From: Branchiostoma lanceolatum
Taxonomy: Eukaryota; Chordata; Leptocardii; Amphioxiformes; Branchiostomatidae
Direction: 5' to 3'
DNA length: 64,000 nucleotides
Assembly (NCBI RefSeq): GCF_035083965.1
Contig: NC_089724.1
Span: 6,674,501 to 6,738,500 of the forward strand
Shown: in pieces, positions 1 through 64,000 of the stretch
Position numbering within the stretch: the stretch's first letter is position 1
How the letters are laid out: every line of letters starts with the position of its first letter
Translations under genes and position numbers: made by a program
Notes under the pieces: generated by a model
Told to the model about the DNA's origin: nothing
Databases searched by the model: none
What the model saw: only the letters and a program-made list of their open reading frames with translations

Positions 1-65
1 ACAAATGGACCGGGTGATACAGATTGAGAGAAACGTTTTTGTGGGAACGCTCGCCTTGTGTCTTT

Positions 66-175
66 TGCCTACTCTCCAAGCAGAGGTGCGGCTCCGGCTG
101 GTTTTTGACGTGTTTTTTAAGCCATTTTTCTCGGACTTTCTATTTTGTCCCGTTTTCTTAATGTGGGCCATGCAT
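66..175. repeat. partial MITE copy, 'CTCTCCAAGCAGAGG' family
   Basis: The segment carries ctctccaagcagaggtg, a ggctggtttttgacgtgttttt stretch and a cggactttct tail. The same order of motifs recurs at 1395-1470 (diverged) and, as a complete inverted-repeat element, at 61912-62130. It is therefore a dispersed, noncoding repeat lying beyond the last visible exon of the minus-strand WSC gene. Family name unknown. Confidence 0.6.
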
Positions 176-200
176 TGCTTGTAGAGTTAATTTTACTGAC

Positions 201-8300
<8,100 letters not shown>

Positions 8301-8569
8301 GACGCGGTTCAGTATATCCTTTGGGAGGGAAAATAGAGAGAACGTTGTTTTCTTCTGTAGAGGTAAATAATGTCAAAATAGTATATGACGGATTTTGCAC
8401 AGAATTATGTAGCCGAAATAGATAGTGTCAACTGAAAATCGTCCAACGTTGGCGCAGCAGTAATTTTGTCTCCTTTTTCTTCCTTTTGTTGTTGTTATTT
8501 TGTTGATCTTAACTACTTACTTGGTATAATATGGAACACTGTTGACAGAATTCGAATGTGTGTGCGTCA

Positions 8570-10188
8570 TTAGGTCAGTGTTGCCCGCGGTGCTCAATAA
8601 TTGTGCAGCGAAATTGTGCAGTCACATTTACAACAAACCAGTAGTCCTTTACTCCGGGTAACAGTGAGGCAGTAGGGGAATATTTTAGTTTCGTTACCCT
8701 ACTATAACGGCGTATTCATCGGATAAAGAAACTGGTGTGCTCAAAAGTATAAACAAAAGGAAGAAGCATTTTCAGACAGGGACCTTTCTTTTACAAGAAT
8801 CTGCCACTACATTTGTGCTATGGCTCAGCAAAAGAAACATCTTATGTCTTGAAAAAGACATGTCGCTGCTGGTAAATACCGTACATTTATGGTCATCATC
8901 AGCGTCAACGTTACTACGTGCATATACAGCGGCACTTTTTAAAAAGTAAGATGACGACTGCTTCGAATAGTAGCTACTTCACATCACACAACTGGAAGAA
9001 ACCGTGATGCAAGCGGCTCAACTGCACTGTCTGAGAAAACTTTCTAAGTAAACTAACGCACAACAGCGCCCCTTATGTTGAAAAATTATAGGTTTCGTTT
9101 GCTTTGATTGCGCACTTGATATTCCGTCTGTCTTCCATTGGCATGAAAACTGCTGAATGGTGATCATTTGTTGGGACATCAAAACGTTAAGAGCCGACAG
9201 AAAAATTGTTTATGGCCGGGTGGACCTCAGGAATCCCCCTACCGTTCCCTCATAACAGACAAAGGGTGACATGAACATTGGCATCCAACACTGGTTGAAC
9301 AGGAAAAAAATAACACTTGGTTGAGCAAATGTCGTCCTTTTCGTCTGTAAACATGCCCTTGTAAGAGAGGTTTCTGAGCTTGAAACTACGACTTCCTAGA
9401 CAACAGCTAGTCTACAGGTACAACACTGCCATGTAAAGGCACCAGGTGACCGTAAAACGGCGTAATTTCAAGGATGTGCGCTTTTTTGTTATACGAAACC
9501 AATCGGGGTGAATCATTGTTGTGACCTAAAACCTAATTCGTCCACATAAAATTCGTTAAAACTTAACACTAAGTAGAAATTAGGCACCACGTTATAGTGC
9601 TAATAGCGGTAGTCTACACACTTCTTGTGCGTCATAACCGATTCGCTCTAATTGGATGCTTGTAACTTTGTCTTTGAAAAAACAGCGCACAGAAAAATCC
9701 CTAAAATCACGCCGTTTTACGATCACCTGGTGTCTTTACATGGCAGTGTCGTACCTGTAGACTAGCTGTTGTTTAGGACGTCTTGGTTTGAAGCTCACAA
9801 ACGTTTCTTACAAGAGTAACGTTATGTTCACAGACGAAAAGGACGACAATTTTTTCAACCGAGCATTAATTTGTTTCCTGTTAGCAATGAGTGGTCAAAT
9901 GATGTTGAGATTCACAACACTAGTATATATCTCACACGTCAAGCATCTATCCTTACATTATATATATGAATGACGTTAAGCTAGGCTTAGATCAAAATAG
10001 TCCATACCTCAGGTTATAATGCGGGCAGCACCAGCGCACAAGAACATACAAGTTTACCCGAGGGTGGTCTGGCTGCGTCTGTCTCAGCGAGACGTGCGCA
10101 GTGCGGGAACGGCTCGGGGCGAAATGGGGCGTGATGGTCATTTGCATTCGGAGGCGTGGCTAGCACTCACCCTGAAGCCCCGGTAATG
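8570..10188 (-). repeat. inverted, diverged copies of the 1.76 kb repeat
   Basis: Segments at about 8570-9480 are reverse-complement matches, in reversed order, to pieces of the tandem unit at 10866-14719: the gaatacgccg/taccctac block, the cagcagttttcatgccaatgg block, and the agactagctgttgt block. From about 9640 a direct-orientation copy (gatcacctggtg...agactagctg) follows, making a large imperfect palindrome centred near 9560. 10010-10180 is again an inverted copy of 11790-11990. No gene. Confidence 0.75.
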
Positions 10189-10560
10189 CTTAGGTCTCAA
10201 TTGCGCCGGTGCCCGTCGAAGGGGTATACTCCCGTTGTCACGGGGTATATTTGTTACCGGGCCCCGCATTCAATGTAAGTCTGAGTTGAGTTGATTCGAG
10301 ACCCCGGCCGGACCAAAAGATAGCCCGGCAACCGCAGGGTGTCCGAAGGGGCCACATAGGGGGTCCGTCCGAAACTTTGCAAAAGACAGCCCGAGAACTA
10401 CCCAGCGGAGCTTTAGGAGCGAGCTAAATAGCATATTTTACGCTAGTTTTACAAGAATTCCCAGAATTTCACAGGAATTTCTGCAATCCGTCCGGCGAAC
10501 TCTGTGGACGCCCGCCTGTCACTCTATACCTCGTTAGCACTATCTGGCATCCCGGCACGC
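10189..10560. mobile_element. one end of a Harbinger-type MITE, truncated
   Basis: After a TAA trinucleotide the sequence reads tgcttaggtctcaattgcg, the same terminus as the complete element at 36695-36964, and continues with gggtatatttgttaccggg and a gacccc-rich interior that match that element inverted. The second terminus was not found. A further segment (10400-10540) is repeated, inverted, at 15750-15850. Confidence 0.6.
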
Positions 10561-10675
10561 AGGTCGATGACAGATGACCTACTTACGGTCATATGCCTCT
10601 TCTGTCGTAATCAGCATACAGGTAGAATTTATTATACATACAGATAATAGATATTTTATTGAAAAGCTTGCTCAG

Positions 10676-10870
10676 TCAGCCAGTAACATATAAGATATCA
10701 TAACGTTTCCTGTAGAGATGTTTGTGATTCGCCATGAATGTGCCGGCAGAGTTGACAATTATACCTAAGTAACAATAGGATGTAACTAATTCGACAGGGT
10801 TTTTCTGGTATGTAAACAAACAGTCTTTTGGAAGACGACCACCTTTAGAGAAAACTATAATGATCCCCAT
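10676..10870 (-). pseudogene. non-LTR retrotransposon reverse-transcriptase fragment
   Basis: The minus frame encodes IVFSKGGRLPKDC, then VTSYCYLGIIVNSAG. This is the K-x-x-V-F-x-KGGR ... Y-x-YLG arrangement that follows the catalytic core in Jockey/CR1/RTE-type reverse transcriptases. Only about 65 residues remain and there is no start or catalytic YADD box, so it is a dead fragment inside the repeat block. Confidence 0.65.
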
Positions 10871-13800
10871 TCAGCAGTTTTCATGCCAATGGAACACAGA
10901 CGGGATATCAAGTGCGCAATCAAAGCAAATGAAACCTGTAATGTATCAACATAAGGGGCGCTACTTAGAAAGTGGAGTTCAGACAGTGCAGTTGAGCCGT
11001 GTGTCACTTATTCCCCCAATTATGTGATGTGCAGTACTGGCAATGTTCAAAGAACTAGTCGCCATCTTATTTTTTTAAAATAAAAACCGCCGTCGTATAC
11101 ATGTTACGCATGTACTAACGTTGATGCTGAAGATGACCATGAACGTACGGTGTTTCCAGCAGCGTCGTGTCTTTCTGAAGACTTCAGATGCTGCTTTCCG
11201 TGTGTTTTTGCCCTGTGTCCGAGCAGAGCACAACTGTAGCGGCATATTCTTGCACACGAAATCTCCCTGGTGGTCATAACATTAACTTTCCTTTTGTTTC
11301 CACGTTATTTCAGCACATCAATTTTTTATCAAATGAATACGCCGGTAGTAGGGTAACAAACCTAAGAAAATACCCTACTGCATGTCCCACGTTCGCCCTG
11401 GGGTAAAGGATTTCTTCGTTGCGTACATGTGACTGCAGTCACTGCACAATTTCACTGCACAATGATAGACCACTGCGGGCGAGACTGGCCTCATGACACA
11501 CATTCTGTCAACAGGGTTCCATCTAACACCAAAGAAGTCGTATAAATCAACAAAGTAACAACAGTAAAAAGAAGAAAACAAATCATCGGTATGTAATCAG
11601 ACTGCGCCAACGTTTCGGCTGTGAATGGGGGGTCTGTAATGGGTTTGCTGGTGGTTCGCTGGTGGTTGGGAGTAAGTCAGTAGTGGTCAATGTGTATTTC
11701 AATAGTTAGATTTGACTCTTCACCTAAAGCTGGTTAGACTGCTCCCGACCTTGGTTAACTAGTGGTCGGGAGCCATGTTCGGCTATGCGTAACCGGGGCG
11801 TCAGGGTGAGTGTTAGCCACGCCCCCCGAATGCAAATGAGCGTCCCGCCCCATTTCGCCCCGAGCCGTTCCCACTCTGCGCACATCTCGCTGAAACAGAC
11901 GCAGCCAGCCCACCCTCGGGTAAACTTGTATGTTCTTGTGCGCTAGTGCAGTCAGCAACATAGCCAGGTATGGACTGTTTTGAAATTACACTAACTTAAA
12001 GTCATTCATATGTTACTAATGTAACGATTGATTTTTGACGTGTGACTCATGGACATGACCTCAAGTTCATTTCAGTTGCGAACTTGTGCTGACCACTCAG
12101 CGCTAACTTTGAAAGCTTAAGCAAGAACAAATAGGCAGTGACAGGGGTCTGTCTTAACATCATAACGTGGTGCCCAAGCTCTACTTACTAGTAGTATTTG
12201 GTCAAGTTTAACGAGTTTTATGTGGACAAATGAGGTAAGGTGACAACAACGGTTCGCTCTGATTTGATGTTTTTTAACTTTGAGTCTTTGAAAAACAGCG
12301 CACAGAAAAATCCCTTAAAGTGCGCCGTTTTACGATCACCTGGTGCCTTTACATGGCCAGTGCCGTACCTGTAGACTAGCTGTTGTTTAGGACGTCTTGG
12401 TTTGAAGCTCACAAACGTATCTTACAAGAGTAACGTTATGTTCACAGACGAAAAGGACGACAAGTGTGCAACCGAGCATTCTTTATTTCCTGTTTGACCA
12501 GTGTTACATGTCAATGTTTATGTCTCGGCCTTATGGCTGTTAGGAGGAAACGGTAGGGGAATACCTGAGGTCTTCCCGCCTGGCCATAAACAATTTTTGT
12601 TGGCTTTGAGTGTCCCAACTAATAATCACCATTCAGCAGTTTTCATGCCAATGGAACACAGACGGAATATCAAATGCGCAATGAAAGCAAATGAAACCTG
12701 TAATGTATCAACATAAGGGGCACTACTTAGAAAGTGGAGTTCAGACAGTGCGGTTGAGCCGTGTGTCACTTTTTTCCCCAGTTATGTGATGTGCAGTACT
12801 GGCAATGTTCAAAGAACTAGTCGCCATCTTATTATTTTTTTTGTAAAAACCGCCGTCGTATACATGTACATGTTACGCATGTGACGTTGATGCTGAAGAT
12901 GACCATGAACGTACGGTGCTTCCAGCAGCGTCAGTCTTTCTGAAGACTTCAGATGCTGCTTTTCGTGTATTTGACTGTATCCGAGCAGAGCACAAATGTA
13001 GCGGCATATTCTTGCACACGAAATCTCCCTGGTGGTCATAACATTAATTTTCCTTTTGTTTCCACGTTATTTCAGCACATCAATTTTTTATCAAATGAAT
13101 ACGCCGGTAGTAGGGTAACAAACCTAAGAAAATACCCTACTGCATGTCCCACGTTCGCCCTGGGGTAAAGGATTTCTTCGTTGCGTACATGTGACTGCAG
13201 TCACTGCACAATTTCACTGCACAATGATAGACCACTGCCGGCGAGACTGGCCTCATGACACACATTCTGTCAACAGGGTTCCATTTAACACCAAAGAAGT
13301 CGTATAAATCAACAAAGTAACAAAAGTAAAAAGTAGAAAACAAATCATCGGTATGTAATCAGACTGCGCCAACGTTTCGGCTGTGAATGGGGGGTCTGTA
13401 ATGGGTTTGCTGGTGGTTCGCTGGTGGTTGGGAGTAAGTCAGTAGTGGTCAATGTGTATTTCAATAGTTAGATTTGACTCTTCACCTAAAACTGGTGAGA
13501 CTGCTCCCGACCTTGGTTAAATTGTGGTCGGGAGCCATGTTCGGCTATGTGTAACCGGGGCCTCAGGGTGAGTGTTAGCCACGCCCCCGAATGCAAATGA
13601 GCGTCCCGCCCCATTTCGCCCCGAGCCGTTCCCTCACTGCGCAAATCTCGCTGAGACAGACGCAGCCAGACCACCCTCGGATAAACTTGTATGTTCTTGT
13701 GCGCTAGTGCTGTCAGCATCATAGCCAGGTATGGACTGTTTTGAAATTACACTTACTTAAAGTCATTCATATGTTAGTAATGTAACGATTGATTTTTGAC

Positions 13801-14719
13801 GTGTGACCCATGGACTAGTGTTGTGAACCTCAAGTTCCGGTGCGAACTTGAGCTGACCACTCAGCGCTAACTTTGAAAGCTTAAGCAAGAACAAATAGGC
13901 AGTGACAGGGGTCTGTCTTAACATCATCACGTGGTGCCCAAGCTCTACTTAATATTTGGTCAAGTTTAACGAATTTTATGTGGACAAATGAGGTAAAGTG
14001 ACAACAACGATTCGCTCTGATTGGATGCGTGTAACTTTTGTCTTTGAAAAAAAATGGCGCACAGGAAAATCCCTTAAAGTATGCCGTTCATCGATCACCT
14101 GGTGCCTTTACACGGCAGTGTCGTACCTGTAGACTAGCTGTTGTTTAGGACGTCTTGGTTTGAAGCTCACAAACGTATCTTACAAGAGTAACGTTATGTT
14201 CACAGACGAAAAGGACGACAAGTGTGCAACCGAGCATTCTTTATTTCCTGTTTGACCAATGTTACATGTCCGTGTTTATGTCACGGTCTTTTGGCTGTTT
14301 GGAGGAAACGGTAGGGGAATACTTGAAGTCTTCCCGCCTGGCCATAAACAACTTTTGTTGGCTTTGAGTGTCCCAACTAATGATCACCATTCAGCAGTTT
14401 TCATGCCAATGGAACACAGATGGAATATCAAGTACGCAATGAAAGCAAATGAAACCTGTAATGTATCAACATAAGGGGCGCTGCTGTGCGTTAGTTTACT
14501 TAGAAAGTGGAGTTCAGACAGTGCAGTTGAGCCGTGTATCACTTTTTCCCCAGTTGTGTGATGTGCAGTACTGGCAATGTTCAAAGAACTAGTAGCCATC
14601 TTATTTTTTTGTAAAAACCGCCGTTGTATACATGTTACGCATGTACTAACGTTGATGCTGAAGATGACCATGAACGTACGGTGTTTCCAGCAGTGTCATG
14701 TCTTTCTTAGACTTCAGAT
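10866..14719. repeat. tandem array of a ~1.76 kb unit (two full copies and a part)
   Basis: The anchor cattcagcagttttcatgcc occurs at 10869, 12630 and 14389, spacings of 1761 and 1759 bp, and the sequence between is nearly identical. The third copy breaks off near 14719 at cttcagat. Internal landmarks are cagcacatcaattttttatc, tgtcccacgttcgccctggg and gtaacgttatgttcacagac. No long ORF persists between copies, so it looks noncoding. It fills the gap between the two head-to-head WSC genes. Confidence 0.9.
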
Positions 14720-15050
14720 AACGGCCTAACCCTAATCGCAAGCCCTATAACCCTAAACCTAGCCCCAACCATAACCTTAACTCTGCGCACGCGCACTACT
14801 CTGTGAAGCATAAATCTCGCGGGGCATCAATTTGGCGTGACACCGGCCAATAGAATTGTTCTCCAAGACAAGATCAGTCAGCGTACCAATTATTTTTATT
14901 CTGTAGACGATTTACACAACATTAACTCAACAGGTGGTCAGGTAAAGAGACTACCTAACAAGGGCTATATCGTTACATATGCTGTAACTGAACACTGTAT
15001 ACGAGTATGTTTTGTATAAACAGCAGACATTTCTAATAATCATTTCCTAG

Positions 15051-16672
15051 AACACCTTGGGTGTTACCGGGATGGCCCACGTCACAAGTTTCCGAGAAAG
15101 GTGATGACGTCAGGCTCCATGACCAATGAGAAGTGCGCAAGCGCATGCCGGGCTGCTGGCTACACCTATGCTGGTACGTCATCATAACAGAATTATATAC
15201 TTCAGCTTTATGTATAACGTCACAGCGAAGAACAAAAAATAATTCTGCATAGCTGTTTTTGTTAAGTTGTATGTATATTACTTAAGATCATTTTCAAAGT
15301 AACAATCACAGTTTAGTGCTGTACCTAGTCAGCAACTTTTCGAGAGAATGTTTGAATTGGAACTACATGTATCTTCTTGGATCTGAGAATTTGAGACTAA
15401 TCCAAAAGAGTCCCCCGGCCTCGGGGATAAGACTGGTGAATACTGGCGCTGAGTTGCTTCTTTTGCAGCCACCGAGGTTTCCCGTTCCGGAGGCTGGTGG
15501 AGGAGCTCACACGACTGCCACTGTGGGATGGAGGCAGACTTCAACCAGCTGGGTGAAGGGGTGTGTGACAGTGAATGTAACAGCCGTTGCCGTGGCAACA
15601 AGAACCAGTTTTGCGGTGGGAGGTTCAGGATGTCCGTGTACAAGATCGACGCAGGTCAGTAAATGGTTGACCATCAGTGTTACCTTGAAATTAGCTTATA
15701 TGCCTATATACACAATGAACTGATTTATTTGCTTTAGATAATTAATAGAGTGACAGGCAGGCGGACGGATTCCTGAAATTCCTGTGAATTCTTCCAAAAC
15801 GGGCGTAAAATATACTATTAAGCTCGCTCCTAAAGCTTCGCTAAAATCTACCGCATTGTTCCACAGTTCCCAGTTGTCAGGACCAGCCCCGGCGGGTCAG
15901 TTCCCACTGGTACCAGACTGGCAACACTACCACCCTGCAGTATCGGGGCGAACCGCTAGACCGCCCCTTCGCCTTGACAACACCAGCCCTGGATGGAAAA
16001 ACTGCTATCCCCATTCAAAGTGAGAAACTTGAGTCTTTCTCGGATATAGAACTTAATATCGTTGAAGGGCCTATGCTGCTTACATACATTCTAAAATGGA
16101 CGTAGGTATCACTAGGTACATTGTTTGTAGGAAGGGTTACATGCAAATGTCTATCCCAGACTTTTGCCAAACGTTGTTGCAAAAATTCTGAAAAAGCCCC
16201 CCCCCCCAAAAAAAAAACACACACACAACAACAATAACAACAATTAGACGGGTTTGTTGGAAGCTAAGGGGCAGTACAAATGACTAAAAGAAATTAACAG
16301 GAACTTGACTTCTTACCCCACATGGACTATGTGCTTACTATTGGGATGTTATTTGCAGGTACACTGGTGAATCTGACGGCAAACATTGAAGCCTTCCCGA
16401 GTCGGTACCCCGCTACCACTGAAGAGGGGATACCCGACCTGGTCTCAGACTACACAGCCCTGCTAGCCTCGTTCCAGGCCCCGGGACTACGGCTGACACC
16501 AGGGACAAACACCGTGTTGGAGCTGGACCAACACTTCGCCATCAAGTCCTACCCCTGTAGTCTGGAGTACAACCCTGGTACAAACGGGCGGTCTAGAAGA
16601 GGGATTATGATGAGGATCATAGTCGTCAGTTACGATCCGTATGAAGTGATGATAGAAATCATATGTTATTAA
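15051..16672 (+). CDS. WSC-domain secreted-type protein with YPCSLEY C-terminal module (5' end not found)
   Basis: Four exons join in frame, all phase 1: 15051-15173, 15469-15654, 15867-16019 and 16359-16672 (stop TAA). Exons 1-2 give a complete WSC domain (HLGCYRDG ... CASACRAAGYTYAG | TEVSRSGGWW ... CHCG ... CGGRFRMSVYKI). Exon 3 encodes PSCQDQPRR...HWYQTGNTTTLQYRGEP. Exon 4 encodes LTANIEAFPSRY ... ALLASFQAPG ... LTPGTNT ... HFAIKSYPCSLEYNPG ... RRG. The visible part is 257 residues. Exons 3 and 4 are homologous to the last two exons of the gene at 27368-33773. The first exon needs an upstream phase-1 exon; no signal-peptide, Sushi or helical exon was recognised on the plus strand between 8300 and 15050, which is full of repeats. 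The gene may be 5'-truncated or have a distant first exon. Function unknown. Confidence 0.75.
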
Positions 16673-17062
16673 GTACCAGTACAGGGTACTTTTATGAGGT
16701 TTATCATTGATACCTCCTTGATAAATGGAGGTATTATTTCTGGTGTCTGGTGACGAACTCAAGGTCAAGTTTGGGCCCCTGCATGGCGCATGACCTTGGT
16801 TCTGCAGCAGAACTTCCGTTCTTTGTATCTATTGTCCTGGTCCATGTTATGGGCTTGTTATCTCTGATTTCACCCCTGTTGGTTTGTTTCTGTGTGCCTG
16901 TGTTTTGAATTCAATGAACTGTAAGTTTTTTTCCGGTATGCAGGCCTTTCATAGTCAAAGAAGCGATTTGAAAACGGCATGTGTCTATGTGTATCACTCG
17001 TCACCAAATATTAATGACCTTTATTTGCATGTTCTTGTCCCACATGGGCTAATCATGATATT
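16673..17062. other. 3' flank of the WSC gene
   Basis: No gene. The inverted pair taccagtacagggtactttta and gataaatggaggtatt lies just after the stop. The first AATAAA on this strand (17128) already lies within the next transposon, so the poly(A) site is unclear. Confidence 0.4.
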
Positions 17063-18144
17063 AACGTTGGGTAAGATAAATTCGGGATTTTTCCGATAAT
17101 GGTTGACCGAAATCAATCTAGCAGAACAATAAACCATCCTTTTTTTCTATTATTCTGTCAGTATCATGTACTATCTTTGCACTAATCATATATATGGTAG
17201 ATTTTGTCTCTAGTCGTGCTGACACCATAATATTTCAACTTGAAACTACCGTCCGCCGCACGCACAATGACGGTGCTGTCGGACAGGGGTGAACATTAAT
17301 TCGGGAGAGAAGATTCGTCTTGAATATCTTACCGCTAATTACATTTTATACAGCAGCTATTCGTTCCATCCTTGGCTTGAGGAGAGTGCTATGGATATAG
17401 ACGTGTCCAAGTAAAAAAATACACGAAAAAAACGGCCGTACCGCACACATCAGGCCTACGGGAACAAACCGTGTGTTGAGTCGGTAGCTATAGAACGTCA
17501 AAGTCGACATCCACCGTCATGGCAACGTGTACATTATTCATGGAAAGTTAGCCGGATGCCGTAGCATTGATATTACTACTATGTCCATGTATTCCTTGTT
17601 GTGTTAGGAGCAAACTTTGAGGAAAATATCGTCCTCAGTCCACAATCACACGCAACATTTAGACAAAAAAGTGTTCCTCACAAACCTTTGTCGTCTGCTT
17701 GACAACAGGATTCTGGTTAACAATATGGCGGCGGGAAAATACACGTGCCGTAGGTTGTAGCAACAAAGAGGGGTTTTGATGATTGATCACACTTAGAATC
17801 CAATTGCAGGTCAGCAATTTTTAGAAAATAAGTTGTCTTGTAAATTATTGTGTTTAGCAGGAAGCGGATGTGACATTTGTCTTATAAACCAGCCGACAAC
17901 GATGTAGTGTGATTCTCCCACGAAGCCCTCAGACTGTTCCAATAAGGGACGGAGAGTTTTTGTCCTCGTCGCCTTCTAATGCATGCTTATCGAAGCTTTT
18001 CAGACAGTGTTCTGAATACGTTAGTCTGTCAAGTTTGCATTTCTAGCGGTATTACTGATGTTGCATCTAGCACATATCCCTAAATACCCCGTTTTCGAAA
18101 AATCCCGAATTCAAGTACCCCACGAATTTATGTTACCCAACGTT
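17063..18144. mobile_element. 1.08 kb non-autonomous element, copy 1
   Basis: Both ends carry AACGTTGGGTAA-type inverted termini (aacgttgggtaagataaattcg left; cgaatttatgttacccaacgtt right). The interior matches, in reverse orientation, the element at 52479-53571 along its length (for example ggttgaccgaaatcaatctagc and agtcgtgctgacaccataat). No ORF of substance, so probably a MITE-like derivative of an unknown DNA transposon. Confidence 0.85.
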
Positions 18145-20700
18145 ACATCAAAGATTAAAGGTCACATATCATTATCTGTAGTGTTGATAGTGAACAAGGG
18201 AAGAGACAAAACAATTAAAAGCATATCTACAATTAAATCTATTGTTTACAAAAGTGTTATGATAACATAAAGATTTGATGACGTCCTGTCCTGTCAATAG
18301 ATAACGGCACGATAAAATCGTCACGATGACGACGCCGTGCTACCATTAACGGTTGTTGAGAACACTACATAAAAAGCTTTATATTGGTCCACCTTATACA
18401 TGTAAATAAAGTATCGTACGACATCTACACATTGTATCCATACATGTACAGTTTGTATTAGTACTTATATCATTATTAGCAAACGCACATTACTAATTCA
18501 TTTCAAAGACTCACCGTAAACCTGAGTTTCTATTGTCTTTTGTATACGATATTGCGTTTTGAATGCAATGAACTATAAGTTTGTGTGTGTGTGTAGTCTC
18601 CAACATGACCCAATGGATTGCAAAGACCGTATCCAACTGGAAGAGGGAGCTTGTCAAAACGTACTTCCTCTGCCAGTTTGATACGGTCTTTATGCAACCT
18701 ATACAAATGTAGATCTGCTTGAAGATCATGTGTCTGCAGGCCTCCATAAAAGAAGCTATTAATAAAAATAGCATTTGTCTATATGTATCAGGCGTCATCA
18801 CACATCTAACTGTTATATATATGTCCACAGAACTACGACGTATCTTTGCATTCCGGGCGTGACAAACTGTTGAAAGCGCACCCTGTCCCGTACGTCATAT
18901 GACAGGTAATTCGAGGACATTATTGAGACAGTTTTGAACGTGTCCTACACAACTCATTTGTCCATATTGTTGTAAATTCTTGTCAACGGTCACGGTTCTG
19001 TTCACAGGGGACGGCAAATTAATATCGTGGTTGCGTTCGCACCGTATCTATATCTATTCAAAACATGTAACAAAGCTACCCTGCGATGAGATCCTTATCT
19101 ACACGGTAATGTCACTACGCACTGAACCCCTGTCAACTGCAACCCAGTCAAATTCACCATTCTTACAACATACAGAAGAACTTTATTGCACGACAATTGT
19201 ACACGGTACAAAGTATGCACATAATACAACATAAGACTACACGGATGTAGACATGAAAAGGTGTTTATCTAGCGCGTTTAGAGCCTGGAGGAAAAGTTCG
19301 ACCGCAGCAGACGGCGCCAGTGTGGAAACTAAACGTGGACCCAGAAAACGTGCTAATGTAGTATTTCGGGTGTGACAAGACTTGCTGTTGCCAGAAACAC
19401 CTTAAAGTACACAAAAGTATGACTCATATTTCTGCACAATAGGAAGCCACATTTGCCTGTGCTCGGAATTGATGGCCTTCGCGATAAAAGTACAATGGAA
19501 ATTCCCTCCAGGAGGCCTTATCACAATTGTGTTACGGTGTTTAGAGTAAAGTAGTCCTATGTCATAATTGTTTGCTCGTCTATTTTCTGTAATTTGTAAT
19601 TAACCTTCGCACAAGTTAGCGATAAACATATTTTAAAAACACGTACTTACAGGACCCGACGTAAAACACTTACCGCTATGCTGAACAATACTATCATAAC
19701 ACAGTACCTCCATCTCATGTATGTATTGACGTCGCCACTGTTACTGATCATGGCGGGCAACTTTACTATTTCTTGCTGTTCGCTACCATGCCGACAACGA
19801 CTGTTTATAACATCGTATACATAGTATATACTGTATATGCATTTAAGTTCACGTGGTTTTTATTTCGGGCTAAGGCTGAAATGGAGTGTGTGCTGTGGTT
19901 TTAAGTCTGCGGCAGCGCTATAGTCAGATACTGCTACAGTATTTGACAAAAATGTTTCCGGTGACTTAAAGTTCACTATAAAACGGTTCCCGCGAAAACT
20001 GCGAACATAAAACCATCGCGAACATTTCTGCATTTACAGTATATAATAAATCCGCTATACACATGCAAATAAATATCGTATGATATCTACACGTTTATCG
20101 TACGACGATTACTCATTGTTATTATTAGAAAACGTACATAATTCACTCATTGTATAACCTACAAGTTGTATCGTACTACGATCACTCATCTTATTATCAG
20201 CACAATATTCATTCAGTTCAAGCTAAATCCCTGTTGTCTTTTGTATACGAAATCGGTGAACGCCTTAAATTCCACAATTAGAATGATGTAGCTTCCTATT
20301 GTGCAGACATATGAGTCACTTTTTGTGTCCTTTAGGGTGTTTTTGGCAACAGCAGGTCTTGCCACACCCAAAATGCTACATATAAGCATGTTTTCTGCCG
20401 GGTCCAAGTTAAATTCCTGTGCAGGAGACGTCTTCTCGTCCGAACACGCTAACCAGTAAGTCAAAGAGTGTACTGTTTTCTCAGCATTTACTTGTTCTTG
20501 ATACTAACAGACTCCCAGTATATACAGTCAAACCTGCCTAATGCGACCACCCGGGGTACCAACCAAAACCGGTCGCGCTGGACAGGTGGTGGGCTTGATT
20601 GTCCTTCAGAAGAGGACGTTAAGCCGTCGGTCCAGTGTATCTTTAAGTTTATCTAGTCTCTACCAGCCTAACTACGCTGGCTATAGGCTAGGGAGAATGT
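18145..20700. other. intergenic, repeats only
   Basis: No gene recognised. It holds an imperfect hairpin at 18622-18691 (aaagaccgtatccaactgg against ccagtttgatacggtcttt), a TACTGTA-family element at 19836-20045, and a tRNA/SINE-like fragment near 20524-20640 (cagtcaaacctgcctaatgcgaccacc and ggacgttaagccgtcggtcc). Confidence 0.6.
19836..20045. mobile_element. TACTGTAAATGCA-ended MITE, complete copy
   Basis: It begins tatactgtatatgcatttaag and ends catttctgcatttacagtata, giving imperfect TACTGTAAATGCA inverted termini. The interior has the gtggttttaagt and gcggcagcgctatagt blocks seen in other copies at 21124-21225, 44530-44755 (inverted), 47850-48073 and 58020-58155. Confidence 0.7.
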
Positions 20701-20780
20701 AATCTCCAAGCAGATCTATAGGTTGCGAAGACCGTATCCAACTGGCAGGTCTTCGCAACCTATAGATCTGCTTGGAGATT
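20701..20780. repeat. perfect 33-bp hairpin with 14-nt loop
   Basis: Bases 20701-20733 (aatctccaagcagatctata...) are the exact reverse complement of 20748-20780. The loop is gtatccaactggca. Loop and stem motifs recur in the looser hairpin near 18595-18720. It probably derives from the same MITE family, but the perfect stem would also fold as RNA. Confidence 0.9.
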
Positions 20781-21339
20781 AGGGAGAATGTTTGCCAGGG
20801 AAGTTTGGCAACCATTATGGTTTCATTTGCAGGAGAAGAAGTTTACTTTACAGCGGACTGACTCTCCTAGCCAATTATTCATTTTTTTTGCCGAATTCTA
20901 CGATATGTACCCTCGTAGGAAGGTATGGTGGAGGCTAAAGTTTATCCACAAGGGTAGGGGTGACCGGGTGTGCTTGGTCATATTCCTGGTAACATTGCAG
21001 GTTCATATCTTCTTTCTCATCACTGAAGGAGTGATATCTAATTTGTGTTTGGTTTTGAGAAAGAAATTTTACTTTTTACAAAAGTTATGTATCACATTTT
21101 GTATGGTGCTTTCTTGATACATGTACTGTAAAAGTTTGCGTGGTTTTTATTTCGTTCTAAGGCGAAAATGAGTGTTTGCGGTGGTTTTAAGTTTGCGGCA
21201 GTGCTATAGTCACATACTGATACATATGTTTATACTCCGCCTGAGATGACATTGGTATCATACTGCTGTTTTAGTAATAAGTCTTATCAAAACTCATTGG
21301 TATGGCAGTGGTGTAAGAAAAAAAGCTGTTTAATGTCAA
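20781..21339. other. 3' flank of the Neuralized-like gene
   Basis: No gene. 21124-21225 is a partial TACTGTA-family copy. A minus-strand AATAAA (plus-strand tttatt near 21146) inside it could serve as poly(A) signal for the gene ending at 21565. Confidence 0.4.
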
Positions 21340-21560
21340 GTTTGATGCTTAACTACCTCAGCACATAGTGGTATCACACCACTATTCAATGCTTATCTGC
21401 CTTAGCATGCAATGGTATCACACCAGTGTTTGATGCTTGATTGTCTTGGCATGCAGTGGTATCACACCAGTGTTCAATGCTTTACTATCTCAGCCTGCAG
21501 TGGTATCAGACCACTGTTCAATGCTTGACTGTCTCAGCTTGCAGTGGTATCCCACTGATG
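21340..21560. repeat. ~45-bp minisatellite in the 3' UTR of the Neuralized-like gene
   Basis: About five copies of a unit containing gcagtggtatcacaccagtg and ttcaatgctt, starting near 21367, 21411, 21456, 21500 and 21543. The array ends immediately downstream (in transcription) of the stop codon at 21565, so it would be transcribed in the 3' UTR. Confidence 0.85.
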
Positions 21561-21564
21561 TTTG

Positions 21565-24500
21565 TTAAGCTCTGTACATCTTGATCACGTCGAACAACGG
21601 AGCGCGACAGATGGGACAGTTGGCGTCTTCCACCTTGAGCAGCAGTCCGCACCTGTCGCACATGCACACGTGTCCGCACGGGTACGCCACGCTGTTCACG
21701 GGCCGCTCGTAGCAGATGGCACACGTCTGGTCGTCGTGGTACGGCTGGCGAGGTTCTGTGTCGGGTCGACGGTCCGTAGGGGTCGGTGAAGGTGAGGAGG
21801 GAGCTGGAGACGGTTCTTCTGCTGGCACCACACCTGCAAGAGAACAATGGGAAGAATACTTTTGACAGATATTTAAACCAAGGAGGTTATATAGTCTATA
21901 TAACCTCCTTGTTTAAACCATACACACAACAAAAGAGGTTGCTACTCCAAGAGGGAGCTTTCCAGACAAAATCTGTCTCTTCATCAACCCGGTAAAGTGG
22001 AGTTCTCTTGTCACATGACTTGATGTTGGTTATCCTGTGACAAGATATAGTCATATACAGGCTTGAGAATTTATGTGAAGAAATTATATCAGGAATTTCT
22101 TCTATAGCAACAGATGCCCAAACATTCTCTTTTTTATCAAAATGGTGTGAAATATAACTATTGATATTTCTTCCCAAGACGCAGAAGTGTGGACTTCTCT
22201 TTTTGATAAAAAAAAAGTGAAACTGGACTATTGTTATTAGTGGTAGAAAGTATAATGGGTACAAAACTGTATCACATCAGATACATGATATGTTCATTTT
22301 TGGTACCAATGAGAACAACAGCAATTCGACTGCAGCTGAGACATCTTGGACAATATTCAAAATTTGTAGAAGAAAATAATGTTGCTAGGGACACGAAATC
22401 ACAACTAGCCTGTGTTTACACAAGCTCTCTGGCAGAGGTAAATGACCCCCACCCCTAGGGGGCGGTTACAGTTGGGCCGGCCGCTAGGAGCACGATTTAG
22501 TCAGGCTAGAATCACAACCAAACAGATGAAACATAGGAGGTAAGAAAAAACCTGAGGAATTCTACCCCACCTGCTAGTCTGATTTTCCTGACAAACAGGG
22601 TGAGAATAAAAACTGCCCAGAGCTGCTGTCCGGTCTCCACCTCCAGCACCACCTCCAGATCACCCCCGTTCACCCCATAATGGACTCTCCCGCTCCTGTC
22701 AAGCAGGAAGGTCAGCTTGTCCCCACTCTGCAGTTTCTCCAGGTATTTGAACGTCCAGTACTCCTTCCTGCGGCTTGCCGCAGCGCGGCTCGACGGCACG
22801 TGCTTCTGCTGCAGGGCTGCAGGATTCGCCGCAGTCAGACCAAAGTCAAAATTACTGATCGATGAATCGGCTTCCAGTATGTAAATGAGGAGAATCTGCC
22901 CCGGCTGGAGTGGTCTGTGCGTGAAGACGAGGCCGTTGAACATACTCTGGCTGACGTTGGCAGCTACACTTTTCAGCCCTTTTTGATCGGATTCCAGGCG
23001 TACGTTACTCCCATGTACGGGATGGAAGGACAGACTTGCAGTGTGTGCTGACTGCCCGTTGTCCAGGCAACCTGGCCGTGACAACGTTGACCTTGAGCCT
23101 GAGGACGGAGTTTGTAAAGTTCTGTGAGGGGCCACGCTTGTTAGCGGGGTCCTTCTTATTTGCCTCAAATGTTGACTTTGTCCATTTGGTATATGTGATT
23201 CTGGTTGGGAAGAAGTCAGGTGACTCTGAGATGCATTGTTTGACATGTGGTCTGTTGACTGCAAAGTACTTTGTAATGATACATTTTCCCTTTGACCTTC
23301 CTCCAATGCTGAAGGTAGAAGTCTAGTCCTAGCTACAGAGTTAGGAACACCAACACTTGCATTCACATTTCCACTGACGGAGTCAGGACGTTCTCCACTG
23401 GATTGCAAATGAGCTTGATCTATATTGTTAGAGACAGCTGCGTGTACATTATTTGTACTGTGCACAGTACTAGTGTCTGTGTGCAACAGTGTGTTGGTTG
23501 AACTGCCTGTTGCCAGCAGTCCAGGCTGGTCTGCCACTGTTCTGATGCTAACTCTGCTATCTGTTCTGTCTTCACCATTCTGTAAGGCAGGATTTACTGT
23601 TCGAGCTGTACTTTCTAGGGACGTTGTTGCAGCAGAACTCTCTTCTGTAGAGATGGCCTGATGGTTGTGTTGTAAGATGTCTACGAATAGATTATCTCTG
23701 GAAAAGAGGAAAAGTATATTACTGGAGTAATTTGCATTTGCGGAAAGTATAGAATAAATTTTGACTTCAGAAATGTACATGTGCGAGACATTCAGAAAGT
23801 GACTTTGAATGTCCGTTTCCCCCCCTTCATCTGCTGTCAATTAATACTGCAACTCTTGTTTCTTTCGTAACTTTATGTTCACTGTTTTCACTGTCACCTC
23901 TGTACCGTGAACTTATCATCATTGTGAAAAACCTGTTGTAATTATCTATGATTCCTTCAAAGATCCATTCTGTAAATCACTTGTATAAAGTTCAATGAAA
24001 ATCTCCATTTTCCTTACACCATGATATTTTGCTACCGTGAGGATAAAGTAAATTACAGTAAGCAGACAGTACCTTGTTCCATCCGGTTGACCATTGACCT
24101 GTGACCCAGCAGGGCACAGCTCCATGACCCCAGGCTGGGAGGTCGATGCCCTCAGCACCAGTGCCCCCTGACCTTCGCCCCGAGGGGTCAGGGTGATGGC
24201 ATGGATCTCCCCATGGGGACTGGCTGTGACAGTGATGGCTTGGTATCCTTGGAAGAAGCAGAATAAGCATATTTCAGTGGGCATTTTCATCTTCAGAAGT
24301 TAGAATTACACATCACAGGTGTTAAATACCAAGGAAGGCCGAGCATACATGACGCTCCTGAACATGGAGTCATTGCAGGCAATATGAGAGATCACTGTTT
24401 TTGTTTACATCTGGGGAATTCGTAGGCAAAATGACATTAGTAGATTAGGTTACTAGGAACGATTGCAGTCAGATGTGCAAAAGTTAGGTGTGACAGTGTA

Positions 24501-25143
24501 ATGTAACCAGCTGCTGCTGTGCCGCGTGCCTGCGAAGCTGGTGTGTTACGCCGAAGGACGGTTATATCGGCTATGCAGATACAGATACTAATTGATATTG
24601 AAATTAGCAGATCAAATTATCAATCAACATTTGAATTAATCTTTTGAGTTCCATCTGATTTTTGGCAGCCACTGCGTTGCTGTGACGTCATCGCAATCGC
24701 TCATATAGAAGAGCAGAAAAGACTCAAACTGGTGTCTCAAAGGCACTTTTACTGCACATAACAGATACAGTATCCATGCAACAAACAAACTTGTTTGGTT
24801 AAAGCAAGGAAGTTACATAGTCTATATAACCTCCTTGGTTAAAGTAAGTCATTTGGGGGGGGGGCTTAAAATACAATACAGTCATCAAGAAGTAAGAATG
24901 GATAACCATCGTATGGCGACATGCCATCCTTTTTAAGTCACCAGTAGTCTACAGATCCTTTACACTGCCGATATAACCCCCATACCTACACCATTTCTTC
25001 ATCAAAGTTTATGATTAGGCTTATGACAATTATACTACCCTACTTTTGTCCGCCCCCCTCCCCTCGGCTCAAACTTTACCTGTAGTTGGGACGTTGACAG
25101 CCGCCTCACGCCCACTGGAAGCGGCGCTACTTCCTGTCCCCAT
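21565..25143 (-). CDS. Neuralized-like E3 ubiquitin ligase (NHR + RING)
   Basis: Four minus-strand exons: 25143-25080, 24247-24073, 23697-22571 and 21833-21565, with frame-consistent phases 1, 2 and 1, giving 544 residues. The start MGTGSSAAS fits an N-myristoylation signal. A Ser/Thr/Asn-rich low-complexity region (about residues 80-300) precedes one Neuralized homology repeat (about 300-455: SLSFHPVHG, FNGLVFTHRPL, WTFKYLEKLQSGD, LWAVFILT). A C-terminal C3HC4 RING begins at Cys493 (CAICYERPV, CGHVCMC, CPICRAPL) and ends DVIKMYRA, like the tail of vertebrate NEURL proteins. Established: NEURL proteins are RING E3 ligases, and NEURL1/Neuralized act on Notch ligands. One NHR rather than two resembles NEURL3, but NEURL1 orthology cannot be excluded. 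The exon 2 segment has no recognised domain. Confidence 0.85.
21873..21918. repeat. short palindrome AACCAAGGAGGTTATATAG
   Basis: An inverted repeat of about 20 bp per arm, centred on ta at about 21896, in the last intron of the Neuralized-like gene. A second member lies at 24798-24843 in its first intron. It is probably a tiny MITE derivative. Confidence 0.85.
22447..22503. repeat. dispersed repeat, gggggcggttacagttgg family
   Basis: The block gggggcggttacagttgg...ggccgctaggagc recurs at about 62520-62560 with few differences. It is intronic, with no coding content. Confidence 0.6.
23842..24061. mobile_element. TACTGTAATTC-ended MITE (family X1), copy 1
   Basis: The block taactttatgttcactgtttt ... 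cctctgtaccgtgaacttatc ... aaagtaaattacagta recurs at 40132-40356 and 44974-45178 (reverse orientation) and 57056-57268 (same orientation). Complete copies run from TACTGTAATTC to GAATTACAGTA, an 11-bp inverted terminus. It lies in the intron between exons 2 and 3 of the Neuralized-like gene. Confidence 0.75.
24425..24600. repeat. dispersed repeat with an inverted partner at 60665-60810
   Basis: aacgattgcagtcagatgtgc, gtgtaatgtaaccagctgc, gaagctggtgtgttacgcc and tatgcagatacagatac all reappear, reversed and in opposite order, at 60665-60810. It is a moderately diverged interspersed element. Confidence 0.7.
24798..24843. repeat. short palindrome, second copy
   Basis: ggttaaagcaaggaagttac atag tctatataacctccttgg: the same family as 21873-21918, in the first intron of the same gene. 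Confidence 0.8.
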
Positions 25144-27202
25144 GTTTAGATGTACCTAATCACACCGCTTAAGCCGTGTGGTTCATAATGCCGTTAAAAT
25201 CTGAAGTTTCGAAGCAAAAACCAAGTTCTCGGTCCAGTCATGACGTCCGACGCTGTTGCCATGTCAATATCTTCAACTTTGACCTTTTAAAGAAGGCAGC
25301 AGAATACAGGAAGTATTAGTAAGTTCAAATGCATACTGTCGCCCTCATACTACAAATGAACTTTTTTTACGGGGACACAACAGCTATTACATGTGCACGT
25401 ATCTTCATAGCGTATGTAACGTTAACAGAAATAGAATGTTCGGGAGAGAAAACCGGACGGTAACTTTTAGTAGTTAGCACAAACGCCCCCTTGCGATCCA
25501 CTGTGTGCTTGCACCATTCGATCCATATATGGTTGACACTTATGAAAGTCTTATCAAATTTAAAGGGCTTGAGGATAGCTATAGGAGGTATTAAATGGTC
25601 CTGCATGTGAGGAAATGATAAATTTCGCCCGCACTACATTCGGAGTCTGCAGAGGATGTCATCCATAAAATTTACTTGCTGTGGCCTAAGTAACACTTAT
25701 AACGTTAGAACCAATAGTCAATTTGAGGAATTACACTGTTTTATGTACGTATAACGTTATCAATGGGACGTTCTTTGGAAAACATTTGGAGATTATCCGT
25801 CCCAGATCGAAGAAAATGAAAACTTGCGGCCGGTTCAGACTGTTCTTTTGTTCTATGATCGTCTGTGTATACCTCGGCGTCATTAGCACTACGAAGGCTC
25901 ACGTCACAATAAGGTATATCTACCTCACATCATAACCTAACCTTTTAATAACCATATGTGAGATTCCTTGCAGCATTGATTTTTGAGTGAACGAAACTCT
26001 GGATATGACGTCATGATTGTGGCAGTGATGCAGTATGATTGGGAGACTGGCACCACCAGTCAAACAAAAAACTGACATTGGAACAAACTATAACTATCTA
26101 CGGATTCAAAATTAACCAACTTTAACATCTTTAAAACATGGCAAAATCTACTAGATGTACGCATGAAAATCAGTTCAATAGTAAATATCTTTACAAAAAG
26201 ATGATACAAGTCGTATAACCCTCGGTAACTTAGACACACCATGGCCAGTGTACTAGAACTTTAACACCCCTCCCTTTGTTTTCCAGTGGTACCTTCTCCA
26301 CTGAACGAAAGTCACGACGACATACTAACCACACACTGATAGTATCATACTAGTGACATGTTGTTGTGTATTGAAGGCATTCGGTGGCACACATTGTGTT
26401 CAGTAACTGTCTGGTTCCTATAAAACCATTACAGGTGAGTCTGCTGACTTTGTTTCCTGACGTCAATGAATATCACATGGTATGCGTAAATCACAGTGTA
26501 AATTATAACGCTGGTAACCTTTAAAGAAATTACGTTGGGTTCATATGACTTTTTACTTCAGGTCAGTTCAGGACTGAGAACTTGCGACACTGTAAACTTG
26601 TCTTTTTGGAGACATCTGTTACTTTTTGAGTATCAAATGACTTGGTATTTGTCAAGACGTAACATTACGAGCTTGGCAGATCATGGAACATTACGTATAC
26701 GCCAAAAATACATGGTACATTAGTTTGTTTTGAATGAAAACCGGGGGTGATTTCAGACAAAGACTGGTTAGACGACTCTCCCGACCCTATGTCACACTCG
26801 CCCTATGCCTGAAGGGAGAACGTGGGCACCAACAATTACTACAGGCACATGTCGTTCTGGTGGCTTTCACCGACCTTGTGTCGTTTCTAACGTTTTAACG
26901 CGGCTTTACCGTCAATTCAAACAACGCCTTTTGCAATTTCTTCTTAAACTTCACTTAGTCCGATGTAGATATTGTACTGGTTTGTAGTATAGTTGACACA
27001 TACGTAGTTACAATGGGAGAGACATGGCTTGATAATGAAGGCGTATGAAATCGGAATGTCTTAATGAATGAAGACCTTTATTGTACATTTTCGCCCCACT
27101 GGGCTAAGCACAGGTCACATGGGCCGGGGCTAACAATCATATTCATGTGCATATAAACGCATACTCTAGCACTTTCGGCTTCCTCTCGCTTCTTGGTAAA
27201 TG
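25144..27202. other. intergenic, no gene recognised
   Basis: This is the upstream side of both flanking genes (Neuralized-like on minus, secreted Cys-rich protein on plus). Several small ORFs are open, but none has domain or splice support. Near 27064-27180 a tttattgtacattttcgcc segment resembles the 3' end of a non-LTR element in reverse. Confidence 0.5.
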
Positions 27203-27210
27203 TATAAATA
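27203..27210 (+). promoter_or_regulatory. possible TATA box of the secreted Cys-rich gene
   Basis: TATAAATA lies about 160 bp upstream of the ATG at 27368. It would place a start site near 27235 with a 5' UTR of about 130 bp. Based on sequence only; AT-rich background makes chance matches likely. Confidence 0.35.
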
Positions 27211-27367
27211 TAGGAGGCTGTATGGTTCCTTATGAGTTGGTTTATATGGCATATCTACGCTGACGTATATGATTAAGAACTTGTATAACTTATTTGCAAA
27301 TCAGCCAATCCCCATGCCTCAAAATGTGTGTTTCTGTTATCATAGGATACCACAGAGGAACTGCCCA

Positions 27368-30300
27368 ATGAAGTGCGTTAGTGTCGTGTTGCTATTGGTC
27401 TGCTATGTAGCCGTAACACACGGCGATTGGCGGACATGGCTGACGAAGTTAGTACGGAACAAGGTCGAGAATGACGTGTCGGACGGAGAGGTGTGTCAGT
27501 GGTGCTTTCTGTGCGGGGAGGACTCGATTCCACAATACACAAAATACAGGCAAGTTATCTTTATCATTTTTTAACGAGTTTGCTCAGTGAAATGATAATG
27601 TCATTGGTAAATGGAAGGCGAAGGGGCCACCTCTGGGTACTGAACTAAGTTCGTGGGACATATATAACGTTACATGTAACGTTAGGTGACTATGTCAGGA
27701 GCTGGCGGTGAACGTTGGTCGTATACCGGAGGGAGACACTTGTCAGGGAAAGAGTGATATGTGACTGTGAAATTTGTGTGTAAAACGCGAGATACCATTA
27801 GGGATCATTAGGGGTTGTCATAAGAGGGTATCAAATCTTTGCAGGAAGAGGCATGAGATTATAGTTTCACACATTATACTTTTTCAGTCTGTTCACATGT
27901 TATAGCTACAGTTATGACATGCATCAACTCTTTGCACTGAAGGAAGATCATGAGATGGTAGTTTAACATATCATATACTTTTTTTTCAATCTGTTCACAG
28001 GTTGTCGCGACAGTTATGCCAAATGTGCAGGGAAGACTGTGGCCCGCCCTGTAACACCACCTGTACGCAAGGTAACTGATGAATGATATTCTTCCATGAT
28101 GTTGGGCCGCCTGAACTGAGTAACCATATTTTGTAGGTTGTAAGATATCATTAGCCAGTGTCATTAAGTGTAGCCTGTATTCCCTAGCACTTATAGACGT
28201 TACAGAAAGTATCGGGTAAAAACCAGTGATGTTTAAAACTTCCCCCCTCATAAAAAGATGTTCGTAACATTTCAATGTCACATTGTTGACTTTCTTTGAA
28301 TACGCGATTTGTTATATTCACCTATTTGAGATTTTCACCACTGCTTTGGTGAATGATAGACCTTTATTGCACGTTTATGCTGTCTTTATGCTGTTTATGT
28401 TGTCCTTTTTTAGTGAGAAATGACTTTTTCATAAGTGTAATGATACTCTTTCTGACCATCCTTGCGACGTAGTGTCGCAATGCGAATTCGGACGTATCCA
28501 CCGTCTCTTTCCTTGCCAGAATATGTACAACAATTTCCATACATTTAAACCTGCCCTCCGTAGACCTGCTGAATTTCCCGGCTATAAACGCGTCCATGAC
28601 TGCCATGATGGGGGACATGACTGACCCGGGCGAGGTGGGGATGAATGACGTCATGGACCATCTACAAGAGCTGGAGGATCTCGGTAGGTTGAGATTAGTT
28701 ATGATCGACACCGCGGGAACATATTTTAAACTCTTGAAAAAAGGCCACGGCCGAAAAGAATGTAACATTTCAAGGTTAAAAAAAGGTTGGAAGGGCGGTT
28801 GGAGTTTTCGTTAGAACATTACATATTTGAAGACTCATCATCAATATAATAAGTTTATTGCAAATTCATGCCCGAAGGCTAGATGCAAATAAAATACATA
28901 AAAGAACAGTGTACAAAATAGTTATAAATGCTGCTTATCTAAATTATAACTAGTGAAGGATTTGACTTCTCTTTTGTAAGCAATGGAAGACGTAATGTCC
29001 CACCTTTTCTATAATTTGTGGTTTTTTGGTAGTTAAAAGAAGAATAGTCTTTTCTTTGTCTGTAAGCTTAGGGAAATTCGGATAGATTTTAGTGGTCTGA
29101 ATAGACAACTCATTTCGTAATATAACATCTACTAAGTAAACATGATTCCAACAGGGTACATAATTCCATATATCATATGGGTTGAGATGTGTTTGGACGC
29201 ATCTTTTCAGGGTGGTGGAATTATGTACCCTGGTGGAATCGTGTTTACTTAGTAGATGTTATATGTTAAGATTTGTTGGGCTCATTTTCTGATATATTCA
29301 AAGAACTGCTCCCGTCCTAGTGTCGAGGAAGGATGATTATATATTTATGATGATGCTAAGCTCGAAGCCACGCTTATAGAAAATAGAAGCTTTCCCTCTA
29401 CCATGGCTCTGTTCATTTTCCAACCTAACTTTATTCTGTCATATAATACACTTCTGTATATATAAACTGTGCATACCTGTGTGTGTGTGTGTGGGGGGGG
29501 GGGGGGGGTTCTGCACTAAAGATCTCTCAAACACACTGTTTTTCAAAGTGGCGGATTTATGTAACCCGGTGGATTAATGTAAATGGAGGTTAAAGATTAA
29601 CTACTAAGCTGCTGAGTGAAAAACTGCGTATTAAAAAAAAAATCTGACGCTGTGTCCCCAGAGCCTCGGTGCGGTGCCCGGACCCTCCACTGGCGGCTGG
29701 CGGGGCGGCGTGTGATGCTGGAGTACGGCGGCGGGGACCACAGGATGACGCTCGGCTTTTCTGACGAAAGTCTGGACGACCTAATGGAAGACCCCGACTT
29801 TACGGGTAGGGGTTTTTATCAGGACGTGCTACTAGAAAAGCAAGTCCAGTCCATGCACGGCCGGCAGACGTGGGTGTATGTGAGTGTGTGCGCCTGAGTT
29901 TGTGTTTTTTTCCCTCCGTGGTGCAAGTTTTGAGTTTTAGAAAAATATATTGTACGTAACACAAAGTTAAATCAATGAAAAGACATATAACGTCACAACA
30001 GATGAACTTAAAGGCATCCAGAGCATTTTATGTGGCTTGAAAATTGGAAATATTCTAGTTGCTGTAATCTTTATGAAATTGTCATTTAATGCCACTGTTT
30101 ACCACATTTGCGTGATGATCACATGTCACAAGCGCTCAAAAGCCACGCGAAAATAAGCTACACAATGACCCCTTTAGTTTCACGCGCCTAGTGTAATTAG
30201 ATTGAAACAGAACTCAAAACGGTTTTTTCGTCGGTAATGGACCGTTCCCGTCGAACACCATATAGAACCCCCTGTTCTATTTGGAACACCTCCGTCAAAA

Positions 30301-33300
30301 ACAGCGCTAGTGGGACAGAAATGACAAGCAGAAATGACAATGCATATCTGGGACAGATATCTCACTGCGTTGGCTACATGAATACCCAAGAAAAAAACGA
30401 AATGAAAAAGAAAATATCTCGGGCACTCAAGGGGACGGAGCTTACGTAACACATTGCCAACTACTACCAAGTTCGTCTCTCATGTACTTGTGCGTTATTC
30501 CTGTGTTCGACTGGAACGGTCAGTTCTCTGAAAGTTCCGGCGACGGGACGTCACGTTCCAAGAAGTCGGAAAATTTGAGAACAAAAACGGCGGCGCTGAC
30601 AGCGCTTGGATTTTTTTTTTGAGTGCTCAACACACAGCGACATCGCATCTTTGCTCCTTGAATATCGATATGTAATGGTATAGTGTTATTGAAACTTACT
30701 ATGTGTAGAAATGGCTAAAAACTGGAGTTTTTATGTTTAGCCATAAGTATGGCTCAACATATTGTTTTCTCTCATGTTTCTTCTCCTGTCAAATCTTCAA
30801 ATCGATTCATCTCTGTCATTTTTTGACCAAATGACCTGAAATTTGGTACAGAGGTAATGTAGGCAAAAACCAATGTACGTTCTTTTCCTTTTTTTGATAT
30901 TGACCTTGAAAGTGATTTTATTGAGGTTTTTAGGCTATTTTTAGCATATCTTGGCCTCCTGCGCCCTTGTATTTCAACCGAATGACCTGAAATTTGCTGT
31001 ATATGTGGCTTGAACAAATATTTAAAGGACTACATTCCCATTTTTGGCATACATATATTCAAAACGATTTATTTTGGGCTTTCTTGACAATATTTGCCAC
31101 TTCTGTCACTTTCAATACTACATATGACCTACAGGTCATTGACCCCGAGTGCCTTGCACCTGGCCAAGCTTGAAGTTTGCTTACGAGGAGGAAAGACCGG
31201 ACATAAACATTTAACGTGATTATCGGGAAAACACCATGTTCCCTTAAACTCAGTGGTTAAATTGCAGTTTAGGAAATTTTATAACAGAAAACAAGTTAAA
31301 TCAATGATTTTGTGAATGTTTATTCTAGCATTAGTTATTCCAGATATTTTCAAACTCCAAATTCTTCAACACAACACGGGAGATCGTTTCTCCTCAGACT
31401 GGCGCGACACTCCTGTCAAAATTGATTGATGATCTCTCTCTGCCGCCGACTTCATACATGATCAAAGGCGGGTGGTAGGCGGTGCCTTCCTACATGTCCT
31501 ACGTACGGGCGTATGGATCGTAGAATTCGGCAAAAAAGGAATGATTAGGCCAGTAGAGTCAGTCCCCGGTAAGGTCAATGATTCGCCCCTTTGCGCTAGC
31601 TTGTAACGTTAAATGAATGTACCCTCTGGTGGCCAAACTTCACTGACAAACTTTCTCCCTATTATCATCATGAGCTTGCGTTAGTCTGGTACTAGTGACT
31701 ATTATGTGCCGGGAATGTTTATCTATCGCACGCCTTGGAAGGAAGTTCAACCATGATAAATGGTCGGCCGTTGCGAAAATTTGGAATCCCATGCTGTTGA
31801 TTTTTGTGATTGAATCTGTAAGAAAATATATTTTCATGTCGTTCATGTTTTTGGGACGGACGCCGGGACGGGGTGAATTTTTTCTATCATTTTCGTCCCG
31901 TTAGTAATGCAAATCGAATCGTGTTGCACAAGAGGCAAAACACTAAAAACGTGGGTCTTGTGGAGTGTTTTGGAGCGGGAAAATGCCGGATATTAGCGGT
32001 GCCGAACAGTGTACATCGTCGCGCGCGGGTGACGCTCCGTCAAAACAAATCCGCTGGTGGTCTAGCGCGGCCACCGAAAATAGGCAGAAACACACAGGAG
32101 GACTTAGCACCTTCGTTTATGAGGGCAATTGTGAAAATCTTTTGTTACAAATTGTTCGAACATTGAAACATTTGGATAGATGGTTTGAAACTGTTCTAAA
32201 TAAAGAGATTTTTGTGTAGTTACGTTCGAAATGTTTCCAACGTATGTGAAATGAGTTCAAACATGTTATAAGTTTCAATTCTAATTGTTTGAACACTTTA
32301 GAACTGTTGTGACTTAGACATTATTTTAATCAAAATAGTTCAAACATATTACAAATATTATATTAAAACCCTCTCGGTGACTTTGAATTGACCCAAATAT
32401 GTTGTTTTTGGTCATTTCCTTCGTCTCCTGTCAAATCTTCATATGTATACTATGGAAAACTTCATTCTTCCCTGGGGCTGATCTTTTTTAATTCAATTTT
32501 GAACTGGGTTGATTATGCGCAAGAGTGTAATTTTCAGCGGATATTTTTCGACTGGTTTACATGGAAATGGCACGGAATATCCCATTCTTGCAAGGGGAGG
32601 ATTCTTTAATTATTTCTTTCAATTTTGAGCTGGAATGATTATGAAAAAGTCCATTCTTTAGCAGAAGTGTTAATCAATTAGTGGATATGGTTGTGGACTG
32701 GTCCATATTGTGTTGAGGTGCTACTGGAAGACTCAGTTTTGGACTGGGGTGATTCATTTTTTTAGTGCAAGTATCTTAGAATGGTCCATTGTTATTTGGG
32801 GAGAGTCCATTTTTTGCATGGCGAGGAGTATGGCTAAACATGCTGTATTTGCTCGCAAATGTTGCCTTTCTAGTTTAATTTGAGTTTGAAGCCACATAAA
32901 GTGCTCTGGGTGCCTTTAAATCTGGTGCAAAAATCATTACATTTTCATCTTTATTTATTTTACCGGGGAAGTCACAGTGAGACCTGCGGTCTGTTTTTAG
33001 GTGTCCCTGAACACATACAATACTCATAAACTAGAACATACACACATTACATAGGTAAAACAAACGGCCCTGTAGTTCCAGAGCAAGTTGCTAGGGGGCC
33101 CAAGCCTACACCACTTCTTCCTTGTATTACAAGCTATCTGCCACTCAAGAAAATCAAGACCATAGAACTTCTGCTGCAGTACCAAGGTCACATACTAGGG
33201 GGCCCAAAATCGACCTTGACTTTCGTCTTCTCAACACCTACATTTCGAGGAGTCAGTATGCTGAGTACAATAGTCCGGAATCACAAACACACAGAGAGAC

Positions 33301-33773
33301 AGACACGCCCAAAACTATATCTCCATTTTTCATGGAGATAAAAATAGCAATTTAGCAAACTATTTGAACTATTCTATGACATACATTTACTGATCATGAA
33401 CTTCCGAGATATCTCAAGTTCCATCCTAACCCACAATTTGATGACCATCACAGATGACTGTCCGGAGTTCATGTCCAAGATGGCGGACTGTGGCAAGATG
33501 GAGGAGGTTGCCGCCCAGTTCCCTACCATGATGGCGGACATGATGTCGGACTTCCTACCTGACTGCCACGCTATGGTCAGCTCCTTCAACTGTACGGACG
33601 ACATGGAACTCACACCGGCGGGCGATACCATGATGGACATGGGGGAGAACTGGGCCATAAAGACCTACCCCTGCAGTCTGGAGTACACCCCTGTAGTACG
33701 GCGGGGGTTCTGGCAGTGGGTCATAGTCAAGGGCAGACCATTAAGGATGAAAGTACGGATCAGGTTCTCTTGA
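27368..33773 (+). CDS. secreted Cys-rich protein with YPCSLEY C-terminal module
   Basis: Five exons: 27368-27549, 28001-28071, 28564-28683, 29662-29805 and 33454-33773 (or 33409-33773), about 278 residues. ATG at 27368 opens a clear signal peptide (MKCVSVVLLLVCYVAVTHG). Exons 1-2 encode a Cys-rich segment (CQWCFLC, CQMCREDCGPPCNTTC). Exon 3 is helical (EVGMNDVMDHLQEL) and matches the exon at 6461-6583. Exon 4 (PRCGARTLHWRLAGRR...LEYGGG) matches exon 3 of the WSC gene. Exon 5 (AMVSSF...MELTPAGDT...NWAIKTYPCSLEYTP..RRG) matches that gene's last exon. The first intron must use a GC donor (ACAG|GCAAGT) to keep frame. The 33454 acceptor is favoured because exon length (320 nt) then matches the paralogous 314 nt. 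No known family was recognised; extracellular location is inferred. Confidence 0.75.
28845..28925. repeat. retroelement 3'-end-like fragment
   Basis: ataagtttattgcaaattcatg and the tttattgcacgtttatgc motif at about 28350-28380 resemble reverse-oriented 3' ends of non-LTR retrotransposons. Intronic; low certainty. Confidence 0.3.
29121..29263. mobile_element. 143-bp MITE with ~45-bp inverted ends
   Basis: It starts tataacatctactaagtaaac and ends with the complement. The arms continue through gattcca.cagggtacataattcca, leaving a short loop around 29166-29215. No clear target duplication. It lies in intron 3 of the secreted Cys-rich gene. Confidence 0.8.
29478..29509. repeat. (GT)n(G)n simple repeat
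   Basis: gtgtgtgtgtgtgtg is followed by a run of about 18 G. Confidence 0.95.
29806..33408. other. long last intron of the secreted Cys-rich gene
   Basis: No further exon was supported. The block aacatgttataagtttcaat...caaacatattac at 32255-32395 recurs at 58442-58578, so it is a dispersed repeat. 30770-31020 has near-repeats of aaatgacctgaaattt. Otherwise nothing was recognised. Confidence 0.5.
32255..32395. repeat. dispersed repeat, partner at 58442-58578
   Basis: About 135 bp nearly identical to 58442-58578 in the same orientation (aacatgttataagtttcaat, gtgacttagacatt, caaaatagttcaaacata). No termini recognised. Confidence 0.8.
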
Positions 33774-33996
33774 GAACACGTTTGAAGAAAGAACTGACTT
33801 CAGAAAATGTATCTTGAAGGACTCACGCATGATAGGTCTAGGCAGAACACTAAGACTTAGTGTTACTCTATGCAAGGACACTATATACTATGTTCTTGCT
33901 ATATGTAAGCTTTGGCTTGGAAGACACCTTGTAAGACACATTATATCGTATATATATGTTCCTTTCCTATAACTAAAGGGCAAGGAAACGTCGTTT

Positions 33997-34368
33997 CAGG
34001 GCTCGAAATACTGGGTGCATGTGCACCTTTGTGCACCCAAAATTGGAGCTGTGGACCTAAGTTTGTACTGCAGGCGCAAGATATTTTTGAAGGCTATAGG
34101 GTAGAGGTACGATTGTACACCAGTGTACAGAATATTTGTGAAATTTAAGTTTATCAGAAAGAGCAATAACTGTTGTAGGTTCTACTTTGATGTTTAAAAT
34201 GTTGAAGTCAGCTATAGAATGTCAGATTGAAGTTCTCGTATATGTACGGTTTGTAAATATACTTTTCTGACATCCTACTTTATCTTATGATGTGCACGCC
34301 AAATTCGTACTGTGCATCTAAGTTAGGTGCACCAGTGCACTTATTCTAAAAATGAATTTCGAGCCCTG
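33997..34368. mobile_element. 372-bp MITE with CAGGGCTCGAAAT ends
   Basis: The left end cagggctcgaaatactgggtg and right end aatttcgagccctg are inverted. The inner parts (gggtgcatgtgcacctt against aggtgcaccagtgcactt) also fold back. A related but incomplete copy is at 46078-46460 in reverse. CAGGG ends suggest hAT, but no good 8-bp duplication is seen. Confidence 0.7.
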
Positions 34369-36694
34369 GTCGATACTTGATATTAGCTATTGTACAGTAC
34401 CTTGTATTCATACACCTTAAACGTTTCGTTGTGACCTCTACTTAGTGTTGCAAAAACGTGCACCAAAGTCTTCACATTCAATACCAGTAATTGTTCACAT
34501 TCGTAATTCAATTGTCAACTTCTTTAATAATATCAGTTCCTTCCATTTAGAGCCAAAAGAATGACTGTGACAGCACTTAGAATGGCAAGCAGTCTGGTTT
34601 ATTGTCACACCGAAAGTTGCAGTACTGGTGCAGTACACAACACAGAACTGCCACCTAGCGATCGAGAACATTATTACAACCGAAAAGTTCAAGAAACTCA
34701 TTGAAGGCTCTTGCCAGTCTTGGCTTTTCTAGTGTAAAAATGTGACTGTGTATTTTTTTGTGAGAGTGGTGACAGATGTATCCAGTTTACGATAGGCTAA
34801 TGTTGTAGCACAAATGCTCACTACAGAGTCGAAAATCTTAGGGCTCTCTTTTTCATTTCCAATGTTTTGTACATACATGTAGTCATGGATTGGTATAAAA
34901 CTCAACAATAGCTCCTTTGAAAATGGCATCATTCGGGGTCCTACTCCCTAGCTGTCTGTCTAACCCTATAATCAATAGAGAATTGGTAGCCAAAACATCA
35001 ACTTCAATGTGCTAAAGGTGATAAACACAATCATCAGTGATGTACATTGTGTCTTCTTTACAAAAAATAACGGAACAAAAATCTATCTAAAAATCCTGAC
35101 ACACACATCAAGCACAAAAGATAGCTGCAAGAAATTGAAAACGTGAACAACAAACCAGAAACACATCTAACAAACCTTGTTATAATCCAGACTACAACTG
35201 TGACTTAGTCTATCTTACAGCAGAATAGAATAGAAATGTAGACATGTGAAATCTTTGTCAACACATTGCTGGTAATGATCGGGTATTATGTACATCAGTT
35301 GGTATGTACTAGTATAATCTTAACCTGGTTAAAACCTTGTATTTCAATATTGTCAATTCTTTCGACACAAAGCCCAAGCAAATGTATGTACTGATGGCAA
35401 TTTCTTTCCAATATTCTTTTTTAAAACTATAGTAACCGTAAATCTGTTGACTTTGTCGTCGAAAGTTTGGAACTTTAAGTTGTTTAATAGTAAGTCTTGT
35501 GTATTTGTTGTTTACTTATCAATTACAAAGTTATGCCTCCACTCATAGCATATACTAAAGGAAAGCTGTTGTACATAGAAAATATAAATAAATCGTAACT
35601 GTGTTTGAAAACATGAACAGATATGACAATCTTGTTGTAACTGCTAACTAATGAAACATGCAAAAATAAACCATAGAACTGCAACAATGTTTCAACACTA
35701 ACACTCAGGCAACTTCGTACACGGTACTACATGTACGTACAAATATCAAAGTACTAAATCTTTGCTACAACCAACCAAAAATGTTCACATATATACATAT
35801 CTCAGACTAAGACCTCAAACGTGAACAGAGTGAGGATATATCAAGTTATATACATCTGTAATCTAATTGTAATCCCGGAGTTATTAAAGTACACCAAATA
35901 GAAAGAGAATGTTTCAACTATCTGGGATACATACAATGTAGCTGCATGTATATCTTGACATGGTGGTTTAACTATCAACCTGCTGGGGTCAATCAGTTCA
36001 GTCGTCTCCATGTTGATAGCAACAAACAGTAGCGAGCAAAGGGTTAACACTTGTCAGGAATGGTTGTAGATTGTAAAGTTGCAATATTGTCGCAACACTT
36101 AAAAATCAAATCTTCTTTTTAACTTCTCCCTGCTGCCAAACAGGGTGCCAAACGGCTACTTCAGTGTGTTAAAGGTTAAAAGCAAATATCACACTGTTGA
36201 AATTCAGGTTTTGGATAGGATAGATTTCAACTGAACACAGCATATCCCCCAAAAAATCAACATATACTACAATGCTAAATTCAAAACTGACCCTATTTTT
36301 TTAAGTATGTCAGTGTTTTTGTGCCACAAGCTCTCATGACTATTTTTTTACACCATGTTTGTGACCACACGGCCATCACAAACATGGTGGGCTTTTAGGA
36401 TGGTGAAAAGTCCAATGTAAGAAAAAGTGTCACTTCACAACACATCACACTTAAGAAAAATTCTGAAATCCTTGAGTAGCTATGATTAACTATGGTATTC
36501 TCCACACAAATATACGTGAATTGTACATCAATATCATCATTTATCATCTTTGTAACTGATAACTGTACCCTCGGAACACGAAGTGTCAATCTCAAACCAA
36601 AACTTTGTCAGTCAACTTTCTCGAAATCTAGCAACATGTTCATAGATTTAATGGAGTAATTTATACATGCTATAGTGCTACATAATCCTGTTAA

Positions 36695-36964
36695 TGCTTA
36701 GGTCCCAATAGGAAAAGGGGCCCCGCCAGGTAGTTGACGGGCTGTTTTTTTTAACACTTTTGGGCGTGACCCCTGCGTGGGACACCCTGCGGCTGCTGGG
36801 CTATTTGTGGGCCCCAGCCGGGACCCGGATCATTTTAACTCTGACTTAAAATCAATGTGGGACCCGGTAACAAATAGATGCCGTGAGCTAATCGTGCGAG
36901 CACTGGGAGGTACCTGGCCAGGACTACACCCCTTACGGGCACCGGCGCAATTGGGACCTAAGCA
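36695..36964. mobile_element. Harbinger-type MITE with TAA target duplication
   Basis: The 270-bp element has termini TGCTTAGGTCCCAAT / ATTGGGACCTAAGCA, flanked on both sides by TAA (36692-36694, 36965-36967). A 3-bp TWA duplication is characteristic of PIF/Harbinger. The interior is GC-rich with no ORF kept between copies. A second, truncated member is at 10189, also after TAA. Confidence 0.85.
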
Positions 36965-37751
36965 TAAGACTGCTGAGTCAGTAGCTGTTGCAAGGAGAAA
37001 TCTACAAGGTTGAAATTAAGTACATCATAACCACTGTTATGCAACACACACAAACTCTGCAACAAATCTACATTTTGAACCATCTCACATTCGGACTGTG
37101 CATCAAGGGGGAAATACAGTGTGGATCTTCACCACAGTTCTACTATACTGTTAGGGAAAATATATATATCTTGGCTATTCACACAAATTCTTTGAAACTT
37201 TTGGCAGAAATTCAACAGTGTCTTGTTGTCAAACATACCAATCCTTTGCTACCTATGCCACTTCACTGTAATTCAGGCCACAAGGTGTGTGGCAACTGTG
37301 GACATTCCTACATCATTCTATTCATTCCACACCTGGATGAACTTTTCACAGCACTACATTATACTGCCTGCAAGTAATGGCCTATGCAATAAAAAAGTTG
37401 CCTTTTCCTAGATAAGCATACTGCATTTTTTTGGTCAACTTGTTTGCAAATACAGAAACTTCAAAGTCATGGTGACTAAAACAGAAGCACTTAGCCCCGT
37501 TTTACAAGAACAGAAGACAAACACTACAATCTATACTTTCAGCTCCAAATGACTGTCTGCAACATGAGCTCGATGTCCAGTTGTTCTCTCAGGCCCAATT
37601 TGCACACGTTTTTGAGTTGACTTGGAGTCGACTCAGGACTGTGCAAGGAGAACCCGAGGCAGCTAGAGTAACATTTTCTATTAAAAAAACTCCACTCAAA
37701 ACGCCCAAAGCCTCACACACAGCCCCGAGTCGACTCCGTGTAAACCCAGCC

Positions 37752-40700
37752 TTAGTTGTTGTTGTCCTTGTCTTGCAGTAGGTTGTCAGCTTCAGGACAA
37801 TCCCATGTGTTCATGTTGGACCTGTCTGTGTCTGTACTATGGAATGGTCCCCCAGAGTTCTGGGCAGAAGATCCAACGTTCCTGTCCTCTGTCCGCTCCG
37901 CCTCTGGAATGCTGTCCTGGTGAATCCTGTACTTCTTCGGTAGCTCTTCCTCTTCTTCTTCGTCACTGTCTTGGAAGTGCGCGGGTAAGTCTTCATCTTC
38001 CATCCTTGCCTCGTCGGCGTAGATGTCGTCGTCCCCCACGTGGCCCAGACCAAAGATGTCCTCTACTCCGTCCCGGCCGACATCATCCATGTCGGCATCG
38101 TTCACACCTTCTACGTTGTTGCTCGGCAACCCCTCATCAGCCTGGATGTTGTCATCTTCCTCAGCATTCCGGTCAACATCAGGAGTGATCTGATCCGGGT
38201 CGATCGCATCTTCTTCGCTATCCCAAACGTCCTGGCGGTTGAACTCCTGGAGGACCTCCTCGGCAAGCTTCGGGCCGACGTTGCCGTCTTCCGCGCCTTC
38301 AAGAACCAGGTTCTCTTCCCCGAGGTAGTCCTGGACGGCCTCCTGGATCTCCTCAAGTTCCTTGGCGGAGAGTTCGCCCGTGAAGTCCCAGCTCTCGTTC
38401 ACCGACGACTGCTCGGAATCCTCGTCGTACTGCACCTCCATGCTGCGGATCGACTCTTCGTACTCGTACTCCGATCCCCTCCTGTCCACGCGCAGCGAGC
38501 CCGAGTACTTGTCGTAGTTGTCTGGGTCGTCCGTGGGGTCCAGGTCGGCCTGGTCGCTCTCTGGTTGCGTGAAGCTGAACTCGATTCCGGGGCCGCGTCG
38601 CTTTCGCAGCTCAGTTTCTAAAGAGGAGGCTTGGACGTCTTCCACCTGGACTTGTTCTGCAAGGTCGCCCCCCTCCCCGCCCGGGGGCACGTCCTGCCCC
38701 CCCTCCCCGCTGCCGTCTTCTTCAGGTAGGTCGTTCAGCTCCTGGTCTGACAGATACTTCTCCTGGTACCGCACCATCTCCTCCTGTTTATACACAACAA
38801 AATCAACAGTCAACATGGAGTGAAGGATAATCAATTATTTGAAAGCAGCTTCTTCAACATATGAGAATTTCTCTTCATGACAGAACCTTTTGATCTTAAA
38901 GAGCATTTATCAATTTGACACTTCTGCAACAGTATCAATCAATCAATCAATGAAACTACAAGAAACAGCAAATTGGACTCGTTATTCTGTCTCTCCCCAG
39001 TTTGAAGAGGGGAAATATAATCTGCATATTTTCTGCAGTTGACCATTTGGTTTGAAGATCACACAAACAAAGTGAACTATCTGGTGACTATGAATAGTAT
39101 GATATGATATATGATATCTGAGAGTTCTTGTTATGATTTACCTGAAGCTTCCCGGACACGTCTCCCATCTTCTCCATCATCATGTTCATCAGGCGCTCCG
39201 TCTCGTGCAGCCGCATCTCCAGCTGACGTAGCTCCAGCTCACCTGCAAGGACCAATCACAAGTGTTACTGCTTTGTGCTCGACCAATCACAGATCATGTT
39301 ACATAGCACACGACCAATCATATCTGTTACACCGAGTAGCTTATGTGCACCGACCAATCACATTTAATACATCATAACTTTGACCAATTACAGTTTTTTT
39401 TCAGCCCTAGGTTAGCTCACCTGCAAGGGCCAATCACAAGTATTCCTGCTTTGCGCTCAACCAATCACAGATCGTGTTACATAGCACATGACTAATTATA
39501 GCTGGTACACTGAGTAGTCTATGTACAATGACCAATCACATTTAATACACCATAGCTGTGATCAATTACAATTTTTTTTGAGCCCTAGGTTTGCTGTGCA
39601 GACTTCTGAAAGTTTGCGATGAATAGAGGAAATATGCTTTAAACTGAAAGATCTAAAATTAAATGTACAAAAGCTCAGATCTTCTTGCACTATTGGAAGC
39701 TAAATACAATTATCCAACTACAGTCATATCTGATAATGAAAAAAATAAAATATTCTCCAATATAGAATACTGGAAGCAAAACTTTGTATATGCGTCAACT
39801 TGCTGAGTATGACCATGTACGTAAGTATGTACGTAATTTACTAAGTCAGATGAACTTTCATGCTAATACAGTCACATTTAGTACTGTAAATCCACTCAAT
39901 GTTGCAGCTGGTAATTTTAGCGGTTGGGGGGAAAGGAAGTAGTTCACGGCATTTAATTCAAACGTCTCTAATGTTAGTAATCAAATATTTACGATGATGA
40001 AACTTTAGCTGTTAACTAGTTACCATTAAAGTAGCTGAAATTAAGTTACAGTTAAGTTACGACTAACAAATCGAGCATAGTATCCGAGAACATTCAGAAA
40101 CACAACAACAAAGGTCTGTTGATCGAAGCAACTACTGTACTTCACTTCATCTTCACGGTAGCAAAATATCACGGTATAAGGAAAATGGAAATTTTCACTG
40201 AAGTTTAACTTCACGGTGGCTGCAAGTGATTTACAGAACAGGTGTGAAGGAATCAGAAATAATTACAACAGGTTTTTCATGGCGCTGATAAGTTCACGAT
40301 ACAGAGGTGACTGTGAAAAGAGTGAACATAAAGTTACAGTGAAAGAATTGCAGTAATCCAAAGAGCCCTCCTTACTTATGGTGGTCCCCCGGTCTATCCC
40401 CTCCATGGGGTTGGCCCTCCTCTGCAGGGGGTCCCCCTGGCTCAGTCGGTTCAGGAGGTTGGCTTCGTTTGCTTCGTCTGCATCCCTGAAACCCAGGTCG
40501 TGCCAGCTGTCTGCCTGTGGTCTCTGAGACGGCTCATTCTTCTTCTTAAGGAATATCTGTGTAGTGTGTGTGTGGAAAGACCATATTTAATGTGCTTGGT
40601 ACACAGTCCATGTTATAGAACGACATTACTAGTATCAAAAGTGCTTCTTACATAGCACAGCCGAGTTGTTTATTCATGTGTTTATTCTATACAGGGCTGT

Positions 40701-43424
40701 CTCCAGGACCTGTCTCTCTGTTATTGGATGGAAATTTACCTGTTGGGACGGAAAAAAAATTCATCCTATCCGTCCAAAAAATCTGCACTTTACTACAGAT
40801 TTGACAATGAAATGTTGAAAATCAAGAACATGAGCTCCCAAACAATGAGTGGGATGGAAAAATAATTCAAAGCTGGAGACAACCCTGATTCTATATCTTC
40901 CAGCGTTTCAGTATCAGAATTTCTGATAAATTATACAAAAGCAGTCACGATAAACTGGACCTCTGGGAAGAGCAACCAAGGCTGACATGGCATTTCCAGT
41001 TAAAATAAAGGTTATTGATTGATTTGATTGATTGATTCATTGATACTAAATGTAATGTTTACTGTGTAAACAATACATGTATAAACTTATTCAACATACT
41101 CCAAGCTGACTTATACTTTTAAACCAATACACCTACAATGTTTATGTACATGGAATGAAACATAATCACAGAGAAGATGAAGGTAAGATATTTGGGGAAA
41201 AAGGGCATACCTTATAGATAACGTAGACAAAATAGATGAGTATCCCCACTGTGTACATGGGGAGGGCCACGCCGATCCAGCCCCGCCCCTGGGTCTGGGT
41301 CTGTGCTGTTTCCCCGCCACCGCTGGATCGCATCATCCGCTTCTCGTTGAACGCTTCCTGGCCGAACCCCGGGCGTGTTATCGGATCCAAGCCGGCTCTG
41401 GCACGGGAACCCTCTCCGCCATCTATGAACAGACAGAGTACAAGAAGGAAAAACAGGCTTGTTATCTTAGTGTATTTTTTCCCTGTATAATTCAAAATAA
41501 ATGAAAAATGAAATGTGCAAGCACGGGTGTGTGTTTGTTAAATGTGTTTGTCATGTCAGCTTTATGAATAACACAAATCAAAAGGGAATGACTCAGTACC
41601 AAGAAGGTAGAATTTCAAGACTTGTAATGTAGGAAACCTCTGGGGGACCGTGGGTATTAATGATGTTAAACAGCGTACTAATTACTTATAACATGCAGAA
41701 AGAAATAAACACATTGCTTGCTTACCACAACATGCTCAACATATGAAAGTGCACCATCTACTTTTCTACATGAAAAGCAATGGACTGAAAGCAATTCAGG
41801 AGATGCTTATGAAAAATTCAGAAAGCTATGCAAAATATGTAATTAGGGGCTCTTGTTGTAATATAGCACACGTGTCATCATGAGGTTGTAGTTTTTCTGA
41901 ATAACTTGAAAACTTATGAATAATGCTATTGGGTAAGTAGGCATGCGAAACACCATGGAACGGTTACTACTACTTTTTCCAGAACTGATAATTTAGCCTT
42001 GGAATCTAGACCCGCCACTCAATCTAATTTTGAGTTAAATGTCACATTTTACAAATCAACAAAGGTCCATTTGACATGCTGCTTTAGTACAAAAGTGGGT
42101 TTGTCTTTTCCAGCCGACCATGCCGAACAAATGGTCTAATCATGGTCTACTTCAAGACTATTTCCCTCAACATCAGTGCACATTTGGAAACATGAGAAGT
42201 CAATGAAACAGCATGGAGGCGCCGTAAGGGTAACGTTACATGTTACTGATTTCAGTGTTATAATACATGTATAACATTACAATTTGCTCCATTAAGGGGT
42301 ATTCCATTAGATGGTGGTGGCTGAAAAACCCTCTGGAGAGATAAACCCACTTTTGTTGCTTCGCAAAAAGGTACATTGACTTAAAAAAATAATTTCATCG
42401 GGTTGGTAAAACATAGGATATTTGGAGTTTCTTTTTTTTACAACCAGGAATCTCACCTGCTGACGTTTCGGTGTCTGTCAGACACCTTCTTCAGAGCTTC
42501 TGACTGGAGTACTGCTTCTCACCGCTATAAGTAGCTGATGAGAAGCAGTACTCCAGTCAGAAGCTCTGAAGAAGGTGTCTGACAGACACCAAAATGTCAG
42601 CAGGTGAGGTTCCCAAATATCCGAGGTACATTGACTCTTGAGTGAGTGGTGGGTATATGTCGTCCTTCTTACCTACCAGAGCAACCAGACATGTTCTGTT
42701 TCCCATAAAGTATGAGCGGCCGACTTGTATAATCATAATGGTCAGTGCCTCACATGCCTGATTTCCTCAATAGCTGTTTATCCTCCAGATATGATGGTGG
42801 AGGCTGAAAAAACTCTTCCTTCCCAGACTTCTTGGGGGAGCGCTGACACATGATTTTTTAAAAGTAATTACACAGACCAAGGTTCTCTAATGCTGGCTAA
42901 GGGAGTTTCCCGACCAATTGAGCTATGTTGCATAGGGACGATTATTGGACAGGTGATCTTCCCTCGGCGACATAACTCCCTTGGCGACATAACTCCCTAA
43001 GCCGGCATTAGAGTACCTTGGTCTGTGTAAAAAAAATTGCGTATCAATCAGTGCTCCCCCCCCAAAAAAATAAACGCCCCCGCTCCAAGAAGTCTGCGAA
43101 GGAAGCTACATAATACTTATATTTCCGACGGGCCTCCACAACTTTGTTGTTAAAATTGAGCCCTTAAACTGGATAGAACCCTACACCTACTAGTGCTGTC
43201 AGCCCCACTTCCTTACTTATTTTACCGTGTGGTGTAGGGAAGGGCTGGCTTGCGGTGGAGGGCGCGGGAGCCTCGGGGATGAGGAACCTGGGCAGCACCA
43301 TGGCGATACAGAGCACGCACACGCACACCACGATGATGGTCTGGGTCCCGGTGATGCCCTGCTGCGGAACCGGCGCCGGACGGTCCGGTACTCGTTGGTA
43401 CTCACGCTCGCCGGGGTGAGCCAT
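37752..43424 (-). CDS. RIC3: RIC3-like acetylcholine receptor chaperone
   Basis: Five minus-strand exons in frame: 43424-43226, 41422-41211, 40556-40376, 39242-39142 and 38783-37752, giving 574 residues. The N-terminal hydrophobic segment is TIIVVCVCVLCIAMVLPRFL, followed by a Pro-rich linker. The second membrane segment LPMYTVGILIYFVYVIYK closely follows the RIC3 pattern (PxYxxGIxxYxxYxxxK). A coiled-coil exon follows (ELELRQLEMRLHETERLMNM), then a long, very acidic C-terminal tail rich in Glu/Asp. Established: RIC3 is an ER-membrane chaperone for assembly of nicotinic acetylcholine (and 5-HT3) receptors. The protein is longer than human RIC3 (about 370 residues), mainly through the acidic tail in the last exon. 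Introns host several MITEs. Confidence 0.87.
39243..39595. repeat. 178-bp tandem duplication rich in CCAAT
   Basis: The block agctcacctgcaagg.ccaatcacaag ... tttgaccaattacagttttttttcagccctagg occurs twice (from about 39236 and 39417). Each copy has four or more ccaatca motifs. The duplication begins at the acceptor of RIC3 exon 4, so the tgcag|gtgagct splice site is copied into the intron. Confidence 0.85.
40132..40356. mobile_element. MITE family X1, copy 2
   Basis: Reverse-orientation copy of the 23842-24061 element (cttcacggtagcaaaatatc ... ataagttcacgatacagagg ... gaacataaagttacagtgaa), in the intron next to RIC3 exon 3. Confidence 0.75.
40692..40887. mobile_element. 196-bp hAT-type MITE with perfect 8-bp duplication
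   Basis: The termini are CAGGGCTGTCTCCAG and CTGGAGACAACCCTG. The element is flanked by identical ATTCTATA octamers (40684-40691 and 40888-40895). An 8-bp duplication with CAGGG termini is the hAT signature. It lies in RIC3 intron 2. Confidence 0.9.
42452..42610. repeat. palindrome with hammerhead-like hairpin motif (Penelope-type)
   Basis: Two arms of about 70 bp (ctcacctgctgacgtttcgg...ctgcttctcacc and its complement). On the minus strand 42494-42462 reads CTGAAGA-A, a ggtgtct/agacacc stem, then GAAACGTC. The other arm has the same stem but AAAATGTC. The same arms occur at 56196-56440. It lies in RIC3 intron 1. Confidence 0.75.
42870..43028. mobile_element. 159-bp MITE with ACACAGACCAAGGT ends
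   Basis: The ends acacagaccaaggttctcta and tagagtaccttggtctgtgt form inverted repeats of about 37 bp. An outer, weaker inverted pair (cagacttcttgggggagcg against cgctccaagaagtctg) flanks it, suggesting insertion into an older foldback element. RIC3 intron 1. Confidence 0.8.
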
Positions 43425-44529
43425 AGCTGGGGACGGGGTTCACAACAACACTGGAAATGAATAGAAACGGGGAATATTACAAACATTCACAATTTCTTTT
43501 TACATTTTCAGAATATAAAACTGGAACAATCAGGTAGTAACCTATGGTAAACACTAACAACATTCATGGTATTGGAGTTTGAATGGAGCTTTAGAGAAAG
43601 GAATCCAATCATTGTCTCGAAGTATACTAGTAGCAGGGGTTTTTCAAGAAAAAATACACAAGAGGGAGCACACACAGACGAGGGAGTGAATTCTATGTAT
43701 TCGTGGGAGAATCGATCGCTGAAGGAACGCTGTATGCTGGGGATTAAGCTAAAATCTGAATTCGACAAGGGGACGCTGGGCTGAAAGAAGAGGGCGCAGC
43801 GCCCCTCTTTCCCGATTTAGATGAACCCCTGAGTAGGTGATTCTATGGCAAATACCCTATACGACCCTGAGAAACAGTGCGGAAATAACAAATTTGAAAG
43901 TTTCAGTGTTCTCGCCAGGCTGAAATATTTTCCCGAACAGTGCGACAATCATACTAGTAGGCAGGTCCAGGGGCATGCACCCCAGAGAAAATTTGACCCT
44001 CTGAAATGCTATTTGAACTTCAAACTTTTCCAGTGCCAACAAGGACATTTTACAGTAAAGAATGAAGAATGGGTTGAGTTTCTGGTCTTCTATGTCTTGC
44101 CACTGACTTTGAATTCAACTGTACCGGTAAGTTGAGTGTAACTTTGTGATACTTTCATCTCCACCGTACAAAGATATTTCATACCTAATTCAGTTTACAA
44201 TGTTAAACTATCTGGCAATATTAGCCATTCCTAGTGAACCATATGTAAGCGTACATAAAAATCTGATGGCTTTACAGGCATGGCAGGATTCATTATTGAT
44301 GGATGACAAGATCCATAATATCTCATTACTGAGGTTAAGGCATTAATAGAACAAATTATGCATAATAAAAGGATATTCAATACTAGTACTCCTGTTATAA
44401 AGCACTGGGCAGTTACATGATATCACTACACGTGTTTTACATAACCAATATTTCATACACTACATACATATTACAATGTAGCTATGATCTTATCAGCTAA
44501 CAAGTAGTGCTCAGTCAAATACACTGTAA

Positions 44530-44755
44530 CTGTACGTCTTTCACGGTGGTACTGTAATAGCTATAAATGCAGAAATGTTCGCAGTGGTGCTATGTTCGAA
44601 GTTTTTGCGGTAAGCTCGTTGCCGCAAAGTTAAAACCACCGCCGGTGCTTCTGTACATGTAGCGCAACTATTGTTTGAAAGGCGAACTTAAAACCACCGC
44701 AGACACACCATTTTCTCCCTGCCGTGAAATTGAAACCACGAAGAAATTTACAGGA
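44530..44755. mobile_element. TACTGTA-family MITE, inverted copy
   Basis: aaatgcagaaatgttcgcag, gcaaagttaaaaccaccgc and cttaaaaccaccgcagac are reverse complements of blocks in 19836-20045 and 47850-48073. Confidence 0.65.
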
Positions 44756-44973
44756 TTATTTTCGAGGTTTTCATGGTATCCTCTCCACCACAAATTCATG
44801 ACACGAAATGTGACGAATGTGTTTTCCTTGTATCAATGTATGACTAATGTACTACAGAAATGTTCCAACCACGAATTTAGCACACCACATAAACCTTCCT
44901 TTCCCTCCTACGTTGAAATAAAACCACAGGGGTTTTGCAAATGAATTTACAGTGACTCCAGGCAACTTGGTTT

Positions 44974-45178
44974 TCATTTACTGTAATTCAGTTTATCTTC
45001 ATGGTAGCAAAATTTAACGGTGACTGTGTAAGGAAAATGGACATTTAGAACGGATGTGTGAAGGAATCATAAATAATAACAGTTTTTTTCATGGTGATGA
45101 TAAGTTCACGGTACAGAGGTGACCGTGATAACAGTGAACATAAAGTTACAGTGAAAGAAACAAGAATTACAGTATATA
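44974..45178. mobile_element. MITE family X1, copy 3
   Basis: It runs from tttactgtaattcagtttat to caagaattacagtat, showing TACTGTAATTC inverted ends. The interior is as in 23842-24061, reversed. Confidence 0.8.
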
Positions 45179-45513
45179 GGAGATTCTTTTTACACAACCA
45201 GGTAATCTCACCTGCTGACGTTTTACACAACCAGGTAATCTCACCTGCTGACGCTTCTTATTTTCGGAAGAATTACAGTATCAGTCTCCATAATTTGACC
45301 ACTTGCCATACAACCACACACATGACATCCAAATTAGGTCATGATTTAATCCAGTCTGTGGTCAACTCAGTCTCCCCAGGGAGCCTTCCATATCACAGGC
45401 ATGATGTGTAATCTGTAGGGTCCCCAGGGGATAGGCAGCAGGCTGCCAGTAATGAATCATGTGGGGAGACCAGACCAATGATAATGAATGTACACCTAGT
45501 CACTAAGTACACG

Positions 45514-45735
45514 TAGCCTCCGTTGCAGGCCTTCCCACTAGCGTTTTACTAGCGATTTTTTTTTTTCAATTTTTTTTTTGGGGGAGGGCGGCGGCGCATC
45601 TGCTTGAGCCCCTGTATCTGCTTGGGCCCCGTATCTGCTTGGGATCGTGGTAATCGTTTCGTGACACTTCCAAAAAATTGAAGAAAAGAAATCGCTAGTA
45701 AAACGCTTAAGTGGGGAGGCCTGCAACGGAGGCTA
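45514..45735. mobile_element. 222-bp MITE with TAGCCTCCGTTGCAGGCC ends
   Basis: Inverted arms tagcctccgttgcaggcctt ... actagcgttttactagcgat and complement at 45683-45735. The loop has a poly-T run and a short gcttgagcccctgtatct repeat. Flanks on both sides contain gtcactaagt but offset by five bases, so the target duplication is uncertain. Confidence 0.8.
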
Positions 45736-46077
45736 GTCACTAAGTCACTACCGTAGTATAATCATTAGGTAATTTCCCTGTAGGGGTACAAAAAATGTAA
45801 ACTGTGTCTGAAAGCAAAAAGTGATTGTGTCACTATCCAATGAGGCCCAATATTTGGGGAATACATAAAAAAGGACAAAAAGAAGGATAAAAGTATGGCA
45901 GTACTGCTTTGGTGTACAGGCCTTTCCTTTCACGTCATAATGATAATAATTTGAATCCCCAGTGACCAGAGTATAGCAGCAGCATGAGTGTATCAAAGGA
46001 GGTTAAAACTTTCTTTTAAACATCTATGCACACAGTGCAGTGACATACTCAAACATAATGCACATGACGCAGGGCTT

Positions 46078-46460
46078 GAAATTCATTTTTGGGAATAGGT
46101 ACACTGGTACTGGTGCACCTAAATAAATTTACTAGTAGGTGAATGTAGAAAGAATTTTGGGTACACAATAAAAGATAATGTAGAATGTCAGCAAGACATA
46201 TTTACCGACCATACTGCCTCTCATACCAACTTTAATCTGAAATTTTATAGCTACATGTTGCTTTTCAAAAGTATTACACAATCAAACGAAGTATGATAAA
46301 TATACTTTCAAGAATGTTTTGTATACCAGTGTACCTCTACCCTACTAGTATATACATGACTGTAGCCTACAAAAATATCTAGGTGCACTGGTGCATCCAC
46401 AGTCAAAAATTAGATACACAGCTCCAATTTTGGGTGCACAAAGGTACTAGGTGCACATGT
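46078..46460. repeat. partial, inverted relative of the 33997 MITE
   Basis: cagggcttgaaattcatttt, ggtgcacctaaataaat and gctccaattttgggtgcaca correspond, reversed, to 33997-34368. The second terminus is not recognisable. Confidence 0.6.
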
Positions 46461-47247
46461 TTATGTACGCACTATTTTCTGGAGTTCTGTGACATCCCAC
46501 ACAAAAGTCTGTGTTGAGTAAAAGGGTTTAAGGGGCATAATGAATTTCATTACTGAGGTGGGCTAACCTTAATAGCCTTAACTGCATTACAGTAGGATGA
46601 CTGCGGATCAACCTTATTACTCAGCACGCTCTGATTCTGCTGTCGTATGACTTTGCTACACGGGAGAATAAACAACATCCTTGGTTGACTTTGACAGAAT
46701 CATTTTTCAACATGTCAGCAGTATATAGCAGTGTTCTCGCCAGGCCTTTTCAGCATAGGGGCCCCCGATGCTGTGATCTGGACCCCCGATGCTGTGATCT
46801 GGACCCCGATGCTGTGTGTCAATGAGCATAGGGGTGTTTCTTTCTTGGAAGAATCTTCATAAATCTTATAAAAAGTTCATATTCTAAGCTTTAGAATGAG
46901 GATGTGACAGAGGAAAAACTTAACTTCACAAGATTTATCCCTCAAAGTGCAAGAAATGGTGCCTTGTTTGGTTATGAATTTCAAAAATTTTGTGCGGGAA
47001 GATGCCAGACACCCAACCGTTATGTCTTTTTCGTGAAAGTTGGCCTTCTGTACCTGATCCCTACGCTGTGAAAAAATCCTGGTGAGAACACTGTATAGGC
47101 TCCTGTTATCGTGCCCATTCTGACAATGATTTTAGCTAGATTTAGGAGCTTTGGATTCCGCAACATTTTTGTCACCTTGAACTTTACGAAACTAAATAAA
47201 TGTATACGTAGCTTTCCCGACAAGTTACAGGAAATTCACATATGTGG

Positions 47248-47420
47248 CGTCGGTGTGACGCAATGGTTAGAGCTCAGAACCAATAGGTCCTGGGTTCGAT
47301 ATTCAGCATCCCCCTTGGGAAAGTCACTTAACACGACCTTCCCTGACAGTGGAGTGATGCCCACTGAGCCACTTATATGTTACAAATGTGTGCCAAAGAC
47401 AACAACAACACTTTATGGAT
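47248..47420 (+). mobile_element. tRNA-derived SINE fragment
   Basis: An A-box-like tgacgcaatggttagagc is followed, at about tRNA spacing, by the B-box gggttcgatat. The tail is ttgggaaagtcacttaacac, a common SINE body in marine invertebrates. There is no complete cloverleaf. Confidence 0.7.
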
Positions 47421-47849
47421 TTGGTGAGCCAATTGCACTGTGGCAACATCTGCACATCATAGTGACCGCCACCAAGAGCTGTTACTTATATTTTTTTTCA
47501 CAGGAAATTGAAATAGCTTGCCAATGGCGTATTGAAAAGTGCAGGCAGTTGCCAACCAATTTACAAAGCTTCACATCCTGCCAAGGACACAATGTCAATC
47601 AGAGGAACTGTAATATACAGTGGCCACTGACTGACTGAGACATGCATGCTAGTTTGAGATTTTTGCCAACACTAAATTCATTTCATGCCAATTTTGATAC
47701 ATATATCAATATTACTATTAATGTTACATGTATCATACTGACATTTGTACTAGCAACCATTCTTACACAAGACTGGCATCTTAATAAGGTTACTCGGCAC
47801 ACTGACCTACAAAAAATGTGCGAAACAGCTTGATATCACGTAGCCTGGT

Positions 47850-48073
47850 ACTGTAAATGCATTTAAGTTCATGTGGTTTTAATTTTGCGGTAGGGAGAAA
47901 ATGGAGTGTTCGCAGTGGTTTTACATTAAATTTTGCGTTTGAGACAAGGGGGTAGGAGCAGGTAGGACTCTAGCGGGCCAAAAAAAATTGCGGTGGTTTC
48001 AAGTTCGCCCCGAAGAGCTTACCGCAGAAAACAGAAACATAAAACCACTGTGAACATTTCTGCATTTACAGTA
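47850..48073. mobile_element. TACTGTAAATGCA-ended MITE, complete copy
   Basis: It starts tactgtaaatgcatttaagt and ends catttctgcatttacagta, with clear inverted termini. Inner blocks ttttgcggtagggagaaaat and gttcgccccgaagagctta. Confidence 0.8.
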
Positions 48074-49497
48074 AATTACAGCTGCTGATCATGAGTCTCT
48101 TTCATCCTCTTCCTATTTGCGAAGAGGACGACAGAGATTTGGCAGCTGTAACTTTAAATTTAATAGGATCTGTCCACCACGAATGCATGACCTGAATGTC
48201 TCCATACTGTACAGTGTACTATAGAACTGTTTCAACTGCGAATCTAGAACACAATGAAAAACACCATTTCCTTCCTACCATCATGTCTCTTTCATCCGCT
48301 TCCTGTTTGCAAAGAGGAAGAAAGAGACTTGGCAGCTACAACGTTAATAGGTCTGACCTGGATAACTATATGTGCAACATGCATGATAACTCACACTATT
48401 ACCAATGTACCAAGGAGGTCTACTGGTATTTTTTAACTGCCTTGGTTGTACACATCAAATCTTAAGTATATTATGGTTGACGTTCAGTATTAAAATATTG
48501 ATACTAACGCACATGCTCAGTTGCAAAAGTAATCTACGATGAACTATCTGTGTTTTACCTTTTACCTTGTTTTACCAAACCTAATGCTAGCTCCCCTATG
48601 TAACGTTACATGTAGAGCACATAACGTCAGATATGTACAAATTCGTTTTAAACATGTTTAGACCTAAATAATGCTTTCAAGTATTATAGAAAATTGGCGT
48701 TTTCAAGTCACTAGCTAGACAGAACACTGTTGCACGTAGGACTACCTTAAACTATATGGTTGTGACAAACAAATTATTAACAGTTATTGATGAGTTATTG
48801 TTTGTTATTTCCTGCCCGACCCACCCATCTCTATCTTTGCAAAAATCATAGATGAAAACATGATCACCATAACATCAGAATTCTCACCGAAAATCAGTCC
48901 TCAAAATCCACTCCCACACCAAAAATGGCGGGCTGCACGTCAGTGTGTCATTACTGAGTCTGATTCCGTCAGCAAAAGTAAACAGAATATCTGGTTACCT
49001 GAGACAATGGTCCTCGAACACTCACATTTCTCGATGAAATGTTTCCAGTCCTTTCAACTAGCCATGATGGACGATCACATCTGCTTCAGAGAGGGGAGGC
49101 GTTTAATTTATTGTCGAAATATAAACTATAATTACCTGGAATAAATTAATGAATTTACTTTATAAATCAGTTATGATTTATCAATCTATGATTATGGTTA
49201 ATCTTATACCCATGTGATTGAAATTTGAATTAAATTTATATTTTATTCTACCCCGTTGTGTAGACATGACTAGAATATTCCATTCCTGATTACCCTACTT
49301 TGACTACATTTTGTCGCATGTCGATCACCAGTAGATTTGCTTACAGCTAAAAATCTATGCATAAAATACCAAAATACATACTCAAATACGTAAAATCTTA
49401 TATTTGACGTGGTATATAATCTTTATTTCATGATTTTAACCATGTTTTCATCCCAACATTTTGTAGACATTTTGTCCAGATTGTACATCACGCACAT

Positions 49498-49570
49498 TCT
49501 CGCGAGAGTTTCGTGGAGGCCCGTGAATTTCTCTCCCGGAAACCCGTCCAGTCTTTCTCTTTTTCCTCTC
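49498..49570 (+). promoter_or_regulatory. RPS11 promoter: TCTCGCGAGA motif and 5'TOP tract
   Basis: The palindromic TCTCGCGAGA (49498-49507) lies about 50 bp upstream of a pyrimidine tract, ctttctctttttcctctc (49553-49570), just before the ATG at 49578. Established: ribosomal protein mRNAs start in such 5'TOP tracts, which give mTOR-dependent translation, and TCTCGCGAGA is a known element of housekeeping TATA-less promoters. The exact start site is inferred. Confidence 0.7.
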
Positions 49571-49577
49571 ATCGAAA

Positions 49578-51793
49578 ATGGCGGAGGCAGCACAGGTTAG
49601 CACCCTGAATTTTCACGCTGTTTGCGCGAAAATCGACGAAGGGCTTGTTATTTTCGCAACGGTTGTCGATAGAATAGGAACAAATAAAAGGATAGTGGTA
49701 CAAAAATTCCCCCAAATGTTCACAGATTTGTCATCAATATTATTTATTTTCACACACATGGCAAAGTGGGGAGGGGGGGGACCATACTTCAGTGTCAGAA
49801 TATTCCAGTTTGTGATGTAGCAAGTTAGTTAGGAAGTTACAGATTTGCAAGGTGACTACTGTCATGAGTGTATACATGCGCACAATAGATTGTGCGTGTT
49901 CTGCTAGTTTTGAAACTGCTACTAGTACATGGGCTTTCAAGTTTCACCAAAATTTATTTATCTTATGATACAAAACCTAGACCTCCAACCCCGAATAATA
50001 AAAAGTGATATTAATATATATATTTGCAGGCTTAAGTCTTAATCTATACTTAATGTAGTCCATACAACTGTTAAATAGATAATTAGACGTCTGTTAATTT
50101 CAGCTGCATATAAGTAATTGCCAGATGTCATTTATAAACTATTATGAACTGAAGTATCTACATGTATTATAATGCATACTTTGTTTTTCTGTTCCCAGAC
50201 CGAGAGGGCTTTCCAGAAGCAGCCCACCATCTTCTTGAACAAGAAGAGGGTTCTGGGCAGCAAGATTAAGAAGAAGGACATGCGCTATGTCAGAAACGTC
50301 GGCCTGGGCTTCAAAACTCCAAGAGAGGTGAGGCGAGGAGGTTTTGCAGTTTGTTCAAACTGTCTAAGAGAATGTTGCAACTTTTGTTGAAGGTTAGATT
50401 GGGGACAATGTCATGGGAAAACTTAAGATTCTGTGCTGGGAATCAGGATGTGTCAAACCATTACCAAACACCATTACCAAATCAGACGTGGGGTTGTCTG
50501 GCGTAACGGCAACGTGTTTGGCCTAAAACCTAAGAGGTTCCATGTTCAAATCCTGTCATGTCACCGATCTTGTGCCCTTGGGAAAGGCACTTTACACGGC
50601 TGTCCTCACTCCACTCAGGTAAAAATGAGTACCTAGTTTCGGTTGGGGTCCTTAGGGACGTCCCTTGAATAGGACGTTAAATGGAGATCCCATGTTTGAG
50701 GAGAGCCATACATAAAGCATGTTAAAGAACCCACCACACTTCTCGAAAAGAGTAGGGGTTCTTCCCGGTGTTAGTGGCTATATAGGTTTTGGAGATCAGA
50801 AGTCTCGCAGTCTTGTGTGAATTTTGTGCTTTTGTTATCTGCAATCTAACCAGAGTACGACTACTATCTCGTTCTTCAGGCTATCGATGGGACGTACATC
50901 GACAAGAAGTGTCCGTTCACTGGCAACGTGTCGATCCGTGGGCGGATCCTGACGGGCATTGTGGTGAAGCTGAAGATGCAGCGCACCCTGGTGATCCGCA
51001 GGGACTTCCTCCACTACGTGAAGAAGTACAACCGTTTCGAGAAGCGCCACAAGAACGTGTCTGTGCATCTTTCGCCCGCCTTCAGGTAGGCCATTGGATT
51101 TTCCCAGCGGTGGTTTGGTTCTTAATGTGCGGGACCCATATATATAGGGGTTGCACATTACAGAGCCTTTATTTGGGTCCTGCATATGTACAGGTTGGGG
51201 GTATTTTTCAGCAGCGAAACGTACCGAATGTGGAAGTAACTATGCCATTGCAGCACTGGAAAAGTCAAGGGGAAATGATCTGAGTAAGAAATCAAATTAA
51301 TGAAGTAAATTGTGTATAAAACGCCAGCAGCACAAGGGTTAACTTTTGAAAATTAATGCCAGGCGGAGCATAATGATAGCCAGAGACCAGATCTTGTATA
51401 TTTTGGAATTTGATTTTCCCCTCAGCTGTTTTCAGCTAAGAAATAGGAAATAGACTTTTGTATTCTTTCTTGAATGGGTCACAAAAGATAACTTCTGTAA
51501 TATGAATTGTTAATGTTTTCAAGTAAACTGGAGTCATTAATTGTGTTTGACAGTGTGTTCAGATTATTTCTTTATACAGTAGATTTATGGGTGTCCTGCT
51601 GTTGAAATTTGCAGCCAATGTGATGTTTGCAGTTGTTCATGCTAGTTCCTGTTCTTTGTTTCTGTTCAGGGATGTGGCACTAGGTGATGTGGTGACTGTC
51701 GGAGAGTGTCGGCCTCTCAGCAAGACCGTGCGGTTCAACGTCCTCAAGGTCACCAAGCGACAGGGCGCCCACAAAAGTTTCTCCAAGTTCTAG
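49578..51793 (+). CDS. RPS11: 40S ribosomal protein S11 (uS17)
   Basis: Four exons: 49578-49595, 50199-50327, 50880-51085 and 51670-51793, giving 158 residues, the usual animal length. The product starts [20 protein letters not shown] and contains [60 protein letters not shown]-like and [20 protein letters not shown] segments, ending KSFSKF. Established: uS17 is a small-subunit protein binding 18S rRNA. The short first exon holding six codons next to the ATG is typical of ribosomal protein genes. Intron 2 hosts a tRNA-derived SINE. A weak AATATA signal follows the stop. Confidence 0.97.
50487..50805 (+). mobile_element. tRNA-derived SINE in RPS11 intron 2
   Basis: The A-box tggcgtaacggcaac and B-box ggttccatgttcaaatcctg are followed by ttgggaaaggcactttacac and a body with ggacgttaaatggagatccc and ttaaagaacccac. 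It shares the gacgttaa body with the SINE at 51927. Confidence 0.8.
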
Positions 51794-51926
51794 ATGAAAA
51801 TTATGTCAGAAATATAAAAAAAGAACTTCACACGTCCGTTGCTTCTGTCTTCCTTGTTTGCCCGTGTCTGTGTTAAGATTTGGATGCAAGTACTCCGAGT
51901 GGAAGAGGTACTGACTTCAGGGTGCA
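51794..51926. other. RPS11 3' end
   Basis: A short 3' UTR; aaatataaaaaaagaac right after the stop may include the poly(A) signal and site. Confidence 0.4.
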
Positions 51927-52215
51927 ATGTAGGTAGCGTGCGTAGTCCAGTGGTTAGCAATCTTGCCTCTGGAACTAGAAGCCCCGGGTTCGATCCCGAC
52001 TTTCGCTCATCCGACATGCACGCTACCGTTAAAGATCGCAGTCCTTAGGACGGGACGTTAAGCTGTGGTTCATTGTGCTTGTCGGAAAGAGCTAGGGGAA
52101 TTTCCCCGGTACAATGAACCTGTAAATACTGTACATAGCGTCTGTCTTTTCTGTCACGACCAGTGGAAGAGTAGGCCATCTGTTCATTGAGTTCATTTGA
52201 GCTTAACTGGTTCGA
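51927..52215 (+). mobile_element. tRNA-derived SINE downstream of RPS11
   Basis: The A-box tagtccagtggttagcaa and B-box cccgggttcgatcccg are followed by ggacgggacgttaagctgtgg and a T/C-rich 3' end. It is the best preserved SINE of the window and inserts only about 130 bp after the RPS11 stop. Confidence 0.85.
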
Positions 52216-52478
52216 GATCCCTTTCCTTTCCCTAATTAGTATATGTGAAACTTACTTTGTATATCCATATACTTGACTCAATCACTCACTTAAAACAAAG
52301 TCACAGAGAGAACCAAGTGGATTTTTATTTTTTAACAAGCAAAAAGATGACATAAGCCTGCCTATAAGTACAAAATGTATGACATCTCAATATACACGTA
52401 CATTTGTACTGTACTTACAATTACATATTCTGCTATCCGAGTAACAAAATAATTTTGTCATTTGTGTCCCAAATGTGT
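52216..52478. other. no gene
   Basis: AT-rich, nothing recognised. Confidence 0.5.
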
Positions 52479-53571
52479 AACGTTGGGTAACCTAAATTCG
52501 TGGGGTTCTTAAAGTAGGGATTTTTCGAAAACGGGGTATTTAGGGATATGTGCTAGATGCAAAATCAGTTATAACGCCAGCAATGCAAAGCAGATAGACT
52601 AACGTATTCAGAACACTGGCTGAAAAGCTTCGATAACCATGCATTAGAAGTTGGCGACGTCAAAAACTCTCCGTCCCTTATTGACAGAGTCTGGGGGCTT
52701 CGTGGGAGAATCACCCAGCACGGTTGTTCGCTGGTTTATAAGACAAATGTCACATCTCCTGCCTGCTAAACACAATTATTTATAAGACAACTTATTACAA
52801 TCTCTTTTGCTAACCTGCAACTATATTCTAAGTGTGATCAATCATCAAAACTCCTCTCTGTTGCTACAACCTACGGCACGTGTATTTTCCCGCCGCCATA
52901 TTGTTAACCAGAATCCTGTTGTCAAGCAGACGACAAAGGTTTGTGAGGAACACTTTTTTGTCTAAATGCTGCGTGTGATAGTGGACTGAGGAAGATATTT
53001 TCCTCAAAGTTTGCTCCTAACACAACAAGGAACACATGGACATAGTGGTATTACCATTGCTACGGCATCCAGCTAACTTCCCATGAATAATGTAACGTTA
53101 CACGTTGCCCGATGATGACGATGGGCCGACTTTGAGTGAAGTTCTACCGACTCAACACACGGGTTGTTCCCGAACTGGCCTGATGTGTGCGGTACGGCCG
53201 TTTTTTCGTGTATTTTTTTTTACTTGGACACGTCTATATCCATAGCACTCTCCTCAAGCCAAGGATAGAACGAATAGCTGCTGTATAAAATGTGATTAGC
53301 GGTAAGATATTCAAGACGAATCTTCTCTCCCGAATTAATGTGCCCCCCTGTCCGACAGCACCACAATTGTGCGTGCGGCGCACGGTAGTTTCAAGTTGAA
53401 ATATTATGGTGTCAGCACGACTAGAGACAAAATCTACCATATATATGATTAGTGCAAAGATAGTACATGACACTGACAGAATAATAGAAAAAAAGGATGG
53501 TTTATTGTTCTGCTAGATTGATTTCAGTCAACCATTATCGGAAAAATCCCGAATTTAGGTTACCCAACGTT
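52479..53571. mobile_element. 1.09 kb non-autonomous element, copy 2
   Basis: The ends are aacgttgggtaacctaaatt and aatttaggttacccaacgtt, inverted and almost perfect. The interior matches 17063-18144 in reverse over its whole length. The two copies differ by scattered substitutions and small indels. Confidence 0.9.
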
Positions 53572-53759
53572 AACACATCATGGAATGTTAACAGACAATA
53601 GGGTATAGATTGATACAACATGTACAAAAAGTACATTGTACTGTAAAAGAAATGATTGGTGGTTTTATTTTCGCATTGGCCTCTCCACTGCAAATATGTG
53701 TTTCAAATGTACTACCACAGTATTACAAGACTGTGAACTTAAAACACTGCAAAAACCTA

Positions 53760-54698
53760 CGCCAAAATATATTACTCAAGCAACTGGATAAGATTTTGAA
53801 ACAGTCAGACGTTTCAGACAGTATCCACTGTCTTTCGTCAGTGACTAACGATAGGACTGAGAACACCAGGTTTTATACCAAAACTCTGAATAGATGTGTT
53901 AATGAGGTAAAGACAATTTAGGATGTCTTGAAGTAGTCTTCAAAAAGAAGATTAATTCAGGACAAAGTTTATGCCAATAGTTCAATTAGCTACTGTTGTT
54001 CTAGTACAGTAACTAAATGTTGCTTGTCCGGGGGTGGGGGGTGGTGGGCAGTGCATTATCCCAGGTGCCTGAAAGTTGAACGCGTAGACCCCCTTTCCTG
54101 TTGAGGGCGGGGTTGTACATCCTCTCATATATTGCTTCTCTAATTCCCCGTTCGAACCAGCGTTCTCCACGATCTAGGATGTCCGTGGATTCGAAATTGA
54201 ATGAGTGTCCCTGGTTGTGTTTTAGATGGTGGTAAATGGCAGAGGAGTAGCGGTTAGCTATTTCGAATCCACGGACATCCTAGATCGTGAAGAACGCTGG
54301 TTCGAACGGGGAATTAGAGAAGCAATATATGAGAGGATGTACAACCCCGCCCTCAACAGGAAAGGGGGTCTACGCGTTCAACTTTCAGGCACCTGGGATA
54401 ATGCACTGCCCACCACCCCCCACCCCCGGACAAGCAACATTTAGTTACTGTACTAGAACAACAGTAGCTAATTGAACTATTGGCATAAACTTTGTCCTGA
54501 ATTAATCTTCTTTTTGAAGACTACTTCAAGACATCCTAAATTGTCTTTACCTCATTAACACATCTATTCAGAGTTTTGGTATAAAACCTGGTGTTCTCAG
54601 TCCTATCGTTAGTCACAGACGAAAGACAGTGGATACTGTCTGAAACGTCTGACTGTTTCAAAATCTTATCCAGTTGCTTGAGTAATATATTTTGGCGT
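53760..54698. repeat. 939-bp palindrome made of Penelope-like element ends
   Basis: The left arm (about 53760-54195) is almost the exact reverse complement of the right arm (about 54262-54698), with a spacer of about 65 bp. Each arm holds, reading outward, the C-terminal coding end of a Penelope-like element, a region ending in tgaccttacctcattaaca-like sequence, and a CTGACGA-A-stem-GAAACGTC hairpin. The outward arm encodes the same peptide (LLKQLDKILKQSDVSDS) on both strands. Confidence 0.85.
54226..54444 (+). pseudogene. C-terminal remnant of a Penelope-like retroelement ORF
   Basis: The frame reads FESTDILDREERWFERGIRE, then AIYERMYNPALNRKGGLRVQ, then LSGTWDNAL. This is the tail that follows the GIY-YIG endonuclease in Penelope-like elements (pattern: ILD.E..W..RG..EAI......P.LNR.GG). 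On the left arm the minus strand carries a slightly longer version preceded by HLKHNQGHSFNFEST. No GIY-YIG or reverse-transcriptase core is present. Confidence 0.65.
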
Positions 54699-55068
54699 AT
54701 CTTATTACCTGGATGTCTAACCTTCATCAACACTGCAAAAACCTCTTCTGCAAAATTCTCTTCTTCAAAATTACTTGTACTAAAGCTACATAAACTTGTC
54801 TTCGAAAATCAGGAAGTTAGAGGTGATTTCACCTCCCCGCATTTCTTCTGTGCAAGATAAGCTATGTTTATTCTATGCAACATTAATCGTACTCTACCAA
54901 GCGACTACTAAAGTGGTACGCTTCGAGGTACATAAAAATCGATCTGCGCTGCAGTGCACATGCCGAGCTCTGAAAGGCTTCCAATGATTCTCACTGGATA
55001 CCAAGTGCATTAAATGCAACCAAAGCAATATTAAGGACAAAAAAATGAGAAAAAAAAATGCTGAAATC
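54699..55068. other. intergenic, no gene recognised
   Basis: Nothing supported between the palindrome and the poly(A) signal of HSD17B12. Confidence 0.4.
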
Positions 55069-55074
55069 TTTATT
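55069..55074 (-). terminator. poly(A) signal AATAAA of HSD17B12
   Basis: Plus-strand tttatt gives AATAAA on the minus strand about 330 bp after the stop at 55402-55404. A T-rich stretch follows on the minus side. This is the only good signal in this interval. Confidence 0.6.
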
Positions 55075-55401
55075 GCAGTGACTGTTGTGTAATAACTTCA
55101 TACTTTCAGCATTTTAAAACTGCTAAAACATGCCATACGATCGATGATCCCCTTAGTTTCGTGAGCCTACAAAAACGCTGGCAACGATTTTCAGTGAGTT
55201 CCCACAGTACAGTAAAGTCATATTTTTGCCCGATAGACGTCACTATACATTGTGATAGTGTTGTTTGAACTAAATCATGTATAGAAATGACAAAATAAAT
55301 TGACCTAATCTTGCTTGAATTGCCTTTAATACACTTATGTAATGACAGCTTCCACTGTACCTCCTTAGGTACATACAGGCAATTGCCTTAGTACAGTAAC
55401 T

Positions 55402-58400
55402 TCACTTTTCCTTCTTGCGTTGAAGCCTCTTGAGGGCAGCTTTGCGAGCGCTGCTCAGGATTGATGCGCTAAGGCTGATGGCCAGGCGTTGAGGGAGCAG
55501 GTCCAACAGCCAACCCTGTGTTATAGACAAACAGGCGGTTAGGAGCTGTCAATACACCTTTCTCACACGGCGGACATGTTAGAATGAAAAAGAGGCCATT
55601 GTGGCAAACATCAGACCAATCCAGAATCTCACAAAAAGCATTTCAAGGTACATGGTAATTAAAGAATCGACCGAGGGGGAAGTGGCTGCATGTCTGTAAA
55701 ATATCTGCATCTTTATGTTTTTATTTTGCATTTCTAAGTTTGACGGAGGAGGGCAGGGACTATGGGATCGGTCAACGTGGCTCTAAATTGCTGCATCTTT
55801 TCTGTGCATTACATTAGTTATAATAATGATAATTGGATATCATATATTAAAACTTAAGTGTGATTTGGGAGGAAAACTAAATCTGTTAATTCTTGTTAGT
55901 TGGCCTCATTGGCCTAGTTTTCATTCTATCATGTCTGCCGAGTGTATCCACGTAGCATGCTATCATTGAAGTAAAGTATGAGTATGAGTAAATTCACCAA
56001 TGTAGAAGATTCTACTCACCTCCAGGGCATGTAGGTAGTACCCGAATGTGTGGTCGGCCAGTCCGACCGTGTTCAGGGCACTGCGTACGTAGGACGTCGC
56101 ATTTGGAACCAGGGGGTTCGACTTCCGGATACCGCTCAGCTTGGTGGCCACAAAGTGGGGAGTCACACTCTGGGGAACGTAACAACATTTCATCAGGATA
56201 TAGGAGATTCTTTAGACACAACCAGGTATTGTTTTCGCCTGCTAACGTTTCGATGTCTGTCAGACACCTTCTTCAGAGCTTCTGACTGGAGTACTGCTTC
56301 TCACCGCTATAAGTAGCCGATGTAGGTGGTGGTGAGAAGCAGTACTCCAGTCAGAAGCTCTGAACAAGGTGTCTGACAGACATCGAAACGTTAGCAGGTG
56401 AGAACAATACCTGGTTGTGTCTAAAGAATCTCTTATATCCTATATTCTACCAACCTGATGAAATTATTTTCGGAAACATTTCATCAGGTCGACGCAATGA
56501 GGAAAAAAGAAATTAGAAGAGAAAAATTAATAATGGCCAAATTGAATCTGGGGTTGCTAACAAATATTTGTGAAGTACAATGCTAAACTTACTTCCAACA
56601 ATAAAGGTATTCACAGATCAAGTTTGCTACGACCACTGTCGCCTTCTTCAGGATCAATAATGACAAATCACTTCTGAAAGTAAACTTTCGAGAGTTACAG
56701 ACACTTATTGACACGTGCCAGGAAGTATATAACGCCCACCGACTCGTGTCTGTAACTCTCGCGAGGTTACGTTCTTAAGTGATTGGTTGTCATTGATCCT
56801 GAAGAAGGGGACAGTGGTCATGGAAAAATTGATCCGGTTATTTCCCCATAGTGTTGGAAGAAAGTTTAGCATTGTACTGTGATTACTACCAACACAGATG
56901 AGCTTCCAAAGTGTTAGTAAAATTTACCTGTATGATGATGCCCTTGCTCCTGTATTCATGCGCTAGGCAGCGAGAGAAGTAGTCCACAAAGGCCTGGGGA
57001 GAAATGGGAAGTTCGTATTTACAACGGCCCAACACAAATATGGGTACTATAGGTTTTTTTTTCACTGTGACTTTCTGTTCACTGTTTTTACGTCGCCACT
57101 ATACCGGTGAACTCATCATTGCCGTGAAAAACCTATTATTTATGATTCCTTCACACATTCATTCTGTAAATCATTTGCCACCACCATGAAGTTAAAGTTC
57201 AGTGAAAATGTCCATTCTCCTTACACCGTGAAATTTGCTACTGTGAAGATAAAGTGAATTACAGTATTTGATCAACAGTGGCTGTGCCATGGTAACAAAA
57301 GTGAGGACAATCTCTTTTATGACTTTAAATTTCTTACACAGATGAAGATACCGTACCTTGCTTGCTGAGTACAGGGACAGCAGAGGGGTGGGGCTAACTC
57401 CAGAGGCAGAGGAGATGTTCAGGATCACACCCTTCTTCCTAGAATACAAAACAGCATGGAACGTTCATAATGATGCACCTGTTCATGCCAGCCTTGCTGG
57501 AGGTCAGGAAAACATTACCGTAGGGCTGTAATAGCTAATCATTTGATGGTAAGTAAGGCCCTGTTGATTTGACTATATGAATGATCCGTGGGTGCATACA
57601 TTTTCGTCTGTTGCCAAAAAAAAGAAAAAGTTTTCGGCCATACTGTATATCGTAAAAAGCAGCTGCAAATTTGATGTCCTTGGTGTCTTATGCACTTGGA
57701 AGTCTGTGTCCAGCTGGCATAATGGTTATGGAGTTCTGTGACTTTCTGTTGTTAACAGTAGAAAAAGGTAAAAACAATATTAATACCTCTCCACCATGCC
57801 AGACAGCACAATCCTTGTCATCTGTCAAGGATATAAGAAAATTGTGAAAAAAATGAACATCAAAATCTATAAACATGTAGGTGACCACCATTTTGAAACA
57901 TAATTACTTTAGTTTTGCATTGGTATGAAGGTTGCTGTGAGCCCAAGTGAGTACAATACAAAATACAAAGACCAACACAAAACTCGCTCAGGACTTCATT
58001 AACGTAGCAGAAATGTTGGCGGGGATCTAATTTCGTGGTAGGGAGAAAAATGGAGTGTTTGTGGTAGTTTTGAGTTCGCGTTTGAAACAATAGTAGCGCT
58101 ACAATCACACAATAGAATGTTTTTTGCTGTGGTTTAAACCATTCCAGCTTTTACAGTATTCACTCAGACACCAGGACACATACCTTGACAACTGACAAGG
58201 AGTTGACATTGAGCATCATTTCATCCACCTGCAAGAAAAAAAGTGCACGTAAATGAAAAAGTGAACAGGCCTACTAGTAGAGTCAATTCCACATTACCGC
58301 GCGGATGTTTGTTGCCTTTTGTTGTAACATTTTTGAAACCTTTCACGCAACCTAACTGATATGAGTAAATATTTAGAACAATTTGGAACCTTTCTTTGAC

Positions 58401-61400
58401 TTTCAAAATATTTTCTACCGTATTCCAGCATGTTAGGAACATTTCAAACATGTTATAAGTTTCAATTCTAATTGTTTGAACAGTTTAGAACTATTGTGAC
58501 TTAGACATTCATTTAATCAAAATAGTTCAAACATATGACAAATATCATATTAAAACCCTTTTGGTGCCTTAGAATTGACCCTATTGCAACAAGATATCAG
58601 TTCTAAATGATTTTAAAAATCAACCATTATAAAATAGATAAAAATCAACCATCCTACAGGTGTGTTAGACTTTAACTTTCCAAATTCAAAACAACGAGAT
58701 CAGTTCTACCTGGTTTAAAAAATCAACCAGGTGTGTTAAGCTTTGACTTTCCAAATTCCAAAGAACAATGTGGGTTTAGGATCCCATTAGATTACAGGTA
58801 GTGTTAACAGTGGGGTTCAAGCGTCACTTACTGACCAGTCTAACTGGTGCAAACCTTTTAGCCTAGTGGTACGTGTGTTGGGTTTGTGGTTTGGCGGCCC
58901 AGGTTTGATTCCCGGGAGCCAGGAGACTGTACTACTCGCCTTGTGAGTTTCAGTGATTCCCACACCGGGAATTGAACCCGGGCCTTGGTGGTGAGAGCAC
59001 CAAATCCTAACCACTAGACCACTGAAACGCACAAGTCGATTAGTACAGGCCCCCAGGAATTGAACCTGGGCCGCCAGCTTACAAACCTAATGCACTTACC
59101 ACAAGGCTAAAAGGTCTGGACCAGTTAGATTGGTTAGTATAGTAAGTGGCGCTTGAACCACACTGTGACAGCTACTTGTGCATTTATTTTGCATGAATGG
59201 CCTGTAATGTCTGATAGCCATTGTACTGCCCATTACCTAGGAGAAATGGTGTCTGTACCTGGTATGTGTACTTACCTCAGGGCCAGTGTTTCCGTAGTAG
59301 TCAGGGAACTTGTAGGAAACCCCAACATTGTTCACTGATCAAGACAAAAATACTTCTGTTAGATGATAGCAAACAAACCTTCAAAATTCAAAACTACCAA
59401 CTGTTCACCAATGTACAACAATACAGAGTTAAGTGTGTAGGTGGTGATAAAGAAATCAAATGCCAAGATGAATTCCTTCTGCAGTAGCATGGAGATCATA
59501 AGCTCAATGATGTTCTTATGGCTGCTTGCAACCCTTACTACTGAAGTTGTGTAGCTTGTCAACATGATCCAAGATAGTTTACATGTATAAGTGATTCAAA
59601 AGAATCTGGCAACAACTAAATGTCTTGTAGTGCAGGAGGGGGTTTACATACCCAGACAGCCAATGTCAAGTCCCTCCAACTCTTGACTGATGTTGTCATA
59701 GATGTCTGCAGATGAGAAGTCTGCAACCACTATCTTAGTCTGGACACCAGCTTTTCCTTCTGTACATGAGACATAGACACAAGGATAAAAATATAATGTA
59801 TGATGAAGTCAATACCTACTTGCAAAGACCTGTCCTTGGTGCTGAATACACAATCTACACAAACATACAGGTCACTGGTGCACAACACAACCTGCACACA
59901 AATCTGTCATTGGTGCTGAACACACCATCTACACAAACATACAGGTCACTGGCGAATAACACAACATGCACACAAATCTGTCCTTGGTGCTGAACACACC
60001 ATCTACACAAACATACAGGTCACTGGTGAACAACACAACCTGCACACAAACATGTCCTTGGTGCTGAATACACAATCTACACAAACATACGGGTCACTGG
60101 TGCACAACACAACCTGCACACAAATCTGTCCTTGGTGCTGAACACACCATCTACACAAACATACAGGTCACTGGCGAATAACACAACGTGCACACAAATC
60201 TGTCCTTGGTGCTGAACACACCATCTACACTAGCATACGGGTCACTGGTGCATCCTGCACACATACAAGTCCATGGTGCTGAACAAATCATCTACACTAG
60301 CATACAGGTCACTGGTGCACAACACAACCTGCACACAAACATGTGCTTGGTGCTGAACACACCATCTATACAAACATACAGGTCACTGGTGAACAACACA
60401 ACCTGCACACATACATGTCCTTGGTGCTGAACACACCATCTACACTAGCATATGGGTCACTGGTGCACAACACAACCTGCACACAAACATGTCCATGGTG
60501 CTGAACACACAATCTACACAAACAATAAAAATCATGAGAATATGACTACTCTCTCACCTATCTCTGCTGCTACAGCCTTGAGTTTGTCTTCTGATCGGCT
60601 GATCAGAACAATGTTTAATCCACGAGCTGCCAGCTGAGAAAAAACAACATAAATAAAAAAATTGTATCTGTATCTAGATAGCCGGTATAACCGCCATTGG
60701 GCGTAACACACCAGCTTCGAAGGCACACGGCACGACAGTAGCTGGTTATATTACACTGAACGGCCTGTTACACCTAGTCTTTGCACATCTGACTGCAACC
60801 ATTCTTTTAAGCTATTTAGTGAGGATACTCCTACAGTACTTGATGACAACGAGTCAGCAAAAACATTGTAACACTATATGCATCTATCTGTGCTATGCAT
60901 GTACAACAAGTTTTTAACCTCCTTGGTATTCACCATTGTTGAGCCTTTTTTGACTTCCCAAAAGTTTGCAACTAAACAACTTTGGAATAGAATAATTGAA
61001 TTAGATGTAAGTCTTAAACTTAAAACTATATGCCTGCATCTTCAACAGTGTATGCACATTATAAAAATCACTATAAATGATTAAATCAGTATTAGAGTCT
61101 GGACAATTTTGCTCCAAAACAAAGCATTTCATACCTCCTCTGCATAAGCCTTGCCAATACCATCAGTGGAGCCAGTCACAACTAGGAAGCAAGGGAGAGA
61201 ATTCAGGTTTCAAGTTAATTCATGTTCCCTCAGAAAATTTCGACATTTAGAACCCTATTTTTCTGCATTCTTAGAGGAAAATAATTGTTGAGCATATTTT
61301 ACAAAATTGAATATTTTTCAATGGCTCTCTCCCCTTTTGCACCAATCCTCCCACCCCCGCTAAATACCATGCAGTCCCTTAGGGGGCTGAAGCGTTAGGA

Positions 61401-61861
61401 CTCAAGACTGAGGGGTATGCAGATTGGGCCATATTTTTTTAGGGCAATAAATTGTAAAACAAGGTACTGTTACACTGATACTCTAGTACATTTACTGCAC
61501 AGCTGTATTCAAATATGCACATAAAAGCGTTTCTTACACGGTCAAACACATAACTTGCAGATATTTATAACCATGGAAACAACAAACTGATGGCGTGATT
61601 ATAATAAATCTGACGCAATGCCCAGAGATTTAATAGAGTACAAAGATCAAAAAGCTTGCCCCCCTCCCCACCACACACGCAAACTCGCTCCGTACCTGCC
61701 CAGTTTCCGCAGTTTTTCAGGTTGACAGAGAGCCCAAGTGGTCCCGACAGCATGTACAGTCTGATCCCCTTCAGAAGAGACCACAGGAGTTTGAAGCCGA
61801 GGTAAGACAATGCGACGATACCGACAGTTTCCAACATGCTGTCACCAAGGAGTGGCGCCAT
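55402..61861 (-). CDS. HSD17B12: very-long-chain 3-oxoacyl-CoA reductase / 17-beta-HSD type 12
   Basis: Eleven minus-strand exons, all frame-consistent: 61861-61696, 61181-61135, 60633-60558, 59759-59652, 59334-59276, 58228-58184, 57821-57787, 57438-57357, 56993-56928, 56169-56020 and 55515-55402. The product has 315 residues. It has an N-terminal membrane segment, the SDR cofactor motif TGSTDGIG (58-65), NNVG (134-137), catalytic Ser in NISSASG (Ser189), and YSASK (Tyr202, Lys206). It ends KKEK, a KKxx ER-retrieval signal. Established: this enzyme makes the first NAD(P)H reduction in ER fatty-acid elongation and can reduce estrone. Segments such as SEDKLKAV, DIYDNIS and EYRSKGIIIQ align well with vertebrate HSD17B12. 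Intron 3 holds a minisatellite; other introns hold several repeats. Confidence 0.95.
56196..56440. repeat. palindrome with hammerhead-like motif, in HSD17B12
   Basis: Arms ggatataggagattctttag ... ctgctaacgtttcgatgtct and complement. The plus strand reads CTGAACA-A-ggtgtct/agacatc-GAAACGTT and the minus strand CTGAAGA with the same stem. Closely related to 42452-42610. It lies in the intron between exons 9 and 10, 27 bp from the exon 10 acceptor. Confidence 0.8.
56620..56850. repeat. second foldback element, Penelope-type
   Basis: Arms gatcaataatgacaaatcac... and gtgattggttgtcattgatc, with cctgaagaagg.gacagtggtc at the outer part of the right arm and its complement on the left. The hairpin is the CTGAAGAAGG...GTGGTCGT variant with the GAAA part mutated. 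Confidence 0.65.
57056..57268. mobile_element. MITE family X1, copy 4
   Basis: Same orientation as 23842-24061; ends ...aaagtgaattacagta. HSD17B12 intron between exons 8 and 9, closely abutting neither exon. Confidence 0.75.
58020..58155. repeat. TACTGTA-family MITE, partial
   Basis: tttcgtggtagggagaaaaa, gtttgtggtagttttgagttc and ttttacagta match 47850-48073. The left end is missing. Confidence 0.6.
58442..58578. repeat. dispersed repeat, partner at 32255-32395
   Basis: Nearly identical to the segment in the last intron of the secreted Cys-rich gene. No termini or coding content. Confidence 0.8.
58805..59167. repeat. 363-bp palindrome with three tRNA-like units
   Basis: The arms (about 58805-58955 and 59021-59167) are inverted copies: ggttcaagcg.cacttact, ccttttagcct.gtggtaa.gtg, ggcggcccaggtt.gattcc and cttgtg.gtttcagtg. 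Each arm holds a tRNA-like unit with A-box and B-box (gggttc/ggtttgattcc type), pointing inward. The centre is a tRNA-Glu-like sequence on the minus strand. HSD17B12 intron between exons 5 and 6. Confidence 0.85.
58957..59028 (-). tRNA. tRNA-Glu(CTC)-like, probably pseudo
   Basis: On the minus strand 72 nt give tggtctagtggttaggatt (D arm and A-box), a ggtg-ctctcac-cacc anticodon arm (anticodon CTC), and cccgggttcaattcccgg (T arm). These parts fit nuclear tRNA-Glu. The acceptor stem (gtttcag against tgtggga) does not pair well, so this copy is probably inactive as a tRNA. The gtttcag side instead pairs with sequence beyond the 3' end through the flanking palindrome. Confidence 0.5.
59828..60530. 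repeat. ~74-bp minisatellite in HSD17B12 intron 3
   Basis: About ten copies with the core tccttggtgctgaacacacc, acacaaacatacaggtcact and acaacacaacctgcacacaa. Starts are near 59838, 59908, 59983, 60056, 60130, 60206, 60272, 60346, 60419 and 60493. Open frames through it are repeat artefacts. Confidence 0.95.
60665..60810. repeat. dispersed repeat, inverted partner of 24425-24600
   Basis: gtatctgtatctagatagcc, gcgtaacacaccagcttcg and gcacatctgactgcaacca match, reversed, the copy in the Neuralized-like gene. Confidence 0.7.
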
Positions 61862-61911
61862 TTTTCTTTCGTCGTGTCAAAGGTCATGAGGAGGGCGTGG
61901 CACATGTTGCG

Positions 61912-62130
61912 GTACTCTCCAAGCAGAAGAGTGGTTCGGAACTTCCCAGGTTTCTTGACGTGTTTTTAGACGTTTTGTCGGGCTTTCTGCATTCTCGTGT
62001 TTTTTTTTCAACCTCTATAACCACACAGTTTATAGAGAGAATCATGACAAAGAAGAAAGCCCGACAAAAACACCTAAAAACACGTCAAAAACCAGCCGGT
62101 ACCACTCTTCTGCTTGCGCTTGGAGAGTAA
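61912..62130. mobile_element. complete inverted-repeat MITE, 'CTCTCCAAGCAGAAG' family
   Basis: It starts tactctccaagcagaagagtg and ends with cactcttctgcttgcgcttggagagta. Inner arms are ttgacgtgtttttag/ctaaaaacacgtcaa and tgtcgggctttct/agaaagcccgaca. It lies about 50 bp upstream of the HSD17B12 start codon, so in or next to its promoter. Confidence 0.85.
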
Positions 62131-63317
62131 TGTTGCGGTGTGTAGGACCAGGGAACAGCAGGGGGACGTTTGTGGAAATAAAGATGCGAAAATATAAATT
62201 TAAAGACTTTTAGGGGGGAAACGCATAGCCATGAAAGAAAAACGAGGAATCAACTTTTTGGGCACAACATCCCCTTCCCAGTATGCCCTATAAAAGTAAC
62301 GTTACTATAAAAGTAATCTTGTCAATGTGCCTTTTTATTATGAAGGCCCGTCCCTTCCTGGTGACGATAGAAACAGAGGGAGAAGCGCAATGCATATAGA
62401 GTGAAATATCGGGGAGTGAAAGAGAGAGAAGACCAGAGAGCTTTTGGCAGAGACTGAGACAAGAGTAGCCCCTGTTTACACGACAAGTTTTGCTGGCCTC
62501 CTCCTCCTCTAGGATACTGGGGGCGGTAACAGTTGGATCGGCCGCTAGGAGCGTGATTTCAAGAGAAAGATTCTGATATCAACCACCCCCATTACATAAC
62601 GTTTTAAGTGAATCCGTTCAAGACCTTTATCAGGAATATCTTATTGCTACGTTTATATTGACTCTATGTCTTCGAAGGTAACAGTTAATATTAACGTCAT
62701 GATGGTTATTCTAAATATAACTTGTGTTAAAGGATCGTATAGATAAGAACATTGATGAAACACGAAGATTGCAGCAGAGGTAAAAAAGAAGAAGTAATTC
62801 GCATTCTTGGTTACATGAATTTCAATAAAAGCTATGAGACTTTTTAAGATCTTTTAACATGTTTAATATGGACTCAAACTCGACATCATTGGACCAGAGA
62901 TTTCTTGTTTACTTATTCTATTGTAGGTGGGTGTAGCTTTATGCACAATCACGAGGGTATCTCCTGTTCAAACCTAACACACAAAGAGACAATGACTAAA
63001 AGTAAACAAATCAATTTTCTGCTATTTATCAACTTTTCTCTGCTCCCAACGGAGGTTTGGGTGGGACCGGAAGTTGACTCACTCATTAGCCTGGATATCA
63101 GACCCTTTGGGTGATTCGGGAGGATAACCCCATTTTGGCCGGGGAAGGCCTAGTAGGGGATAGAGTTGACACCCGATTTCTCTTGGCAGCCGATCTCTAA
63201 TATCTATCGCTAGAGGTAATTAGGGGCCCGTGTGCTAACTCTGGTGGCGGGGAAAGTTGCTTCCCCTGCCGAAGGATTAATACCTGCACTGCGGTGGCCC
63301 GGTACCCAGGCTAATAA
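62131..63317. other. intergenic, no gene; one MITE
   Basis: 62505-62565 repeats the gggggcggtaacagttgg block of 22447. 63089-63316 has inverted ends attagcctgg.ta and gtacccaggctaat, a MITE of about 230 bp with a GC-rich centre. Nothing coding was recognised. Confidence 0.55.
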
Positions 63318-63492
63318 GTCACGTGACCTGAACGGTAATCTGATCCAACATGGCGGCACTGGCCTGAGGCAACTCTTCTCAATCGTGGCAAATTTGGTCC
63401 GGAAAAAAGCCTGTATTCAGAGCCTTGCCTTACCGGGAACGAAATCCTAGCGTGAGAGAAACAGCTGAGGATTGTGCACCGAGATTTTGAGG
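63318..63492 (+). promoter_or_regulatory. probable promoter and noncoding first exon of an off-window gene
   Basis: A perfect palindromic E-box GTCACGTGAC (63318-63327) lies 20 bp before AACATGGCGGC (63347-63357), a YY1-type motif that typically overlaps start sites of housekeeping genes. The ATG in it is followed by a stop after five codons, so the first exon would be noncoding. A good donor (TTTTGAG|GTAGGT) follows at 63493. The gene itself would be to the right of the window. Inference only. Confidence 0.4.
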
Positions 63493-64000
63493 TAGGTTCC
63501 GTGTGTGGTTTCGGAGTAAGGGGCCGAATTCCAGACGTGAGTTTGGGGTGTCGGGAAGTTGCTTTTTGCAGTTTGATTGAAAGTTCGCCAGGGTAGGGGA
63601 GGGGGGCCTGTTGAATGTCTGCCGCGCGTTGCCTCAGATAGAAAACAGACCTCTTCTTAGCATGTTTTTCTGATGTTTACCACCCTGAACTATGTGTGGA
63701 ACAGATGTGTATATATCTAAGCTTCATGGTGATGAATTATAGAGTGTTTACGTTATTAAAAAAAAAAAGATTTTTGATTGTAGTTGATCGAGTTAAAATA
63801 TTCATCGAACTCTGTTATTGTGCTCCCAATGCTTCCGTCCTGGGCACGGCATATCAGTATATCCGGCCCTCTAGCTGAGTCATACATAGTTTTGTCTGGA
63901 TTTCCTACATTCTCGGTCACTCCAGGTCCCCTAGAATAAACAACACGGTATGTGGAAGCCGCAAGTTCACGGCCAGCGTCGGGATTGTTCCAATGTTTTG
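63493..64000. other. no gene recognised
   Basis: Perhaps the first intron of the gene proposed at 63318. GC-rich at first, then an A-run near 63758. No coding exon seen. Confidence 0.4.

Follow-up and report, generated by a model that had tools for sequence, protein, structure and literature searches.

In some fungal proteins, WSC domains (PF01822) reportedly bind carbohydrates, and the animal WSC protein Kremen is described in complexes with Dickkopf and Lrp5/6 (PMC9024836). The structure of yeast Wsc1 displays a surface without an apparent glycan pocket, which counts against glycan binding (PMC9024836). In lancelets, exon shuffling has been reported to favour 1-1 phases, and Huang et al. 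2014 listed 941 candidate novel domains that are conserved between two lancelets but missing from vertebrates (PMC4284660). Lancelet gene models reportedly tend to contain errors, and many lancelet architectures have been attributed to gene-model errors (Banyai and Patthy 2016, PMC4967905). The main text of the lancelet pangenome paper (PMC12373286) names neither WSC nor TIL, and the open-access literature combining amphioxus or B. lanceolatum with WSC or TIL yielded titles on an immune receptor, limpet glue and spider venom.

The DNA analysed here, 64,000 nucleotides of Branchiostoma lanceolatum (contig NC_089724.1, positions 6,674,501 to 6,738,500) and referred to as the window, contains two neighbouring genes, A and B, on the same strand and 10.7 kb apart. 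As read from the DNA, the last two exons of each encode one homologous C-terminal domain. Gene A and a second WSC-type gene, A-prime, resemble the described WSC proteins in carrying a WSC domain with the CGG motif. However, the lancelet WSC is placed between a helix exon and a module that Pfam does not name, gene B has no WSC match, and the WSC translation of gene A contains nine cysteines, whereas eight are described for yeast Wsc1 (PMC9024836). Similarity to TIL proteins (PF01826) is seen in the relatives P0002 and P0004, to which a TIL domain is assigned; in contrast, no TIL exon was found in the window and the module is not part of TIL. With the candidate domains of Huang et al. 2014 (PMC4284660) the module has in common that it is conserved among lancelets and was not found elsewhere in our searches.

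The C-terminal module of genes A and B

The module is encoded by four exons in the window:

15867-16019, + strand: gene A, module exon 1, 153 nt, phase 1-1, identical in P0001
16359-16672, + strand: gene A, module exon 2 up to the stop codon, 314 nt, entered in phase 1
29662-29805, + strand: gene B, module exon 1, 144 nt, phase 1-1
33454-33773, + strand: gene B, module exon 2 up to the stop codon, 320 nt, entered in phase 1

Translation of the four exons and reading of their borders showed that the coordinates, exon sizes, phases and motifs given in the original prediction are all correct. AG acceptors precede all four exons, and a GT donor ends the first exon of each pair. The B. lanceolatum protein P0001 is 100% identical to the gene A module over 154 query residues; this query began two residues upstream of the module and omitted its last two, which agree too. 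The same exon joins are carried by annotated proteins of several Branchiostoma species, these being annotations and not transcripts. Since both the module homology and the exon borders are legible in the window DNA, neither depends on gene models alone.

The proposed homology of the two exon pairs holds. BLASTP aligns module A with module B at 55.8 bits (E 2e-15, 27% identity over 136 columns), and their Smith-Waterman score of 137 lies far above that of 2000 shuffles (mean 26.5, sd 4.3, maximum 55). A profile-profile comparison likewise covers 136 columns with a probability of 98.4%. Because a joint profile of A and B is circular, profiles were rebuilt from the family of each gene alone (12 rows for A, three rows for B) and used as an independent test on the 2820 reading frames of the window. 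The A-only profile retrieved the second exon of gene B with an E of 1.3e-12, and the B-only profile the second exon of gene A with an E of 4e-11. The first module exons reached only E 3.4 and 3.0 in the same search with the profile of the opposite family. Adding the first exon to the second raised the score from 46.0 to 50.6 bits (+4.6), which none of 300 shuffled first exons equalled, and in the other direction from 40.9 to 43.8 bits (+2.9), which was reached by three of 300. The joint profile, which contains both families, found, among the window frames, the four known exons alone within the inclusion threshold. By these comparisons homology of the second exons is certain; homology of the first exons gives a weak signal and is likely, on account of the small score gain together with matching position and phase. 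Two cysteines are invariant between the A and B modules, one in the PxC motif of exon 1 and one in the YPC motif of exon 2.

Distribution and tree of the family

Relatives of the module were collected by three word-based searches of about 5.8 billion proteins, which need shared five-residue words and limit length. At E up to 10 the searches returned 11, 3 and 14 proteins from 71, 1048 and 4211 candidates, respectively. Together these are 15 distinct proteins, and all 15 are Branchiostoma by name; the lineage restriction that had been proposed as a check is thus found, and, owing to the five-residue-word requirement, restriction to lancelets holds at the sensitivity of the search. Among prokaryote genomes, 44 pattern matches contained no relative by tblastn. 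With E allowed up to 10, Pfam matched neither of the window modules, in agreement with the earlier statement that the module was not recognised as any named domain.

A tree of the modules was calculated from 14 rows, omitting the truncated P0015 and P0011 with its aberrant end; it is unrooted and was drawn with a midpoint root. The A rows (10) and B rows (4) are separated by a branch with support 100/100, and good support is limited to two of the 11 inner branches. Both sides include B. lanceolatum, B. floridae, and B. belcheri or hybrid records. Since the same species are represented on each side of this unrooted tree, the A-B split is probably older than the split of the sampled Branchiostoma species. 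Between the window and another B. lanceolatum assembly, 135 of 147 module positions agree for A and 144 of 154 for B.

Gene A, gene A-prime and their WSC domains

Upstream of the module, two WSC exons of gene A were located, also by tblastn of relatives:

15051-15173, + strand: gene A, WSC exon 1, phase 1-1
15469-15654, + strand: gene A, WSC exon 2 with the CGG motif, phase 1-1

No exon for the signal peptide, TIL or helix of gene A was found in the window, including positions 8300-15050. In contrast, P0002 from the other B. lanceolatum assembly has both TIL and helix. The missing 5' exons of gene A may reflect a difference between haplotypes, truncation of this copy or an effect of the assembly. 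As gene A is without helix, TIL and signal exon in the window, the full order of the A exons was taken from A-prime and the relatives. Gene A-prime (201-8300, minus strand), which corresponds to P0008 of B. lanceolatum, is arranged head to head with gene A:

8222-8300, - strand: gene A-prime, signal-peptide exon, left in phase 1
6461-6583, - strand: gene A-prime, helix exon, phase 1-1
696-818, - strand: gene A-prime, WSC exon 1, phase 1-1
201-383, - strand: gene A-prime, WSC exon 2, phase 1-1; the module exons would fall left of the window

The exon order of A-prime is signal, helix, WSC1 and WSC2, each exon being left in phase 1, and the joined translation agrees with P0008 over its N-terminal part. 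Every intron read in A or A-prime is in phase 1. The signal exon is separated from the helix exon by about 1.6 kb, and the helix exon from the WSC exons by about 5.6 kb; a GDSL lipase-like open frame (4182-4871, minus strand; PF13472, E 8.7e-11) lies within this large intron. Positions 8300-15050 harbor direct repeats about 1.76 kb apart, plus inverted copies. Comparison of the WSC exons of A-prime and A gave a dN of 0.12 and a dS of 0.33 (100 codons), values consistent with selection on the protein.

WSC is matched by 11 of the 15 family members. P0003, P0005, P0006, P0008, P0009 and P0010 score 43.1 to 64.7 bits against PF01822 (cut-off 27.8), and gene A itself, as P0001, is precomputed as PF01822. 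P0004, the model of which is without WSC exon 1, stays under the cut-off with 20.4 bits. The shared C-terminal module itself is not WSC, having no Pfam match at E up to 10. TIL is matched at E up to 10 by three of the 15 members: P0004 clears the cut-off of 24.5 with 28.7 bits, P0005 has a partial match of 13.9 bits under the cut-off, and P0002 and P0004 are precomputed as TIL. ADGRF3_N matches five of the 15 members; where inspected, in three of them, the match lies on the TIL region. One member matched an NCBIfam enoyl-ACP reductase (E 0.011), which was taken as chance.

Gene B

The upstream part of gene B consists of three exons:

27368-27549, + strand: gene B, first exon, with the signal peptide (recognised by eye) and the beginning of the Cys-rich region, GC donor, phase 2
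28001-28071, + strand: gene B, second Cys-rich exon, phase 2-1
28564-28683, + strand: gene B, helix exon, phase 1-1, probable homologue of the A-prime helix exon

The reading frame is open across the five exons of the gene and ends in a stop; the first intron is in phase 2 and the rest are in phase 1. P0012 of B. floridae aligns across the full 278-residue gene B model with 77%. The first intron (27550-28000) has an apparent GC donor, and the junction residues are identical in P0012. Without its first 19 residues, the protein has a high content of methionine (8.9%) and aspartate (10.4%), with a computed pI of 4.5. Pfam detects no WSC in the gene B family (P0012 to P0014) at E up to 10. The Cys-rich region was considered as a diverged TIL and rejected, the profile-profile probability against the TIL region being 3%. 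A PBP_sp32 match on the Cys-rich region of P0012 (E 0.0045) is under its cut-off.

A probable third shared exon

The helix exon of gene B (28564-28683), ...GEVGMNDVMDHLQELEDL, resembles the A helix exon, ...AELGLSSVVQHVQELRTN. When four of the nine extracted A helices were each compared with the three B rows, the real score of the resulting 12 pairs was reached by 0 to 4 of 1000 shuffles. Comparison by profile gave 1/1000 and 0/1000 shuffles reaching the score, and profile-profile comparison a P of 6e-5 over only 17 columns. A blind search of the 2820 window frames yielded E 1.5 and 0.064, outranked by two and one unrelated or chance frames, respectively. Because the helix exon is weak in the blind search, the case leans on its position too, and the exon is called probably common to the A family and gene B. 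The shared unit, originally described as two exons, therefore probably begins one exon earlier; the sharing as such is borne out. A description of the exon as a clearly amphipathic helix was dropped owing to mixed results (shuffles per 1000: 254 for A-prime, 0 for P0006 and 47 for B).

Helix, complete WSC and module are combined in P0003, P0005, P0006, P0008 (A-prime), P0009, P0010 and the truncated P0015, while P0002, P0004 and P0007 possess helix, the second WSC exon alone, and module. In P0011 the helix is joined straight to the module; this protein, one gene model with an aberrant C-terminus, is the sole A protein that has the helix and no WSC.

Structural models of the module

Models of P0003 and P0012 have a mean pLDDT of 41.7 and 37.8, respectively. 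At this mean pLDDT of about 40, both place helices in the module, followed by a run of strands; strands ahead of the helices appear in the P0012 model alone. The fold search was carried out with the P0003 model alone (mean pLDDT 41.7). Its best matches cover the WSC part, where Kremen and yeast Wsc1 were found. When whole relatives were compared with Pfam, the matches that fall on the module were all under cut-off: a GBS104-like Ig domain in P0010 (0.07), Dbl7 in P0011 (0.27) and DEPDC5 in P0014 (0.21). A profile search of the PDB had two hits, a flagellin hook motif protein at E 0.018 and, at E 0.73, a chimeric spike-HR1 mimic; neither has a stretch passing alone, and both were treated as chance.

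Origin of the two genes and of the domain

It appears probable that A and B are duplicates of one gene composed of signal, helix and module, which gained different upstream exons by phase-1 insertion. This is suggested by the position of WSC between helix and module, by the phase-1 introns and by the distance of 10.7 kb. The ancestral gene would have comprised a signal peptide, the helix exon and the two-exon domain, and its duplication would predate the divergence of the sampled Branchiostoma species. The A copies would have received a TIL exon, which is seen in relatives alone, and the WSC exon pair, the pair being set between the helix exon and the C-terminal domain; the B copy would have gained two Cys-rich exons, placed ahead of its helix exon. 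Duplication, date and direction of change are thereby proposed, next to domain homology, intron phases and the exon order of A-prime and the relatives, which are observed.

Alternatively, exon shuffling could have copied the two-exon module onto two unrelated secreted genes that lie close together, so that the last two exons alone are shared. The N-termini are indeed unlike, with a TIL to Cys-rich probability of 3% and without a WSC match in B, a phase-1 intron opens the module in both genes, and the match between the helix exons spans few columns and is weak in the blind search. Moreover, an open frame with a Neuralized domain (22512-23840, minus strand; PF07177, E 5.1e-26) lies between A and B, so the two are not directly adjacent. 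However, the helix exon just upstream of the B module resembles the A helix exon beyond nearly all shuffles, and 10.7 kb is a distance expected of local duplicates. We regard this transfer as unlikely; duplication with different upstream exons seems the better account. The view of A and B as two unlike genes is accordingly weakened by the helix exon that these neighbours probably share, although their N-terminal parts do differ. That the resemblance is an artefact of chance, or of exons spliced otherwise than proposed, is extremely improbable. Exon 1 alone is not significant and errors are reportedly common in lancelet gene models (PMC4967905), but the independent profiles refute an artefact for exon 2 homology (E 1.3e-12 and 4e-11), and the same joins recur in annotated proteins of several Branchiostoma species. 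As to the domain itself, it could belong to a known extracellular fold that occurs elsewhere in animals, having diverged too strongly for word-based searches and shallow models to detect it; this is a real though lesser possibility. The searches require shared five-residue words and 15 sequences were available, the two models with their mean pLDDT of about 40 provide no fair fold test, and helices precede a strand run in both. Against such a fold, Pfam has no match to the window modules at E up to 10 and only matches under cut-off in the relatives, and the PDB profile search yields E 0.018 and 0.73 at best, with no stretch passing alone.

Possible function and significance

Secretion of B and of the A relatives is inferred by eye from their hydrophobic starts. 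The label secreted thus suits gene B, while for gene A, which is without a signal exon in the window, it was read from relatives. One disulfide is suggested by the two cysteines that A and B share. Tentatively, the products would be secreted, with the domain held by a PxC-YPC disulfide and serving both genes as the end that binds other proteins or itself; the WSC version might tie this end to a carbohydrate or protein surface. Taken together, this proposal is rather doubtful. Quite unlikely is that the module represents a lancelet-specific domain of new fold, with WSC, TIL and Cys-rich recognition cassettes swapped among phase-1 exons and the working end kept constant. If true, it would amount to a small chordate system in which a single effector carries exchangeable recognition heads.

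The locus is an instance in which the insertion of phase-1 exons into paralogues can be read, a WSC pair having apparently been set between two exons of an older gene, and it delimits an orphan domain that is open to definition and testing. By itself it provides no new mechanism, lancelet-specific domains and 1-1 shuffling having been reported genome-wide (PMC4284660).

Other features of the window

A tandem repeat at 2945-3469 has a 45-base period and comprises nine register copies of a 165-base reference. A tRNA-Glu with anticodon CTC is located at 58957-59027 on the minus strand, where Rfam also calls a tRNA.
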